Assembly (NCBI RefSeq): GCF_039830145.1
Contig: NZ_CP156083.1
Span: 1-64,000, forward strand
DNA: 64,000 nt
From: Croceibacterium sp. TMG7-5b_MA50
GTDB lineage: Bacteria > Pseudomonadota > Alphaproteobacteria > Sphingomonadales > Sphingomonadaceae
Direction: 5' to 3'
Shown here: positions 1-64,000 of the stretch, one piece after another
Numbering within the stretch: the first letter of the stretch is position 1
Layout: each line of letters opens with the position of its first letter
Program-made: the position numbers and the translations under genes
The notes under the pieces: generated by a model
The model's input: only the letters and a program-made list of their open reading frames with translations
The model's database searches: none
What the model was told of the DNA's origin: nothing

Positions 1-1203
1 ATGACCCCGCCCCGCCCCCGGCCCGGCAGCGAACAGTTCGACATGTTCCTGCCCTACCTCGCCGACATGCCGCTGCGCGACCAGCGCGAGATGATGGAAC
101 GGCCGTTCTTCTCCCTCGCCAAGTCGAAGCGGGTGAAGCCGATCGACTATACCAGCCCGGACGGGAAGCTGTGGGTGCATGTCAGCGCCAATCCCGATTA
201 CGGCATGGCGACGATCTGGGACGCCGACATCCTGATCTGGTGCGCCAGCCAGTTGGCCGACCTCGCCCGGCGCGGGGTCAACGACGTGCCGCGCACGCTG
301 CACCTGATGCCGTACGACCTGCTGCGCGCGATCGGCCGCCCGACCACCGGCCGTGCCTACGAGCTGCTGGGCCAGGCGCTGGACCGGCTGGTGGCGACCA
401 CCATCAAGACCAACATCCGGGCGGAGAACAGGCGGGAGGCGACGTTCAGCTGGCTGGATGGCTGGACGCAATTGGTGGACGAGAAGACTGAACGCAGCCG
501 CGGCATGACGATCGAGCTGTCCAACTGGTTCTGGGAAGGGGTGATGATGAAGGGCGGGGTGCTCAGCATCGACCGCGCCTATTTCGACATCACCGGCGGG
601 CGCGAACGCTGGCTGTACCGCGTGGCGCGCAAGCATGCCGGCGGGGCAGGGGAGGGGGGCTTTGCCATCTCCATGCCGGTCCTGTTCGAGAAGTCGGGCG
701 CGGAGGGGCAATATCGCCGCTTCAAGTTCGAGATGCTGAAGCTGGCGGAAAAGGACGCGCTGCCCGGCTATACCCTGGCGGTGGAACAGGCCGCGCGCGG
801 CGGCGAGCCGCTGCTGCGCATGACCCGCGTCGATGGGAAGGACGGGGCGGAGCGGCGCCTGCCGGTCGAACGAGCCGGGCCGGCGGGGCAGGGCGGCGAT
901 GTTTCCCCGGGGAAACAGGCGCCCGACGTCACGCCCGACTCGGTGCCCGATCTCGTCGATGCCGGCGCGCTGATCCGTGGCGCGGTCAACAGCCTCGCCG
1001 ACAAGGCGCATCGCGGCCATATGGAGGAGGCGACCATTGCCCATCTGCGGGAGACCTGCCCCGGCTGGGACCTCTATGCCCTCCACGCCGAGTTCGAGCG
1101 CTGGGTCGATGCCGATCCAGCCCGCCTGCCCGCCAACTGGCAGAAGGCCTTTATCGGCTGGGTCCGCCGCCATCACGAGAAGCACCGTTCGGCCCTGCGC
1201 TGA
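1..1203 (+). CDS. repA: RPA-family plasmid replication initiator
   Basis: This 400-residue protein matches the RepA/RPA (replication initiator protein A) family of alphaproteobacterial plasmids. It should bind the iterons just downstream and open the origin. The N-terminal two thirds (about residues 35-260) carry the family pattern: an 'RPFFSLAKSKR' stretch, then a winged-helix-like block running through 'MATIWDADILIWCASQL' and 'LMPYDLLRAIGRPT'. A C-terminal Trp-rich segment (about 340-395) ends in a basic tail and resembles the DNA-binding tail of such initiators. The ATG at base 1 is used because nothing upstream is visible; the true start could lie outside the window. Iteron-like repeats after the stop codon support the assignment. 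Confidence 0.85.
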   Translation: MTPPRPRPGSEQFDMFLPYLADMPLRDQREMMERPFFSLAKSKRVKPIDYTSPDGKLWVHVSANPDYGMATIWDADILIWCASQLADLARRGVNDVPRTLHLMPYDLLRAIGRPTTGRAYELLGQALDRLVATTIKTNIRAENRREATFSWLDGWTQLVDEKTERSRGMTIELSNWFWEGVMMKGGVLSIDRAYFDITGGRERWLYRVARKHAGGAGEGGFAISMPVLFEKSGAEGQYRRFKFEMLKLAEKDALPGYTLAVEQAARGGEPLLRMTRVDGKDGAERRLPVERAGPAGQGGDVSPGKQAPDVTPDSVPDLVDAGALIRGAVNSLADKAHRGHMEEATIAHLRETCPGWDLYALHAEFERWVDADPARLPANWQKAFIGWVRRHHEKHRSALR

Positions 1204-1222
1204 TCGCCCATCCGACAGCGTC

Positions 1223-1238
1223 CGTTCCCGAAGTGTCG
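1223..1238 (-). repeat. Inverted solitary iteron
   Basis: The reverse complement reads CGACACTTCGGGAACG, differing from the array consensus at two positions. It lies alone, 20 bp after the repA stop and in opposite orientation to the array. It could serve in copy-number control by pairing with array-bound initiator, but that role is inferred. Confidence 0.65.
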
Positions 1239-1360
1239 CGTCCGGCGAGGTCGTCGGACATGCTATCTCCCCACCATCGGCCGGTCTGAAGCTTTTCCGG
1301 GCATAGCCTGTTGGAACTGATTCAAAGCCCGCCGGCGAATCCGCCCGTCATCGCTCGCCT

Positions 1361-1475
1361 CGACCTATCGGGAACGGGGAAGGGCCGGCGAACGACACAT
1401 GAGGAACGCGCATCCGACCTTTCGGGAACGACGCCATCGACCTTTCGCGAACGGATCATCGTTCCTTCGGGAACG
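1361..1475 (+). repeat. Iteron array (16-bp repeats, about 22-bp period)
   Basis: Copies read CGACCTATCGGGAACG at 1361-1376, a degenerate CGACACATGAGGAACG at 1393-1408, CGACCTTTCGGGAACG at 1415-1430, CGACCTTTCGCGAACG at 1438-1453 and CGTTCCTTCGGGAACG at 1460-1475. The last four start 22, 23 and 22 bp apart, about two helical turns, so a bound initiator would sit on one DNA face. The last copy is also an inverted repeat (CGTTCC-TTCG-GGAACG). A further copy in reverse orientation lies at 1223-1238, right after the repA stop codon. Confidence 0.8.
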
Positions 1476-1578
1476 CGGCGCAGGCGGTGAAGCGCTGCCT
1501 AACTGTTCTAACCTCTCCCCCTAACCCCTCTAACGGGCAGGGGAAGTTGCTTCGCTGGAGTGAATGGGGGAGGGCAGT

Positions 1579-1884
1579 TCAGCTCAGGCGCAGCGCTCGG
1601 TCATGATCCTGACCGGGGCCCAGGAAGCGCACGATCACGATCCCGCCGGCGCCAGCCTCCGCCACCATGTAGAGGATGCCGTAACCGCGCCAGCTGCGCC
1701 GCCTGATGCCCTGCTGTTCGTAGCGCGGCACCAGCGGGAACGCGCGGGGCATGGTCGCCAGCCGCCCGGCCTCTGCCCTTAGGTCAGCGACGAAGCTGCG
1801 CGCGCGTGCCGGATTATCGCGCGCGATGAACAGCGCGATACGCCGCAGGTCGTCCCGCGCCTGCGGGGTCAGGATCACGGCCAT
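1579..1884 (-). CDS. parE: ParE/RelE-family toxin
   Basis: This 101-residue protein has the ParE pattern: 'LTPQARDDLRRIALFIARDNPARARSF' at the N-terminus, a central 'MPRAFPLVPRYEQQGIRR' strand region and a C-terminal 'IVIVRFLGP' strand. The family comprises small cytoplasmic toxins, DNA gyrase poisons in the ParE branch and mRNA interferases in the RelE branch; the sequence favours ParE. It follows the ParD-type antitoxin gene with a 9-bp gap on the same strand, so the two form one operon. Its place beside the replication origin fits a plasmid-stability role. Confidence 0.85.
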   Translation of the reverse strand: MAVILTPQARDDLRRIALFIARDNPARARSFVADLRAEAGRLATMPRAFPLVPRYEQQGIRRRSWRGYGILYMVAEAGAGGIVIVRFLGPGQDHDRALRLS

Positions 1885-1893
1885 CGAATTGCG

Positions 1894-2181
1894 TCAGGCG
1901 GCGGATGGGTCGCCGGAGGCGGGGAGGGCGGCGATCTCCGCATCAAGGTCGGCGCACACAGCGTCCAGATCCTGACCATGGCCGGCGTCGATATCCGCCA
2001 GCCCACGCTCCACCGAGGCGTCCAGCGCGGCGAGCCAGGCGGCCTCGTTCTGCTGTTCGATCCGGTCACGGCGGATCAGGTCGCGGACGTAGTCGCTGGT
2101 GCTGGCATAATCACCGTCATCGATGCGCGACTGGACGAATGCGCGCAGCGGATCGGGGAGGGAGATGTTCATGGAAGCCAT
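1894..2181 (-). CDS. parD: ParD-family antitoxin
   Basis: The 95-residue product begins 'MASMNISLPDPLRAFVQSR', the ribbon-helix-helix N-terminus of ParD antitoxins, followed by 'DYASTSDYVRDLIRRDR', its helix-turn-helix part. The acidic C-terminal half (about 50-95) would wrap the ParE toxin. The start at 2181 is preferred because it opens directly on the ribbon strand; an upstream in-frame ATG at 2247 adds 22 residues unlike the family, and the ATG at 2172 is also possible. It should neutralise the downstream toxin and repress its own promoter through the palindrome at 2191-2207. Confidence 0.85.
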   Translation of the reverse strand: MASMNISLPDPLRAFVQSRIDDGDYASTSDYVRDLIRRDRIEQQNEAAWLAALDASVERGLADIDAGHGQDLDAVCADLDAEIAALPASGDPSAA

Positions 2182-2190
2182 AACGGCATA

Positions 2191-2207
2191 ATGGCAGAAA
2201 CTGCCAT
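2191..2207. promoter_or_regulatory. Perfect palindrome, candidate ParD operator
   Basis: ATGGCAG-AAA-CTGCCAT is a perfect 7-bp inverted repeat with a 3-bp spacer, centred 18 bp upstream of the chosen parD start. ParD ribbon-helix-helix proteins bind such palindromes to autorepress; the role here is inferred from position. Confidence 0.6.
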
Positions 2208-2248
2208 CGGGTCCAGTGCGAAGCCGCGCGCCCTTGCCTGCCGCCATA

Positions 2249-2270
2249 TCTGACGTATATTACCGTCAGA
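2249..2270. promoter_or_regulatory. Perfect inverted repeat, candidate operator of the Xre/RES module
   Basis: TCTGACG, 8 bp, CGTCAGA is a perfect 7-bp inverted repeat ending 19 bp before the Xre antitoxin start. Xre-type antitoxins with an N-terminal HTH usually autorepress through such sites. It is distinct in sequence from the ParD palindrome 42 bp away, so the divergent modules probably have separate control. Confidence 0.6.
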
Positions 2271-2289
2271 AACACCGGAACATGCCCGC

Positions 2290-2640
2290 ATGACCATCGC
2301 CGCCTATATCGATCACGGCCAGTTCGCGCCCCGCAAGATCGCCGCCGTACTGCGCACCACCAGCGACGAGCTGGCGCGGTCGCTCGGCCTCGGCAAGGAT
2401 GCGGTGCAGCGCAAGGACCGGATCGCATCCGACCGCACGCAGCGGCGCCTGCGGCACATGGTGGAGATCCTGAACAAGGTGGAGGGCCGCTTCGGGTCCC
2501 CCCTGCTGGCCTATGCCTGGTACCGGTCGGAGCCGTTGTCGGGCTTCGACAACCGCACCGCCATGCAATTGGTGCACGAGAACCGGGCGGACGAGGTGCT
2601 GCGCTATGTCGATGCGGTGGATGCCGGCGTCTACGCCTGA
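2290..2640 (+). CDS. Xre/MbcA/ParS-type antitoxin
   Basis: The 116-residue protein has a degenerate helix-turn-helix at about residues 12-45 ('IAAVLRTTSDELARSLGLGKDAVQR') and a C-terminal toxin-binding domain (about 50-116) with the DUF2384-like pattern 'ILNKVEGRFGSPLLAYAWYRSEPLSGFD'. In this family the C-terminal domain blocks the active site of a RES-domain toxin, and the complex represses its own promoter. The RES gene begins directly after its stop codon, which strongly supports the pairing. An inverted repeat at 2249-2270 is its likely operator. Confidence 0.85.
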   Translation: MTIAAYIDHGQFAPRKIAAVLRTTSDELARSLGLGKDAVQRKDRIASDRTQRRLRHMVEILNKVEGRFGSPLLAYAWYRSEPLSGFDNRTAMQLVHENRADEVLRYVDAVDAGVYA

Positions 2641-3126
2641 GTGATGCACTATGCCGGCCTGCTGTACCGGGCGCTGAACCCCGTCTGGGCGCGTCAGCCG
2701 CTGTCAGGGGAGGGCGCGGCGCGGTTCGGCGGCAGGTTCAACCGGATCGGCCGTGCGGCGCTGTACACGTCCCTGGCGCCCGATACGACCATTCGGGAAG
2801 CGAACCGCGTGGGCGTGCTGCAACCGACCGTCCTGGTGGCCCTGAGGGCCGATATCGGGCCATTGCTGGACGGGACCGATCCCGCCGCGCTGGCAGAGCA
2901 CGACGCCACGCCGCAGATGCTGGCCGATCCCGCCTGGGCGGAGGCGATGGCGCGCGGCCGCCCGGTGCCGACGCAGGCGCTGGCCGAACGGCTGGTCGCG
3001 GCGGGCTTCGCCGGGATGCTGGTGCCAAGCTATGCCCGCGGCGCGCCCGCCGATGCCCTCAACCTGGTCCTGTGGCGCTGGGACGGTGCGCTGACGCTGG
3101 TGGATGATGAGGGGCGGCTCAGGTAG
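2641..3126 (+). CDS. RES-domain toxin (predicted NAD+-degrading)
   Basis: This 161-residue protein carries the RES fold signature. Arg10 lies in 'LYRALNP', Arg28/Arg32 in 'RFGGRFN', Tyr42 and Glu53 in 'LYTSLAPDTTIREANR', and a late Ser in 'LVPSYAR'. RES toxins deplete NAD+ and stop growth when not held by their Xre partner. Translation may start at GTG 2641, immediately after the antitoxin stop, or at ATG 2644. The 3' end overlaps the convergent membrane-protein gene by 8 bp (3119-3126). Together with parDE it puts two addiction systems next to the origin. Confidence 0.85.
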   Translation: MMHYAGLLYRALNPVWARQPLSGEGAARFGGRFNRIGRAALYTSLAPDTTIREANRVGVLQPTVLVALRADIGPLLDGTDPAALAEHDATPQMLADPAWAEAMARGRPVPTQALAERLVAAGFAGMLVPSYARGAPADALNLVLWRWDGALTLVDDEGRLR

Positions 3127-3955
3127 GGCAGGGCGGCTGTAGGTGCCGGTCCGTGATCCACGGCGCCCCTCCTCGACCATGGCAGAGCGCCACGCGGTCG
3201 TCATCGTCGCGGGCGAGATCGTGCTGCCCCATTTCCCAATAGACTTGGCCGCGCTGGCGCAGGGTCCATTCATCGTCCGGAAAGTCCCGCAGCAGGGCCG
3301 TCAAGTCGGTGATCGCGGCGGCGTGGTCGGCGGCGGCCTGTCGCCGGTGGCCCAGCAGATGATGCGCGTGTCCGCGCGCGGCGTGCGCCTCCGCCCGGTC
3401 GGCCAGGGTGGTCGCGTCGGCCACCAGCGCGTTGCATCCGGGCAGGGCGGCCTCAGCCGTGATCTCGTCATCGACCCGCAGGCAATCGCCTTTCAAATGG
3501 AGACGTACCTCCACGACCAGCAGCGACAGGAACAGGCTGCCAAGCGCACCATTCCAAACGATGGACGTCCAGAAGCGCTTCGGTTGCCGGGCGGAGGAAT
3601 ATTCGCGCACCCGGCCCTGGCCCAGCGGCTCCATCCGGCCGTAGGTCAGGCCCTGCCACACGGTGTAGAGCGGGTAGGCGGCGAACAGCGCCAGGGTGAT
3701 CATCAGGCCTCTGGGCGAGCGGAACAGGTGATCGGCCGTCGGCGTCCAGATGAACGCCGCCAGTGTCGCAAGCAGCGCCAGCACCCCGAGGCTGCGGGCC
3801 AGTTGCGCGCTGTTGCGCCGGAGCCGGTCCTCCGGCGTCGGGGAAACGTTCCGCCGCCTGACCTCGCGCGCGACCTGGCACGCCGGCACGATCGCCAGCG
3901 CCGCGAGGCTGATCAGCAGCCAGATTTGGGGCGGGATTGTGTCGGGCACTGCCAA
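3119..3955 (-). CDS. Membrane protein with C-terminal TPR-like region, function unknown
   Basis: The 278-residue product is not recognised as a named family. Four hydrophobic segments are visible at about residues 11-27, 53-70, 82-100 and 131-150. A soluble tail follows (about 165-255) with alternating helical stretches such as 'ATTLADRAEAHAARGHAHHLLG' split around 'RQAAADHAAAITDLTALL' and 'WTLRQRGQVYWEMGQHDLA', typical of tetratricopeptide pairs. Two Cys (158 and 174) flank the start of the tail. It is oriented away from the toxin module and overlaps the RES gene by 8 bp at the 3' end. A protein-protein interaction role at the membrane is possible but unproven. Confidence 0.6.
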   Translation of the reverse strand: MAVPDTIPPQIWLLISLAALAIVPACQVAREVRRRNVSPTPEDRLRRNSAQLARSLGVLALLATLAAFIWTPTADHLFRSPRGLMITLALFAAYPLYTVWQGLTYGRMEPLGQGRVREYSSARQPKRFWTSIVWNGALGSLFLSLLVVEVRLHLKGDCLRVDDEITAEAALPGCNALVADATTLADRAEAHAARGHAHHLLGHRRQAAADHAAAITDLTALLRDFPDDEWTLRQRGQVYWEMGQHDLARDDDDRVALCHGRGGAPWITDRHLQPPCPT

Positions 3956-3998
3956 GTGATGCCCCGCGTGCGGCCGGGCCGCAAGCGGGGCGCCATAC

Positions 3999-5258
3999 CT
4001 ATGCCCGCTCCGCCTCCAGCTGTTCCAGCGATTTGCCTTCGTTGCGGGGCGCCCAGATGAAGCCGATCAGGCCACTGATCGTCAGGAACCCGACCAGGAT
4101 CCAGGCCAGCGTGGTGAAGCCGGTCGCCGACAGGAACGGCACGAAGAAGCTGAAGACGCCCAGGCAGATGCGGACCACGGCGAACATCACCCCCTGCGCG
4201 GTGCTGCGCAGCAGGGTGGGGAACATCTCCGAACTCCATAGCTGGAAGAAGCATTGCGCGCCGAAGCCCTGGCCGACCGCCATCAGGAAGACGTGCAGCA
4301 GCGCGATGGGCAGCGTCAGCGGGAAGACCGCCAGCAGCGCCATGCCGATCACCTGGATCAGCGCGGACAGGCCGAACAGCATGCGCTGGTTCACCCGGTC
4401 CGAAAACTTCATGAAGATGAAGTAGATGGACGCCATGCCCAGCAGGAAGCTGAGCGCCTGCACCGCCACCGCGACCGTCTGGCTCTGGTCCCCGACGGTG
4501 CGCAGGATGTAGGGGAAGAAGAACCCGTTGGTGCCCGCCCACAGGTTCCAGAACAGGTACATGCCCGCCAGGAACGCCATCGACCCGATGTGCTGGCGGG
4601 TGAACAGATCGCGCCACGCCCCGCGCGGCGGGCGCGCCGCGTTGGCGCTGGTGACGGCGTTCGCCTCCAGCCAGCGCTTGGACTCGCTCATCCGCGATCG
4701 CAGGAAGGTGAGCGCGACGGCCAGGATGGCGAGGTGCGCGAACACGATGCGCGCGCCCAGCAGGCCCAGCGGCTCCAGCACCAGGAACATCAGCAGCACG
4801 ACGACGGGGCCAAGGTACCACAGCACCTGCGCCACGCCCGAATGCTTGCCGCGCTTGTCGTCGGGCGCCATCTCCGCGATCAGCGACCAGGATGCCGGAA
4901 TGTCCGCGCCGACCGCTAGGCCGACCAGGAAGAAGCCGATCACGATCATCCAGGCGTTTATCGCGAACACCAGCCACAGCATGCCGAAGGCGTAGAACAG
5001 CATGTCGTACTGGTAGATGCGCTTGCGCCCGAACAGGTCGCACAGCCGCCCGCCGATCAGCGCGCCGATCCCTGCGGCGATGGCATTGGGGCCGAACGCG
5101 CCGATCAGGCCGATGAGGTCGGTGCTGAGGCCATAGACCTCCACCCACAGCGCCAGCGCGGCGGAGCCGGCGACGATGGAGCCCGCATCGATGTAATTGG
5201 CGAGCCCGGCGAGGATGGTGTTCTTCCAGTCCTCCCGCTCGTCAGAAACGCCTGCCAT
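3999..5258 (-). CDS. MFS transporter (sugar-porter-like)
   Basis: This 419-residue protein has the twelve-helix layout of the major facilitator superfamily, with the cytoplasmic loop 2-3 signature 'GGRLCDLFGRKR' and 'DIPASWSLIAEMAPDDKRGKHSG' in the N-terminal half. The pattern is closest to sugar or sugar-acid porters; the substrate cannot be read from sequence. It is the last gene of a three-gene minus-strand operon behind a ThuA-domain protein and a DUF5060 glycosidase-like protein, so it probably imports the sugar they release. Confidence 0.75.
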   Translation of the reverse strand: MAGVSDEREDWKNTILAGLANYIDAGSIVAGSAALALWVEVYGLSTDLIGLIGAFGPNAIAAGIGALIGGRLCDLFGRKRIYQYDMLFYAFGMLWLVFAINAWMIVIGFFLVGLAVGADIPASWSLIAEMAPDDKRGKHSGVAQVLWYLGPVVVLLMFLVLEPLGLLGARIVFAHLAILAVALTFLRSRMSESKRWLEANAVTSANAARPPRGAWRDLFTRQHIGSMAFLAGMYLFWNLWAGTNGFFFPYILRTVGDQSQTVAVAVQALSFLLGMASIYFIFMKFSDRVNQRMLFGLSALIQVIGMALLAVFPLTLPIALLHVFLMAVGQGFGAQCFFQLWSSEMFPTLLRSTAQGVMFAVVRICLGVFSFFVPFLSATGFTTLAWILVGFLTISGLIGFIWAPRNEGKSLEQLEAERA

Positions 5259-5282
5259 GTCCCGTCCCTCTCCCTTGTATCG

Positions 5283-6161
5283 TTACGGCCGGCCGCAGCC
5301 GTCGCCTTCATCGCCCGCCGCCCAGCGGATCGCGCCGGCGATCATCGCGCGGTGCAGCGGCTCCTCATATGTCTCGGCCTTGTGGCCCAAAGCGGAATAG
5401 AACACCCGGCCGCGCCCGATGCAGCGGGTCCAGATGATCGGGTGCGGCGCGCCCATGCGGATGCGTTCGGGCACCAGGTCGTAAGTATCCTCGTCCAGCA
5501 CGGCCAGGATGCGTGTGTCGTGGCCGGTGGGCACGCGGTCGAACGAATACCATTCGTCCGTCCGGCCCCAGCGTGCGGGCAGGCCCTGCATGGCGGGGTG
5601 GGACGGGTCCTCCACCACCACCTCCGCCTGCTGGAACTGCTTGGGCCGGCCGGTATGGCCGATGAACTGCGCGCCGATCAGCGTGTCTGGCCACCAGTCC
5701 CAGTCATATTCGGGATCGCCGCCCGCGCCGTGCAGCAGTACCACGCCGCCGCCGCCTTCCACCCACGCCCGGAAGGCGGTGCGCTGTTCGGGCGTGAAGA
5801 TGTTGCCGCTGGTGGAGTTGAACACGATCGTGGAAAACCGGGCGAGATCGCGCGGGTTCACGATCGCCGCGTTCTCCGTCTGGAACACATCCTTGTCGCC
5901 ATCACGCACCAATTGGCCGAGCACGCCGTTGGCGGCGTCGATCTGCGCGGGATCGCGGAAGCCGTTGGTCTTGGACAGGACCAGCACCGCGCCGGGGCGG
6001 AAGTCGGGCAGTTCAGGCGGCACCTGGTCCATCACCGGCGTCGGCCAGTTCGGCCCGGTGCGGGTCGGGGCAGGTGCCGGGGCAGGGGCAGGGGCAGGGG
6101 AGGGCGCAGGCGCGGTTTGGGCGGTGGCGACCAGCAGCGACAGCAGCAGGGACAGGATCAT
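5283..6161 (-). CDS. Exported ThuA-domain protein
   Basis: The 292-residue product starts with a short signal sequence (about 1-15) followed by a Pro-Ala linker at 16-33. The rest is a ThuA-like glutamine-amidotransferase-type fold: 'GAVLVLSKTNGFRDPAQIDAANGVL' (split over strand and helix), 'FSTIVFNSTSGNIFTPEQR', 'GGGGVVLLHGAGGD' and 'YSALGHKAETY'. ThuA domains occur with trehalose or other saccharide utilization genes, but their reaction is poorly defined; the usual amidotransferase Cys is absent. It starts 4 bp after the upstream DUF5060 gene ends. The linker is encoded by tandem GGGGCA units (6079-6096 on the plus strand), prone to length variation. Confidence 0.75.
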   Translation of the reverse strand: MILSLLLSLLVATAQTAPAPSPAPAPAPAPAPTRTGPNWPTPVMDQVPPELPDFRPGAVLVLSKTNGFRDPAQIDAANGVLGQLVRDGDKDVFQTENAAIVNPRDLARFSTIVFNSTSGNIFTPEQRTAFRAWVEGGGGVVLLHGAGGDPEYDWDWWPDTLIGAQFIGHTGRPKQFQQAEVVVEDPSHPAMQGLPARWGRTDEWYSFDRVPTGHDTRILAVLDEDTYDLVPERIRMGAPHPIIWTRCIGRGRVFYSALGHKAETYEEPLHRAMIAGAIRWAAGDEGDGCGRP

Positions 6162-6165
6162 CCCC

Positions 6166-7752
6166 TCACACCCGGACCAGCCGGACCGCCATCCATGGGC
6201 GGCCGGGCAGGGCGATCGTCGGCCGCGCGGGGTCGTGGTAATTGTAGGCGTCCTTTACCGCCATGTCGAAGGTGCCCTCCACCGGCGTCACCGTCATGTT
6301 CCAGGTGTCGATGATGTCCGCGCGGTAGGAATGGAGGTTCTCCGTCCCGCGGCCATGGATCGTCACCGGCCATTCGGTCAGCGGCTCCGACCCGAAATAT
6401 TTGAGGTAATATTCGTTCGGCACCCCGCCGATGCGATAATTCCACAACGGCTGGATCGCGTTAATGCCCGGCGTCGGCCCATCCTCCATGATCTGGCGCA
6501 GGAAGGCGAGGCGCGGCGGGCTGGTGCCCTTCAGCGTGCCGCCCTGGCCCAGCCAGGACGTGTCGGCGTTGCGGGTGGAGGAGAACACCTCGCTATGGCC
6601 CACATAGGTGCCGCCGATCAGGCCCCACCAGAAGCGTTCCACCATCTCCTCGCCAGACAATTGGCCCCAGCGTTCGGCGATGTCGCCTTCGTACACGACC
6701 TCGTCGAAGATGACCGGCTTCAGGATGATGGCCCGGTGCAGTTCGGCGCGGATATCGTCCACCACCGCCGCGCCGTTCTGGACGCTGGCATGGGTGATCC
6801 ACGGCTTGCGGTGATCGTAATAGGTGTTGATCTGGTGGATGGATCGCAGCCGGTCGTGCGGGTCGGCGGCGACCAGCACTTCGAACAGGTGGTCCCAGTC
6901 CGCGATCGTCTTGGTTTCCACATTGTCGTATTCGTTGGCCATCGACCACCAGACATTGCGGTACGCGCCCCACCGCGCGGCGACGTAGCGGACGTAGCGT
7001 TCGTCATCGACGCGGGCCATGTCGTTGTAGCCGCGCTTGGTGTCGTAGGGGTGGAACAGGATGATGTCCGCCTGGATGCCCTGCCGGCCCAGGCGCACGA
7101 TGCGATCCTCGTACCGGCGGAAATAATCGGGGTCGAACCGGGTGGGATCGTAGTCGCGCGGGCCATCGCCGGTGCGCACGAAGGGATTGGTGGCGACCGA
7201 TTCCACATTGGGAAACACCAGCATCCGCATCTTGTTGAACGGCGCGGCGGCGAGCGTTTCCAGCGTCTGCGCGCATTTGGCGTCCGATTGCAGTGCCCAG
7301 CTGTAGCAGGTGGTGCCGATCTGCCGGAACGGCGTGCCGTCCGCATGGGCGAAGTGGTAGCCATCGGGCGTCACCCGCACTGGCCCGTGATTGTCGCCGG
7401 TCGCCGCCACGCAGGTGAAGCTGCCCGCCTGCCCGTGCAGCGCGCGATGGTTGCTGTCGCTGCGCCAGGTCCATTCGCCCACATCAGGCGGGCTGAAGCG
7501 GATGCGGTAGGTGCCGTCGCCGTCGTAGAAGCCGGGGACGGTGATCGCCTGGTCTTCCCGGCGGAAGGTGGCGGACAGGGTGACGTCGACGAACGGATTG
7601 CCGGTGCGCGGCCCGTCCATCACCAGCTCGTGCACGCCCCAGCGTTCGGTCTGCGCCGCGCCCGCGCGGGTCTGCGCCAAAGCCGGGTGCGCGGCCGCGG
7701 CGGCGCCCATGGCGGCGCCGGCCTTCAGCATGAACCGTCGTGAAATCGTCAT
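6166..7752 (-). CDS. DUF5060-type putative glycoside hydrolase, exported
   Basis: The ATG at 7752 gives 528 residues with a Tat-like signal peptide (R5R6, cleavage near 27); a longer reading to 8040 has no family-like sequence and runs into the divergent promoter. An N-terminal beta-sandwich (about 35-120, 'GFYDGDGTYRIRFSPPDVGEW') matches DUF5060. The following TIM-barrel-like part contains 'WWSMANEYDN' with Glu274 as likely acid/base and 'VIFDEVVYEGD' with Glu351 as likely nucleophile. The architecture resembles the DUF5060/DUF4038/DUF5605 proteins considered clan GH-A glycosidases. It is the first gene of the operon with ThuA and an MFS porter. The substrate is unknown. Confidence 0.75.
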   Translation of the reverse strand: MTISRRFMLKAGAAMGAAAAAHPALAQTRAGAAQTERWGVHELVMDGPRTGNPFVDVTLSATFRREDQAITVPGFYDGDGTYRIRFSPPDVGEWTWRSDSNHRALHGQAGSFTCVAATGDNHGPVRVTPDGYHFAHADGTPFRQIGTTCYSWALQSDAKCAQTLETLAAAPFNKMRMLVFPNVESVATNPFVRTGDGPRDYDPTRFDPDYFRRYEDRIVRLGRQGIQADIILFHPYDTKRGYNDMARVDDERYVRYVAARWGAYRNVWWSMANEYDNVETKTIADWDHLFEVLVAADPHDRLRSIHQINTYYDHRKPWITHASVQNGAAVVDDIRAELHRAIILKPVIFDEVVYEGDIAERWGQLSGEEMVERFWWGLIGGTYVGHSEVFSSTRNADTSWLGQGGTLKGTSPPRLAFLRQIMEDGPTPGINAIQPLWNYRIGGVPNEYYLKYFGSEPLTEWPVTIHGRGTENLHSYRADIIDTWNMTVTPVEGTFDMAVKDAYNYHDPARPTIALPGRPWMAVRLVRV

Positions 7753-8009
7753 CTGCCTCTCCCCGGTGATCGTGCGCGGATGCTTCGCGCATCCGTCACG
7801 TCCGACCCCATCCGCGTCAGACATCATACCTATCCGCGCCACGCAAGGGGCACAAGCGGCTAACTTGCGCTTTGCTTCGTTGTGTCGCCAAACGTAACTA
7901 ATTGACAGTTGGCGGAACGCGGGCGTAGGTTTTGCCGCATCCGGGACGAGACGATCCCGCCGGCCACGGCCGGGGTGCCGCATGGCGGCCGCCATCAGGA
8001 GAGGACACC
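7753..8009. promoter_or_regulatory. Divergent promoter region
   Basis: This intergenic stretch separates the DUF5060 operon (minus) from the racemase/ACS operon (plus). On the plus strand TTGACA (7902-7907), 18 bp, TAGGTT (7926-7931) is a plausible promoter. ACATCATAC at 7821-7829 equals one half of the 15-bp operator candidate found at 18346-18360. A CGCCAA/TTGGCG inverted repeat brackets the -35 region. A clear GGAGAGG ribosome-binding site precedes 8010. Confidence 0.45.
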
Positions 8010-8678
8010 ATGCCGACACTCGCGCTGCTGCACACGTCACCCGTGCTCGCCCCCATGTTCAACGAACTGGCCGCGAAGATCGCGCCGGGGGTGCGCGTGC
8101 TGCATTTCGTGGACGAGAGCCTCATCAAGAACACGATCGCGGCCAACCGGCTGGAAAAGCCGACCATGCGCCGGCTGATCGACCTGGTGGGATCGACCTT
8201 CGACGCGGGCGCGGACGTGACGCTGGTCACCTGTTCCAGCGTCGGCCCGGCGGTGGAAATGGCGGCGGCGCTGCATGACCAGCCGGTGCTGCGCGTCGAT
8301 CGCCCCATGGCCGAACAGGCGGTCGCCACGGGTGCGCGGATCGGCGTGCTGGCGACGCTGCCCACCACACTCGCCCCCACGGCCGACCTGGTGCGCCGGG
8401 TGGCGGTCGAGCAGGGCAGAGAGGTCGAGATCGTGGAGCATCTGTGCGACGGCGCGTTCGAGGCGGTGATGGCCGGCGACGGCGCCACGCATGACCGCAT
8501 CGTGGCCGACGCGCTGACGGGCGCGATGCAGGGCATGGACGTCATCGTGCTGGCGCAGGCATCCATGGCCCGCGTGCTGCAGACCCTGCCCGACGGGGCG
8601 GTGGCGGCGCCGGTCCTGTCCAGTCCCGAAAGCGGCTTCACCCGCGCGGCCGAGGTGCTGGCCGGTCTGCCCCGATGA
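8010..8678 (+). CDS. Asp/Glu/hydantoin racemase family protein
   Basis: The 222-residue protein fits the aspartate/glutamate racemase superfamily: 'LALLHTSPVLAPMFNEL', 'VTLVTCSSVGPAVE' with Cys75, 'RIGVLATLPTTLAPT' and 'MDVIVLAQASMARVL'. Classical racemases use two Cys; here the second position is Ala184 in 'LAQASM', so a one-Cys decarboxylase or isomerase activity is as likely as racemization. The start at 8010 has a strong GGAGAGG site and replaces a longer reading without family-like sequence. It overlaps the ACS-type transporter gene by ATGA, so the substrate is probably an imported organic or sugar acid. Confidence 0.7.
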   Translation: MPTLALLHTSPVLAPMFNELAAKIAPGVRVLHFVDESLIKNTIAANRLEKPTMRRLIDLVGSTFDAGADVTLVTCSSVGPAVEMAAALHDQPVLRVDRPMAEQAVATGARIGVLATLPTTLAPTADLVRRVAVEQGREVEIVEHLCDGAFEAVMAGDGATHDRIVADALTGAMQGMDVIVLAQASMARVLQTLPDGAVAAPVLSSPESGFTRAAEVLAGLPR

Positions 8679-9937
8679 AGAAGCGGCATGTCGCGCTGGG
8701 TTTCCTGGCGGCGCTGTCGGTCATCACCTTCATCGACCGGATGGCGATCGCCGTCACCGGGCCGACGATCCAGCGCGATCTGAACATCACGCCCGAACAA
8801 TGGGGCTGGGTGCTCAGCGCCTATGTCATCGCCTATGCGGTGTTCGAGGTGCCGTCGGGCGCGATGGGTGACCGGCACGGCTATCGCAAGGAACTGACCC
8901 GGATCACCGTGTGGTGGTCGTTCTTCACTGCGGCGACCGCATTGTGCCGCAATTTCTGGCAGCTGACCGCGGCCCGGTTCCTGTTCGGCCTCGGCGCGGC
9001 GGGCGCATACCCCAACATGTCGGGCGTGCTGTACCGCTGGCTGCCGGCGCGCGAACGGGCGCGGGGGCAAGGGGTGATCTGGTCCGCCAGCCGCCTGGGC
9101 GGCGCGCTGGCGCCGCTGGTGCTGGTGCCGATGAACGGTGCGCTGGGCTGGCAGGCGGTGTTCGTGATCCTGGGCGTGGTGGGCGCGTTGTGGAGCATCG
9201 CCTGGTGGCGCTGGTACCACGACCGCCCGGCCGACCAGCCCGGCATCACTCCTGAAGAGGTGGCGGAGATCGGCAGCGACGAGAGCGGCGGACACAGCGG
9301 CACGCCGTGGCGCCGGCTGCTGACCCTGCCGCAGCTCTGGCTGATCTCGCTCGCCTATTGCTTCTACGCCTTCGGCAGCTGGTTCTTCTTCGGCTGGTTC
9401 CCGACCTGGATGGTCAGCGGCGCGGGCTTCACCGTGGCGGAGATGGGCCTGTACGGTTCCATCCCGTTCCTGCTGGGCATCGTCAGCAACCTGGTGGGCG
9501 GCGTGCTGTGCGACCGGCTGGGCCAGCGCATCGGATTGCGCAACGCCTATCGCCTGATCGCCTGCACCTGCCTGACGATCACCGCCGCGCTGCTGTTCGC
9601 CATGAGCCTTGCCACCGGCAAGCTGGCGATCGTGGTGCTGGCAGGCGCCGCTTTCGCCGTCATGGACCTGATGCTGCCCGCCGCCTGGGCGATGTGCATG
9701 TCGATCGGCGGGCGGTACGGCGGCACGGCGACCGGCTTCATGAACACGGCGGGCAACCTCGGCGGCTTCGTCTGCACGGTCGCCATCGGCTACGTCATCG
9801 CGGCGACCGGCAATTACGACGTGCCCGTACGCGGCGTCGCCGCCATGGTGCTGCTATCGGCCGGACTGTTCGCCCTGATCGACTGCACGAAGGGTTTCGA
9901 CCAGAAGACCCCGCCGGCACCGGTGGCGGCGGTGTAG
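8675..9937 (+). CDS. MFS transporter, ACS (anion:cation symporter) type
   Basis: This 420-residue protein has the N-terminal pattern of ACS-family transporters of hexuronates, glucarate or galactonate: 'VITFIDRMAIAVTGPTIQRD', 'WGWVLSAYVIAYAVFEVPSG' and 'GDRHGYRKELT'. Twelve hydrophobic segments with a central charged loop (about 185-215) are visible. The start codon lies inside the end of the racemase-like gene (ATGA overlap), so the two are translationally coupled. It probably imports a sugar acid or related anion for that enzyme; the exact substrate is not determinable here. Confidence 0.8.
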   Translation: MKKRHVALGFLAALSVITFIDRMAIAVTGPTIQRDLNITPEQWGWVLSAYVIAYAVFEVPSGAMGDRHGYRKELTRITVWWSFFTAATALCRNFWQLTAARFLFGLGAAGAYPNMSGVLYRWLPARERARGQGVIWSASRLGGALAPLVLVPMNGALGWQAVFVILGVVGALWSIAWWRWYHDRPADQPGITPEEVAEIGSDESGGHSGTPWRRLLTLPQLWLISLAYCFYAFGSWFFFGWFPTWMVSGAGFTVAEMGLYGSIPFLLGIVSNLVGGVLCDRLGQRIGLRNAYRLIACTCLTITAALLFAMSLATGKLAIVVLAGAAFAVMDLMLPAAWAMCMSIGGRYGGTATGFMNTAGNLGGFVCTVAIGYVIAATGNYDVPVRGVAAMVLLSAGLFALIDCTKGFDQKTPPAPVAAV

Positions 9938-10003
9938 CATTGACTGTGCCGAAGGCCGGTTTGGGTGGAGAGCGGTAGTTGCTTTCTAGCCGCGGCGTCT
10001 TGA

Positions 10004-10030
10004 TCCTCCCCATGCTGCGCATGGGGAGGA
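10004..10030. terminator. Perfect 10-bp stem-loop between convergent genes
   Basis: TCCTCCCCAT, a 7-nt loop and ATGGGGAGGA form a perfect hairpin midway between the convergent ACS transporter and TonB receptor genes. There is no long T-run, so it may be a bidirectional transcription stop or a copy of a dispersed intergenic palindrome. Hairpins of this TCCTCCCC/GGGGAGGA kind recur between sphingomonad genes, which is general knowledge not checked here. Confidence 0.5.
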
Positions 10031-10072
10031 CTGAAGGTCCGCTTCGGAGCGAACCCGGCGCCCGCGCCTCGC

Positions 10073-12649
10073 CTACAGGCTGAAGCGCACGCCGAACTGG
10101 TACGACCGGTCGAGCTGGTTCGACAGAGCGGGGATGCCCGGGTTGTCGTAATACTGGTCGATATAGGACTTCAGGATGTTCACCATGTCGAACTTCAGCG
10201 TGACCCGTTCGGTCAGGGCGTAGGAGGCGGAGAAGTCCAGCGCCTCCCGCGGGGCGATCCAGAAGGTGCGCCCGGCGGCATCCGCCGAATTGGACTGCAC
10301 CGCCCGGCTGCGCCAGTTGTACGAGGCGTAGAGCGACAGCGGCCCCCGGTCGTAGATGCCGGTGACGTTGAACGAATGGCGCGACAGCTGGTCCGCCGGC
10401 ACGCGGTTCGCCTGACCCTGCACCTCCAGCGCGCTGTCCACGAAGGTGTAGGCGCCGCGCACGCCCAGCCCGCTGAGGATGCCGGGCAGGAAGTCGAAGA
10501 ATTGCTGGTACGATGCCTCCACCCCGCGGATGCGCCCGTCATTGGCGTTGCGCGGGCGGTTGATGAGGAACACCTGCCCGTCAATCGTCTCCTCGTCCCG
10601 GAATTCCTGGATGAAGCCGTTCACGTCCTTCTGGAACAGCGACACGGCGATGTAATCCGCATCGTTGAAGTAATATTCCAGCGACAGGTCGTACTGGTCC
10701 GCCTCCGTCGCGCGCAAATCCGGGTTGCCGCCGCTGCCGGTGAGGTTCGGCACGCTCAGCACCAAAGCGGGCGACAATTGGCCGAATTCGGGCCGGGTCA
10801 TCGCCTTGGAATAGGCGAGGCGCAGGAACAGGTCGGGCGTGAAGCTGGCGCGGACGTTCACCGATGGCAGCCAGTTGGTGTAGGGCGATCCGCCCGCGAT
10901 CTGTTCCAGCACGCCGGCCGCGTTGCGCTGGTACACGCGCTGCACGCCGTCGGTCCGCACCGCGCGCAGGCCCAGATTGCCGTCGATCGGCAACGTGCCC
11001 GCGTCGAAGGCGAACTGCGCCTGGACATATCCCGCCAGCGTCTTTTCCCGGTAGTCGTAATTGCCGGTCAGCGGGAACTCTGGATCCTCCAGCGGCTGGT
11101 TCGCCAATTGCCGGGTAAAGCGCTTGTCATCGAGGTAGATGTCGTTGATCGCCAGCCATTGATTGGTGGAGGCGCGCTGCCCGCCGCGGAACAGCCGGTC
11201 GGGCGTCGGCTCCGCCACATTGGCGAAGGGCTGCGCCAGCGTGACGTTGCGGCTGACGCTGTAGACATCGTAGATCGCGCGGTGATCGGTCCAGCGCGCG
11301 CCCGCCAGCAGGGCGGTGATCGGGCCGCCATCGACCTCGTACTTGACGTCGAACCGGGCTGACGGCTGCTTGCCCGATGCATCTGTGGCGAGGTCGTTGT
11401 ACGATGCCGCGCCATAGGCGGCGGGATCGGTCAGGTTGACGCCGCTGGTGGTGAAGTCGGGCGCCACGCCCCCCAGGTCGATCCCCGCCTCCGCCGCGCG
11501 GGTGTTGACCACGATGCTGCGCGAATAGAACGGCCCGCGGCTGTCGGTGTAGGCGAACTGGCCCGACACCAGCCACGGCCCGCTCTCCCACTCCGCGCTG
11601 ATCGCGCCGTGATACGTGTCGTACGGGTTCTCCGTCGCGCCGGTCTGCGAACGGAGCAGCGGGTTCACGTAGCTGTAGGTGTCGGGGATGGCGGTCCCCG
11701 GCTTGAACGCCCCCACCGCGCCGCCGCGCGTCTGCCCGTCGGTCTGCACGGTCAGCTGCTGCGTCGCCGACCGGCCGTTGGAATGGGTGTAGAGCCCGTC
11801 CAGCGACAGGGTGAATTCGGGCACCGGGCGCCACTGGACGGAGGAATAGAGCGCCGCGCGGGTGCGCTCGCCCGTCTCGTACCGGGCGCGCACCTGGCCG
11901 GGGATCGTCACCCGGTCCGCCGCCTGCCCGCGCACCCCGTTGCCGTTCACGTCGAACAAAGCGGTGTTATCGGCATAGGCGTTGGTGGAGGTCTGGTAGC
12001 CGGCGGAGTAGAAATCCTCGTACTGACCGCCGACCATCAGGCCCAGCTCGCCCGAACCGACCTGCACGATGTCCGACACGATCGCCGACAGGCGCGGGGC
12101 CGCCCGGTCGGAGAACTCCGAATAGCTGGCGGTGGCGGTGGCGGCGAGATGGAACCCGTCATGGTCGAAGGCGCGCGCGGTGCGGATGTTGATGAGGCCG
12201 CCAAGCCCGCCCTCGATCTGGTCGGAGGTCGCGGTCTTGAACACGTCCACGCCCGACAGCAGGTCGGCCGAGAAGTCGAGCAGCAGGGCGGAGCGGTTGG
12301 TGGTGGAGAAGATCTGCCGGTCATTGACCGTGGTCATCACCTGCTTCAGCCCCTTCACGACATAGGCATTGCCTTCGCCACGGGTGTTGCGGGCGACCTG
12401 CACGCCGGGGATGCGTTGCAGCGTTTCGGCGATGTTGGTGTCGGGCAGGCGGCCCAGATCCTCCGCCAGGATGGAGTCCTGGATCTGGTCGGAATTGCGC
12501 TTCGCCTGCGCCGAATTGGCCAGCGTCGCGCGAATGCCGGTGACGACGATCTCGTTCCCGGTGGCGGGCGGGGCATCCTGCGCGATGGCGGGCACGGCGC
12601 AGGTGGTCAGCAGGGCGGTGGCGCCCAGCAGGTCCCTGTTGGTCAGCAT
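10073..12649 (-). CDS. TonB-dependent receptor (glycan-locus type)
   Basis: This 858-residue outer-membrane receptor has a signal peptide (about 1-23), the TonB box 'EIVVTGIRA' near residue 33, and a plug domain with 'DTNIAETLQRIPGVQVARN' and 'EGGLGGLINIRT'. A 22-strand-type barrel follows, ending in Phe-Ser-Leu. It belongs to the TIGR01782-like group common in Xanthomonas, Caulobacter and sphingomonads, which import oligosaccharides. A GGGAGAGAG site precedes the start. It is the last gene of the operon running from the aldo-keto reductase (18298) through mutarotase and GH2, so its ligand is probably a deoxy-sugar-containing oligosaccharide. Confidence 0.9.
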   Translation of the reverse strand: MLTNRDLLGATALLTTCAVPAIAQDAPPATGNEIVVTGIRATLANSAQAKRNSDQIQDSILAEDLGRLPDTNIAETLQRIPGVQVARNTRGEGNAYVVKGLKQVMTTVNDRQIFSTTNRSALLLDFSADLLSGVDVFKTATSDQIEGGLGGLINIRTARAFDHDGFHLAATATASYSEFSDRAAPRLSAIVSDIVQVGSGELGLMVGGQYEDFYSAGYQTSTNAYADNTALFDVNGNGVRGQAADRVTIPGQVRARYETGERTRAALYSSVQWRPVPEFTLSLDGLYTHSNGRSATQQLTVQTDGQTRGGAVGAFKPGTAIPDTYSYVNPLLRSQTGATENPYDTYHGAISAEWESGPWLVSGQFAYTDSRGPFYSRSIVVNTRAAEAGIDLGGVAPDFTTSGVNLTDPAAYGAASYNDLATDASGKQPSARFDVKYEVDGGPITALLAGARWTDHRAIYDVYSVSRNVTLAQPFANVAEPTPDRLFRGGQRASTNQWLAINDIYLDDKRFTRQLANQPLEDPEFPLTGNYDYREKTLAGYVQAQFAFDAGTLPIDGNLGLRAVRTDGVQRVYQRNAAGVLEQIAGGSPYTNWLPSVNVRASFTPDLFLRLAYSKAMTRPEFGQLSPALVLSVPNLTGSGGNPDLRATEADQYDLSLEYYFNDADYIAVSLFQKDVNGFIQEFRDEETIDGQVFLINRPRNANDGRIRGVEASYQQFFDFLPGILSGLGVRGAYTFVDSALEVQGQANRVPADQLSRHSFNVTGIYDRGPLSLYASYNWRSRAVQSNSADAAGRTFWIAPREALDFSASYALTERVTLKFDMVNILKSYIDQYYDNPGIPALSNQLDRSYQFGVRFSL

Positions 12650-12687
12650 TGTCTCTCTCCCTTTTGTTCTTGTGGGGCGCGGGCCGG

Positions 12688-15600
12688 TTATTCCAGCCGC
12701 ACGGAATCGATCGCAGTGGCGGGGCCGGGGTCGAGCCGCAGCTCCAGCCGGTAGCGGCCCGCATTGACGAAGCCGGGGGTCTGCAGCGCCAGTTCCTGCC
12801 AGTCGGCGCCGGGGGTCAGGCTGACCAGCATGGTGGCGACGGCGATGCCGCTGTCGTCCACCAGCGCCAATTGCCCGCTGCGCGCGCCTTCGGCCTGGTA
12901 GCGCAGGGTGGCGGTGCGGCGGCCGGCGGCGCCGGTCTCCACCGTCCAGCCGATACCCGCCGCGCCATCGGCCAGCGCGACATAGCCGGGGCCGGAATGG
13001 CCGCGCAGCCGGGTGTCGATGGCGCCACCGGTCCGCTCCACCCCGTCGGCCTCCGCCTCGTTCAGGGTCCGGTCGCGGGCGAAGGTGAAATTGCCGGGCG
13101 TGTAGGGGCTGGGCAAATCGCGGCGGATCAGCGTGGGGCGGCCGAACGGCACGTCGGCCCGCTGCCCCGCCGCCACCCGGCGCATGGCGAAGGTCACGGG
13201 GGTGGTCGTGCCCCGCCGGTCGATCATCGCGGCGGCGAGGTCGGTCGCCTGCCAGCCGTCGGGCACCGTGCCATCGGTCAGCGCCTGATACAGCACCACG
13301 TCCACCGCCGGGAACAGCGTCGCCATGTCGTCGCGCTCGCGGAGCGGGCGGATCACCTCGCTGTCCAGCAGGGCCGGGGGCAGGGTGGTCCAGTTCAGGC
13401 CCGGCGCGGCGGGGGCGCCATTGTCGGCGAAGCGGTCCAGCACGGCGGCATCCGCCCCGTGGAATGCACGCAACAGGTCGCTGCCCGGCAGGCCGTCCGA
13501 CTGGACCGGCGGCAGCACCGCCCGGTCCACCGGCGTGACCGCGATGGCGGAGATCACCGCCTGCCCCGCGCGCACTTCAGGGAAATGGACCCGCAGCTCG
13601 CCGCCGGTGACGTCCGCCTCCACCGTGCGGACCAGCGCGCGGTTGAAGCCGGCTTCCCCAAAGATATCGAGGTCGTCGATCAGCGTGGTGCCGTTCACCG
13701 CCACGTCGAACACGCGCCAGCCGCGCGCGTCGATCCCGGCGCGGCCGTACCACGGCTCCACGAAGTGCAGCTCCACGCGGTAGCGGCCGTCGGGCACGCT
13801 GAAGCGGTATTGCAGCCGGTCTCGGCCATAGCGGATGGCGGTGTAGAGGCCGGGCGCATCGCTGCCCGCGACGGGATCGAACACCGGGCGCCGGCTGCCG
13901 AGCAGCGGGTCGAGGCCCGGATGCTCCCCGGCCCAGCTCTGCCAGCCCCAGCGGCGGTCGGCGTCCCAGATGGCGTCGCCCTGCCAGACATGCCCGGCAG
14001 GATCGACCACGCGGTTGCCGCCGGCATTGACGCGGTACAGCGCAGGATCGCGGACATCGGGCGCAGGCGGTGCGGGTGGTGGCGTCACACCGGGCGCGGG
14101 CGGCAGATTGTGCAGCGTAATTACGTCGCTGGCGGCCGATTTGCCGTCCAGCACGCAATCGGCGCGCAGCGTGGCATAGCGCACCGGCACCTCGTTCCAG
14201 ACGAAGCGCCCGTCCGCGTCGCGTTCCCGCCGGCCCAGCGGCACGGCGCCCGCCGCATCGTTGAACAGGTCCACCGCCGGGCAATTGGAATAGACCTCAA
14301 TGCCGGAGTAAGTGCCCGCCTGCTGCCAGCGGTCGGGCCAGCTATGCGACACGATATAGGCCATCGGCGCGTCGGAGGCCGGCACGTTCAGCGCGCGGTA
14401 CATGTAGAACGCATCCGTGGGCTCGCCCCACAGGGTCATCAGCCCCTTGTTGTTGGCGGGGCCGATATGATCGAGCGGGCGCACCCCGTCCCAGATCTGC
14501 GTGCCGTCGCCGCGCATCGGGCGGCCGGGGTTCTCGTGCGTGCCGAGCAGCCAGTGGAAATAGCCGATCGCCCGGTCGCCGACGCTGTTCGCCAGCCGCG
14601 CCTTCAGGTGCATTAGGTTCGTGAAGTGCTCCTCCGACGTGGGCGGCTGGGCGCGGTGGGGCGCCTCGTCATGCAGGCCCAGCGAACGCCAGCCGCCGAA
14701 TTCGCCGACCAGCCCCTGCTTCGCCAGCTCGGCGGCGAATTGGGTGGGGTCGCCGCCATAGGTGCCGGACCAGTTCTGCGGCACGTTCCAGTCCGCGCCC
14801 TCGCCGCCGTTGCAGGTGACGACCAGCCGGCTGGTGGAGGCGGTCGGGTCCAGTTCGCGGATCAGCGCCACCATCTCGCCCGCGAAGGGGGCGGGCAGGC
14901 GGCTTTCGTTCTGCAGGCCCCACAGGAACACCGCCGGATTGTTCCGCCGTTCGCGCACCCAATCGGCCAGCAGGGTGCGGAAATTGTCACGAAATGCCTG
15001 GTTGTCGAACCAGATGTGGGCGCTGAATTGCGGCCACCACATCGTGCCGCCCTCCGCCAGCTTCTGCCCGTAGCGGAGGTTGTGCGGGTAATGCGCGTCG
15101 CGCCAGGCGTTGAACCCGGCGGCGCGCGCCTGCGCCACGCGAGCATCGACCTGTTCGGGGGCGAAGGCGTGCGATCCGCCCAGCAGATGCTCGTATTCGG
15201 CGACCCCGCGCAGGAACAGCGGGTCGCCATTCACCAGCAGGCGGCGCTGACCGGCCTCGTCAGACACGATGCGGACGTCGCGGATGCCGAAGGGGGTGGC
15301 GCTCTCGTCGATGACGGTGTGGCCTTCGCGCAGCCGCACGCGCAAAGTGTGGAGGTAGGGGTCGGCGGGCGACCACAGGCGCGGGCGGGCGATGGCGGGC
15401 AGGGGCCGGTCGGCGGTGAGTTCCTGCCCCGGCGCCAGCGTCTCGCGGAAGCGGGTGGCGGCAACCTCCCGGCCATCCTTGTCGACCAGCGCCAGCTCGA
15501 CCTCGACATTGCGGGCCCGGTCGGTGCGGTTCTGCAATTCCACCCGGCCGGTCAGCTGCGCGGCGTCGCGGGTGATCGCGTCGGGGGCGCCCCAGGCATA

Positions 15601-16200
15601 GGCGCCGTGCGGGCGGACGCGGACGGCGTGGGATCGCACCAGATGCACCGGGCGGAAGATGCCGAAGGGCTGCGACCCTTCGGCAAAGCCGTTCTCCGGC
15701 TGGTCGTCGCCCGACACCCATGGCAGGTCGGTGATGCCCGCCGGGTGATCGACGCGCACGGCGACGGCGTTCTCCCCGCCGCGCACGGCATCGGTGATGT
15801 CCACCTCCCACCCGGTCAGCCCGCCGGCATGGCGGCCGACCTCCCGCCCGTTGACCCAGACGGTGGCGTAGCTGTTCACCCCTTCGAACCGCAGCGCGAT
15901 CCGCTCGTCCCCGGCGGGCGCAGCGATGGGCAAGGCGGTGCGGTACCATGCGACGCCATGCCGCGCGCCGACGCGCAATTGCCGGTTGTAGTGGTAGCCC
16001 TGCCAATTGTGCGGCACGCCGACGGCCTGCCATTCGGCGGTATCGGCGGAGAGGTAGGCGGCGGCGGGCTGTTCCTGCGCCGTATCGTCGAGCACGACCG
16101 AATGCCACTGCGCCTCTACCGGGCGGCTGTCCTCGGCATGGGCCACGCCAGCCAGCAGGGCAGCGGCGATGAACGCTGCGATCCGCACCAGCAGCGCCAT
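12688..16200 (-). CDS. GH2-family glycoside hydrolase with malectin domain, exported
   Basis: The ATG at 16200 gives 1170 residues with a signal peptide (about 1-22). In order: a jelly-roll sugar-binding domain (about 30-190), an Ig-like domain (190-305), and a TIM barrel (about 310-600) with acid/base Glu432 in 'FLWGLQNESR' and nucleophile Glu500 in 'GLVGEFGG'. A Pro-rich linker (700-715), a malectin-like carbohydrate-binding domain (about 720-890, 'YRVNAGGNRVVDPAGHVWQ') and a further beta-rich tail follow. GH2 covers beta-galactosidases, beta-glucuronidases and beta-mannosidases; the substrate is open. The start overlaps the mutarotase stop (TGATG). A longer reading to 16485 overlaps the mutarotase and is rejected. 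Confidence 0.85.
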   Translation of the reverse strand: MALLVRIAAFIAAALLAGVAHAEDSRPVEAQWHSVVLDDTAQEQPAAAYLSADTAEWQAVGVPHNWQGYHYNRQLRVGARHGVAWYRTALPIAAPAGDERIALRFEGVNSYATVWVNGREVGRHAGGLTGWEVDITDAVRGGENAVAVRVDHPAGITDLPWVSGDDQPENGFAEGSQPFGIFRPVHLVRSHAVRVRPHGAYAWGAPDAITRDAAQLTGRVELQNRTDRARNVEVELALVDKDGREVAATRFRETLAPGQELTADRPLPAIARPRLWSPADPYLHTLRVRLREGHTVIDESATPFGIRDVRIVSDEAGQRRLLVNGDPLFLRGVAEYEHLLGGSHAFAPEQVDARVAQARAAGFNAWRDAHYPHNLRYGQKLAEGGTMWWPQFSAHIWFDNQAFRDNFRTLLADWVRERRNNPAVFLWGLQNESRLPAPFAGEMVALIRELDPTASTSRLVVTCNGGEGADWNVPQNWSGTYGGDPTQFAAELAKQGLVGEFGGWRSLGLHDEAPHRAQPPTSEEHFTNLMHLKARLANSVGDRAIGYFHWLLGTHENPGRPMRGDGTQIWDGVRPLDHIGPANNKGLMTLWGEPTDAFYMYRALNVPASDAPMAYIVSHSWPDRWQQAGTYSGIEVYSNCPAVDLFNDAAGAVPLGRRERDADGRFVWNEVPVRYATLRADCVLDGKSAASDVITLHNLPPAPGVTPPPAPPAPDVRDPALYRVNAGGNRVVDPAGHVWQGDAIWDADRRWGWQSWAGEHPGLDPLLGSRRPVFDPVAGSDAPGLYTAIRYGRDRLQYRFSVPDGRYRVELHFVEPWYGRAGIDARGWRVFDVAVNGTTLIDDLDIFGEAGFNRALVRTVEADVTGGELRVHFPEVRAGQAVISAIAVTPVDRAVLPPVQSDGLPGSDLLRAFHGADAAVLDRFADNGAPAAPGLNWTTLPPALLDSEVIRPLRERDDMATLFPAVDVVLYQALTDGTVPDGWQATDLAAAMIDRRGTTTPVTFAMRRVAAGQRADVPFGRPTLIRRDLPSPYTPGNFTFARDRTLNEAEADGVERTGGAIDTRLRGHSGPGYVALADGAAGIGWTVETGAAGRRTATLRYQAEGARSGQLALVDDSGIAVATMLVSLTPGADWQELALQTPGFVNAGRYRLELRLDPGPATAIDSVRLE

Positions 16201-16550
16201 CAGTCGGTGTGCTCCGTCAGGCGGAAGATCCGCTCCATCGGGTGCCACGTGCCGTCCGGCCCGGCGGCGGGGATCGGTTGCTGGAACGCCTTCATCTTCG
16301 CCACCCAGGCGATCACCGCCGGGTTCGCGGCATCGGCGGCGGCCTTCGCCTCGTCCGAATAGCTGTCGTCCGCCTCGATCACCATGAACAGTCGGTTGCC
16401 CGCGCGGTAGATCTCCATCTGGGTGATCCCGGCATCGCGGATCGACCGGCTGACGGCGGGGTCGGTGTTGCCGACCCGGTGCCAATGTTCATATTCGGCG
16501 ATCAGCGCGGCATCGTCGACCAGGTCCAGCGCCAGGCAGATGCGGGTCAC
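16200..16550 (-). CDS. rhaM: L-rhamnose/L-fucose mutarotase (DUF718 family)
   Basis: The GTG start at 16550 overlaps the SDR stop as GTGA and gives 116 residues, about the family's usual length. Visible family features are 'ALDLVDDAALIAEYEHWHR' (with Tyr20, His22 and His24), 'DAGITQMEIYRAGNRLFMV' and the C-terminal 'WHPMERIFRL'. Enzymes of this ferredoxin-like fold interconvert anomers of L-rhamnose; homologues in the Xanthomonas L-fucose pathway act on L-fucose. It sits between the SDR dehydrogenase and the GH2 enzyme, so it probably feeds released deoxy-sugar to the aldo-keto reductase. The choice between rhamnose and fucose cannot be made from sequence. Confidence 0.85.
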   Translation of the reverse strand: MTRICLALDLVDDAALIAEYEHWHRVGNTDPAVSRSIRDAGITQMEIYRAGNRLFMVIEADDSYSDEAKAAADAANPAVIAWVAKMKAFQQPIPAAGPDGTWHPMERIFRLTEHTD

Positions 16551-17275
16551 GAATTGCTCCACCCGCCGTCGATCACGTTGACCGTCCCGGTGGTGTAGGA
16601 TGACAGGTCGCTGGCAAGGTACAGCGCCAGTTCCGCGATCTCCTTCGTGCTGCCGAGGCGACCCATCGGCTGGCGCGCCACGAAGTCGGCCCGCGCCTTC
16701 TCCGCATCGCCCGTCGCCGCCATCCGGTCGTTCAGCGAAGGGGACTGCACGGTGCCCGGGCAGATCGCGTTGCAGCGGATGCCGTCGCCCACGAAATCCT
16801 GCGCGACCGACTTGGTAAGGCCGATCACCGCCGCCTTCGACGCACAATAGACGAAGCGGTTGGGCACCGCGATCACCGACCCGGCGACCGACGACATGTT
16901 GACGATCGACCCGCCGCCCCCTTCGATCATGCCCGGCAGCACCGCGCGGATCAGGCGGTAGGCGGAGCGGACATTGAGGTCGAAGGAGAAGTCGAAATCC
17001 GCCTCCTCCGTCGTCAGGATGGTGCCCGCATGGACGAAGCCGGCACAGTTGAACAGGATGTCCACCGGGCCGACGTCACCGGCGAAGCGCGCGATGGCAT
17101 CGCCGTCGGTCAGGTCCAGCACATGCGTCTCGCACCCGTCCAGCGTGGCGAGCGTGTCCGCGTTGATGTCGGCGGCGATCACGCGCGCGCCTTCCGCCAC
17201 GAACAGTTCGGCACTGGCGCGGCCGATGCCCTGGCCGGCGGCGGTGATGATGGCGGTCTTGCCCTGGAGGCGCAT
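16547..17275 (-). CDS. SDR dehydrogenase, probable 2-keto-3-deoxy-L-fuconate/L-rhamnonate dehydrogenase
   Basis: The 242-residue protein is a classical short-chain dehydrogenase: cofactor motif 'TAAGQGIG' (11-18), 'NCAG' (76-79), Asn101, catalytic Ser129, Tyr143 and Lys147 in 'YCASK', and 'CPGTVQSPSL'. The segment after Tyr143 resembles the branch holding 2-keto-3-deoxy-L-fuconate dehydrogenase of Xanthomonas and the corresponding L-rhamnonate-pathway enzyme (LRA5 type). In that non-phosphorylative route it oxidises C4 of the 2-keto-3-deoxy sugar acid with NAD+. Its neighbours, a mutarotase and an aldose-dehydrogenase-like AKR, fit the pathway. Confidence 0.75.
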   Translation of the reverse strand: MRLQGKTAIITAAGQGIGRASAELFVAEGARVIAADINADTLATLDGCETHVLDLTDGDAIARFAGDVGPVDILFNCAGFVHAGTILTTEEADFDFSFDLNVRSAYRLIRAVLPGMIEGGGGSIVNMSSVAGSVIAVPNRFVYCASKAAVIGLTKSVAQDFVGDGIRCNAICPGTVQSPSLNDRMAATGDAEKARADFVARQPMGRLGSTKEIAELALYLASDLSSYTTGTVNVIDGGWSNS

Positions 17276-17287
17276 GGGGAGGCTTTC

Positions 17288-18298
17288 CTATGTCGTGGGA
17301 ACGGGGGCGTCGGGCCGGATCAGGCCGGCCGCGCGAAGGTCGCGCCACAGCGTGGGCGGAATGGCGGTGTCCATCAGCGCCACCGCCTGCGCCACCTGGG
17401 CGGCGCTGTTCATACCGGGGATGACCGACACGACCTGGGGGTGGGCAAGGGGGAATTGCAGCGCCGCGGCGGCGAGCGGCACGCGGTGGGCGGCGCAGAT
17501 ATCCTCGATCCCGCCGACCCGCTCCACGATGGCGGGCGGGGCGGGCTGGTAATCGTAATGGACCGGCTCGCCACCGCGCACGCCCTTCGCCAGGATGCCC
17601 GAATTGTACGGGCCGCCCAGCACGATCTTCACGTCGCGCGTCTCGCACAGCGGCAGGAAGGTTTCGAGCGCGTCCTGTTCCAGCAGGGTGTAGCGGCCGG
17701 CCAGCAGCACCACGTCGATCTCGCCGACGGCCAGCACCTCCTCGCACACCTGCCATTCGTTGACGCCGAGGCCGATGGCCCCGACCATGCCCGCGGCGCG
17801 TAGCTGGCGCAGCGCGCGGTAGCCGCCTTCCATGAACTCGGCGAGGCGGCGCTGGTGGTCGTCGCCATGCGCCATGCGGCCGATGTCATGCGCGTAGAGG
17901 ATATCCACCCGGTCCCGCCGCAGCCGGGCGAGGCTCCCCTCCACCGACCGCATCACCGCGTCGTAGGTGTAGTCGAACACGCTTTCGTACGGTTCGGGCG
18001 TGACGAAGGCCTGCCGCTGCGCCGTCAGGTCCGTGCCGGGGGGCACCGGGTCCAGCCGGCGGCCGACCTTGGTGGAGATGATCGCGGTCTGCTGCGGATC
18101 CAGCTCGGCCAGCGCCGCGCCTAGCCGCTTCTCGCTGAGGCCGAAGCCGTAATGCGGCGCGGTGTCGAAATACCGCAGCCCGGCATTCCACGCGGCGGCG
18201 ACCGCGTCATGCGCGTCCACATCGGGGAGCGCGCGATAGAGGTTGCCGATCGATGCCGCGCCGAAGCCGAGCCGTCCCAGGGCGGTAAGATCGACCAT
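17288..18298 (-). CDS. Aldo/keto reductase, probable L-fucose-type aldose 1-dehydrogenase
   Basis: This 336-residue protein has the full AKR tetrad: Asp45 and Tyr50 in 'FDTAPHYGFGLSEKRLG', Lys77 in 'ISTKVGR' and His137 in 'ILYAHDIG'. It resembles the branch containing D-threo-aldose (L-fucose) 1-dehydrogenase and pyridoxal 4-dehydrogenase, which oxidise the sugar pyranose to the lactone with NAD(P)+. It is the first gene of the operon leading to SDR, mutarotase, GH2 and TonB receptor, and the operator candidate at 18346-18360 lies 47 bp before its start. No lactonase gene follows, so that step must be spontaneous or encoded elsewhere. Confidence 0.75.
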   Translation of the reverse strand: MVDLTALGRLGFGAASIGNLYRALPDVDAHDAVAAAWNAGLRYFDTAPHYGFGLSEKRLGAALAELDPQQTAIISTKVGRRLDPVPPGTDLTAQRQAFVTPEPYESVFDYTYDAVMRSVEGSLARLRRDRVDILYAHDIGRMAHGDDHQRRLAEFMEGGYRALRQLRAAGMVGAIGLGVNEWQVCEEVLAVGEIDVVLLAGRYTLLEQDALETFLPLCETRDVKIVLGGPYNSGILAKGVRGGEPVHYDYQPAPPAIVERVGGIEDICAAHRVPLAAAALQFPLAHPQVVSVIPGMNSAAQVAQAVALMDTAIPPTLWRDLRAAGLIRPDAPVPTT

Positions 18299-18345
18299 GC
18301 GCGCTGCTGAAACTCCGGCGTGACTCTCTAGCTGCCGGCTAACTC

Positions 18346-18360
18346 ATAATACATCATACG
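18346..18360 (+). promoter_or_regulatory. GntR operator candidate, site 1
   Basis: ATAATACATCATACG lies in the 67-bp gap between the GntR gene and the aldo-keto reductase gene, 47 bp before the latter's start. It shares 13 of 15 bases with site 2 and is placed to control the AKR-SDR-mutarotase-GH2-receptor operon. Binding by the adjacent GntR protein is inferred. Confidence 0.6.
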
Positions 18361-18365
18361 TCAAT

Positions 18366-19124
18366 TCACTCAGCGGAAGTCTTCGCCGCCCGCCGCCTGG
18401 CCCAGGAGCTTTCGATGTGGTCGCGCATCGCCTTCCTCGCGGCGGGGCCGTTGCCCTTGACGATGGCGTTGTAGATCTCCTCGTGCGCGACATGAGTGGC
18501 GCGGATGTGTTCGATGTTCAGCCGCCCACTGTAATCGTGGTTGCGCAGCGCCTCCGACTGGAGGCCGTCGATCACCGCCTTGCTCAGCTTGTCGCCGGAG
18601 ATGCGCATGATGATGTCGTGGAACATCACATCCTCGTGCACATAGGCGGCGGGGTGGGGGATCAGGCTTTCGAGCTTCGCCATCTGCTCGCCCAGTTCCG
18701 CCAGCTCCTCGTCCGACCGCCGCTCCGCCGCCTTGTAGGTCATCTGCCCTTCCAGGAGGGAGCGGATCTCCGACAGGTTGTCGAGATAGCTGAGCCCGTC
18801 CTCCCGCTGGAACAGCGCCGCCAGGATCAGCGGGTCGAGCATGTCCCAGCCGCCGGAATCGCGCACGATCGTGCCGCGTCCCTGCTGCGACACGACCAGC
18901 CCCTTCTCCGTCAGGGCCATTGTCGCCTCCCGCACGACGGTGCGGCTGACGCCGTACATGTCGCCCAGCATGCCTTCGGGCGGCAGGGCGGTGCCCGCGG
19001 GGTAGGTTTCGGTGACGATCGCCTTCACGATATCCTCGACCACCGCCTCCGCCAGGCGGGGCCGCCGCCGGATGCGCAGCGAATCTGGGGCGGGCTTCTC
19101 GTACATGGCGGTGGGTCTCTTCAC
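18366..19124 (-). CDS. GntR-family regulator, FadR/FCD type
   Basis: The protein has a winged helix at its N-terminus ('RLAEAVVEDIVKAIVTETYP', 'LPPEGMLGDMYGVSRTVVRE') and an FCD ligand domain with the usual metal-binding set: Asp and His in 'HEDVMFHDIIM', His in 'THVAHEEIYNAI' and His in 'MRDHIESSW'. FCD regulators usually sense carboxylic or sugar acids. The GTG start at 19124 (252 residues) is chosen for the GGGGAGGAG site 11 bp upstream; ATG starts at 19106 and 19172 are alternatives. Three similar 15-bp sites at neighbouring promoters suggest it controls this whole deoxy-sugar locus, including its own gene. Confidence 0.85.
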   Translation of the reverse strand: MKRPTAMYEKPAPDSLRIRRRPRLAEAVVEDIVKAIVTETYPAGTALPPEGMLGDMYGVSRTVVREATMALTEKGLVVSQQGRGTIVRDSGGWDMLDPLILAALFQREDGLSYLDNLSEIRSLLEGQMTYKAAERRSDEELAELGEQMAKLESLIPHPAAYVHEDVMFHDIIMRISGDKLSKAVIDGLQSEALRNHDYSGRLNIEHIRATHVAHEEIYNAIVKGNGPAARKAMRDHIESSWARRRAAKTSAE

Positions 19125-19191
19125 GGGCGGATGGCTCCTCCCCACCTGCCCATGCAAATGCGGCTTCGTCAACGTCTTGCCAAGGACAAAG

Positions 19192-19206
19192 ATAATACAT
19201 AATACC
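19192..19206 (+). promoter_or_regulatory. GntR operator candidate, site 2
   Basis: ATAATACATAATACC sits in the divergent promoter between the GntR gene and the enolase-superfamily gene, 42 bp before the latter's start. It is nearly identical to site 1 and to the reverse complement of site 3. A regulator binding here could control itself and the divergent operon at once. Confidence 0.6.
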
Positions 19207-19248
19207 TTTACTCAAGCCGTTCAGTGCGGCTGCGGGAGGGGGTTCGGC

Positions 19249-20406
19249 ATGAAGGTCACCGGCTACAGGAGCCTGGTCACGTCGCACGACTGGCGGCGCC
19301 CGGTCGGGGATGCGAACGGCACCATCGCCTCCGGCATCACGGAAGTGCCGGTCCTGATCCTGGAAACGGATGGCGGGCTGGAGGGCGTGGGCCTGGGCCA
19401 GCATGGGGAGATCGCCCGCGTGTTCCCCGCGGTGGAAGGGCAGGACCCGCGCGCGGCGCCAGCCCTCTACGACAGCATGCTGGGCCATGTGTTCAAGAGC
19501 GGCCATGCCGGGCAGACCTATGGCGCGATCGCGGCGATCGACATGGCGCTGTGGGACCTGAAGGCGAAGATGGCGGGGGAGCCGCTGTGGCGCACGCTGG
19601 GCGCCGCCGACAGGTTCGTGCGCGGCTACGCCTCCGGCCTGTGCTATGGCCTGGATGACGATGCCTTCGCCGCGCTGTATGGCGAATGGGCCGAACGGGG
19701 CTTCCATTCGGCAAAGATCAAGGGGGGCAAGGATCTGGCGCGCGACATCCGCCGGCTGAAGATCGTGCAGGGCATCATGGCCCGCAACAACCCCGTCCCC
19801 GCGCTGATGCTGGACGTCAACGAAAGCTGGAACCGCAAGCAGGCGATCCGCCACCTCGCCGCGATCGAGGCGGCGGGGATCGACCTCACCTGGATCGAGG
19901 AGCCGGTGCGCCGGTGGGACGCCGCCGGCCACGCGGCGATCACCCGCGCCGCCCGCCCGGCGGTCGCCACGGGTGAGAACCTGACCGGGCTGGAGCAGTT
20001 CGCCCCGTTGTTCGACGCGGGCGCGGTGGACGTGGTGCAGGCGGGCAGCGTGTGGGGCATCACCCATTTCACCCGCGTCGCCATCGCCGCCCATGTGCGC
20101 GACCTGCCGGTCTCCCCCGTCGGCTATGACTGCAACCCGGCCGCCCATGCGGCGGCGGCGGTGCCCAACATGATCGGGCTGGAGGTGCAGGACTTCCACT
20201 GGCCCGCCGGCCTCGACGTCGATCAGCAGATCGCCGATGGCGGGGTCGTGCTGGGCGACCGGCCGGGCCTGGGGATCGAGGTGGACGAGGCGGCGATCGC
20301 CGGCCATCGCGCCGAAGGGACCTGGAACGTCGCCGGTGGGCCGCATCGCCGCCCGCGTGACGCCGGCCTGAGGCTGGTGCCCGACACCGGACCGGCGCTG
20401 CCATGA
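19249..20406 (+). CDS. Enolase-superfamily sugar-acid dehydratase-like protein
   Basis: The ATG at 19249 gives 385 residues; a longer reading from 19012 crosses the promoter and is rejected. It is a mandelate racemase/muconate lactonizing enzyme homologue: the K-x-K catalytic pair is Lys156/Lys158 ('SAKIKGG'), the metal ligands are Asp189 ('LDVNES'), a Glu in 'WIEEP' (217-218) and Glu243 ('TGENL'), with Asp261 following. Where related dehydratases usually have His (around 289), this protein reads 'PVSPVGYDCNPAAH', so the second acid/base appears changed. A role as L-fuconate or L-rhamnonate dehydratase is suggested by neighbours only. It overlaps the next gene by ATGA. Confidence 0.7.
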   Translation: MKVTGYRSLVTSHDWRRPVGDANGTIASGITEVPVLILETDGGLEGVGLGQHGEIARVFPAVEGQDPRAAPALYDSMLGHVFKSGHAGQTYGAIAAIDMALWDLKAKMAGEPLWRTLGAADRFVRGYASGLCYGLDDDAFAALYGEWAERGFHSAKIKGGKDLARDIRRLKIVQGIMARNNPVPALMLDVNESWNRKQAIRHLAAIEAAGIDLTWIEEPVRRWDAAGHAAITRAARPAVATGENLTGLEQFAPLFDAGAVDVVQAGSVWGITHFTRVAIAAHVRDLPVSPVGYDCNPAAHAAAAVPNMIGLEVQDFHWPAGLDVDQQIADGGVVLGDRPGLGIEVDEAAIAGHRAEGTWNVAGGPHRRPRDAGLRLVPDTGPALP

Positions 20407-21689
20407 GCGGCGGTGTGACGGCGATGGCGGGCGACCCGGTCGCGGCGCGTCAGCCCGCCTTTGTGGAGGGCGCGGCCCGGCGGCGGCTGCAGATCTCCCT
20501 GATGGTCAATTTCTTCCTGCTGATGGCGCTCTACAGCGGGGTGCTGGGCGTGTTGCTGCCCAACCAGATCGCGGAGCTGGATGCGGGCAACAAGGCCAAC
20601 AACCTGGCGCTGCTGTTCGCCATCACCTCCATCTTCTCCACGCTGGCGACCCCCATCGCCGGCGCCCTGTCGGACCGGACGCGCAGCCGCTGGGGCCGGC
20701 GCACGCCGTGGATCGCGATCGGTTCGCTGGTGGGATCGCTGGCGCTGTTCGGCGTATCGTGGATGACCAGCTTCTGGTCGCTGATGGTGCTGTGGGTGAT
20801 GGCGGCGATCGCCTACAATTCCATGCAGCCGGCGATGACCACGCTGATCGCCGATCGCTTCCCGCCCGAAGTGCGCGGCGGCGTGTCGGGCATCGTCGGC
20901 GCGGGGATCACCGCCGGGCTGACCGCGGGCACGGTGACGGCGGGCTATCTGGCAGGGCGGGCCATGCTCGCCTACGGCCTGTTCGCCGCCGCCATCGCGG
21001 TTTCCTGCCTCGCCTTCGTGGCGCTGAACCGCGAACCGCCGAGCGATGCCATGCCGCGCCGGCCGATCCGCTGGGGGGAGTTCCTGCGCGGCTTCTGGAT
21101 CAGCCCCCGCCAGCATCCTGACTTCGCCTGGGCCTTCGCCAGCCGCTTCACCATCTACATGGGGTATCAGGCGGTCGCGGCGTACCTGCTGTATATCCTG
21201 CGCGATTACATCCGGCTGGGCGACGGGGAATCGAACATCGCCATCGCCAACATGGCGATCATCACGCTGGTGACGCTGGTCGCATCGGCGCTGCTGTCAG
21301 GCTGGTGGTCGGACCGGGTGCAGCGGCGCAAGCCCTTCGTCATCGCTGGCAGCCTGATCATGGGATGCGCCATGGTGGCGCCGCTGGCCGCGCCATCCAT
21401 GGCGGGCATGTGGGCGTATGCCGCGATCATCGGGGTCGGATACGGCATGTTCATGTCGATCGACATCGCGCTGATGACGCAGGTCCTGCCGCAGAGCGTG
21501 GCGGGGGACGAGGGGCGCGACCTGGGCGTGCTGACCACCGCGGTCAACATCCCGCAGATCATCAGCCCGGTGATGGCCGCCGCGCTGCTGGGCCTGACCG
21601 ATGGCGATTACCGGGCGATCTTCTGGGCGGCGATCATCTTCGTGTTCGGCAGCGCCTTGTGTGTCATCCCGATACGCTCTGTGCGGTAG
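20403..21689 (+). CDS. MFS sugar transporter
   Basis: The 428-residue protein has about twelve hydrophobic segments and the loop motif 'GALSDRTRSRWGRRTPW', a spacing reminiscent of sucrose/glycoside-type (GPH or SLC45-like) carriers. The N-terminal 25 residues are polar and precede 'ISLMVNFFLLMALYSG'. It is coupled to the enolase-superfamily gene by an ATGA overlap and should move a mono- or disaccharide, or sugar acid, across the inner membrane for that enzyme. The substrate is not specified by the sequence. Confidence 0.75.
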   Translation: MSGGVTAMAGDPVAARQPAFVEGAARRRLQISLMVNFFLLMALYSGVLGVLLPNQIAELDAGNKANNLALLFAITSIFSTLATPIAGALSDRTRSRWGRRTPWIAIGSLVGSLALFGVSWMTSFWSLMVLWVMAAIAYNSMQPAMTTLIADRFPPEVRGGVSGIVGAGITAGLTAGTVTAGYLAGRAMLAYGLFAAAIAVSCLAFVALNREPPSDAMPRRPIRWGEFLRGFWISPRQHPDFAWAFASRFTIYMGYQAVAAYLLYILRDYIRLGDGESNIAIANMAIITLVTLVASALLSGWWSDRVQRRKPFVIAGSLIMGCAMVAPLAAPSMAGMWAYAAIIGVGYGMFMSIDIALMTQVLPQSVAGDEGRDLGVLTTAVNIPQIISPVMAAALLGLTDGDYRAIFWAAIIFVFGSALCVIPIRSVR

Positions 21690-21690
21690 A

Positions 21691-21705
21691 CATATTACGT
21701 ATTAC
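21691..21705 (-). promoter_or_regulatory. GntR operator candidate, site 3
   Basis: On the minus strand this reads GTAATACGTAATATG and matches sites 1 and 2 at 11 and 11 of 15 positions. It lies 70 bp before the chosen start of the second TonB receptor, so receptor and beta-helix protein probably belong to the same regulon. Confidence 0.55.
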
Positions 21706-21775
21706 ATCATTTGACATTGCGAGAAACTTCGCGCAGAAAGCACTCACAAGATAATAGTCAGGGATGGGAGTTGTC

Positions 21776-24520
21776 ATGGCACAGGTGAGTGCACGTGCGC
21801 GTCGCGCGCTGCTGGTCGCAACCGCAATCCCGGCGCTCGGCTGGTCCGGCGCCGTCGGGGCGCAGGTGATCCAGCCCGCCCGGCAGAGCGAGGCGGCCCC
21901 GGTCGATGCGGAAGGGACGGAGATCATCGTCACCGGCATCCGCGCCGCCGAACGCGCCGCCATCGACATCAAGCGCAATTCGGTCGTGGTGGTCGATTCC
22001 ATCGTGGCGGAGGATCTGGGCAAGCTGCCCGACAACAATGTGGCGGAATCGCTGCAGCGCATCCCCGGCGTCACCATCGAGCGCAACCGGGGCGAGGGCC
22101 GCTTCGTCACCGTCCGCGGCTTCGGGCCCAAGTTCAACGCGGTGACGGTGAACGGCCGCACGCTGGCGACCGACAATAATGGCCGCGAATTCAGCTTCGA
22201 CGTGATCCCGTCGGAGATCATCACCGGGGCGGACGTGTACAAGTCCCCGCAGGCCAGCATCAACGGCGCCTCCATCGGCGCGACGATCGACGTGCGCACG
22301 CTGCGCCCGATCGACGGCAAGGCCGGGCTGACCTTCGCCGCCAGCGCGGCGGGCATGTGGTCCGAACTGGCCGACAGCTACAATCCGGAGGTGTCGGGCG
22401 TCGCGAGCTGGCGCAACGATGACGGCACCATGGCCTTCGCCCTGGGCGGCGTCTATTCCGAACAGGAGAACCGGATCGACGAGTTCACCATCGGCGCGGG
22501 GCATGTCCGCCGGTCCAGCACCGACAGCTATTACAACCGCGCGGGCGTGCCCGGCGCGCGCATCGGGCCGAACGTCGCGCCGTTCAGCCGCATCTCCATG
22601 CCGTCCAACCTGTCGCCGTTCTTCTTCGAACGCGACCTGACCCGCTGGGGCGTGAACGCCGCCTTCCAGTTCCGCCCGTCCGACCGGATGGTGGTGACCG
22701 TGGATGGCCTGTATTCCAAGGCCCGCTTCGTGGAGCAGCAGACCGGCCTCGCCTACGACTTCGCCGGCGGCACGCTGGTGGAACAGGTGGTCGAAGGCGG
22801 GGAGGCGCTGTTCCAGCGCTACCAGGGCGGGTTCGTCGACCAGATCATCCAGTTCGACGACCGCGACGTCACGACCGACCAGCTCGGCATCAATTTCGAC
22901 TGGGAGGCGACGGACGATCTGCGCGTTAGGCTAGACGGCTCGCTCTCCAACGCGCAGCGCCGGGGCAAGGAGAACAATCTGTTCACCACCATCCGGCGCA
23001 AGAACGTGGACCTGTTCTGGGATCGGCGCAGCGGCAGCCCGATCTACGATTACGGGTTCACCAGCCCGAACTACGCCAATGCGGCGACCAATCCCAACGG
23101 CATCACCGCGCACTACTATATCTGGGGCGGCGGCGCGGACATCGATGACGAGATCGCGGAGGCGCGCGCCGATGCGGAATGGAACCCCGGCGCGGGGCCG
23201 TTCACCATCTCCGCCGGCGGGCTGTTGCAGCGCCGGGTGAAGACGATCACTGCCAACGAGACCTCCTTCGCCGAACAATGCGCCTATTGCGACAGCAACC
23301 GCGTGCTTTCGCCCGACCTGTTCCAGCCGACCGACCGGGGCTTCTTCCCCGGCGGGGGCGGCAACATCCTGCGCGACTGGCTGATCTACGACCCGCTGGC
23401 GCTGGTTCAGCAGATCGACCGCTTCGCGGCGGAGGACGGGCGCACCTTCAACCCCGGCGTGTTCAGCCCCGCCGCCTCGTCCGAAGTGGATGAGAAGGTC
23501 AAGGCGCTGTATGTGATGGGCGCGCTCGACACCGAGATCGGCGGCATGCCGCTGGCGGTGAATGTCGGCGTCCGGTTCGAGGATACCGATTACACCAGCA
23601 CCGGGGCGTCGCGCACCGTCATCAGCGCGCGGCCCAATGCGGGCGGGCAGAACATCGTGGTGGTGTCGCCGGTCGTGCCGGTCGGCTTTCGCGGGCAGTA
23701 CCAGGATTGGCTGCCATCCTTCAACGCGCGGCTCAACCTGACGGACGAGCTGATCCTGCGCCTCGCCGCGTCCAAGGTGCTGACGCGCCCGACCCTGTCC
23801 GACCTGTCGCCGCGCCAGTCGATCCAGACCAATCCCGGCAACGAGACCATCCGCCGCGGCAATCCGGACCTGCAGCCGTTCCGCGCCAACCAGGTGGAAG
23901 CCGGGCTGGAATGGTACTTCATGCCCGATGCGCTGCTGAACGTCGCCGCGTTCTACAAGGACATCCAGAGCTTCGTCACGCTGGTGACGACGCCGCAGCT
24001 GGTGGACCAGGTGACGTTCCAGGTGACCGTGCCCGACAATGGGGAGGGCGCGACGGTCAAGGGGTTCGAGGTCGGTTACCGCCAGTCCTTCGCCCAGTGG
24101 CTGCCGGCCCCGTTCGACGGGCTGGGCGTACAGACCAGCTACAATTACACGGACAGCAACGCCAGTTACACCAATGCGGTCGCCAATGTGTCCTTCGGGC
24201 TGGAGGGTCTGTCCAAGCATTCGTACAGCCTGGTCGGCTTCTACGAGAAGTATGGCCTGTCGCTGCGCGCGGCATATACCTACCGCGACAATTTCCTGCA
24301 GATCGCGTCGGGCCGCAATGGCGAGCCGGAATATTTCGACGCATACGGCCAGCTGGACGTCAGCGCGTCCTACGACATCGACGAGCGGTTCACGATCTTC
24401 GCCGACGCGATCAACCTGAACAATGCGAACGAGTTCATCTACTCCGTCAGCGAGAACCGCACCAAGGAATACCGGCAGACCGGCCGGCGCGTATCGGCCG
24501 GTGCCCGCATCCGTTTCTGA
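21776..24520 (+). CDS. TonB-dependent receptor (glycan-locus type)
   Basis: The 914-residue receptor has a signal peptide (about 1-28), TonB box 'EIIVTGIRA', a plug with 'VAEDLGKLPDNNVAESLQR' and a long barrel ending in Arg-Phe. It is of the same TIGR01782-like class as the receptor at 10073-12649 but clearly different in sequence, so the locus has two outer-membrane ports. The ATG at 21776 is preferred over 21764 because GGGAG lies 5 bp upstream of it. Operator candidate site 3 sits in its promoter. It is followed by the exported beta-helix protein, probably the enzyme acting on its ligand. Confidence 0.9.
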   Translation: MAQVSARARRALLVATAIPALGWSGAVGAQVIQPARQSEAAPVDAEGTEIIVTGIRAAERAAIDIKRNSVVVVDSIVAEDLGKLPDNNVAESLQRIPGVTIERNRGEGRFVTVRGFGPKFNAVTVNGRTLATDNNGREFSFDVIPSEIITGADVYKSPQASINGASIGATIDVRTLRPIDGKAGLTFAASAAGMWSELADSYNPEVSGVASWRNDDGTMAFALGGVYSEQENRIDEFTIGAGHVRRSSTDSYYNRAGVPGARIGPNVAPFSRISMPSNLSPFFFERDLTRWGVNAAFQFRPSDRMVVTVDGLYSKARFVEQQTGLAYDFAGGTLVEQVVEGGEALFQRYQGGFVDQIIQFDDRDVTTDQLGINFDWEATDDLRVRLDGSLSNAQRRGKENNLFTTIRRKNVDLFWDRRSGSPIYDYGFTSPNYANAATNPNGITAHYYIWGGGADIDDEIAEARADAEWNPGAGPFTISAGGLLQRRVKTITANETSFAEQCAYCDSNRVLSPDLFQPTDRGFFPGGGGNILRDWLIYDPLALVQQIDRFAAEDGRTFNPGVFSPAASSEVDEKVKALYVMGALDTEIGGMPLAVNVGVRFEDTDYTSTGASRTVISARPNAGGQNIVVVSPVVPVGFRGQYQDWLPSFNARLNLTDELILRLAASKVLTRPTLSDLSPRQSIQTNPGNETIRRGNPDLQPFRANQVEAGLEWYFMPDALLNVAAFYKDIQSFVTLVTTPQLVDQVTFQVTVPDNGEGATVKGFEVGYRQSFAQWLPAPFDGLGVQTSYNYTDSNASYTNAVANVSFGLEGLSKHSYSLVGFYEKYGLSLRAAYTYRDNFLQIASGRNGEPEYFDAYGQLDVSASYDIDERFTIFADAINLNNANEFIYSVSENRTKEYRQTGRRVSAGARIRF

Positions 24521-24560
24521 CCCGTCTTTCCCCCGCCGGTCCCCACTCGGCGGCAAAATG

Positions 24561-24592
24561 GCGTCCCGGTCCATGGCCGGGGCGCCCCTTTT
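24561..24592 (+). terminator. Possible intrinsic terminator/attenuator
   Basis: GCGTCCCGG, a 7-nt loop and CCGGGGCGC (one G-T wobble) are followed by CCCTTTT. It lies between the TonB receptor stop and the beta-helix protein start, so it may lower expression of the downstream gene rather than end the operon. Confidence 0.45.
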
Positions 24593-24617
24593 CGTTTTCA
24601 GGCATGGAGCAGGATTG

Positions 24618-26621
24618 ATGACCCATCCCCTTCGTACCCGCGTGGCGGCCGGGCTGCTGGCAGCCGCCGCGATCGCCCCGGTGGCGGCCATCGCGCAGGT
24701 CACCGTGCATGTGGCGCCCGGCGGCAACGACCGCGCGCCCGGTACGGCCGAGCGGCCGGTCCGCACGCTGCCCCGCGCGCAGGAGCTGGTGCGCGCGGCC
24801 AATGGCGGCAATGACGTGACCGTGCTGCTGGCGGACGGGACTTACCCGCTCGCCGCGCCGCTGGTGCTGGATGCCGCGGATGGCGGGCAGAACGGGCACC
24901 GCGTGGAATGGCGTGCCGCCGATGGCGCCCGCCCCGTTTTGTCGGGCGGCATGGTGGTGGACGGGTTCCGCCTGCACGACGCCGAACGCCGCATCTGGGT
25001 CGCCGAAGTGCCCAGGGGGCTGGATACGCGCCAGCTATGGGTGAACGGCCAGCTCGCCGAACGGCCGTGGATCGAGATAAAGGCCAGTGACCTCGCCTTC
25101 TCCGCCACCGGGTTCGAGGTGGTGAACCCCGACCTCGCCTGGGTGACGCAGGTGGCGCAGCCCGCGCGGATGGAGGTGGAGGCGACCGGTTTCTTCACCG
25201 ACCGCTTTTCCCCCGTGCAGTCGATCAGCGGCACCAGTGTCACCATGCAGCAGCCGGCATGGGACAATAACAGCTGGGGCTACGACACGATCACCAAGCC
25301 CATCTTCCCCGAGGACTCACGCCTGTTCCTGGTCAACGCGCCCGAGTTCATCGGCCGCGTCAACGACTGGCACGCGGACCCGTATCAGTGGTTCATCGAC
25401 CCGGAGGCGGGGCGGCTGTACCTCCGGATCGCGCAGGATGACGACATCGCCGACCTGACCGTCACCATCCCCCGGCTGGATGCGCTGGTGTCCGTCGCGG
25501 GCACGCCGGACCGGCCGGTGGAGCGTCTGGGCTTCCACGGGCTGACCTTCTCCCACACCAGTTGGCTCGGCCCGTCGCTGCCCACCGGCTACGCCAACCA
25601 GCAGAGCGGGGCGTTCCTGTCGGACGTGTCGCCGATCCGCCCGGCGGATGCGTGGGAAAGCTGCGGCTGGGGATGCGTGGAGTTCGAATCCATGCGCCAG
25701 AAATGGCACCAGATGCCCGCCGCCGTGCAGGTCGCCGCCGCGCGCGATGTGACGTTCGAGGGCAACCGATTCACGCAGCTCGGCCAGATCGGGCTCGGCA
25801 TCGGGAACGATCCCACCGCCAACCGCAGCGGGCAGGGCCATGCGACCGCGCGCATCCGGGTCGCGCGCAACCATTTCGCCGTGCTGTCGGGCAGCGCGAT
25901 CATGGCGGGCGGCGTGCGCGAGGACGCGCATCATCCGGCCGATCCCGCGCTGGTCAACCGCGACCTCGTGATCGAGGACAACACGATCGCCACCGTCAGC
26001 CAGGACTACAAAGACAATGCCGCGATCCTGACCACCTATATCAGCGGGGCGCGGATCGCGCACAACGACATCACCGACACGCCTTATGACGCGATCGCGG
26101 TGGGCTGGGGCTGGGGCTACAACGATGCCGGCGGCAACCCGAACTATGACGAGAACCAGCGCGGCTATACCTACAACACCCGTTACGACACGCCGACCAC
26201 GCTGCGCGACACGATCGTGGAGAATAACCGCATCCACGGGGTGAAGACCTGGTTCATGGATGGCGGCGCGATCTACAACCTGTCGGCCAATCCGGGCGCG
26301 GTGATCCGGGGGAATTACATCTACGACATCGCGGACAAGATCGCGATCTACCTGGACGAAGGCAGCAAGCATTTCCGCGTGACCGGCAACGTGGTCGAAA
26401 CGCGGGGCAAGTGGCTGAACATCAACACCGCGGGCAAGATGTACCGCCGCCGCATCAGCACGGACAATCTCGCCACGGGCAACTGGCACAGCTCCAGCAC
26501 CACGGGCGGGCGCTGGCTGGCGGAGATCGGCAACGTGGCGGAAGGCAACGTGCTGGTGCCCGACCGCGACTGGCCGGTGGAGGCCGAGAACGTGATGCGC
26601 GACGCAGGCGTCAGGCGGTAA
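24618..26621 (+). CDS. Exported right-handed beta-helix protein, putative glycosidase or lyase
   Basis: The 667-residue product has a signal peptide (about 1-27) and then 'HVAPGGNDRAPGTAERPVRT', the entry motif of pectate-lyase-type beta-helix proteins. Repeated Asn-ladder turns fill the second half ('ARDVTFEGNRFTQLG', 'RDLVIEDNTIATVS', 'RDTIVENNRIHGV', 'GAVIRGNYIYDIADK'). The layout resembles GH141-like beta-helix enzymes, which include an alpha-L-fucosidase, and would suit a deoxy-sugar locus, but the catalytic residues were not identified. The ATG at 24618 follows an AGGA site. It shares the promoter region of the receptor upstream. Confidence 0.7.
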   Translation: MTHPLRTRVAAGLLAAAAIAPVAAIAQVTVHVAPGGNDRAPGTAERPVRTLPRAQELVRAANGGNDVTVLLADGTYPLAAPLVLDAADGGQNGHRVEWRAADGARPVLSGGMVVDGFRLHDAERRIWVAEVPRGLDTRQLWVNGQLAERPWIEIKASDLAFSATGFEVVNPDLAWVTQVAQPARMEVEATGFFTDRFSPVQSISGTSVTMQQPAWDNNSWGYDTITKPIFPEDSRLFLVNAPEFIGRVNDWHADPYQWFIDPEAGRLYLRIAQDDDIADLTVTIPRLDALVSVAGTPDRPVERLGFHGLTFSHTSWLGPSLPTGYANQQSGAFLSDVSPIRPADAWESCGWGCVEFESMRQKWHQMPAAVQVAAARDVTFEGNRFTQLGQIGLGIGNDPTANRSGQGHATARIRVARNHFAVLSGSAIMAGGVREDAHHPADPALVNRDLVIEDNTIATVSQDYKDNAAILTTYISGARIAHNDITDTPYDAIAVGWGWGYNDAGGNPNYDENQRGYTYNTRYDTPTTLRDTIVENNRIHGVKTWFMDGGAIYNLSANPGAVIRGNYIYDIADKIAIYLDEGSKHFRVTGNVVETRGKWLNINTAGKMYRRRISTDNLATGNWHSSSTTGGRWLAEIGNVAEGNVLVPDRDWPVEAENVMRDAGVRR

Positions 26622-26627
26622 CGGTGC

Positions 26628-27092
26628 CTAAACGGGCCGGGCCAGCATCCGGGCCAGCGTCCGCCGGGTGATGAAGGCGCCCAGCGCCGCGCCGTAGGCC
26701 ACCTTGGCGGCGAAGGCCGGCAGCAGGGGCAATTGCTGCACCCCCGCGACCCACAGCAGCGCGGCGCACAGGCCGCCGCCGATCACCATTGCCGCGATCC
26801 CTTGCGCAAGCGCGCGCAGCACGATGGCGCGGGTCGTCGGCCCGCGTGTCGCCACCCCCGACACCCCGCCACGGCGCAGCGCCGCCCGCAGCAGCAGCGC
26901 CGGCACCAGCGTCGCCATGATCCCGATGGCGAGGCTTTGCGGCGCGAAGTCGAAGGCGTAGGCGCCGACCCCGCGCACCGGCACCGGACCGGACAGGCCG
27001 AACACCAGCAGGAAGAACCCGACGCTGATGGCCGCATTGATCGCGGCGCTGACCAGCGTCTCCCGCCGCAGGATTGCCGCAGGATCGGTCAT
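26628..27092 (-). CDS. Small integral membrane protein, function unknown
   Basis: This 154-residue protein has about four hydrophobic segments (near 12-33, 45-66, 86-110 and 118-142) and no recognised motif. Its ATG overlaps the stop of the upstream esterase gene (ATGA), making it the last gene of the seven-gene flavonoid-locus operon. The 3' end faces the beta-helix gene with only 6 bp between the stop codons. A transport accessory or membrane-stability role is possible; no function is claimed. Confidence 0.6.
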   Translation of the reverse strand: MTDPAAILRRETLVSAAINAAISVGFFLLVFGLSGPVPVRGVGAYAFDFAPQSLAIGIMATLVPALLLRAALRRGGVSGVATRGPTTRAIVLRALAQGIAAMVIGGGLCAALLWVAGVQQLPLLPAFAAKVAYGAALGAFITRRTLARMLARPV

Positions 27093-28003
27093 GCGCCCGC
27101 ATCCAGCAGGCCGCGGCTGCGCAGCCACAGCGTGAACTGGTCCAGCCAGCCGGTGGTGGTGGTGCCCGCCCGGCCGAGGCCGAAGCCATGGTCGCCGCGT
27201 TCATAGGCGTGCAGCTCCACCGGGCGGTCCGCCGCGTCCCACGCCTCCACCAGGCCCAACCCGTCACGGCCGCGTAACCCGTCGTCCAGCGCGATGGCGG
27301 CGAACATCGGGGGCGCATCGGCGGGGATGGCCAGCTCCGGTTCGCGCATGGCGCCGTACATATAGCCGACAAAGGCCGGCCGCGCCCCGGCCGGTGCCAG
27401 CGCGATCTCCAGCGCGGAGCGGGCGCCGGCGGAAAAGCCCAGGAGGCCGATCCGCTGCGGATCGACACCCCATTCCGCCGCCCGCTCACGCACCAGCGCC
27501 ATCGCCGCCGCCGCATCGGCGACCGCGCGCGGTTCCGTCGGATCGACGAAGCCGGGCTTGCCGATGCTGCCGAACACCGCCGCCAGCTTCGCCGCCATGG
27601 CGGCATCGTCGTCCGGCGTGTCGTTGGTGCGGTATTTCAGGACAAAGGCGGCGATCCCGCGATCGGCGAGCTGCCGGGCGACGGGCCAGCCTTCGTTCTG
27701 CATGGCGACGAACTGGTACCCGCCGCCCGGAATGACGATGACCGCCGCCCCGGTGGCCATCGCTGGATTGGGCAGCACCGGGGTCAGCGTGGGATGCGTG
27801 ACGTTGCGCACCACCAGCTCGCCGCGGAAGATGCGGTTCCAGACCTCCCGGTCCGGCGCGCGGTCATCCGGGCGGAGCGGGATGGCCGCGGAATCGCGCA
27901 CCGGATCGACACGCTCCACCGACGGCGCGGCCTGCTGGGCGTGTCCTGGCGCCGCCAGCATCCATGCCGCCGCCGCCAGCAGCGCGGGGGCCATACGCCT
28001 CAC
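27089..28003 (-). CDS. Exported alpha/beta-hydrolase (acetyl-xylan-esterase/BD-FAE-like)
   Basis: The 304-residue product starts at a GTG (28003) that overlaps the GH1 stop as GTGA; an ATG at 27994 is also possible. A signal peptide (about 1-22) is followed by an alpha/beta-hydrolase domain with oxyanion motif 'IPGGGY' (91-96), nucleophile Ser191 in 'GFSAG', an acid in 'IALDD' (240-241) and His272 in 'GDHGFG'. Related enzymes remove acetyl or feruloyl groups from plant glycans and phenolic glycosides. In this operon it may deacylate acylated flavonoid glycosides or split the depside made by the quercetinase. The substrate is inferred from context. Confidence 0.75.
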   Translation of the reverse strand: MRRMAPALLAAAAWMLAAPGHAQQAAPSVERVDPVRDSAAIPLRPDDRAPDREVWNRIFRGELVVRNVTHPTLTPVLPNPAMATGAAVIVIPGGGYQFVAMQNEGWPVARQLADRGIAAFVLKYRTNDTPDDDAAMAAKLAAVFGSIGKPGFVDPTEPRAVADAAAAMALVRERAAEWGVDPQRIGLLGFSAGARSALEIALAPAGARPAFVGYMYGAMREPELAIPADAPPMFAAIALDDGLRGRDGLGLVEAWDAADRPVELHAYERGDHGFGLGRAGTTTTGWLDQFTLWLRSRGLLDAGA

Positions 28004-29313
28004 AATGAATTGGCCCGCGCGATCCGCCCCAGGACCTCGGCGGACGGCTTGGGCGTGCGGGCGAAGGTCGTGCGGTCCACGCTGACAAGGCCGAAGCGCG
28101 GCTTGTAGCCGAAGATCCATTCGAAATTGTCCATCAGCGACCAGTGTATGTAGCCGAGCACCGGGATGCCGTCGGCCATCGCGCCGCTGAGGCCCGCCAG
28201 CGCCTCCGGAATGAAGCGGGCACGTATTGCATCGTCATCGGTGCCGACGCCATGTTCGGACACCAGGATCGGCACCCCCGCCATCGCGTGCGCCTGGCGG
28301 ACCGCCCCGGCGAGCGAGGGGGCATGCACCTCCGACCCGCCCCAATTGCGCACGGCGTCCGCCGGCGGGGCAACCTTGCCCTTCGCATCCCAGACGATCC
28401 GTTCGTAGTTCTGCACGCCCAGGAAATCGTCGCCCCGCGCCGTTCGCAGCCACGCCCCGGCCATGTCCTCCGCCTTCTCCCCAGCCACGGAGTTCGGCCC
28501 CCGCGCCTGGTTGTCGATCAGCGCCAGGCTGACGCCCACCGGCAGATCGCCGCGCACCGCCTTGATCGCGGCCTTCGCAGCGCCATGCCCTTCGATCATC
28601 AGCGCCTGCATGGTGTCGAGATCGTCGAAATTGGCGACATTGGCGGTCACGAATTTATCGGTCCCCATGCGCTTCGCCGCCGCCTCCAGCATGGCCCGCT
28701 GGCCCATCAGCGCGCCTTCGGGCATCACCTCCAGCGCGCGCAGCAGGCGCAGGATCTGCGGCTCGTTCATGGTCAGCGCGTGGCTGATATTCTCGCCCAG
28801 ATGCTCCGCCGCGCGGGAGCAGTACCGGGCGAACAGCGCCGGCGCCTCCCGGTTGGTCCAGCCTCCTTGGGCGGAGAACCAGCGGGGGGCGGTGAAGTGC
28901 TGGAACGTCACCACCGGGTTGAGCCCGCGATCCCGGCAGCCGTCGATCACCGCCTTGTAATGGTCCAGCATGGCGGTGGAGAACAGGCCCGGCTCCGGCT
29001 CGATCCGCGCCCATTCCAGGCTGAAGCGATAGGTGTTGAGGCCCATGGCCTTCACCATGTCGAGGTCCTGCGCCCACAGCCCGAAATGGTTCACCGCATC
29101 GCCCGACGGTTCGGCGAAGATGGTCGGCTGCATGTTTTCCAGCAGCCACAGATCGGCGGCGACATTGTTGCCTTCGACCTGGTGCCCGGCGGTCGCCGCG
29201 CCCCAGAGGAAGCCTTGCGGGAAGCTCTGCCGGCGACCCTGCGCGAATGCGGGCGCGGCGGCGGCGAGGGCACCGGCGGCGCCCGCTGCCAGCAAGGTAC
29301 GACGATCGATCAT
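28000..29313 (-). CDS. GH1 beta-glucosidase, exported (Tat-like signal)
   Basis: The 437-residue enzyme is close to the usual GH1 length. It begins with a twin-Arg leader ('MIDRRTLLAAGAAGAL'), then 'FPQGFLWGAATAGHQVEG', the GH1 N-terminal signature. The acid/base is Glu184 in 'TMNEPQ' and the nucleophile Glu353 in 'VSEHGVG', where most relatives have 'TENG'; 'YIHWSLMDNFEW' closes the barrel. GH1 enzymes cleave beta-glucosides, including plant phenolic glucosides. Placed with a GH106 alpha-L-rhamnosidase across the locus, it could remove the glucose left after de-rhamnosylation of a rutinoside. ATGA and GTGA overlaps tie it to both flanking esterases. Confidence 0.85.
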   Translation of the reverse strand: MIDRRTLLAAGAAGALAAAAPAFAQGRRQSFPQGFLWGAATAGHQVEGNNVAADLWLLENMQPTIFAEPSGDAVNHFGLWAQDLDMVKAMGLNTYRFSLEWARIEPEPGLFSTAMLDHYKAVIDGCRDRGLNPVVTFQHFTAPRWFSAQGGWTNREAPALFARYCSRAAEHLGENISHALTMNEPQILRLLRALEVMPEGALMGQRAMLEAAAKRMGTDKFVTANVANFDDLDTMQALMIEGHGAAKAAIKAVRGDLPVGVSLALIDNQARGPNSVAGEKAEDMAGAWLRTARGDDFLGVQNYERIVWDAKGKVAPPADAVRNWGGSEVHAPSLAGAVRQAHAMAGVPILVSEHGVGTDDDAIRARFIPEALAGLSGAMADGIPVLGYIHWSLMDNFEWIFGYKPRFGLVSVDRTTFARTPKPSAEVLGRIARANSL

Positions 29314-30173
29314 GCGAACTCTCCCAGATGTTCGTGCAGGAAGCCCGCCACCTCGTCAGCCAGCCGCGTGTCGGCCGTGCCCAGGTGGTAGGCGAGACTG
29401 AAATGATTGTGCCCGCCCGCGATGTAGCCGCGCCCCATCGTGCCGTGCGCCTGCGCGCGGGCGGCCAGCAATTGCAGCGTCTCGCGCTGGAAGCGTGCCG
29501 GGTCCCGCTCCGCACAGGCGGCGAACAGCGGCAGGGTGGTGGCGACCAGCGCGTGCCTGGGCGCGCGTTCGGCATACAGGTCGACTGGACCGTAATAGAG
29601 CGTGTCACGCTCCTCCAGCGGCTCGAACCCGTAGAGGCCCGACAGCAGCACCGCGGCGCTGACCGGCAGATCAGGGCGGAGCGCCAGCGCGCCCGCCACA
29701 TGCACCGCCCCCGCGCTGGTGCCCATCAGCACGATGCGCGTCGGATCGCCGCCATGGTGCGCGGCATGGGCGACGAGCCAGTTCACCGCCGCCGCCACAT
29801 CCTCCGCCCCGGCAGGCCAGGTCGCGGCGGGCGCGAGGCGATAGTCGATCGCCGCGCCCAGCATTCCGGCCCGCGCGGCCCAGCGGGCGGCATGGGCGTT
29901 GAACGGATCGCCGCCGCCCCCCTTGCTGCCGCGCACGAAGCCGCCGCCATGCACCCAGACCAGCACGGGGGCGGGCCGTATGCCCGACACCGGGGCATAC
30001 AGGTCCAGCCTGTGCAGCGGATCGGGTCCATAGGCGACGTCGCTGGCCAGTGCCGGTTGTACCGCCGCGTGGCCCAGCTGCTCCGCCCGGTACAGGTCGT
30101 GCACCGCGCGCAGCAGATCGGGGCCGAGCGTGCCGCCCATGGCGGCAAGGGCAGCGGCGGCGGCCGGCGCCAT
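29310..30173 (-). CDS. HSL-type alpha/beta-hydrolase (esterase)
   Basis: This 287-residue protein has no clear signal peptide, so it is probably cytoplasmic. It carries 'VHGGGF' (74-79), nucleophile Ser153 in 'GTSAGA' and a C-terminal His in 'GGHNHFS', the pattern of hormone-sensitive-lipase-type carboxylesterases. It follows the TonB receptor stop by 2 bp and overlaps the GH1 start by ATGA. In a flavonol pathway an esterase is needed to split the depside formed by quercetinase into protocatechuate and a trihydroxybenzoate; this gene is one of two candidates. That reaction is inferred from context. Confidence 0.75.
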   Translation of the reverse strand: MAPAAAAALAAMGGTLGPDLLRAVHDLYRAEQLGHAAVQPALASDVAYGPDPLHRLDLYAPVSGIRPAPVLVWVHGGGFVRGSKGGGGDPFNAHAARWAARAGMLGAAIDYRLAPAATWPAGAEDVAAAVNWLVAHAAHHGGDPTRIVLMGTSAGAVHVAGALALRPDLPVSAAVLLSGLYGFEPLEERDTLYYGPVDLYAERAPRHALVATTLPLFAACAERDPARFQRETLQLLAARAQAHGTMGRGYIAGGHNHFSLAYHLGTADTRLADEVAGFLHEHLGEFA

Positions 30174-30175
30174 CG

Positions 30176-32521
30176 TCAGAACGCGCCCGACACCTGCACG
30201 CCGATCGTGCGGCGGGCATCGCGGGTGTTCCAGTTGACGGTGCCGGCACCGGTCGTGAACGGCAGGCCGATCACCGCGGAATGGAACTTCTGGTCGAACA
30301 GGTTGCGCGCGAACACGCCCACCCGCCAGCTGCCGTCTTCCGCCCCGATGCCGATATTCGCGCCCACGATGCTGTATCCCGGCTGCCTGGTGAACGCCTC
30401 CCCCGGGTCGTACTGCACCTTGCTGCGATAGTAGTAGGTGGCCGACGCATCCAGCGCCAGCGACCCGCCGATGGGCTGGCGGTAATCCACCCCGCCGGTG
30501 ACGCTGTGCCGCGGCGCACCCGACAACGGTTCCCCCGCCGCCTGGAACAGCGGCGTGGTCGCGGTGGAGCCCGGTGCATTGCACTGCGCGGCCACCGCCG
30601 CCGCGCCGGTGGCGACGATGCTGTCCGGGCAGGCGGTGATGTAGTCGGTGAATTCCGTGTCGGAGTAGGTCCAGGCGGCGTTGACCGACAGGGCATCGGT
30701 CACCCGCACGATCGTCTCCACCTCAAAACCCTTGGCCTCGAACCCGCCGGCATTCTCCGTCAGGAACTCCAGCCCGTTGAACACGGAGGTCTGGAGGTTC
30801 TTGTAATCGTCGTAGAACGCATTGACGTTCAGCGTCACGCGCCGATCGAAGAACTGCGTCTTGGCGCCGACCGTCACGTCCCACACGGTCTGCGGATCGA
30901 CCGTCACCTGCGCGCCCGTCAGGCCGGAGAAGGTGACCGTCGGCCCCAGATAGCCGCGCGCGACCGTGCCATACAGCATGATGTCGTCCGCCGGCCGGAA
31001 CTCCAGCCCCGCGCGGCCCGACCAGTCGCCCTGGTTCGTCTCCCCGGTGGAACGCGGCCGCGGGGTGTAGGGCACGGTGAAACCGTTGGGGCCGACACCC
31101 GGCGGGAAGGCGGGATCGATGCGGGAGAAACTTTCGGCATCCACCCAGTCATACGAATAGCGACCGCCCAGCAGGATCCGCAGCTGTTCGGTCAGCCGGA
31201 TCGACCCGTCGACGAACGCCGCCGCGCTTTCGGTGGAGGTGCGCGTCACGCTCTGCCCCGCAGTCAGCGACAGCTGCGGCTGGGCCGCGAAGGGCAGCGC
31301 CGGGCGCAATTGCGCGCTGTTGTAGCCGTTCAGCCCTGACTTCAGCCGCGACAGGTATACGCCCGCGACATATTCCAGCGTGCCGCCGGTGGGGGAGGTG
31401 ACGCGCAGTTCCTGCGACAGGAAGCTGCGGTCGCCATCGCCGCTGATGCCGGAATGGTTGAACCCGGTGAAGATCGGCACCGGATAATTGTCGATCGCGA
31501 ACCGGGTCTGGTAGCCGTTGAAGAAGCGGTACGCGGTGATGGAGGTCAGCTGGTAATCGCCGACATCCAGGTCCAGCTCCATCGAGCCGCCGTAGTTCTC
31601 CTCCTTCACGGAGGTATCGATGTCCTCCGCCGTCTGCTCGTTGTCGAAGCCCGGCTCGATACCGCGCGCCAGCAGGGTGGCGTTGCGGGCATTCACCAGC
31701 GGGCTGGTGGAGGTCGGCAGGCGGTTCACCGTCCACAACTGGCCCTGTCCCTCCAGCCTGGCGCGGGAATAATCGCCGATCAGGTAGATATCGAGCGTGT
31801 CGGTCACCTCCGCCAGCAGCTTGGCCCGCCCGCCGTAGGATCGTTGCCCGCCCCAATCCTTGCCGGTGACGACGTTTTCGATGAAGCCGTCATTGCCGCG
31901 CGCGAAGCCATAGACGGCGAGCGCCGCATTGTTGGCGACGGGCACGTTCAGGCTGGCATTGACGTTGAAGTCGTTCAGCTCGCCATAGCTGGCGAAGGCG
32001 GTGCCGCCCACGGTGTCGAGGTCGGGCCGCAGGGTGGTGATGTTGACCACGCCCGATGATGCATTCTTGCCGAACTGCGTGCCCTGCGGGCCCTTCAGCA
32101 CCTCCACCCGTTCCAGGTCGCCCAGGCTCTGCACCGGATTGCCGAACGGGATCACCACGTTGTCGACCACCGTGCCGACATTCTGTTCGGACGAGCTGGT
32201 GAACCCGCCCGCCGAACCCACGCCGCGCAGGCGGAAGCCGGCATCGTTGGGCGAATTGCCGAACTGCACGCCCGGCAACTGGTACTGGATGTCCTGCAGG
32301 TTCTGGAACCCGCTGCTGACCAGCTCCTCCGCACTGAGGGCGTTCACCGCCAGCGGCACGTCCTGCAGCCGTTCGGCGCGGCGGGTGGCGGTGACGATGA
32401 TCTCGCCCGGATAGGTTTCCGCAACGCCGGGCGCGGGATCGCTTGCCGTCTCCTGCGCGGTTGCGGGCAGGGCATATGCCAGCGTGCTCGCCGAGGCGAG
32501 GATGAGTGTCAGTCTTGTCAT
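30176..32521 (-). CDS. TonB-dependent receptor (small-ligand type)
   Basis: The 781-residue receptor has a signal peptide (about 1-22), TonB box 'EIIVTATRRAERLQDVP', a plug containing 'VEVLKGPQGTQFGKNASSG', and a barrel ending in 'VSGAF'. It lacks the features of the glycan-locus receptors elsewhere in the window and resembles the sphingomonad branch used for siderophores and plant aromatics. The ATG at 32521 has a GGAGAGG site; a longer reading to 33595 runs through the FAH gene in another frame. In the middle of the flavonoid operon, it is the probable outer-membrane entry for the flavonoid glycoside. Confidence 0.9.
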   Translation of the reverse strand: MTRLTLILASASTLAYALPATAQETASDPAPGVAETYPGEIIVTATRRAERLQDVPLAVNALSAEELVSSGFQNLQDIQYQLPGVQFGNSPNDAGFRLRGVGSAGGFTSSSEQNVGTVVDNVVIPFGNPVQSLGDLERVEVLKGPQGTQFGKNASSGVVNITTLRPDLDTVGGTAFASYGELNDFNVNASLNVPVANNAALAVYGFARGNDGFIENVVTGKDWGGQRSYGGRAKLLAEVTDTLDIYLIGDYSRARLEGQGQLWTVNRLPTSTSPLVNARNATLLARGIEPGFDNEQTAEDIDTSVKEENYGGSMELDLDVGDYQLTSITAYRFFNGYQTRFAIDNYPVPIFTGFNHSGISGDGDRSFLSQELRVTSPTGGTLEYVAGVYLSRLKSGLNGYNSAQLRPALPFAAQPQLSLTAGQSVTRTSTESAAAFVDGSIRLTEQLRILLGGRYSYDWVDAESFSRIDPAFPPGVGPNGFTVPYTPRPRSTGETNQGDWSGRAGLEFRPADDIMLYGTVARGYLGPTVTFSGLTGAQVTVDPQTVWDVTVGAKTQFFDRRVTLNVNAFYDDYKNLQTSVFNGLEFLTENAGGFEAKGFEVETIVRVTDALSVNAAWTYSDTEFTDYITACPDSIVATGAAAVAAQCNAPGSTATTPLFQAAGEPLSGAPRHSVTGGVDYRQPIGGSLALDASATYYYRSKVQYDPGEAFTRQPGYSIVGANIGIGAEDGSWRVGVFARNLFDQKFHSAVIGLPFTTGAGTVNWNTRDARRTIGVQVSGAF

Positions 32522-32550
32522 TGTCGTTTTCCTCTCCTGTGCTTGTTGTT

Positions 32551-33393
32551 CTAGTCGAGCACCGCCTCGTCGATGATCGTGTTGCTGAGCGTGCCGATGT
32601 GGCCGATCGCGACCTCCACCCGGTCGCCCGCCTGCATCCACAGCGGCGGCGTGCGCTTGGCCCCGACGCCGCCCGGCGTGCCGGTGGCGATCACGTCGCC
32701 CGGCGACAGCGGGGTGAAGGCGGAGACGTAGGCGACGATCTCGGCAATCGGGAAGATCATGTCGCGGATCGGCTGGTCCTGCACCACCTGCCCGTTCAGC
32801 GTGGTGGTGACGCGCACATCCGCCAGGTCGCCCGCCTCGTCCGGCGTGACCAGCCAGGGGCCGAGCGCGCCGGTGCCGGGGAAGTTCTTGCCCGGCGTGA
32901 ACTGCGTGGTGTGCCACTGCCAGTCGCGCACCGATGCATCGTTGAAGCAGGCGTAGCCCGCGACATGGTCCAGCGCCGTCTCCGCCACGATGGCGCGCCC
33001 GCCGCGCCCGATCACGACCGCCAGCTCGCCTTCGAAATCCAGGTCGGTCGATGCGCGCGGGCGCACGATCGGCTGGCCATGGGCGATCAGCGTGTCGGCC
33101 CAGCGGGTGAAGATGGACGGGTGCGCGACCTTCGCGCGGCCGGTTTCCTGCCGGTGGCTTTCGTAATTGTGGCCGACGCACAGGATCTTGTCCGGGTTCG
33201 GGATCACCGGCAGCAGCACCACATCGGCCAGCGCGAAGCTGTCGCCCGGACCCGTCAGGCCGGCCAGTGCGCCGGCGGCGATCGCGGCCTTGAGGTCGGC
33301 ATGGCCTTGCCCGCCGCAATCGCGGATGCGGTCGCCTTCCACTAGGCCGAAGCTGGGCTGGCCGTCGGGGCGGCGGAAACTGGCAAATCTCAC
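32551..33393 (-). CDS. Fumarylacetoacetate hydrolase-family protein
   Basis: The 280-residue protein shows the FAH C-terminal domain: 'KILCVGHNYESHRQETGR', metal ligands Glu121 and Glu123 in 'LDFEGELAVVIG', Asp152 in 'NDASVRD', Lys169 and the closing 'GDVIATGTPGGVG'. The GTG start overlaps the flavin hydroxylase stop (GTGA). Family members hydrolyse C-C bonds of ring-cleavage products or hydrate/isomerise dienoic acids; one branch (LRA6) acts on 2,4-diketo-3-deoxy-L-rhamnonate. Next to a hydroxylase and an extradiol dioxygenase under shared control, hydrolysis of the ring-cleavage product is the likelier role, but service to the rhamnose route is possible. Confidence 0.8.
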   Translation of the reverse strand: MRFASFRRPDGQPSFGLVEGDRIRDCGGQGHADLKAAIAAGALAGLTGPGDSFALADVVLLPVIPNPDKILCVGHNYESHRQETGRAKVAHPSIFTRWADTLIAHGQPIVRPRASTDLDFEGELAVVIGRGGRAIVAETALDHVAGYACFNDASVRDWQWHTTQFTPGKNFPGTGALGPWLVTPDEAGDLADVRVTTTLNGQVVQDQPIRDMIFPIAEIVAYVSAFTPLSPGDVIATGTPGGVGAKRTPPLWMQAGDRVEVAIGHIGTLSNTIIDEAVLD

Positions 33394-34973
33394 TTGGTGT
33401 CTCCCACGATTGCGGCACGGCCGGTGGCGGCCACGGGTCGGTCGATTTCCGCCAGCGCGGCACGCGCCTGGCGTAGCAGCGCGTCGGCGCCGCCGCGGGC
33501 GGCGGTGCCGAACACGTAATGGTCGGGGCGCACCAGCACGCTGGCGGCGCCATGGGTGTCGAGCCAGCCGGCCAGCGTGCCGTCGTCGGCCACATCGTCC
33601 AGCGTCCAGATGCCCAGCGGCACGGGCGCCAGCGCGTCCGCGGCCGGCTGCTCCGCGCGGGTGAACAGGCGCCAGCCCGGCCCGGTGATGTCGTCCAGCA
33701 GCCGGCCGCCCAGGCGCGGCTGCACCCAGCGCGCGCCCGCGCCGGGTGTGCCGGCGGCGATCGCCCCGGCGGCGAGCGGCGGGATCAGTTCGGCGGCGGT
33801 GGCGGGTTGCCCGGCGCGCTGGCGGATCTCCCGGTCACGCGCCGCGGCCTTGGCGGGGTCAAGCTCGCAGATGTAGCGGCCGGCGGCGACCGCCGCGTCG
33901 ATGACGGCGCGGACATGGGGGTCGCGTTCGGGCTGGTAGGTGTCCAGCAGCCGGGCATCGGCGATCCCGCGCACCACCAATTCCAGCTTCCACGCCAGGT
34001 TGGCGACATCGCGCATCCCGTGGCACATGCCCTGCCCGAAGAAGGGCGGGGTCTGGTGCGCGGCATCGCCGGCCAGGAACACCCGGCCCGCCTGCCATTG
34101 TTCCGCCACCAGCCCGTGGAAGCGATAGGTCGCGGCGCGCAGCAGGGTATGCGGCACGCCCGCCAGATAGGGGTCGAGCAGCGCGGCGACGGCATCGGGC
34201 TGCATCATCGCCGCGTCGTCCTCCCCCGGCAGCAGCATGAATTCCCACCGGCGCATGGTGCCGCGGCCCGGAACGATGGTGGCGGGCCGCGCGGGATCGC
34301 ACATCATCACCGACAGGCGCTGCAGATCCGCCTCCGCCGGGACGCCCCACAGATCGGGGAAGTGGACCGGGCCGTCGGTGTCGGCATCGACCACCAGCCA
34401 CGGCTCCTCGAACCCCAGATCGTCCAGCTCTATGCCCAATGCCTTGCGCACCGGGCTGCGGGCGCCGTCGCAGGCGATGACCCAGCGGGCGCGGACGGTG
34501 CCGTCCGACAGGCGCAGGGTGACGCCGTCATCGTCCTGCACCAGCCCGGTAAACTCCGCGCCCAGCCGCAGCTCCACGCCGGGAAAGCGGTCCAGCCCGC
34601 CGCGCAGCAGCGCCTCCAGCTCCGGCTGGTAGAAGAAGTAGTCGTTGGCCCAGCCGAACGGCTTGGCCCGCCCCGCCGTCCCCATGTAACGGATGACGCC
34701 GTGATCGGCGCCGACATGCAGGTGACCCTCCGTCTCGCGCATCAGCGGGTACAGGCGGTCGATCAGGCCGGTGGTCTGGAACAGGCGCAGCATCTCGTGA
34801 TCGACATGGACCGCGCGGGGCAGCGGATGGGGATCGCGCTCCCGGTCGATCACCAGCACGGACAGGCCGGCCTGCCCCAGCAGGTTGGCGGCGAGCGCCC
34901 CCACCGGGCCGCAGCCCACCACCGCCACGTCGTATACGGGGGCAGGGTCAGGGAAGGCTGCGGGCGATTGCAT
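33390..34973 (-). CDS. FAD-dependent aromatic hydroxylase (MhpA/FdeE-like)
   Basis: The 527-residue enzyme is a class A flavin monooxygenase: dinucleotide motif 'VVGCGPVGALAAN' (18-30), the 'CDGARSPVRK' DG motif (about 168) and 'VFLAGDAAHQTPPFFGQGM' (GD motif, about 292), with a thioredoxin-like C-terminal domain as in MhpA. Such enzymes add a hydroxyl next to an existing phenol group using NAD(P)H and O2. The nearest pathway parallel is the Herbaspirillum naringenin cluster, in which a flavin hydroxylase, an extradiol dioxygenase and a LysR regulator attack the flavonoid A-ring. It is first in its operon, 71 bp from the conserved promoter module at 35045-35086. Confidence 0.8.
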   Translation of the reverse strand: MQSPAAFPDPAPVYDVAVVGCGPVGALAANLLGQAGLSVLVIDRERDPHPLPRAVHVDHEMLRLFQTTGLIDRLYPLMRETEGHLHVGADHGVIRYMGTAGRAKPFGWANDYFFYQPELEALLRGGLDRFPGVELRLGAEFTGLVQDDDGVTLRLSDGTVRARWVIACDGARSPVRKALGIELDDLGFEEPWLVVDADTDGPVHFPDLWGVPAEADLQRLSVMMCDPARPATIVPGRGTMRRWEFMLLPGEDDAAMMQPDAVAALLDPYLAGVPHTLLRAATYRFHGLVAEQWQAGRVFLAGDAAHQTPPFFGQGMCHGMRDVANLAWKLELVVRGIADARLLDTYQPERDPHVRAVIDAAVAAGRYICELDPAKAAARDREIRQRAGQPATAAELIPPLAAGAIAAGTPGAGARWVQPRLGGRLLDDITGPGWRLFTRAEQPAADALAPVPLGIWTLDDVADDGTLAGWLDTHGAASVLVRPDHYVFGTAARGGADALLRQARAALAEIDRPVAATGRAAIVGDTK

Positions 34974-35044
34974 GGTCGGGACGATCTCTCCACCGGCCGA
35001 TCAGGCGTCGGCTCCCGGCATGATTGATCCAACACAACCATAGT

Positions 35045-35086
35045 TGTCCAATATCGCTTTTTGGCAGAACCATAGGCTGAACCTAT
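35045..35086 (-). promoter_or_regulatory. LysR-type regulatory module A (upstream of the flavin hydroxylase operon)
   Basis: Read on the minus strand: ATAGGTTCAGCCTAT (35086-35072, a T-N11-A LysR box), 18 bp, then TATTGGACA (35053-35045). The same two blocks at the same 18-bp spacing occur on the plus strand at 35995-36036. The box overlaps the lysR stop codon, and TATTGGACA ends 71 bp before the hydroxylase start. Confidence 0.65.
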
Positions 35087-35985
35087 GAAAAGCTGACTTC
35101 CATCCGTCGGCTGGAGATCGCCTGCACGAACCGGTCGGCCAGCACGGAGAGCGGGCGATCGCGCAGGGTGCGCACGCCGATGGCGCGGGTCACGTTCTCC
35201 GACAACCGAACGGCGCGCAGCACGCCGATCGACAGTTCGGCGCTGACGACGCCGCGCGGCAGCACGCAGACACGCGCGGTGCGGCGGACGATGGCCTTGG
35301 TCGTCAGCAGCGAATCGCAGCGGATCACATCGGTGGGGAAGGGGACCCCGGTGCCGAGGAACAGCGCCTCTATCTGGCGGTGGAACGCGCCATATGCCTC
35401 TGGCAGGACCCAGCCGAATTCCGCGACCTCGGCCAGCGACACCGCCGGGCCGAGCGCGTCATGCGCGCGCCCCACGATCAGCGCGAAGGGATCGCGCACC
35501 ACGCTGCGCTCCTCGATATCCGCAGGCTGGCGGTCGATTCCGGTAGTGGCGACGGCGATCTCGATCTCCCCGGTGCGCAGCAGGTCGTTCAGCTCCGCGT
35601 CCGGGCGTTCGAGGATCTGCAATGCGAAGCGGCCATGTTCCTCCATCGGCCCGATCGCCTGCGGCACCAGACTGACCAGCGCGCCCGGCGTGCCGGCGAT
35701 GCGCAAGGGGCCGAGCACGCCCTTCGTGGCGAGCGTCACCTCCTCCGCCGCGTCGGCCAGCAGCGTCTCCATCGCCTCCGCCCGGCCGCGCAGCGCACGC
35801 CCGGCGGCGGTCAGCACGATGCCCTGCCGGCTGCGTTCGAACAGGCTGGTACCGAGCCGCCGTTCCAGCTGGGCGATGGCGACGGAGACCGACGGCTGTG
35901 AGATGTTGAGCCGGCGCGCCGCCCCGCTGATGGAGCCTTCGCGGCAGACGGCGGCATAGGTGCGGAGCAGGCGGGGATCGAGCAT
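35083..35985 (-). CDS. LysR-family transcriptional regulator
   Basis: The ATG at 35985 gives 300 residues, the usual LysR length. The N-terminal winged helix is clear ('LLRTYAAVCREGSISGAARR', 'LNISQPSVSVAIAQLERRLG', 'LFERSRQGIVLTAAG'), followed by a two-lobed effector domain beginning 'LRIAGTPGALVSLVPQAIG'. It lies between two divergent operons and reads away from the dioxygenase operon. Matching T-N11-A modules upstream of both operons suggest it activates both when an aromatic inducer binds, as the FdeR LysR protein does for flavonoid genes in Herbaspirillum. The inducer is inferred to be a flavonoid or a ring-cleavage intermediate. Confidence 0.85.
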   Translation of the reverse strand: MLDPRLLRTYAAVCREGSISGAARRLNISQPSVSVAIAQLERRLGTSLFERSRQGIVLTAAGRALRGRAEAMETLLADAAEEVTLATKGVLGPLRIAGTPGALVSLVPQAIGPMEEHGRFALQILERPDAELNDLLRTGEIEIAVATTGIDRQPADIEERSVVRDPFALIVGRAHDALGPAVSLAEVAEFGWVLPEAYGAFHRQIEALFLGTGVPFPTDVIRCDSLLTTKAIVRRTARVCVLPRGVVSAELSIGVLRAVRLSENVTRAIGVRTLRDRPLSVLADRFVQAISSRRMEVSFS

Positions 35986-35994
35986 CCGCGCAGT

Positions 35995-36036
35995 ATAGCT
36001 GCACCCTATGGATATCTGCAAAACCATTATTGGACA
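35995..36036 (+). promoter_or_regulatory. LysR-type regulatory module B (upstream of the dioxygenase operon)
   Basis: ATAGCTGCACCCTAT (35995-36009, T-N11-A box), 18 bp, TATTGGACA (36028-36036). The spacing and order equal module A, and the spacers also share scattered bases including an AAAA run. TATTGGACA ends 69 bp before the dioxygenase start, almost the same distance as in module A. Confidence 0.65.
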
Positions 36037-36105
36037 GCGCGGGGGTGATCGGCGCAGACAGGCACCGGCCGCCGGTCTGGAGAGCGGCGGAGAGGCATTG
36101 GCGAG

Positions 36106-36999
36106 ATGGCGTCCCCCTTCCCCCTGACGGGCCTGCGCAGCGTGGACCTGACGATGCCCGACCTGTCGGCCGCCGTGGAGTTCTACACCGGCATCTGGGG
36201 CCTCCATCTGGCGGACCGGAGCGAAGGCACGGCCTGGCTCCGCGCGACGGGGGAGGACCCGCATGTGCTGGCGCTGCATGGCGGCGGCGATGCCGCGATC
36301 CGGTCGATGACCTTCCGCGCCGCGGCCGGCACCGACCTTTCGGCTCTGGCCGAGCGGATGGCGGGGGCGGGCGCGGACCTGCTGCATGCCCCGCGCGCGC
36401 TGCACGAACATGGCGGCGGCACGGCCATCGCCGCGCGCGATCCGCGCGGGCGCACCATCCGCGTGGTGCAGGGCGACGACCTCGCCACCCCCCTGCCGCC
36501 CGCCGCCGACCGGCCGGAACGACTGGCCCATGTGAACATCAACAGCACCGATGTGGACGCCGATGCCCGGTTCCTGGAGGCGGCGCTGGGCTTCCGCCTG
36601 ACCGACCGCAGCGGGATGATGGCGTTCGAGCGGACCAACAGTGACCATCATTCGGTCGTCATCGCCGCCGGGCCGGTGAACGGGCTGAACCATGTCGCCT
36701 TCCAGCATTCCGGCTGGGAAGGGGTGATGCGCGCCGCCGGGCGGATGGTGGATGCGGGCTTCCTGATCGGCTGGGGGCCGGGCCGCCATGGGCCGGGCGA
36801 CAATGTCTTTGTCTATTTCGTCGATCCCTTCGGGTTCGTGATCGAGCACACATCAGAGGTGCTGCAGGTGGACGACGAATACCGCGTCAGGGGGCCGGGC
36901 GACTGGACCTGGCCCCCCGGCCGGACCGACCAATGGGGCATCTGCCCCCCCAAGACGGCGGAGTGCAAGGCGGCGCAGATCGCCATTCCCTTCAGCTGA
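36106..36999 (+). CDS. Type I extradiol ring-cleavage dioxygenase (VOC family)
   Basis: The 297-residue protein has two vicinal-oxygen-chelate domains (about 8-125 and 138-255). In the second, the iron triad is visible as His142 ('LAHVNINS'), His196 ('LNHVAFQ') and Glu247 ('GFVIEHTSE'). The second-shell residues of active extradiol enzymes are present in 'NSDHHSVV' (His181/182) and 'RHGPGDNVFVYFVDP' (His228). It should cleave a catechol- or hydroxyquinol-type ring next to the two hydroxyls. It leads the plus-strand operon with quercetinase and GH106. With the flavin hydroxylase and FAH hydrolase it forms a hydroxylate-cleave-hydrolyse set like that of the Herbaspirillum naringenin pathway. 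Confidence 0.85.
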   Translation: MASPFPLTGLRSVDLTMPDLSAAVEFYTGIWGLHLADRSEGTAWLRATGEDPHVLALHGGGDAAIRSMTFRAAAGTDLSALAERMAGAGADLLHAPRALHEHGGGTAIAARDPRGRTIRVVQGDDLATPLPPAADRPERLAHVNINSTDVDADARFLEAALGFRLTDRSGMMAFERTNSDHHSVVIAAGPVNGLNHVAFQHSGWEGVMRAAGRMVDAGFLIGWGPGRHGPGDNVFVYFVDPFGFVIEHTSEVLQVDDEYRVRGPGDWTWPPGRTDQWGICPPKTAECKAAQIAIPFS

Positions 37000-37018
37000 C
37001 GACACCGGGAGAGAATGC

Positions 37019-38032
37019 ATGACGGAACTCGTAACCGACTACCACCTGCCCGCCGGGGCGGAGCCTTACGTGGTGCGCCACGGCCGGGGCCTGCGCCATC
37101 TGGTCGCGGGCGAGATCGTGACGACGCTGGCGGGCGGGGCGCAGACCGCCGGCGCCTTCGGCGTGCTGGTGGCCGACACCCAGCAGGCGCGCGGGCCGAT
37201 CCCGATGCATTATCACGAGCGTGAATATGACACCTGGCTGTGTACCCGGGGCCAGTTGCGCGTGTGGGCGGAGGATCAGTGCCGTACCCTGCGCCCGGGT
37301 GACTTCGCCTATGCCGCGCCGTTCGCGCGCCATTCGTACCAGGGGGTGTCCCCGCGCATGGGCTTCTTCGGGGTGGTCGCGCCCGGCGGGTGGGAACAGT
37401 TCATGGCCGATGCGGGGGAGGTGTGGGGCATGACCGGCCTGCCCCCGGCGGACCGCCCGTTCGACTTCTCCCGCATGGGTCCTGCCATGGCGAAGCATGA
37501 CGTGCACCGGGTGCCCGATGCCGCCTATGCCGAGCCAACGGCGATGGGCGCGGACGACCATGACCTGCCGGCGGATGGCCGGTCCTATTACCTGGAGGCG
37601 GGACACGGGCCGCGCGCCACGCTGCTGGGGCATCTCGCCACCACGCTGATCACCCGTGCGCAGACCGGCGGCACGACCGACATGCTGACGATCGAGGCCG
37701 GGCGCGACGCGGCCATGCCGCTGCTGCGCCACCGCGCCACCGCGACGTTCCTGTATGTGCTGGCGGGGGAGATCGCGCTGACGCTGGACGGGCAGGATTA
37801 CCGCCTCACCGGCGGCGACGGGGCCAACATTCCGGCGGGCACCGCTTATGCCACCTGTGTCACCAGCGGCAATGCGCGCTGGGTGATGGCGAGCGGCAAT
37901 GGCGATGGCGGCGCCATGTGGCATGCGGCGGGAACGCCGTGCCCCGGTTTTTGCTACCCGCTGGACGACCAGCGGGATGACGGGCGCGACCGGCTAGCCG
38001 GTCTCGCCGGCGTGGACGTGGAGCTGGCCTGA
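37019..38032 (+). CDS. Bicupin quercetin 2,3-dioxygenase (quercetinase)-like protein
   Basis: At 337 residues with two cupin domains (about 45-130 and 205-300) it matches bicupin quercetinases in size and layout. The first cupin reads 'IPMHYHEREYDTWLCTRGQL' with His64, His66 and, later, His105 ('FARHSYQ') as metal ligands; the spacing aligns with the fungal enzyme, except that the position of its catalytic Glu is Asp71 here. The second cupin lacks a clear His triad. Quercetinases open the flavonol C-ring with O2, releasing CO and a depside. Its place beside GH106 and aromatic-degradation genes supports a flavonol role. The stop overlaps the next start (TGATG). Confidence 0.8.
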   Translation: MTELVTDYHLPAGAEPYVVRHGRGLRHLVAGEIVTTLAGGAQTAGAFGVLVADTQQARGPIPMHYHEREYDTWLCTRGQLRVWAEDQCRTLRPGDFAYAAPFARHSYQGVSPRMGFFGVVAPGGWEQFMADAGEVWGMTGLPPADRPFDFSRMGPAMAKHDVHRVPDAAYAEPTAMGADDHDLPADGRSYYLEAGHGPRATLLGHLATTLITRAQTGGTTDMLTIEAGRDAAMPLLRHRATATFLYVLAGEIALTLDGQDYRLTGGDGANIPAGTAYATCVTSGNARWVMASGNGDGGAMWHAAGTPCPGFCYPLDDQRDDGRDRLAGLAGVDVELA

Positions 38033-38967
38033 TGATCGCCGCGACCCGTCGCCGGGCGCTGACCCTGGCCGGGGGCGGGGCCGGGCTGCTGCTGGCGCGC
38101 GGCGCGCTGGCGCAGGCGGCCGCCGGCATCCGGCTGCGCCCGGCGGCGCGGGTGATTGTGGACAACGACTTCGCCGGCAACCCGGACGGGCTGATCGCGC
38201 TGGCGCATCAGGTGCTGAGCCCGACGACGATCGTGCCGCTGGTCACCTGCAGCCCGCTAGACCCCCAGCTGGCGGGGCCGCTGGCCGGGCGGAGCGCGGC
38301 CGAGGCGGCGCGGCTGGTGGGCGAGATGCTGCCGCTGGCGGACCTGCCGTCCGATCCGCAAGTGGTCGCCGGGGCGGAAGGGTTCGGCGGCGGCGAGGGC
38401 CCATCCCTTGCCGCGCGCGCCATCGTGGCGGAGGCGTTGCGCGACGATCCGCTGCCGCTGATCGTCACCTGCGGCGGACCGCTGACCAATGTGGCCGCCG
38501 CGCTGCGGCTGGAACCCGCGATCGCCGCGCGCATGACGCTGATCTGGATCGGCGGCGGCGGCGCGGGCGAACCCGAATACAACCAACGGGTGGACGAGGG
38601 CGCCGCCCGCTTCGTGCTGGAGGAGACGGCCGTGCCGCTGTGGCAGGTGCCGCAGCCCGCCTATCGCCAGTTGCAGTTCGGCATGGCGGAGATGGAGGCG
38701 GCGTTCCGCCCGCTCTCCCCGCTGACGCGCTGGCTGTACGACCGCTACACCACGCTGCCTGACTGGGTGCAGCTGGGCGGCGCGCTGGCGATGGGCGACA
38801 CGCCGATGGTGCTGCTGTCCGCGATTGGCGGCGACAGCAGCACCTGGCGCGAAGTGCCCGCCGGGCCCGCCGGGCGCACCATCCGCCTGTACGACCGGCT
38901 GGATGCGCGGCTGGCGCTGGCCGACATGCTGGCCCGTTTCCGCCTGCATGCGGAACGGTCGCGCTGA
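38032..38967 (+). CDS. Nucleoside-hydrolase-like protein with variant metal site, exported
   Basis: The 311-residue product has a twin-Arg leader ('TRRRALTLAGGGAGLLL', cleavage near 28) and an inosine/uridine nucleoside hydrolase-like fold with 'LIVTCGGPLTNVAAALR' and 'IWIGGGGAG'. The calcium motif, normally DTDxGxDD, reads 'VDNDFAGNPDGL' (Asp44, Asp46, Asp52), with Asn or an inserted residue where the third Asp is expected. It overlaps quercetinase and the decarboxylase-like gene by TGATG on both sides. An N- or C-ribosyl substrate is unexpected in this setting, so it may have been recruited to another glycoside. Its function here is unknown. Confidence 0.65.
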   Translation: MIAATRRRALTLAGGGAGLLLARGALAQAAAGIRLRPAARVIVDNDFAGNPDGLIALAHQVLSPTTIVPLVTCSPLDPQLAGPLAGRSAAEAARLVGEMLPLADLPSDPQVVAGAEGFGGGEGPSLAARAIVAEALRDDPLPLIVTCGGPLTNVAAALRLEPAIAARMTLIWIGGGGAGEPEYNQRVDEGAARFVLEETAVPLWQVPQPAYRQLQFGMAEMEAAFRPLSPLTRWLYDRYTTLPDWVQLGGALAMGDTPMVLLSAIGGDSSTWREVPAGPAGRTIRLYDRLDARLALADMLARFRLHAERSR

Positions 38968-39920
38968 TGCCGGACCTGACGCTCGGCTGCCTGTTCTCCG
39001 ACCGGGTGGAGGCGCTGGCCGACGGGCGCGTGGTGCCCGATGGCTGCCGCCTGACCGTCCGCTTCGCGGAGGCGCAGGCGCTGTTCCGGTCCGTCCTGCG
39101 GGGCGACGGGACGGACGACCTCGCCGAATTGTCGCTGGGCAGCCATATCGCGGCGGTGGCGGCGGGCCGGCGCGAATGGCTGGGCCTGCCGGTGTTCCCG
39201 TCCCGCGCGTTCCGGCACGCGAACCTGTATGTGCGCGCCGACCGCATCCGCCGGCCGGAGGATCTGGCAGGCCGGCGGATCGGCCTGCTCGATTACCAGC
39301 AGACCGCCGCGCTGTGGCTGCGCGGCCTGCTGGCGGACGATCATGGCGTCGCGCGCGAAAGCGTGCGCTGGATCACCGGCGGGCTGCACGCCCCCGTCCT
39401 GACCGACCGGGCGCCCGGCCCGGCCCCTGCCGGGCTGTCGATCGTTCGCACGCCCGAAACGCTGGACGTGCTGCTGGTGGCGGGGGAGATCGACGCGATC
39501 ATCAGCCCCACCGCGCCCAATTGCTGGCGGGACGGCACCGCGCCCGTCGCCCGCATGTGGCCCGACCATCCGGCGGCAGAGGCGGCATGGTGGCAGCGGA
39601 CCGGCCTGTTCCCGATCATGCACCTGATCGTGCTGCGCCGGTCGCTGGCGGAGGCGCACCCGGGGCTGGCGGCCCCCCTGTGCACCGCCTTCACCGCCGC
39701 GCTGGAGCTGGCGCTGGCCGATGTGGCGCGGCGCGATTTCCCCAAGATCGCCGTGCCCGGGCAGCTCGCCGCCGCGGAGAGCGCGTTGGCGACCTTTGGC
39801 CCCGGCCTGTGGACCTATGGGCTGGAACGCAACCGCCCCGTGCTTGCCGCCGCGCTGCGCCATGCCTGTGCCGATGGACTGGCCGGACCCGGCCTGACCC
39901 CCGATGACCTGTTCCAGTAG
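38967..39920 (+). CDS. 4,5-dihydroxyphthalate decarboxylase-like protein (Pht5 family)
   Basis: The 317-residue protein has a periplasmic-binding-protein-like fold without a signal peptide. It carries the sequence pattern of 4,5-dihydroxyphthalate decarboxylase: 'VFPSRAFRHANLYVRAD', 'RRPEDLAGRRIGLLDYQQTA' and 'ELSLGSHIAAVAAG' near the start. That family removes a carboxyl ortho or meta to phenolic hydroxyls. The quercetinase depside yields protocatechuate and 2,4,6-trihydroxybenzoate, so the latter is an attractive substrate, giving phloroglucinol. This is inference from context. Related binding-protein folds (SsuA/THI5-like) are an alternative, but no ABC transporter genes are nearby. Confidence 0.7.
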   Translation: MPDLTLGCLFSDRVEALADGRVVPDGCRLTVRFAEAQALFRSVLRGDGTDDLAELSLGSHIAAVAAGRREWLGLPVFPSRAFRHANLYVRADRIRRPEDLAGRRIGLLDYQQTAALWLRGLLADDHGVARESVRWITGGLHAPVLTDRAPGPAPAGLSIVRTPETLDVLLVAGEIDAIISPTAPNCWRDGTAPVARMWPDHPAAEAAWWQRTGLFPIMHLIVLRRSLAEAHPGLAAPLCTAFTAALELALADVARRDFPKIAVPGQLAAAESALATFGPGLWTYGLERNRPVLAAALRHACADGLAGPGLTPDDLFQ

Positions 39921-39921
39921 G

Positions 39922-43331
<3,410 letters not shown>

Positions 43332-43335
<4 letters not shown>

Positions 43336-44930
43336 ACCAGGCCCGCCCCCTCCAGCCGGACGACGGGGATCATGTCGCCGGACGCGGCAGGCGGCAGGTC
43401 GAGTTCCAGCGCGTCCGCCGTCCGGCGGAAGGGGACCGGCCGGCCACCCGTCAGCGTGGCGCGTTCGATCCGCGCGGCCGGCAGCGCCGTCCGCCCCAGC
43501 GCGGCGATCCGCACGGGCTGTCCCGGCCAGTCGAGCAGCACGGCGTTGAGCGTGTCGCCCGTCACCGTGAAGCGGACGTCCTGCGGCGTGAACAGCGTGT
43601 CCCCTTCGGTGTGCATGCCGGCCTGCACGCTTGTCGGGCCTTCGCCGTAGATGCGCCATGGGCGGCTGCCGTGGATCGCGGCCTCTCCGTTCAACTGCAT
43701 CCAGGCGGTGATGCCGTCCAGGACGCGCTCCTCCTCCGCATCGATGGTGCCGTCGCCGCGCATGGGGATGGACAGCAGCAGGTTGCCGTTCTTGGCGACC
43801 ACGTCGCACAGTCGCTGGATCACCTGCTTCGCGGGGACGTAGCTGCGCTGCAGGAAGCGCGCGCGGTTATAATGCCAGTCGCCGATGCAGGTGCAGGTCT
43901 GCCACGGCTGGTCACGCAGCCGGTCGCTCCACCCGCGTTCCACGTCCTCCACCAGCGCCTGCCGTTCGAACGGGGACAGCACCTTGGCGGTCAGCACCAC
44001 GTCCGTCACGCCGTCGCGGGCGATCGCGCCGTTGTAGTAATGCGCCGCCGCCGCCACGCCGACCGGGCCGAAGGGCAGGCCGTAATTGTCGAAATAGACG
44101 ATGTCCGGCCGGTATTTGTCCACCAGGTCGTTCTGCCGCAGCAGCCATTTGTCGGCGAAGGCGGGATTGCCCGGCGGGCTGAATTCCATCCAGCGGCCAT
44201 CATGCGTGGCGTGCCACGCCGCCATCCCGGCGGTGCTGGTGATGCCCGGCGGCGGCGCCATGACCGCGCCGCCATACAGCTCCTGCGGGTCGAGCCCTTC
44301 CCACCATGTGCCCGCGCCATCTTCCTTGGTGAGGTGCCACGCATCGTAGCGTTCGCCCGCGCGCGGCCCTTCCGTGTCGTAGGCGTAGGCGGGCTGGTAC
44401 CAGTGCCATGCGTGGCTGGCATGATTGCTGACGCCGAAGCGCAGCCCTTCTGCCCGGACCGCCCGTTCCCACGTGCCGACGATGTCGCGCCGGGGGCCGA
44501 CGCGCAGCGTGTTCCAGGCGTGATGCGCGCTGTCGTAGGCGTCCAGATTGTCGTGATGGCAGGCCAGCGCCATGACGTATTTCGCGCCCGCCGCCTTGTA
44601 GCGGCGCACCAGCCAGGCCGGATCCCATGCCTCCGCCCGCCAGAGATTCTCGATTTCCATGAAGCCGCGATCCGCCGGGTGGCCGTAGGTCTTCAGGTGA
44701 TGGTCGTAGAACGGGTCGCCCTGCTGGTACATCCGGCGCCCGTACCAGTCGCCGAATTCGGGCACGCATTGCGCGGACCAGTGTGCCCAGATGCCGAACT
44801 TCGCATCGCGGAACCAGTCGGGCAGGCGATAGGTGCCGATCAGCGCCGACCAGTTCGCCGGCATGGTGCCTTGCGCGCGGGCGGCGGCGGGCAGCGCCGC
44901 CAGCGCGGCCAGCAGGGTACGTCTGTCCAT
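43332..44930 (-). CDS. GH29 alpha-L-fucosidase, exported
   Basis: The ATG at 44930 gives 532 residues with a leader 'MDRRTLLAALAALPAAARA'. The GH29 pattern is clear: 'WFRDAKFGIWAHWSAQCVPE', 'YKAAGAKYVMALACHHDN', and the nucleophile Asp281 in 'YRPDIVYFDNYG'. A C-terminal beta-sandwich (about 440-530) follows. GH29 retains configuration and removes terminal L-fucose, as found on fucosylated xyloglucan galactose. It is read divergently from the GH35/GH31 operon and shares with it the promoter containing AACGCTAACATT. Its stop TAG overlaps the GH106 TAA on the other strand (43332-43335). Confidence 0.85.
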
Positions 44931-45051
44931 CCGATCCTCCCGTTTTCCCACTCTCAGAATCTTACTTGAAACATTTATATTTATAACGCTAACATTCAGC
45001 GCAAGTGACCGGGATGCAAGCACCGGCGGCAAAAAAGGGGGCGGATCCTGG
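44931..45051. promoter_or_regulatory. Divergent promoter with LacI-type operator candidate
   Basis: This AT-rich stretch separates GH29 from GH35. AACGCTAACATT at 44985-44996 shares 10 of 12 bases with AACGCTACCGTT (49763-49774) in the TonB receptor promoter. One regulator may therefore control both directions here and the receptor operon. Confidence 0.5.
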
Positions 45052-46707
45052 ATGTTTGAGGCGCCGAATCTGATATCGGCCAACAGGCTGCGTGGCGCGC
45101 TGGCGGTCCTCGCGACCGTCGCGCTGACCGGCACGGCCGTGGCACAGACCACACCCCTGCCCCGGCTGGAGCGGGTGGGGGAGCGGCATCTGCTGCACGT
45201 CGATGGGCAGCCATTCCTGATGCTGGGCGCGCAGGCGAACAATTCCAGCAATTACCCCGACGTGCTGCCGCAGGTCTGGCCGATGATGGCGCGGCTCCAC
45301 GCCAATACGCTCGAGATCCCGGTCGCCTGGGAGCAGATCGAGCCTGTCGAGGGGCAATTCGATTTCTCCTACCTCAAGGCACTGGTCGAAGGGGCGCGGG
45401 CGCGGGACCTGAAGCTGGTGCTGCTGTGGTTCGCCACCTGGAAGAACACGGGGCCGGGATATGCCCCCGCATGGGTCAAGACCGACACTGCGCGCTTCCC
45501 CCGGATGCGGACGGCGGAAGGGACCGCGCACTACGTGCTGTCGCCGCATGGCCGCGCCACGCTGGAGGCGGACAAGCGCGCCTTCGTGGCGATGATGACC
45601 TGGCTGCGCGACAACGACCCCGACCATACCGTCATCATGGTGCAGCCGGAGAACGAGACGGGCGCCTACGGCCAGAAGCGCGACCTGTCGGCGGAGGCGA
45701 ACCGCCTGTTCGCCGGGGCCATCCCGGCGGAGCTGGCGGCGCGCACCGGGCGCAGCGGCACCTGGGCCCGCGCCTTCGGCCCGCTGGCGGACAGCGCCTT
45801 CAACGCCTGGCACACCGCCCGCTACATCGACGAGATCGCCGCCGCCGGGCAGGCGGTGCTGGACCTGCCAATGTTCTGCAACGCGGCGCTGAGCGACCCG
45901 TTCAGTCCGCCGGGGCAGGGCGGCGGGGCCAGCGGCGGGCCGGACAGCCCGGTGATCGACGTGTGGAAGGCGGCCGCGCCGCACATCGATTTCGTTGCGC
46001 CCGACATCTACCTGACCGATCCCAGACAGGTGCTGGAGGTGCTGCGGCTGTATGCCCGGCCCGACAACCCGCTGCACGTGCCGGAGATCGGCAACAGCGC
46101 CGCCTTCGCCCGGTATCTGTGGCCGGCGCTGGGGCATGGCGCGATCGGCTTCGCCCCGTTCGGCATGGATGACACCGGCTATTCCAATTACCCGCTGGGC
46201 GCGCGGGTGCTGGACGAGGCGACGGTGGAGGCGTTCGCCGCGCCGTACCGGCTGTTCGCGCCGATGGCGGGCGCCTGGGCACGGGTGGCGGCGGGCAATC
46301 CCGGCTGGGGCACGGCCAAGCTGGCGGACGGCGCGGGGGAGAGCCGCGCGATGGGTCGCTGGACGATCAGCGTCAGTTATGACGAATGGCAGTTCGGATC
46401 GCGCGATTCCCCGTGGCTGAAGTCCGATCCCACGCCGACCGAAGGGCAGCCGGTGGGCGGCGCGGTCGCGGTGCAGACCGGGCCTGACACATTCTTGGTC
46501 GCCGGCGCGGACGCCCGCGTCGCCATCAGCCTGACCAGCCCGGCGGCGGGGGAGACCGGCACGATGCTGTCGGTGGAGGAGGGCACGCTGCGCCCCGACG
46601 GCAGCTTCGCCACCCGCCGCGTGTGGAACGGCGACCAGACCGATTACGGATTGAACTTCACCAAACAGCCCGTCCTGCTGCGGGTCACGATGGGCACCTA
46701 CAAATGA
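45052..46707 (+). CDS. GH35-type beta-galactosidase (with DUF5597-like tail), exported
   Basis: The ATG at 45052 gives 551 residues; a longer reading from 44833 overlaps the divergent GH29 gene. A signal peptide (about 1-32) precedes 'LHVDGQPFLMLGAQANNSS' and 'PVAWEQIEPVEGQFDFSYL', GH35 signatures. The acid/base is Glu202 in 'VQPENETGAYG' and the likely nucleophile Glu345 in 'LHVPEIGNS'. The C-terminal part (from about 420) matches the DUF5597-like extension of related enzymes. Beta-galactose capped by fucose occurs on xyloglucan side chains, which fits GH29 next door. The stop overlaps the GH31 start (ATGA). Confidence 0.8.
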   Translation: MFEAPNLISANRLRGALAVLATVALTGTAVAQTTPLPRLERVGERHLLHVDGQPFLMLGAQANNSSNYPDVLPQVWPMMARLHANTLEIPVAWEQIEPVEGQFDFSYLKALVEGARARDLKLVLLWFATWKNTGPGYAPAWVKTDTARFPRMRTAEGTAHYVLSPHGRATLEADKRAFVAMMTWLRDNDPDHTVIMVQPENETGAYGQKRDLSAEANRLFAGAIPAELAARTGRSGTWARAFGPLADSAFNAWHTARYIDEIAAAGQAVLDLPMFCNAALSDPFSPPGQGGGASGGPDSPVIDVWKAAAPHIDFVAPDIYLTDPRQVLEVLRLYARPDNPLHVPEIGNSAAFARYLWPALGHGAIGFAPFGMDDTGYSNYPLGARVLDEATVEAFAAPYRLFAPMAGAWARVAAGNPGWGTAKLADGAGESRAMGRWTISVSYDEWQFGSRDSPWLKSDPTPTEGQPVGGAVAVQTGPDTFLVAGADARVAISLTSPAAGETGTMLSVEEGTLRPDGSFATRRVWNGDQTDYGLNFTKQPVLLRVTMGTYK

Positions 46708-49580
46708 GGGCACTTCCTATGCTGCGTACCCTGACCATGACCGCCGTGGCGCTGTGCCTCGCCGGTCCGGCCCTCGCCAGCGAGGTCGCGCGCCTGCCGC
46801 ATGGCGTTTTGGTGACGCCCGATGCCGGCCCGGCGAAGGCGGTGCGGGTGCTGGTCTATGGCGACGGGCAGTTCCGCGTCACCGCCATGCCGGCGGGCGA
46901 CACCCGCGTGCCCGACAGCCTGATGGTGATCGCCGACCCGGTGGAGGACTTCACCTTCGCCCAGACCGGCGATGCCGTAACCCTCAGCACCGCGACCGGC
47001 ACGGCGGAGGTGCGGCTGGCCGACGGGCATGTGCGCGTGCTGGACGCCGCCGGGGCGGAGCTGCTGAGCGAATCCCCGCGCACGCCGTTCCAGCCAGTGA
47101 CGATCCAGGGGCGCACCTTCCAGCAGATCAGCCAGCAGTTCAACCGCGGCACCGACGAAGGCTTCTACGGCCTGGGCCAGCACCAGAACCGGCAGATGAA
47201 CTACAATGGGGAGGACGTGGAGCTCGCCCAGCACAACATGGACATCGCGGTGCCCTTCGTTGTGTCCACCAAGGGGTACGGCCTGCTGTGGGACAATGAA
47301 TCGATCACCCGGTTCGGCGATCCGCGCCCGCCGCAGCTGATCGGCGCGGATGCCACGGACGCGCTGAAGGTGACGAGCAACGGCCAGCCGGGCTGGCAGG
47401 CGGAATACTACCTGGGTGACACGCTGGCCGTGCGGCAGGTCGAGCCCGTCATCAACTACCAGTATCTGCGCGACCAAGCCCGCTGGCCGGAGGCGGCGAA
47501 GGCGACCACCGTGGCCTCGGGCGAAAGCGGGCAGAACACGCAAGGGGTCGCCACGCAATCGCAGCGCGTGGTGTGGACCGGCACGCTGCAGCCGGAGGCG
47601 GACGGCGTGCACAAGCTGCGGCTCTATTCCAGCAGCTATGTCCGCGTGTTCGCCGACGGCAAGGAGGTGCTGAACCGCTGGCGGCAGAACTGGAACCCCT
47701 GGTACCACAATTTCGACCTGCCGCTGAGTGCCGGCAAGCCGGTGGAGCTGCGCATCGAATGGGAGCCCAACCAGGGCTACATCGCGCTGTTCGGCAGCGA
47801 CCCGCTGGCCGACGAGGATCGCCATTCGCTGTGGCTGTCGAGCGAGGCGGCGGAGGCGATCGACTATTATGTCGTGACCGGGCAGGACATGGACGGCGTG
47901 ATCGCCGGCTATCGCGACCTGACCGGCAAGGCGGCGCTGATGCCCAAATGGGCCTACGGCTTCTGGCAGAGCCGCCAGCGCTACGACACGCAGGACCAGT
48001 TGCTGGACGTGGTGCGCGAATATCGCCGGCGGCGCATCCCGCTCGACAACATCGTGCTCGACTGGCGGTACTGGACCGATCCGACCTGGGGCAGCCACGA
48101 ATTCGACGCCACCCGCTTCCCCGATCCGGTGAAAATGGTGGAGGAGGTCCACCAGCTCGACGGGCGGATCATGATCTCCGTCTGGCCCAAGTTCTACCCG
48201 ACCACGAAAAACGGGCAGGAGCTGGACGCAGCCGGCTTCCTGTACCGCCGCCCGCTGGAGGCGGGGCAGAAGGACTGGGTGGGTCCGGGCTACGCCAACA
48301 CGTACTACAACCCGTACACCAAGCCGGCGCGCGACATGTATTTCCGCCAGATCAAGGAGGCGCTGGTCGACAAGGGCTTCGACGCGTGGTGGATGGATGC
48401 GGTGGAGCCGGACTGGCATTCCAACCTGTCGGTGGAGGAGCGCAAGTACCAGATGGGCCCGACCGCGCGCGGGCCGGGCGCGTTCGTGTTCAACTCCTAC
48501 CCCCTGATCCATGCGGAAGGGATGGCCGACGGCCTGCGGGACGCGCAACCGGACCGGCGGCCGTTCATCCTGACGCGGTCCGGCTTCGGCGGGATCCAGC
48601 GGACCAGTTCGGCGCTGTGGTCGGGCGACGTCGCCGCACGGTGGGACGATCTGCGCGACCAGATCAGCGCGGGCGTCAACATCTCCCTGTCGGGCATCCC
48701 CAACTGGACGCATGATATCGGCGGTTTCGCGGTGGAGGACCGCTACACCCGCGCGGAGCCCGAGCATCTGCCCGAATGGCGGGAGCTGAACCTGCGCTGG
48801 TTCCAGTTCGGCGCCTGGACCCCGCTGTTCCGCAGCCATGGCGAGACCCCGTACCGCGAGGTGTACGAACTGGGGAAGGACGATCCGGCGATGTACCGGG
48901 CGATGGTCGGCCTGATCGAGCAGCGCTACCGGCTGCTGCCCTACATCTACTCGGTCGCGGCGGACACATACTGGCAGGACGGCACCATCATGCGCGGCCT
49001 GCCGATGGATTTCGCCGCCGACCGGGAGGTGTGGGGCGTCGATGACCAGTACATGTTCGGCCCCGCCTTCCTGGTGGCCCCGGTGACGGAGCGGGGCGCC
49101 ACGTCGCGGCAGGTGCGCCTGCCCGCCGGGGCGGACTGGTACGATTGGCGCAGCGGCGCGTTCCATCGCGGCGGGCAGGCGATCACCGCGCCGGCCGCGC
49201 GGGAGGAGATCCCGGTCTATGTCCGCGCGGGTGCCATCGTGCCCACCGGTCCCGCCATGCAGCACAGCGCGGAGCAGCCCGACGGGCCGATCGTGCTGCA
49301 CGTCTTCACCGGTGCCGACGGCGCCTTCACTTGGCAGGAGGATGACGGCACCACCCATGGTTATCAGCAGGGGCAGCGGTCCGCCGTGCCGATCAGCTGG
49401 AACGATGCGGCCGGCACGCTGACGATCGGCGCGCGCCAGGGCTCCTGGCCGGGGATGGCGGGGCAGCGGGCGATCTCCGTCCGCTTCCACCAGCCGGACC
49501 GGGCGGTCGCCCCCGACTTCAGTGAGAATGGAGAGCACAGCCTGACCTATGACGGAACGGCGGTGACGGTGCGCCGCTGA
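46704..49580 (+). CDS. GH31 alpha-xylosidase-like enzyme with PA14 insert, exported
   Basis: Starting at the ATGA-coupled ATG 46704 (an ATG at 46719 is also plausible) the product has 958 residues and a signal peptide. After the GH31 N-terminal beta-sandwich, a PA14-type domain is inserted (about 263-366, 'VVWTGTLQPEADGVHKLRLY'). The catalytic barrel has 'PLDNIVLDWRYWTD', nucleophile Asp565 in 'WWMDAVEPDW' and acid/base Asp642 in 'ALWSGDV'. GH31 enzymes with a PA14 insert include xyloglucan-specific alpha-xylosidases, in which PA14 helps bind long oligosaccharides. With GH29, GH35 and GH74 in the same locus, alpha-xylosidase is the best reading. Confidence 0.85.
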   Translation: MRALPMLRTLTMTAVALCLAGPALASEVARLPHGVLVTPDAGPAKAVRVLVYGDGQFRVTAMPAGDTRVPDSLMVIADPVEDFTFAQTGDAVTLSTATGTAEVRLADGHVRVLDAAGAELLSESPRTPFQPVTIQGRTFQQISQQFNRGTDEGFYGLGQHQNRQMNYNGEDVELAQHNMDIAVPFVVSTKGYGLLWDNESITRFGDPRPPQLIGADATDALKVTSNGQPGWQAEYYLGDTLAVRQVEPVINYQYLRDQARWPEAAKATTVASGESGQNTQGVATQSQRVVWTGTLQPEADGVHKLRLYSSSYVRVFADGKEVLNRWRQNWNPWYHNFDLPLSAGKPVELRIEWEPNQGYIALFGSDPLADEDRHSLWLSSEAAEAIDYYVVTGQDMDGVIAGYRDLTGKAALMPKWAYGFWQSRQRYDTQDQLLDVVREYRRRRIPLDNIVLDWRYWTDPTWGSHEFDATRFPDPVKMVEEVHQLDGRIMISVWPKFYPTTKNGQELDAAGFLYRRPLEAGQKDWVGPGYANTYYNPYTKPARDMYFRQIKEALVDKGFDAWWMDAVEPDWHSNLSVEERKYQMGPTARGPGAFVFNSYPLIHAEGMADGLRDAQPDRRPFILTRSGFGGIQRTSSALWSGDVAARWDDLRDQISAGVNISLSGIPNWTHDIGGFAVEDRYTRAEPEHLPEWRELNLRWFQFGAWTPLFRSHGETPYREVYELGKDDPAMYRAMVGLIEQRYRLLPYIYSVAADTYWQDGTIMRGLPMDFAADREVWGVDDQYMFGPAFLVAPVTERGATSRQVRLPAGADWYDWRSGAFHRGGQAITAPAAREEIPVYVRAGAIVPTGPAMQHSAEQPDGPIVLHVFTGADGAFTWQEDDGTTHGYQQGQRSAVPISWNDAAGTLTIGARQGSWPGMAGQRAISVRFHQPDRAVAPDFSENGEHSLTYDGTAVTVRR

Positions 49581-49595
49581 CGATGGCGCGGGAAG

Positions 49596-49620
49596 TCCGG
49601 CACGGCAGGGTCGTGCCGGA
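49596..49620. other. Perfect 9-bp stem-loop after the GH31 gene
   Basis: TCCGGCACG, 7 nt, CGTGCCGGA lies 16 bp after the GH31 stop codon. No T-run follows on the plus strand, so it may stabilise the mRNA 3' end or assist Rho-dependent termination rather than act alone. Confidence 0.4.
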
Positions 49621-49704
49621 AAACCGACGGTAGCCGTACCGCGCGGGCGGGCAACAACCCGGACAATCGGAACGGCTTTCGCCTTAAACCAAAATATTTT
49701 CTGC

Positions 49705-49774
49705 AAACGATACCGTCGAGAGGCCTCTGCCAGTTGACGTCGGTTGCGACTCACGTAATGAGAACGCTACCGTT
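49705..49774. promoter_or_regulatory. Paired LacI-type operator candidates upstream of the TonB receptor
   Basis: AACGATACCGTC (49706-49717) and AACGCTACCGTT (49763-49774) share 10 of 12 bases and are imperfect and near-perfect palindromes of AACGnTAnCGTT form, the style bound by LacI-family regulators. They lie 57 bp apart and 101 and 44 bp before the chosen receptor start. No lacI gene is in the window. Confidence 0.55.
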
Positions 49775-49818
49775 TAATGAGTCAGACAATTAGACTCGCG
49801 GTTCAGGGGAGGCTGTTC

Positions 49819-52800
49819 ATGAAGCTTGCACAGGGGCATGGCCGCGGTGTTGCGGGGCTGCGCGCGGGCGCATCCACGATCGCGCTGGCGGCGATCGCGA
49901 TGACATTCCCGGCCTCCGCCCAGCAGGAGGTGCCGGGTTCGATCGATACTACGCAGGAAGCGGCGCCCGGCGCCGATGTCGGCGAGACGCCTGATAATGG
50001 AGACACGATCGTCGTCACCGGCCGCCGCGCCGCGCTGGAGGCGGCGGAGGACCGCAAGCGCCGCAGCGAGACGATCCTCGATTCCATCGTGGCCGACGAT
50101 GCCGGCCGCCTGCCGGATAATTCGATCACCGAAGTGCTGCAGCGCGTGTCCGGCGTGTCGATCGTGCGCTTCGCCGCCTTGGGCGACCCCGACCATTATT
50201 CCGCGCAAGGATCCGGCGTGCAGGTGCGCGGCCTGACCGGCGTGGCATCGCGGCTGAACGGGCGGGAGATCTTCAGCGCCAATGGCGGCCGCGCCATCCT
50301 GTGGAGCGACGTTACGCCCGAGCTGATGGCCGCGGTCGACGTTTACAAGGCGTCCACCGCCGACCTGATCGAAGGCGGCACCGGCGGGCAGATCGACCTG
50401 CGCACCAAGATGCCGTTCGACTTCGACGATGGTGAGTTCCACCTCGCCGGTACGGCGGAGGTCAGCGCGGGCGACCTGGCGGAGAAGTTCGACCCGATGG
50501 CGTCGGTCCTGCTGACGGATTCGTTCGACACCGGCATCGGCCGCATCGGCGTGCTGGCCGACATCGCGTACAGCCAGTTCAGTTCGCTGTCGCAGTTCAT
50601 CCGCGTGGAACCGTATCTCCGGACCAGGATCGGCGCGCGCGACTATTACGTTCCGGCCGGCTTCACCTATGGCGAGGAGGCGTTCCGCTATCGCCGCAAT
50701 GGCCTATACGGCGCGGTCCAGTGGCAGCCGAACGACGACCTGACCTTCAGCGCGACCTATTTCCAGACCAAGTACAACAGCCGGTCCAGCGATTACGGTG
50801 CGCAGGTCAGTTCGCAGGCGCTGGCCGTCGATCCGGCAAACAGCACGTTCGATGACGACGGTCTGCTGCTGAGGACCGACTCGCTGTTCAACCGCGACAC
50901 TGCGACGTTCCTGCCCAGCACTTCCCAGGTGAACAGCAGCGGCAACAAGGGATACGTGGACAGCGAGACGAAGACGCAGGATTACTCCCTGTCCTTCATC
51001 TGGGATCCGGAGGATGGTCCGCTGAAGATCAGCGGCGCGCTGCAGCGGGTGGATTCGCGCCAGATCTACGACCGGCTCGACATCTTCCGCGAGGTCGGCT
51101 TCGGCCTCGGCTTCGGCATGGACCTGACCGGCGACCTGCCGCTGATCACCGTGTCGCCGGGTGTGCGCGACAGCTTCGCCAACCCGGCCAATTACCTCTG
51201 GTCGGCGTCCATGCCGCATAACGAGGACAACAAGGGCCGGCTCGACACCGCGCAGCTGGACCTGGAGTACGAATTCGACGACAGCTTTTTCCGCTCCATC
51301 AAGGTCGGCGGGCGCGTGGCGGAACGGACCGAGCGCGACTTTGCCAATGGCTACAACTGGGCGGCGCTGGGCCGCGGCTGGAACGGCGATCCGCAGCTGA
51401 CCTTCGCCAATGCGGCGCCGGGCGATGTCGACCTCTACATCTTCAAGGACTTCTTCCGCGGCGAGACGGCCCTGCCGGGCAATCTGTATTTCGCGACGGA
51501 GGAGCTGGCCGCCCGGCTGGACCGGACCGAGCTGACCCAGCCGCCGCCGGCCGGCTTCTGCCCGCCGGGGACGGAGTTCAACTGTTCGGCATCCGGCCCG
51601 CTGCCGCGCACCGGTTATGGCGGGGCCGGCGGCATCCGCCCGGTCGGTTTCGTCCTGCCGGACGACCGCGTGGACAACCAGACGATGAACTACGCCGCCT
51701 ATGCGCTGGCGCGGTTTGGCCCGGAATTCGACGAAGAGGGCATTTCGGGCAATGTCGGCGTGCGTGTCGTGCATATCGAGAACGAGGGCAGCGGCTTCGT
51801 CCGCCAGAGCGGCGTCACCTTCATCCGTGATGGCCGCACCTTCACCCTGACGAACTCGGCCGTGCCGCGTGGCGGGAAGGCTGAATTCACGCGGGTGCTA
51901 CCCTCGATCAACCTGGCCTATTCGCCGACGCCGGACATCAAGCTGCGCGCCAGCTACAACATCACGCTGGACCTGCCGACGTTCAACGCGCTGCGGGCTT
52001 CTGGCGGGGTGGGCGTGGCGACCACCAGCAATCCGGTGCAGGGGCAGCCCGGCATCTTCACCAATTTCACTGCCGAGACGGGCAACCCGCTGCTGAAGCC
52101 GGCGCTGTCGAACAATATCGACTTTTCGGCGGAGTATTATCTCACCGCCGGCACCTCGTTCCACTTCGCGCCATTCTACAAGCGGCTGACCAACATGCCG
52201 ATCTTCTCCCTGACGGAGCGGGAGGTGACGGTCGTCTATGCCGACGGCACCAGCGAAACGGCGACAGCGGCAGCGACCGACTACAGCAACGCGGAAGAAG
52301 CGGCCGAGGTGAAGGGCTTCGAGGTCGGCGGGCGTTTCTTCCTCGACTGGCTGTCCGGCTTCGTCAGCGGGTTCGGGTTCGAAGGCAACTACACCTTCAT
52401 CGACAGCAAGAATCCGGGTGACGTGTACCGCGACATCAATGGCCAGATCCGGTCGGACGCGCCGCTGGTGGGCCTGTCGCGGCATAATTTCAACGCCACG
52501 CTGCTGTACGAACGCGACCCGATTTCCTTCCGCGTCGCCTATTCCTGGCGGTCGAAATACCTGCAATCGACCAACAGCAACGGCACCAATCCGAGCTTCC
52601 CGTATTACAGCGCGCCGGGCGTGGTGACCAACCTGTTGAACGGCACGGCGACGAACACGCAGATCGCGCTGCCGGTCTACGGCGACAAATACGGGTCGCT
52701 GGACGCGGGCATCCGGCTGCGGGTGAACGAGAACGTGTCCGTCGGCATCCAGGGCACCAACCTGACCGCCGCGACGCAGCGCACATTGATGGGCGGTTAC

Positions 52801-52875
52801 CCGGGCGGCTTGCGCGGACGCAGCTGGTTCCAGGCGGACCGGCGGCTCAACCTGGGCGTCAACGTGTCGTTCTGA
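49819..52875 (+). CDS. TonB-dependent receptor (xyloglucan locus)
   Basis: The ATG at 49819 has a strong AGGGGAGG site 6 bp upstream and gives 1018 residues; an ATG at 49777 would add 14 residues without such a site. A signal peptide is followed by TonB box 'DTIVVTGRRAALEAAEDRK', a plug with 'DDAGRLPDNSITEVLQRVSG' and a long barrel ending 'LNLGVNVSF'. It is of the large TIGR01782-like class for oligosaccharides. Two LacI-type operator candidates lie upstream, and two halogenase-like flavoprotein genes follow, an arrangement typical of sphingomonad and Caulobacter glycan loci. The likely cargo is a xyloglucan oligosaccharide. Confidence 0.9.
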   Translation: MKLAQGHGRGVAGLRAGASTIALAAIAMTFPASAQQEVPGSIDTTQEAAPGADVGETPDNGDTIVVTGRRAALEAAEDRKRRSETILDSIVADDAGRLPDNSITEVLQRVSGVSIVRFAALGDPDHYSAQGSGVQVRGLTGVASRLNGREIFSANGGRAILWSDVTPELMAAVDVYKASTADLIEGGTGGQIDLRTKMPFDFDDGEFHLAGTAEVSAGDLAEKFDPMASVLLTDSFDTGIGRIGVLADIAYSQFSSLSQFIRVEPYLRTRIGARDYYVPAGFTYGEEAFRYRRNGLYGAVQWQPNDDLTFSATYFQTKYNSRSSDYGAQVSSQALAVDPANSTFDDDGLLLRTDSLFNRDTATFLPSTSQVNSSGNKGYVDSETKTQDYSLSFIWDPEDGPLKISGALQRVDSRQIYDRLDIFREVGFGLGFGMDLTGDLPLITVSPGVRDSFANPANYLWSASMPHNEDNKGRLDTAQLDLEYEFDDSFFRSIKVGGRVAERTERDFANGYNWAALGRGWNGDPQLTFANAAPGDVDLYIFKDFFRGETALPGNLYFATEELAARLDRTELTQPPPAGFCPPGTEFNCSASGPLPRTGYGGAGGIRPVGFVLPDDRVDNQTMNYAAYALARFGPEFDEEGISGNVGVRVVHIENEGSGFVRQSGVTFIRDGRTFTLTNSAVPRGGKAEFTRVLPSINLAYSPTPDIKLRASYNITLDLPTFNALRASGGVGVATTSNPVQGQPGIFTNFTAETGNPLLKPALSNNIDFSAEYYLTAGTSFHFAPFYKRLTNMPIFSLTEREVTVVYADGTSETATAAATDYSNAEEAAEVKGFEVGGRFFLDWLSGFVSGFGFEGNYTFIDSKNPGDVYRDINGQIRSDAPLVGLSRHNFNATLLYERDPISFRVAYSWRSKYLQSTNSNGTNPSFPYYSAPGVVTNLLNGTATNTQIALPVYGDKYGSLDAGIRLRVNENVSVGIQGTNLTAATQRTLMGGYPGGLRGRSWFQADRRLNLGVNVSF

Positions 52876-52924
52876 TGTGTTAGGAAGGATCGCCGCCGGT
52901 TGGCGGTGGTCCTTGGAGGCGGCG

Positions 52925-54478
52925 ATGCGCAAGAAGGTCCTGATCGTCGGCGGCGGTACCGCCGGGTGGCTCACCGCCGGGTACCTGGCCCGGCGGCTAG
53001 GCGCCGACCTGCCGGGCGGCGTGGAGCTGCACCTGGTGGAATCGGCGGAGATCGGGACCATCGGGGTGGGGGAGGGGACCTTTCCCACCATCCGCCGGAC
53101 GCTGGCCACCATCGGCATCGGCGAGGCGGAGCTGGTCAGCCGCTGCGGCGCCAGCTTCAAACAGGGGGCGAAATTCACCCACTGGCGCCACGCGCCGGGC
53201 GATCCCGGACCCGACCATTACACGCATCCGTTCCAGAATGCGGAGAGCGCGGGCGGGCTGGACCTGCTGCCATACTGGCTGCTGGGCCATGGCGGCACGG
53301 CCAATTGGGACGAGGTGTGCAGCCCGCAGAAGAAGGCCGCCGATGCCGGGCGGGCGCCCAAGCTGCCCAGCCATCCGGACTACACCGCGCCGCTCAACTA
53401 CGCCTACCACTTCGATGCCGCTGCCCTGGCCGACCTGCTGCGGGACAAGGCGGTGGCGAACGGCGTCACCCACCTGTCGGACCGGGTGACGGAGGTCCGC
53501 CTGGGCGATGACGGCGCGATCGCCGGCATCGTGACCGAACGCCACGGCACGCTGACGGCGGACCTTTATATCGATTGCACCGGCTTTCGCGCGGAGCTGA
53601 TCGGCAAGGCGCTGGGCGTGCCGTACCGCTCGTGCCGCGACGTGCTGTTCTGCGACCGGGCGCTGGCGCTGCAGGTCCCCTATGCCAGCGCCGATGCGCC
53701 CATCGCGTCATATACCCTGGCGACGGCGCAGGATGCCGGCTGGGTGTGGGACATCGGGCTGGAGACGCGGCGGGGTATCGGCCACGTCTATTCCTCCGCA
53801 CATTCGGACGATGCGGCGGCGGAGGCGGCGCTGCGCGCCTATGTCGGCCCCGCCGCCGACCGGCTGGAACCGCGCGCGATCCGCTTCGATGCCGGCTACC
53901 GCGAGATCAACTGGCATCGCAACTGCGTCGCCATCGGGCTGTCGAGCGGCTTCTTCGAACCGCTGGAGGCGACCGGCATCGTGTTTTCCGAAGTCGCCGC
54001 CGGGATGGTCGCCAACCTGTTCCCGTGGGGCGGCGATCACGAAACCTCCGCCCGGCAGTTCAACGCCAACATGCTGCGCCGGTACGAACGGGCGCGCGAC
54101 TTCATCAAGCTGCATTATTGCCTGACCGAGCGGCGCGACACGGCGTTCTGGCGCGACAATGCCGAAGCGGCATCCGTGCCGGACAGTTTGCGGGAGCTGA
54201 TCGAGCGCTGGCGGTTCCGCCCGCCGACGGAGATCGACATCGATGCCAATGTCGACATCTTCACCGAAGCGAGCTGGCAATATGTGTTCTACGGCATGGG
54301 CGGGCAGACCGATCTCCGCCCACGCGCGGGCGTGTTCCGCTACGCCGCGGAGGCGCGCGCCGCCTTCGCGCAGGTGGAACGGCAGGCCGCCTACGCCATC
54401 GCCAACCTGCCCACCAACCGCGACCTGATCGCCCAGGCGCGCCGCCGCCCGTTCGGCCAGGTGGGCATGGCCGCATGA
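52925..54478 (+). CDS. Tryptophan-halogenase-like flavoprotein 1
   Basis: The ATG at 52925 (GGAGG site 5 bp upstream) gives 517 residues. It has the FAD motif 'VGGGTAGW' (8-15), the flavin-dependent halogenase motif 'GVGEGTFP', Lys79 in 'SFKQGAKF' at the position of the catalytic Lys of tryptophan 7-halogenase, and 'EPLEATG'. The WxWxIP signature reads 'GWVWDIGL' (Trp272, Trp274), so the Ile-Pro end is altered. Members next to TonB receptors have mostly unknown substrates; halogenation of a free aromatic is not obviously useful in a polysaccharide locus. It overlaps the second halogenase gene by ATGA. Confidence 0.8.
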   Translation: MRKKVLIVGGGTAGWLTAGYLARRLGADLPGGVELHLVESAEIGTIGVGEGTFPTIRRTLATIGIGEAELVSRCGASFKQGAKFTHWRHAPGDPGPDHYTHPFQNAESAGGLDLLPYWLLGHGGTANWDEVCSPQKKAADAGRAPKLPSHPDYTAPLNYAYHFDAAALADLLRDKAVANGVTHLSDRVTEVRLGDDGAIAGIVTERHGTLTADLYIDCTGFRAELIGKALGVPYRSCRDVLFCDRALALQVPYASADAPIASYTLATAQDAGWVWDIGLETRRGIGHVYSSAHSDDAAAEAALRAYVGPAADRLEPRAIRFDAGYREINWHRNCVAIGLSSGFFEPLEATGIVFSEVAAGMVANLFPWGGDHETSARQFNANMLRRYERARDFIKLHYCLTERRDTAFWRDNAEAASVPDSLRELIERWRFRPPTEIDIDANVDIFTEASWQYVFYGMGGQTDLRPRAGVFRYAAEARAAFAQVERQAAYAIANLPTNRDLIAQARRRPFGQVGMAA

Positions 54479-56013
54479 CGCAGCCGCGACCGCTGGGCCG
54501 GATCGTCATCGTCGGCGGCGGCACGGCGGGGTGGATGACGGCGGCGGTGCTGGCGCGGCTGGTGCCGGGCGGCACGTCGGTCACGCTGGTGGAATCGGAT
54601 GCGATCGGCACTGTCGGCGTGGGGGAGGCGACGCTGCCCTCCCTCAGCGACCTGCACCGCCTGCTCGGCATTCAGGAGGACGCCTTCATCCGGGCGACCG
54701 GCGCCACCTTCAAGCTGGGGATCGAGTTCGCCGGCTGGGGCGCGGCGGGCACCCGCTACTTCCACCCATTCGGCACGTACGGCCGCGATGCGGCGGGGCT
54801 GCCGTTCCATCAGCTATGGCTGCGCAAGCTGGCGCAGGACGGGCCGGCGGCGGCGGGCGGGATCGAGGATTACTGCCTCAGCGCGGTCGCCGCGCGCGAA
54901 GGGCGCTTCACCCGGCCGGCGGGGGAGGCGAACGCGGTGCTGGCATCCTTGCGCTACGCCTTCCACCTGGATGCGGGGCTCTATGCCGCGTTCCTGCGCC
55001 AATATGCGGAAGGCGGCGGTGTGCGGCGGGTGGAGGGCCGCATCCGGGAAGTCGCGCTGGCGCCCGACACCGGCTGCATCGATGCGGTGGTGCTGGACGA
55101 CGAGCGGCAGGTCGCGGGCGATTTCTTCGTGGATTGCAGCGGCTTCCGGTCGCTGCTGCTGGGCGGTGCGCTGGGCGTACCGTTCGTCAGCTGGCAGCAC
55201 TGGCTGCCGTGCGACCGGGCACTGGCCGTGCCCAGCGCCGTCGCGGGTGCGGCGCATCCCTTTACCCGGTCCACCACCACCGGGGCCGGCTGGCGCTGGC
55301 GCATTCCGCTGCAGCACCGCGTCGGCAACGGTCATGTCTATGCCAGCGCGTTCACCGACGACGGCGCCGCGGCGGACGCGCTGCTGGCGGGTCTCGACAG
55401 TCCCGCCACGGCGGAGCCGCGGCCGATCCGTTTCACCGCCGGCGTGCGCGAGCGGTTGTGGGAACGCAATTGCGTCGCCGTCGGCCTCGCCGGCGGGTTC
55501 CTGGAGCCGCTGGAATCCACCGGCATCCACCTGATCCAGTCCGGCATCACCCGCCTGATGAGCCTGCTGCCCGATAGCGGGCACGACCCGGCGGGGCGGG
55601 CGCAATACAACAGGCTGCTGCGGGAGGAATACGAGCAGGCGCGCGATTTCGTGCTGCTGCATTATATCGCCGCCGGGCGGCAGGATACGCCGTTCTGGCG
55701 CCATTGCCGCGCCACCACGCCGCCCGACACGCTGGCCCACGCGATTGAGCTGTGGCGCGGGCGCGGGCGGGTCATGCCGCCCGCCGGGCACCTGTTCACG
55801 CCGCCAAGCTGGGTCGCCGTGCTGCTGGGCCAGGCGGGACCGCCGCAATCATACGATCTGCAGGCCGACCTGCTGCCGGCGGCCGAACTGGCCCGCTTCC
55901 TGGCGCATCTGCGCGACGTGATCGGCCGGACCGCCGCCGCCATGCCCGATCACGGGGCTTTCATCGCACGCAACTGCGCCGCCGCTGGCGCGGCGCGCAC
56001 AATTGCCGCCTGA
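54475..56013 (+). CDS. Tryptophan-halogenase-like flavoprotein 2
   Basis: The 512-residue protein has 'IVGGGTAGWMTA' for FAD, 'GVGEATLPSL', Lys80 in 'TFKLGIEF', the intact WxWxIP signature in 'GWRWRIPLQHRVGNGHVYAS' and 'LEPLESTGIHLI'. All landmarks of active flavin-dependent halogenases are therefore present, more completely than in the preceding paralogue. It is coupled by ATGA to that gene and followed after 15 bp by the GH39 gene. The two paralogues are diverged and may work as a pair. The substrate could be an aromatic residue or a phenolic attached to cell-wall polymers; this is speculation. Confidence 0.85.
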   Translation: MTQPRPLGRIVIVGGGTAGWMTAAVLARLVPGGTSVTLVESDAIGTVGVGEATLPSLSDLHRLLGIQEDAFIRATGATFKLGIEFAGWGAAGTRYFHPFGTYGRDAAGLPFHQLWLRKLAQDGPAAAGGIEDYCLSAVAAREGRFTRPAGEANAVLASLRYAFHLDAGLYAAFLRQYAEGGGVRRVEGRIREVALAPDTGCIDAVVLDDERQVAGDFFVDCSGFRSLLLGGALGVPFVSWQHWLPCDRALAVPSAVAGAAHPFTRSTTTGAGWRWRIPLQHRVGNGHVYASAFTDDGAAADALLAGLDSPATAEPRPIRFTAGVRERLWERNCVAVGLAGGFLEPLESTGIHLIQSGITRLMSLLPDSGHDPAGRAQYNRLLREEYEQARDFVLLHYIAAGRQDTPFWRHCRATTPPDTLAHAIELWRGRGRVMPPAGHLFTPPSWVAVLLGQAGPPQSYDLQADLLPAAELARFLAHLRDVIGRTAAAMPDHGAFIARNCAAAGAARTIAA

Positions 56014-56028
56014 CAGGAGAGAACCGGC

Positions 56029-57606
56029 ATGTTCACCTCGCTCGCATTGCGGCGGATCGCGGCCGCCGCGCTGGCCATCGTGACACTCACGCCGGCAAGC
56101 GCGCAGGATGCCGCCCCGGCCCGGCGGATCGAGGTCGACCTGTCCCGCGCGGCGGGGCCGATGGACCGGTCCTTCGACCTGTCGGTCGGATCCGATTACT
56201 CGGGCACGCTGCGCCGGCCGGAGAACCTGGCACAGCTCGCCATCGCGGTGGACGAACTGGGTTTCCGCTATGTCCGGTTCCACGACATCTTCCACGACGA
56301 CCTCGGCACGGTGAAGCAGCAGGATGGCCGCATCACCTATGACTGGGCGGAGCTGGACCGGCTGATCGATGCGCTGCTGGCGCGCAACATCCGACCCTTC
56401 GTGGAACTGGGCTTCACGCCGGGCGCGCTGAAGACGTCGGAACAGACGATCTTCTACTGGAAGGGCAACACCTCCCACCCCCGGATGGACGGTTGGGCCG
56501 ATCTGGTCGACGCCTTCGTCCGCCACGCACGCGAACGCTATGGCGCGAACGAGGTGCGCCGCTGGTATTTCGAGGTGTGGAACGAGCCCAATCTGGCCGG
56601 TTTCTGGGAAGGCGCCGACCAGCAGGCCTATTTCGACCTCTATGCCGCCAGCGCGCGCACGATCAAGGCGATCGACCCGCAATTGCGCGTCGGCGGGCCA
56701 TCCACCGCGGGGGCGGACTGGGTGCCCGAACTGCTCGCCTTCGTGGCGGCGAACGATCTGCCGATCGATTTCGTGACCACGCATACCTACGGCGTCGATG
56801 GCGGCTTCCTGGACGAGAAGGGGCAGGACGACAATCGACTGTCCACCAACCCGGACGCGGTGATCGCCGATGTGCGCAAGGTGCGCGGCGAGATCGACGC
56901 GACCGCATATCGCGGGCTGCCGCTGTTCTTTACCGAATGGAGCGCCAGCTACAATCCGCGCGATCCGGTCCATGACAGCTATATCAGCGCGCCCTACATC
57001 CTATCCCGGCTGCGCGGCACGCAGGGGCTGGCGCAGGGGATGAGCTACTGGACGCATACCGACCTGTTCGAGGAACCCGGCCCGCCGTCCACGCCGTTCC
57101 ACGGCGGCTTTGGCCTGATGAACCGCGAAGGCATCCGCAAGGCCGCCTGGTTTGCCTACCGCTACCTGCACGAGGTCGAGGGTGACGCGATCCCGCTGAC
57201 CGATAACGAGGCATTGGCCGCCACGGCGGATGGCGAGACGGACGTGCTGCTGTGGGCCTGGCGCCAGCCGCCGCAGGAGTTGAGCAACCGCCCTTTCTTC
57301 ACCACCGTGCTGCCGGCCCGGCCGATCGAACCGGCGGAGCTGCAGTTTTCCGGGCTGGCGCCGGGCCGCTACACGCTGACGGTCAGGCGCACCGGGTTCC
57401 GGCAGAACGATGCGCACACCCGCTATCTGGAGATGGGCTCCCCCGCCGAACTGGACGCAGCGCAACTGGCGGAGTTGCAGGCGCTGACGCAGGACCGGCC
57501 GGAGATCAGCCGCGCGGTCGAGATCGGCACGGACGGGCGCTACAATCTGCGGATCGACATGCGCAGCAACGATGTCGTCCTCGCCACGCTGGCGCCTGGG
57601 GCATGA
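56029..57606 (+). CDS. GH39 beta-xylosidase-like enzyme, exported
   Basis: The 525-residue enzyme has a signal peptide (about 1-26) and a GH39 TIM barrel: 'GFRYVRFHDIFHDD', acid/base Glu186 in 'FEVWNEPNLAGFW' and nucleophile Glu303 in 'LFFTEWSASY'. A C-terminal beta-sandwich follows from about residue 400. GH39 members hydrolyse beta-xylosides or, in other branches, alpha-L-iduronides; the bacterial pattern points to beta-xylosidase. It would process xylo-oligosaccharides or xylose-containing side chains within this locus. A ribosome-binding site (GGAGAG) precedes the start, and the stop overlaps the GH43 start by ATGA. Confidence 0.85.
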   Translation: MFTSLALRRIAAAALAIVTLTPASAQDAAPARRIEVDLSRAAGPMDRSFDLSVGSDYSGTLRRPENLAQLAIAVDELGFRYVRFHDIFHDDLGTVKQQDGRITYDWAELDRLIDALLARNIRPFVELGFTPGALKTSEQTIFYWKGNTSHPRMDGWADLVDAFVRHARERYGANEVRRWYFEVWNEPNLAGFWEGADQQAYFDLYAASARTIKAIDPQLRVGGPSTAGADWVPELLAFVAANDLPIDFVTTHTYGVDGGFLDEKGQDDNRLSTNPDAVIADVRKVRGEIDATAYRGLPLFFTEWSASYNPRDPVHDSYISAPYILSRLRGTQGLAQGMSYWTHTDLFEEPGPPSTPFHGGFGLMNREGIRKAAWFAYRYLHEVEGDAIPLTDNEALAATADGETDVLLWAWRQPPQELSNRPFFTTVLPARPIEPAELQFSGLAPGRYTLTVRRTGFRQNDAHTRYLEMGSPAELDAAQLAELQALTQDRPEISRAVEIGTDGRYNLRIDMRSNDVVLATLAPGA

Positions 57607-59255
57607 GTTACAACCGCCGCGACACGATCCGTCTGGCGCTGGCTGGCGGCGGCACGCTGGCAGGTGGCGCCCTGCTGCCGCAGGCGCCCGCCGATGCGGC
57701 GGGAGCAGCGGCGGAGGCGGGGGGCGCGCCCTTGTGGCGTCCGGGGGTCGAGGGGCAGCGCCGCGCCGACCTCGGCAACGGGACGTACCGCAATCCGGTG
57801 CTCGCCGGCGACCGGCCCGATCCCAACGTGCTGAAGGATGGGGAGGATTACTACGCGGCCTTCTCCTCCTTCCTGTATTATCCCGGCGCGCCGATCTGGC
57901 ATTCGCGCGATCTGGTGAACTGGACCCCTCTGGCCGCCGCGGTGACGATGCCGATCGGCTCCATCTGGGCGCTCGACATCGCGAAGGTCGGCGACACCTA
58001 TTACATCTACATCCCCGCGCTGGACGATGCCGACCCGGCCCGGCCGCTCAAGACCTATGTCGTCCATGCGCCCAGCATGGCCGGCCCGTGGAGCGATCCC
58101 ATCGACCTGCATCTCGATGGCATGATCGATCCCGGTCACGCCATCGGGGAGGATGGCGGGCGGTACCTGTTCTTCAACGGCGGCAACCGCGTGCGGCTGA
58201 GCGATGACGGCCTGTCCGCGGCCGGCGCGGTGAGCCATGTCTATGATGGCTGGCCGATCCCGGAAGACTGGATCATCGAAGGCTTCGCGCTGGAAGGACC
58301 CAAGATCACCCGGCACGGCGGCTGGTTCTACATGTTCTCCGGCCAGGGCGGCACGGCCGGGCCGCCGACCAGCCACATGGTGGTGGTCGCCCGCTCTCAT
58401 TCCATCGACGGGCCGTGGGAGAACTGTCTGCACAACCCGATCGTGCGCACCGCCAGCCGGGAGGAGCCGTGGTGGTCGCGCGGCCATGCCACGGCGCTGG
58501 AGGGGCCGGACGGCCGCTGGTGGCTGGTCTACCACGGATACGAGAACGGTCTGCGCACACTGGGCCGGCAGATGCTGCTGGAGCCGATGGAGTGGACGGC
58601 GGATGGCTGGCCGGGCGCCACCGGCGGCGACCTGGGTCGGCCACTATCCATGCCGGGTGCCGGTGGTGGGGACCATGGGCAGGCCCTGTCTGGCTTCGCC
58701 CCCGATGCGATCGGGACGCGGCTGACCTTCTGGGCGCCCCGGTCGGGCTATCTGGACCGCGCGCGTATCGCCGATGGCGCGCTGACCCTGTCGACGCAGG
58801 GGACCGGGCCTGCCGACGCCTCCCCGCTGCTGTTCGTCGCGGGCGACCGGTCTTACGAGATCGAGGTGGAGGTGGCGATCGAGGGCGACACGCAGGCGGG
58901 CCTGCTGCTGTTCTACAACGAGAAGCTGTTTTGCGGCCTCGGCCTCGGCACCGAACGCCTGCATGCCTGGCGCATCGGGCAGGAGGAGCGCTGGCCGCCC
59001 GGCGCGCCGATCGATGCGCCGCGCCTGTTCTTGCGGCTGGTGATGGAGGAGAACGTCGTCACCTTCCTCCACAGCCCCGACGGGCGCCGCTGGACCAAGG
59101 AGCGGTCGTACGAGGTGGGCGGCTACAACCACAATGTCGCGGACGGCTTCCTGAGTCTGCGGCCCGGCTTCTACGCTGCGGGGCAGGGGCGGGCGACCTT
59201 CCGCGGGCTGACCTATCGTGCCCTGGCCGATGTAGAGGACGTGGTGCGGGCGTGA
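57603..59255 (+). CDS. GH43 enzyme with C-terminal beta-sandwich, exported (Tat-like)
   Basis: The 550-residue protein has an RR leader ('NRRDTIRLALAGGGTLAG') and a five-bladed GH43 propeller (about 60-360) with base Asp73 in 'RPDPNVLKDG', the pKa-modulating Asp176 in 'DGMIDPGH' and acid Glu231 in 'FALEGPKI'. A second domain (about 385-545) resembles the concanavalin-like beta-sandwich (DUF1349-like) of beta-xylosidases and arabinofuranosidases. It should remove beta-xylose or alpha-L-arabinofuranose, matching arabinoxyloglucan or arabinoxylan side chains. ATGA and GTGA overlaps connect it to GH39 and GH74. Confidence 0.85.
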   Translation: MSYNRRDTIRLALAGGGTLAGGALLPQAPADAAGAAAEAGGAPLWRPGVEGQRRADLGNGTYRNPVLAGDRPDPNVLKDGEDYYAAFSSFLYYPGAPIWHSRDLVNWTPLAAAVTMPIGSIWALDIAKVGDTYYIYIPALDDADPARPLKTYVVHAPSMAGPWSDPIDLHLDGMIDPGHAIGEDGGRYLFFNGGNRVRLSDDGLSAAGAVSHVYDGWPIPEDWIIEGFALEGPKITRHGGWFYMFSGQGGTAGPPTSHMVVVARSHSIDGPWENCLHNPIVRTASREEPWWSRGHATALEGPDGRWWLVYHGYENGLRTLGRQMLLEPMEWTADGWPGATGGDLGRPLSMPGAGGGDHGQALSGFAPDAIGTRLTFWAPRSGYLDRARIADGALTLSTQGTGPADASPLLFVAGDRSYEIEVEVAIEGDTQAGLLLFYNEKLFCGLGLGTERLHAWRIGQEERWPPGAPIDAPRLFLRLVMEENVVTFLHSPDGRRWTKERSYEVGGYNHNVADGFLSLRPGFYAAGQGRATFRGLTYRALADVEDVVRA

Positions 59256-61474
59256 GGTATCGGCGTCGATGGCCCATCGTTGCGGCGCTGGCCTTGCTGT
59301 CGCCGGTGCCGGCCATCGCCCAGGCGGGCGAAACCGCTTACGAATGGCGTAACGTGGTGGTGGGCGGCGGCGGCTTCGCGCCGGGGATCGTGTTCAGCCC
59401 GGTCGAGCGTGGCCTCGCCTATCTGCGCACCGACATGGGCGGCGCCTATCGCTGGGATGCGACGGAGGCACGCTGGCTGCCGCTGCAGGACGGCGAGGCG
59501 GTGTCGAGCTTCATGGGCATCGAGAGCATCGCCCCCGATCCGGTCGATGCCGATGTGGTCTATCTGGCGGCGGGCATGTCGGCGCGCGGGGCGGCGGCGA
59601 TCTTCCGCTCCGCCGACCGTGGCGCCACCTGGCGGCGTACGCGCGTGCCCTTCGCCATGGGCGGGAACGAGGATGGGCGCGGCATGGGCGAACGGCTGGC
59701 GGTCGATCCGCACAACACTGCCACCCTGCTGTACGGGTCGCGGCACGACGGGTTGTGGCGCAGCGACGATGCCGGCGAACATTGGGGCAAGGTGGCGGGC
59801 TTCCCGCTGGTCGGCCTCGGCCTGCCGGATCGGCCGCGCACCACGCATGGCGGCCTGTCCTTCGTCCTGTTCGACCGTGCCCGACCGGGCCGGATCGTCG
59901 TCGCCAGCGCCGATCCCGGCACGCAGCACCTGTTCCGATCCGACGATGGCGGCGCCACATGGCAGGCGGTCGCGGGCGGCCCGCCCGGCGATCTGTTCCC
60001 GGTGAAAGGCGTGATCGGCGGCGACGGGGTGCTGACCGTCACCTATTGCGACGCGATCGGTCCCAACGGCATCCGCCGCGGCGCCGTCTGGCGGCTGGAC
60101 CTGGCGAGCGGGAGCTGGACCGATGTGACTCCGCTGAAGGGCGCGGCAGTGGTGCCGGGCGGGTATATGGGGCTGGCGGTCAGCGCCACTGACCCGCAGG
60201 TGATCGCGGTCGGCACGGTCAACCGCTACCGTCCGGGCGACACACTATGGCGCAGCGCCGACGGGGGCCGCAGTTGGAGCGAGCTGTGGCGGCGCAGCAC
60301 GCGCGATGTCGCCGCCACCCCGTTCCTGGCGTTCGACGATCCGGAGCCCGATTTCGGCCACTGGATCGCGGGGCTGGCGATCGACCCGTTCGATCCGGAC
60401 CGGGCCGCCTATGTCACCGGCGCGACCACCTACGCCACCGATGCGTTCGGCGATCCCGGCACGATGCGCTGGGCTCCATGGACGCGGGGCATCGAGCAGA
60501 CCGCGATCATCACGCTGGTCAGCCCCACCGGCGGCGCGCCGCTGGTGTCCGGCTTCGGCGATCTGGGCGGGTTCCGGCACGACGATCTGCGCGTGTCGCC
60601 GCCGCGCGTGCATCTCCACCCGTTCCTGACCAACACCAATTCGCTCGATTATGCGGGCGCGGCCCCGCAGGTGATGGTCCGCAGCGGCAACACCCATGCG
60701 CCGACCGTGCCCGACACCTCGCTCGCCTGGTCGGGCGATGGCGGGGCGAGCTGGTCGCCCCTGCGCCTGCCGGCGGAGGAACGGGCCGCCGGTGCGCCGC
60801 CGCTGCCGCAAGAAACGGGCAGCGCCGCGATCACCGTCTCCGCCGATGGCAGCGCCTTCGTGGTGGAGACGCTGGCACCGCTGGTCACGCGCGACCGGGG
60901 GCGGAGCTGGTCCGCGATCGCCGGCCTGCCTGCCGGCACGCGGGTCACGGCGGACAAGCAATCGGCCCGTCATTTCTACGCCCTCGACTTCGCCGCGGGC
61001 GACATCCTGCGCAGCGAGGATGCCGGCGCCTCCTTCCACCCCATCGGCAGCCGCGGCCTGCCGGCGGACCTCACCCCCGCACAGGCGACGGGGCGGGAAG
61101 CGGCCAATCCGCTGGTGGCGGTGCCGGGCAGCGCAGGCGCACTGTGGCTGCTGGTGGGGAGCGACCTCTACCGTTCCACCGATCACGGCGCCGGTTGGAC
61201 GCAGGCCAGCCGCGATATCCGCATCCGCCGGTACGGCCTGGGGCAGGCGGCGCCGGGCAGCGCGTGGCCCGCGCTCTATGCCATTGCGGAGCAGGGCGGG
61301 CAGGACGGCATCTACCGATCGCTGGATGGTGGCGGGACGTGGCGGCGGATCAACGACGACGCGCATCAATGGGGCCTGCGCCTGCGCGTCATCAGCGGCG
61401 ATCCGCGCCGGTTCGGCCGCGTCTATGTCGGGACGGACGGGCGCGGGATCATGTATGGCGACCCGCTGCCGTAG
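59252..61474 (+). CDS. GH74 xyloglucanase-like enzyme, exported
   Basis: Translation starts at a GTG that overlaps the GH43 stop (GTGA), giving 740 residues with a signal peptide (about 1-23). Two seven-bladed propellers of Asp-box-like repeats fill the protein ('IFRSADRGATWRR', 'LWRSDDAGEHWGK', 'LFRSDDGGATWQ', 'LWRSADGGRSWSE'). The family motif 'LRTDMGGAYRWD' near residue 50 carries one catalytic Asp, and 'IDPFDPDRAAYVTGATTY' lies in the second propeller. GH74 enzymes cut the beta-1,4-glucan backbone of xyloglucan. This is the clearest pointer to xyloglucan as the locus substrate. Confidence 0.85.
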   Translation: MRYRRRWPIVAALALLSPVPAIAQAGETAYEWRNVVVGGGGFAPGIVFSPVERGLAYLRTDMGGAYRWDATEARWLPLQDGEAVSSFMGIESIAPDPVDADVVYLAAGMSARGAAAIFRSADRGATWRRTRVPFAMGGNEDGRGMGERLAVDPHNTATLLYGSRHDGLWRSDDAGEHWGKVAGFPLVGLGLPDRPRTTHGGLSFVLFDRARPGRIVVASADPGTQHLFRSDDGGATWQAVAGGPPGDLFPVKGVIGGDGVLTVTYCDAIGPNGIRRGAVWRLDLASGSWTDVTPLKGAAVVPGGYMGLAVSATDPQVIAVGTVNRYRPGDTLWRSADGGRSWSELWRRSTRDVAATPFLAFDDPEPDFGHWIAGLAIDPFDPDRAAYVTGATTYATDAFGDPGTMRWAPWTRGIEQTAIITLVSPTGGAPLVSGFGDLGGFRHDDLRVSPPRVHLHPFLTNTNSLDYAGAAPQVMVRSGNTHAPTVPDTSLAWSGDGGASWSPLRLPAEERAAGAPPLPQETGSAAITVSADGSAFVVETLAPLVTRDRGRSWSAIAGLPAGTRVTADKQSARHFYALDFAAGDILRSEDAGASFHPIGSRGLPADLTPAQATGREAANPLVAVPGSAGALWLLVGSDLYRSTDHGAGWTQASRDIRIRRYGLGQAAPGSAWPALYAIAEQGGQDGIYRSLDGGGTWRRINDDAHQWGLRLRVISGDPRRFGRVYVGTDGRGIMYGDPLP

Positions 61475-61625
61475 CGGTCGGGCCGCGTCCGACTTGCTCC
61501 CGTGCCGCTCGCCGTCGCATAGGGCGATGCCGACCGGGGCACCACAAGGAGTCGCAATTGCCATGGCCTGCCACAGCAAGCTTCCGTTCCCGCACCCAGC
61601 CCTCGCAAGCAACTGAGCCACGGGC

Positions 61626-62882
61626 ATGGACGCACGCACCACCGGCCCCACGCCCGACCGGCCCCCGGCAGAGGAACTGCGCGACATGCCCGCAGGCAGC
61701 GCGCGACTGGCACGCGGCCTGTCGGGCACGAATCTGGTGCGGGCGGGCGATTACAACCAGCGCACCGTGCTGCAGGCGATCCGGCTGAAGGGGGAGACCA
61801 CGCGCGTCGCGCTGGCGGCGGAGACCGGCCTGACCCCGCCGACCATCGCCAACATCACCAATCGCCTGATCGATGCCGGGCTGGTGCGGTCGATCGGCCG
61901 GTTGCAGGGCGGGCGCGGCCAGCCGCCGCTGCGCCTGCAGGTCGATCCGGACGGCGCGCTGGGCATCGGCCTCAACATCGACCGCGATCACCTGACACTG
62001 GTCCTGCTGGACCTGGCGGGCGAGGTGCGCGAGCGGCGCACCCGCGACATCGCCTTCCCCATGCCGGCCGACGTGAAGGCGTTCGTTCACGAACACATGG
62101 CAGAGCTGCGAGCGGCTGGAGCGTTCAACCCCGACACGGTGTTGGGCGTCGGCGTCGCCATCCCCGACGATCTGGGCCGCATCGCCCTGCCGGGCCAGCC
62201 GGCGGGTTATGCCGCGTGGAGCGATATCGACCTGCCCGCCTTGCTGGCGGAGGAACTGCCCTGGAACATCCACATCGACAATGATGCGGCGGCAGCCGCG
62301 CTGGGCGAGGCGCAGAGCGGCACCGCGTTCGAGATGCCGACCTTCTTCTACCTGCTGATCGCTGCCGGTCTGGGTGGCGGTCCGGTCGTCGACCGCACGT
62401 ACCACCGCGGGGCCCATGCCCGCAGCGGGGAGCTGGGCCTGATGCCCGATGCCACCGGCGGGCAGCCCGGCGCTCTGGTGCAGGATACGGTGTCCATGTC
62501 CGCGCTGGCGCAACGCTTGGCGGAGGCGGGCTTCCCCGCGCTGCCGCGGGCGCAGATGGTCGATGGCGAACCGGCGGTGGCGCAGGTGGTCGATCGCTGG
62601 ATCGCCGACGCGGCACGTTCCCTGATGGCGCCGCTGGTGGCGGTGCAATGCCTGCTTGACCCCGACGCCATCTTGCTGGGCGGGCGGCTGCCCATGCCGC
62701 TGATGCAGCGACTGGCGGCGGCGCTGGAAAGCGCCCTGGCCGATGTGCCGCTGCCCGCGCGTGCGGCGATCCTGCCCGCTACCATGGCGGAGGATGCGCC
62801 CGCGATCGGCGCTGCCATGCTGCCGTTCCTGGATTATCTGCTGCCGTCCGATGCCAACCTGATGCAAGTTGGTAGAACATAA
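61626..62882 (+). CDS. ROK-family transcriptional repressor (XylR/NagC type)
   Basis: The 418-residue protein has an N-terminal winged helix ('YNQRTVLQAIRLKGETTRV', 'ALAAETGLTPPTIANITNRL') followed by a ROK domain with 'GVGVAIPDD', 'IHIDNDAAAAALGEA' and 'LIAAGLGGGPVV'. The kinase zinc motif CxCGxxGC is missing, as in regulators that only sense the sugar. A start at 61686 after GAGGAA is an alternative. It stands after the GH74 operon and before a ROK kinase and probably senses xylose, glucose or a related product. No separate operator could be assigned to it. Confidence 0.85.
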   Translation: MDARTTGPTPDRPPAEELRDMPAGSARLARGLSGTNLVRAGDYNQRTVLQAIRLKGETTRVALAAETGLTPPTIANITNRLIDAGLVRSIGRLQGGRGQPPLRLQVDPDGALGIGLNIDRDHLTLVLLDLAGEVRERRTRDIAFPMPADVKAFVHEHMAELRAAGAFNPDTVLGVGVAIPDDLGRIALPGQPAGYAAWSDIDLPALLAEELPWNIHIDNDAAAAALGEAQSGTAFEMPTFFYLLIAAGLGGGPVVDRTYHRGAHARSGELGLMPDATGGQPGALVQDTVSMSALAQRLAEAGFPALPRAQMVDGEPAVAQVVDRWIADAARSLMAPLVAVQCLLDPDAILLGGRLPMPLMQRLAAALESALADVPLPARAAILPATMAEDAPAIGAAMLPFLDYLLPSDANLMQVGRT

Positions 62883-62961
62883 TAAAACAAGACATTTACT
62901 TTAGTTGGTGTTGAGCTACGGTGCCGCCAGCGTTGCAAAAGACGCGCTGGGGAGGAGAGAC

Positions 62962-63915
62962 GTGCACCAGCCTTTATCTCATGCCGGGCCGTTGGCGCTG
63001 GGCATCGACTTCGGCGGTACGAAGATCGAGGCTAATGTGCTCGATGCCGCTGGCGGCGTGCTGTGGCGTCGGCGCGATCTCAATCCGGGCAGCTACGACG
63101 CGGCGCTAGCCGTTATCGGCCAGCTGGTGATGGCGGCGGAGCAGGCGGTGGGTGCGCGCTGCACGATCGGCATCGGTGCGCCGGGGTCTCCTTCGCCGCA
63201 AACTGGGCTGATGCGCAACGCGAACTCCGTGTACCTAAACGGCCGGGCCTTCGCCGCCGATCTGGAACGGGCGCTGGGCCGGCCGGTCCGGCTGGCGAAC
63301 GATGCCAATTGCCTCGCCGTTTCGGAAGCGGCCGATGGTGCGGCGGCGGACGCGGCGTCTGTCTTCGCGGTTATCATAGGGACGGGTCTCGGCGGTGGGC
63401 TGGTGGTCGGCGGCGCGGGCGTCTTGGGGGCGCACGGCATCGCCGGGGAGATCGGCCACCTGCCACTGCCCTGGCAGACCGGCGCGGAACTGGATGCGCC
63501 CGCCTGCTGGTGCGGCCTGACCGGCTGTTGCGAGACCTGGGTATCGGGCACCGGCTTCGCCCGTGCCTTCCACGCGGCGAACGGCTACGCCCTGTCCGCG
63601 CCGGAGATCGTCGCCGGTGCGCGCGACGGCGATCCCGCTGCCATGATTGCGCTCGACGCCTATATCAACCGGCTGGGGCGGGTGCTGGCGCTGATCGTCA
63701 ACCTGCTGGATCCGGCGGTGATCGTGCTGGGGGGCGGCATGTCCAAGGTGGACGAACTCTACCCCGCGCTTCCCGCGATCGTGCATCGATACGCCTTTTC
63801 CGATCTGTGGGACGGCAGCATCGTGCCCGCGCGCTGGGGCGATGCATCGGGCGTACGCGGCGCGGCGCGGTTATGGGCAGGGGCGGCCATGGCGGGTTCG
63901 GGCGTCGGGTCATGA
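62962..63915 (+). CDS. ROK-family sugar kinase
   Basis: The GTG at 62962 has a GGAGGAG site 5 bp upstream and gives 317 residues; a TTG at 62905 would be a poorer start. The ATP motif 'GIDFGGTKIEANVL' and the zinc motif 'CWCGLTGCCETWVSG' mark an active ROK kinase of the glucokinase/fructokinase group. It phosphorylates a hexose in the cytoplasm, probably glucose released from xyloglucan oligosaccharides. The AT-rich gap before it (62880-62905) probably holds its promoter. The stop overlaps a downstream start by ATGA. Confidence 0.85.
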   Translation: MHQPLSHAGPLALGIDFGGTKIEANVLDAAGGVLWRRRDLNPGSYDAALAVIGQLVMAAEQAVGARCTIGIGAPGSPSPQTGLMRNANSVYLNGRAFAADLERALGRPVRLANDANCLAVSEAADGAAADAASVFAVIIGTGLGGGLVVGGAGVLGAHGIAGEIGHLPLPWQTGAELDAPACWCGLTGCCETWVSGTGFARAFHAANGYALSAPEIVAGARDGDPAAMIALDAYINRLGRVLALIVNLLDPAVIVLGGGMSKVDELYPALPAIVHRYAFSDLWDGSIVPARWGDASGVRGAARLWAGAAMAGSGVGS

Positions 63916-64000
63916 TCGCGGCGGGATCAGGGGAGGTGCGGATGCGTGCGGGAAGTCTGTTGGCCGGCGCGGCCTTGGGCTGTCTCCTCGCGCTGCCGGC
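63912..64000 (+). CDS. Start of an exported protein, cut by the window end
   Basis: Only the first residues are visible. An ATG at 63912 overlaps the kinase stop (ATGA), and in frame with it an ATG at 63942 follows a GGGGAGG site; the second gives 'MRAGSLLAGAALGCLLALPA', a typical signal peptide. A further exported enzyme of the locus is likely, but the family cannot be told. Confidence 0.55.
   Translation, partial: MIAAGSGEVRMRAGSLLAGAALGCLLALP

Follow-up and report, generated by a model that had tools for sequence, protein, structure and literature searches.

Introduction

In vitro, the flavin-dependent halogenases BrvH and Xcc4156 both act slowly on free indole compounds, which they halogenate (PMC5945002; PMC7336383). 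For BrvH and the Xanthomonas enzymes, the native substrates were stated to be unknown (PMC7336383), and the same was stated for BrvH in its own report (PMC5945002). The only activity known for BrvH is a slow bromination of indole, and its authors doubted that indole is the natural substrate. A second halogenase gene, 42.7% identical, lies upstream of the BrvH gene, and a link to TonB-dependent receptors (TBDRs) was not mentioned (PMC5945002). The gene neighbourhood of Xcc4156 was left undiscussed (PMC7336383).

Our literature search found no paper joining a tryptophan halogenase, a TBDR and polysaccharide loci. The GlcNAc-induced genes of Xanthomonas presumably include a halogenase-like gene near a TBDR, and the bare adjacency of a halogenase and a TBDR has probably been seen before.

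A pair of halogenase genes, denoted HAL1 and HAL2, was analysed in Croceibacterium sp. TMG7-5b_MA50. The window was the whole stretch of DNA analysed, 64,000 nucleotides at the start of contig NZ_CP156083.1. This contig has 200 kb, and the genome of 3.24 Mb has three PF04820 genes. A dedicated link of these halogenases to sugar TonB receptors is well supported, and the receptor itself is a candidate target.

Halogenase Genes and Catalytic Motifs

The genes and motifs of the pair are located as follows.

52925..54478, + strand: HAL1, flavin-dependent halogenase of the WxWxIG clade, 517 aa, start ATG at 52925 (PF04820, E=8e-132)
52949..52966, + strand: FAD-binding GGGTAG of HAL1 (motif in translation)
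53153..53167, + strand: SFKQG of HAL1 with catalytic Lys79 (motif; Lys invariant in 223 relatives)
53741..53758, + strand: WVWDIG of HAL1, the clade form of WxWxIP (motif; alignment of relatives)
53960..53977, + strand: PLEATG of HAL1 with catalytic Glu348 (motif; alignment of relatives)
54475..54478, + strand: ATGA, HAL1 stop overlapping HAL2 start (reading frames)
54475..56013, + strand: HAL2, flavin-dependent halogenase with canonical WxWxIP, 512 aa (PF04820, E=2e-175)
54706..54720, + strand: TFKLG of HAL2 with catalytic Lys80 (motif)
55291..55308, + strand: WRWRIP of HAL2 (motif)
55507..55524, + strand: PLESTG of HAL2 with catalytic Glu347 (motif)

The preliminary description of two diverged tryptophan-halogenase-like proteins coupled by ATGA was borne out. 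Both frames and the overlap at 54475-54478 are present, the PF04820 matches are full-length (440.7 bits for HAL1 and 584.5 bits for HAL2, cut-off 21), and the two proteins are 40% identical. The GxGxxG motif for FAD occurs in each as GGGTAG. HAL2 does carry every active-site landmark ascribed to it, namely GxGxxG, K80, W273xW275xI277P278 and E347-S348. The landmarks of HAL1 differ in two points only: the WxWxIP motif reads WVWDIG, and EA replaces ES.

The altered WxWxIP motif reported for HAL1 is therefore present and is accompanied by the change to EA, which the preliminary description left out, but it is a conserved form and not an erosion. At the last position of the motif, 111 of the 223 aligned relatives have P and 97 have G. 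Moreover, 2PYX from Shewanella frigidimarina, the solved chain nearest to HAL1, shares the WxWDIG form and reads WIWDIG. Because WxWxIG is kept in these 97 relatives and in 2PYX, it is a clade marker, and decay of the HAL1 motif was ruled out. The catalytic Lys (K79 of RebH), the Glu and both motif Trp are invariant in all 223 aligned relatives of both types, which disfavours a loss of activity. On the strength of these motifs, HAL1 and HAL2 are probably catalytically active. The pair is intact, conserved and of a known family (PF04820), in an underexplored role.

Besides 2PYX, 9LTB (Altererythrobacter) and 9LU2 (Pseudoalteromonas) were also among the nearest solved chains of HAL1 by sequence. 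The fold matches of its AlphaFold2 model, which was built from only 12 sequences and had a mean pLDDT of 71, were all flavin-dependent halogenases, with 9LTB and 2PYX first. The nearest solved relative of HAL2 was Xcc4156 from Xanthomonas campestris (6Y1W), with 499 bits over nearly the whole length, followed by BrvH from Brevundimonas BAL3 (6FRL), which has K83 and WxWxIP, and then by 9LUQ. No functional study of the 9LTB, 9LU2 and 9LUQ entries was found in the literature search.

Xyloglucan Locus Around the Pair

The genes surrounding the pair are listed below.

43332..44930, - strand: GH29 alpha-L-fucosidase (PF01120, E=2e-80)
45052..46707, + strand: GH35-like beta-galactosidase with DUF5597 (profile match)
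46719..49580, + strand: GH31 alpha-xylosidase, upstream of the TBDR (best match alpha-xylosidase 7KMP, E=2e-300)
49777..52875, + strand: TBDR (TonB-dependent receptor), 1032 aa, TIGR01782 family (NCBIfam TIGR01782, E=4e-159; PF00593/PF07715)
56029..57606, + strand: GH39 glycosidase, 15 bases behind HAL2 (PF01229, E=1.5e-87)
57603..59255, + strand: GH43 glycosidase, 4-base overlap with GH39, start as called (PF04616, E=1e-82)
59252..61474, + strand: GH74 xyloglucanase (best matches are solved xyloglucanases, E=5e-139)

The pair does lie between a TonB receptor and glycosidases, with the TBDR upstream and GH39, GH43 and GH74 downstream. The name of a xyloglucan locus given to the surroundings was right, since the best matches of GH74 are solved xyloglucanases and those of GH31 are alpha-xylosidases. 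The TBDR scored 531.6 bits against TIGR01782 (cut-off 310) and is a member of this family. The stop of the TBDR is followed by the start of HAL1 after 49 bases, and GH43 and GH74 overlap by 4 bases. Owing to the short gaps (49 and 15 bases) and the 4-base overlaps, the series TBDR-HAL1-HAL2-GH39-GH43-GH74 reads like one transcription unit.

SapC and Cupin_8 genes are absent from the window locus, so that it does not form a TBDR-SapC-Cupin_8-halogenase cassette. No flavin reductase gene was seen in the xyloglucan locus; two stand-alone flavin reductase genes occur elsewhere in the genome. A free-tryptophan halogenase of a biosynthetic cluster was considered and rejected, as none was present in the examined surroundings, about 30 to 64 kb.

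Two further features were observed upstream. About 14-20 kb upstream, at window 32551-38032, an aromatic-catabolism-like cluster precedes the xyloglucan locus and holds an FAA hydrolase, a FAD_binding_3 monooxygenase, a LysR regulator, a glyoxalase/dioxygenase and a cupin. A large GH106 alpha-L-rhamnosidase, unexpected for plain xyloglucan, lies just before the fucosidase (window 39904-43335).

Association of Halogenases With TonB-Dependent Receptors

Matches to HAL1 were found in 89 of 150 genomes of the family, with up to ten per genome. In five genomes fully scanned for both families, a TIGR01782 TBDR was located within about 5 kb at all 18 of the PF04820 loci. The chance of this outcome under random placement is near 10^-22, the receptor counts being approximate. 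The present genome gave 52 TIGR01782 match rows (some receptors being split), about twice as many as the relatives compared, and its third PF04820 gene belongs to a TBDR-SapC-Cupin_8-HAL cassette on the main contig (locus L004).

The order TBDR-HAL1-HAL2 is conserved in Sphingobium, Sphingomonas and two other relatives, with HAL1 identities of 70-77%, and several loci of this arrangement also share the hydrolase families of the window. In Nitrospirillum, the order is TBDR-HAL-TBDR-HAL, each halogenase having its own TBDR, and the adjoining genes look like GH31 and GH35. Alpha-, beta- and gammaproteobacteria all have recurring TBDR-HAL arrangements, often in the form of TBDR-HAL-SapC-Cupin_8-HAL cassettes. 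The genera include Sphingobium, Sphingomonas, Nitrospirillum, Caulobacter, Duganella, Pseudoxanthomonas, Shewanella, Colwellia, Alteromonas and others. From Sphingomonadaceae to Alteromonadales, the loci in which the enzymes adjoin TBDRs differ greatly in their glycoside hydrolases, which makes a substrate special to plant xyloglucan unlikely.

A TIGR01782 TBDR is not found near one group of HAL1-like genes; among its members, some have another receptor type, and others have none visible. In several genomes, HAL1-like genes without a TBDR (L077, L079, L080 and L163) adjoin small antitoxin-like and PIN toxin-like genes. A small partner peptide was rejected as a substrate of these enzymes, as the neighbours of 82 and 165 aa resemble, by eye, an antitoxin/PIN-toxin pair.

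The pair had rightly been regarded as odd in its place. Halogenation indeed has no evident use in xyloglucan breakdown, but the halogenases are not peculiar to xyloglucan, and their constant partner is almost certainly the TonB receptor. A target tied to the receptor is more likely than one tied to the sugar because this enzyme type travels with such receptors generally.

Extracellular Loop of the Receptor

The candidate region of the receptor is described by the following features.

51343..51666, + strand: longest extracellular loop of the TBDR, residues 523-630, between barrel strands 505-522 and 631-647 (AlphaFold2 model)
51358..51360, + strand: codon of Trp528 (YNW), second loop Trp, retained by some receptors lacking a halogenase (sequence comparison)
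51379..51381, + strand: codon of Trp535, candidate target; column best separating halogenase-adjacent from other receptors (column scan)
TBDR loop peptides (candidate substrate): FANGYNWAALGRGWNGDPQ

The AlphaFold2 model of the TBDR had a mean pLDDT of 79.8, with W535 in the longest loop and low confidence inside this loop. The alternation of short turns with long loops in the model would place residues 523-630 on the outer side of the membrane. In an unbiased scan of all alignment columns, W535 was the best separator, with W in 85% of 54 halogenase-adjacent TBDRs versus 1 of 21 others. The extra loop Trp was scored on raw loop sequences and not on the long all-receptor alignment. In the enlarged set with other families, it was present in 102 of 145 receptors with a halogenase versus 4 of 73 without, where the loop definition was refined after the first data were seen and the added families replicate the association only partly. 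The loop takes the forms NNFWQAY, QNDTWGG, LGDWGI, SEVWSG and GRGWNG, and the Trp has a similar position in each. Where Cupin_8 is present, 69 of 73 receptors have the loop Trp.

Two contrasts stand out. In a lineage without a halogenase nested among halogenase-bearing receptors, both loop Trp are gone (GYRYTGL), and SAPW of a halogenase-bearing receptor (L266) corresponds to SAPP in a relative without one (L256). The first trees contained about five independent Trp-halogenase contrasts, about three of them for the association and almost none against. With the added families, about 4.3 concordant versus 1.1 discordant independent pairs were obtained, a difference that was not significant. The association is mostly shared ancestry. 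Receptors and halogenases are inherited together, and the loop Trp is thus a lead and not a result. Furthermore, many receptors with a single halogenase have no loop Trp (independent sample of other families, no Cupin_8), and it is missing in 12 of 13 single-halogenase cassettes with SapC and without Cupin_8. The loop Trp of a sugar receptor may also bind the glycan.

Other receptor sites were noted. In halogenase-SapC cassettes without Cupin_8 (L189, L194, L195, L203, L180 and L307), a two-cysteine loop, e.g. QCAFCGYG, replaces the Trp loop. A second Trp of the receptor (NWFNTPFD; residue 403 of the trimmed protein) is almost always kept in SapC/Cupin_8 cassettes (44 of 45, in a set of receptors itself selected for the loop Trp); it is found in the TBDR at L004:13126-16320 and its relatives. 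The C-terminal receptor motif RSWFQxDRR was rejected as a universal target, its Trp being missing in most halogenase-adjacent receptors.

Proposed Role of the Pair and Alternative Explanations

The pair may serve the TBDR with which it appears to be co-transcribed rather than xyloglucan. HAL1 and HAL2 have no evident signal peptide and hence would be cytoplasmic. Their FADH2 could be supplied by a stand-alone flavin reductase encoded elsewhere. The target would most likely be an aromatic residue of the TBDR before its export, with Trp535 (and Trp528) as the first candidates, and halogenation or oxidation of the loop residue may tune glycan binding or loop stability. We infer this mechanism from three observations, namely the dedicated TBDR association, the conservation of the catalytic residues and the loop Trp. 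A probability of roughly 35% is assigned to the whole chain, i.e., active cytoplasmic halogenases serving a co-transcribed TBDR with some residue of this TBDR as the target. The narrower proposal that the target of the pair is a Trp of the TBDR is tentative and rather doubtful. The general form, in which a widespread halogenase class puts halogen (or oxygen) on an extracellular-loop Trp of the adjoining sugar receptor before export, is unlikely. Counted against a TBDR target is that a cytoplasmic enzyme must catch an outer-membrane protein before its export.

The main rival of a receptor target is a small cytoplasmic aromatic, either an indole compound or a signal of receptor use, with shared regulation accounting for the TBDR link. 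The retention of every catalytic residue and the closeness of HAL2 to Xcc4156 and BrvH, which act on indole compounds in vitro, agree with such a substrate. However, the low indole activity of BrvH was doubted as natural by its own authors (PMC5945002), and biosynthetic genes are absent beside the pair, the neighbours being glycosidases and the TBDR. Moreover, a free metabolite leaves unexplained why each halogenase tracks a receptor, as in TBDR-HAL-TBDR-HAL. This explanation is possible, though somewhat unlikely.

Another protein of the receptor system (SapC, a TonB/ExbB partner or a periplasmic protein) might instead be modified, the loop Trp being a glycan-binding residue inherited with the cassette. 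SapC and Cupin_8 genes accompany the halogenases in many cassettes, and the second Trp is nearly as conserved in these cassettes; the ancestry behind the Trp-halogenase link points the same way. However, both genes are missing at the window locus. SapC is therefore no general target, unless the main-contig cassette (L004) supplies it in trans. Modification of another such protein is judged rather unlikely.

The flavin peroxide could also be used to hydroxylate or oxidise rather than to halogenate, with HAL1 the more changed of the two enzymes. WxWxIG and EA in HAL1, replacing WxWxIP and ES, are consistent with this, whereas neither clade varies in the Lys needed for halogen transfer, and oxidation as the sole activity is very unlikely.

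Phenolic decorations of plant cell-wall material had been suggested earlier as a substrate, and the locus breaks down a plant polysaccharide with the aromatic-catabolism-like cluster upstream; this is highly improbable, as the same enzymes adjoin TBDRs beside other glycosidases in bacteria of marine and freshwater habitats, and polymer-bound phenolics would be out of reach of cytoplasmic enzymes. The earlier suggestion of non-catalytic flavin sensors of the locus, with which the changed HAL1 motif and the lack of a flavin reductase gene in the locus would fit, is just as remote in view of the catalytic Lys, Glu and Trp pair invariant in 223/223 relatives and the two reductase genes elsewhere.

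Comparison With Known Systems

The tryptophan halogenases PrnA, RebH, Thal and PyrH share the fold and family of HAL1 and HAL2, but they belong to antibiotic pathways, whereas the present pair belongs to a glycan locus. Free-tryptophan halogenases of the PrnA/RebH type are defined by a lid at the C-terminus, which binds the amino acid moiety of Trp. The alignment of HAL1 and HAL2 to RebH, a sequence alignment and not a site-by-site comparison, ends before the C-terminal part.

QhpG and LodB, flavoenzymes that act on protein Trp, are among the best NCBIfam equivalog matches of the pair. Their profiles gave 34.6 and 39.2 bits against a cut-off of 240 and 27.5 bits against 400, and the pair is not a member of either. 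Any likeness would be one in the way of working, and membership is excluded by scores far below the cut-off. By analogy, QhpG and LodB may serve as a family precedent and are counted for a TBDR target; their scores below the cut-off, the action of BrvH and Xcc4156 on free indoles, and the subset of HAL1-like genes without a nearby TIGR01782 TBDR are counted against it.

For the group of BrvH and Xcc4156, the dedicated companionship with TBDRs redirects the search for the native substrate to the receptor system and away from free metabolites. Halogenation of a receptor Trp, if it occurs, would to our knowledge be a novel type of protein modification in bacteria and would add a new level of control over glycan uptake. 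For BrvH-like enzymes, an outer-membrane transporter halogenated after its translation would then be the missing native substrate.
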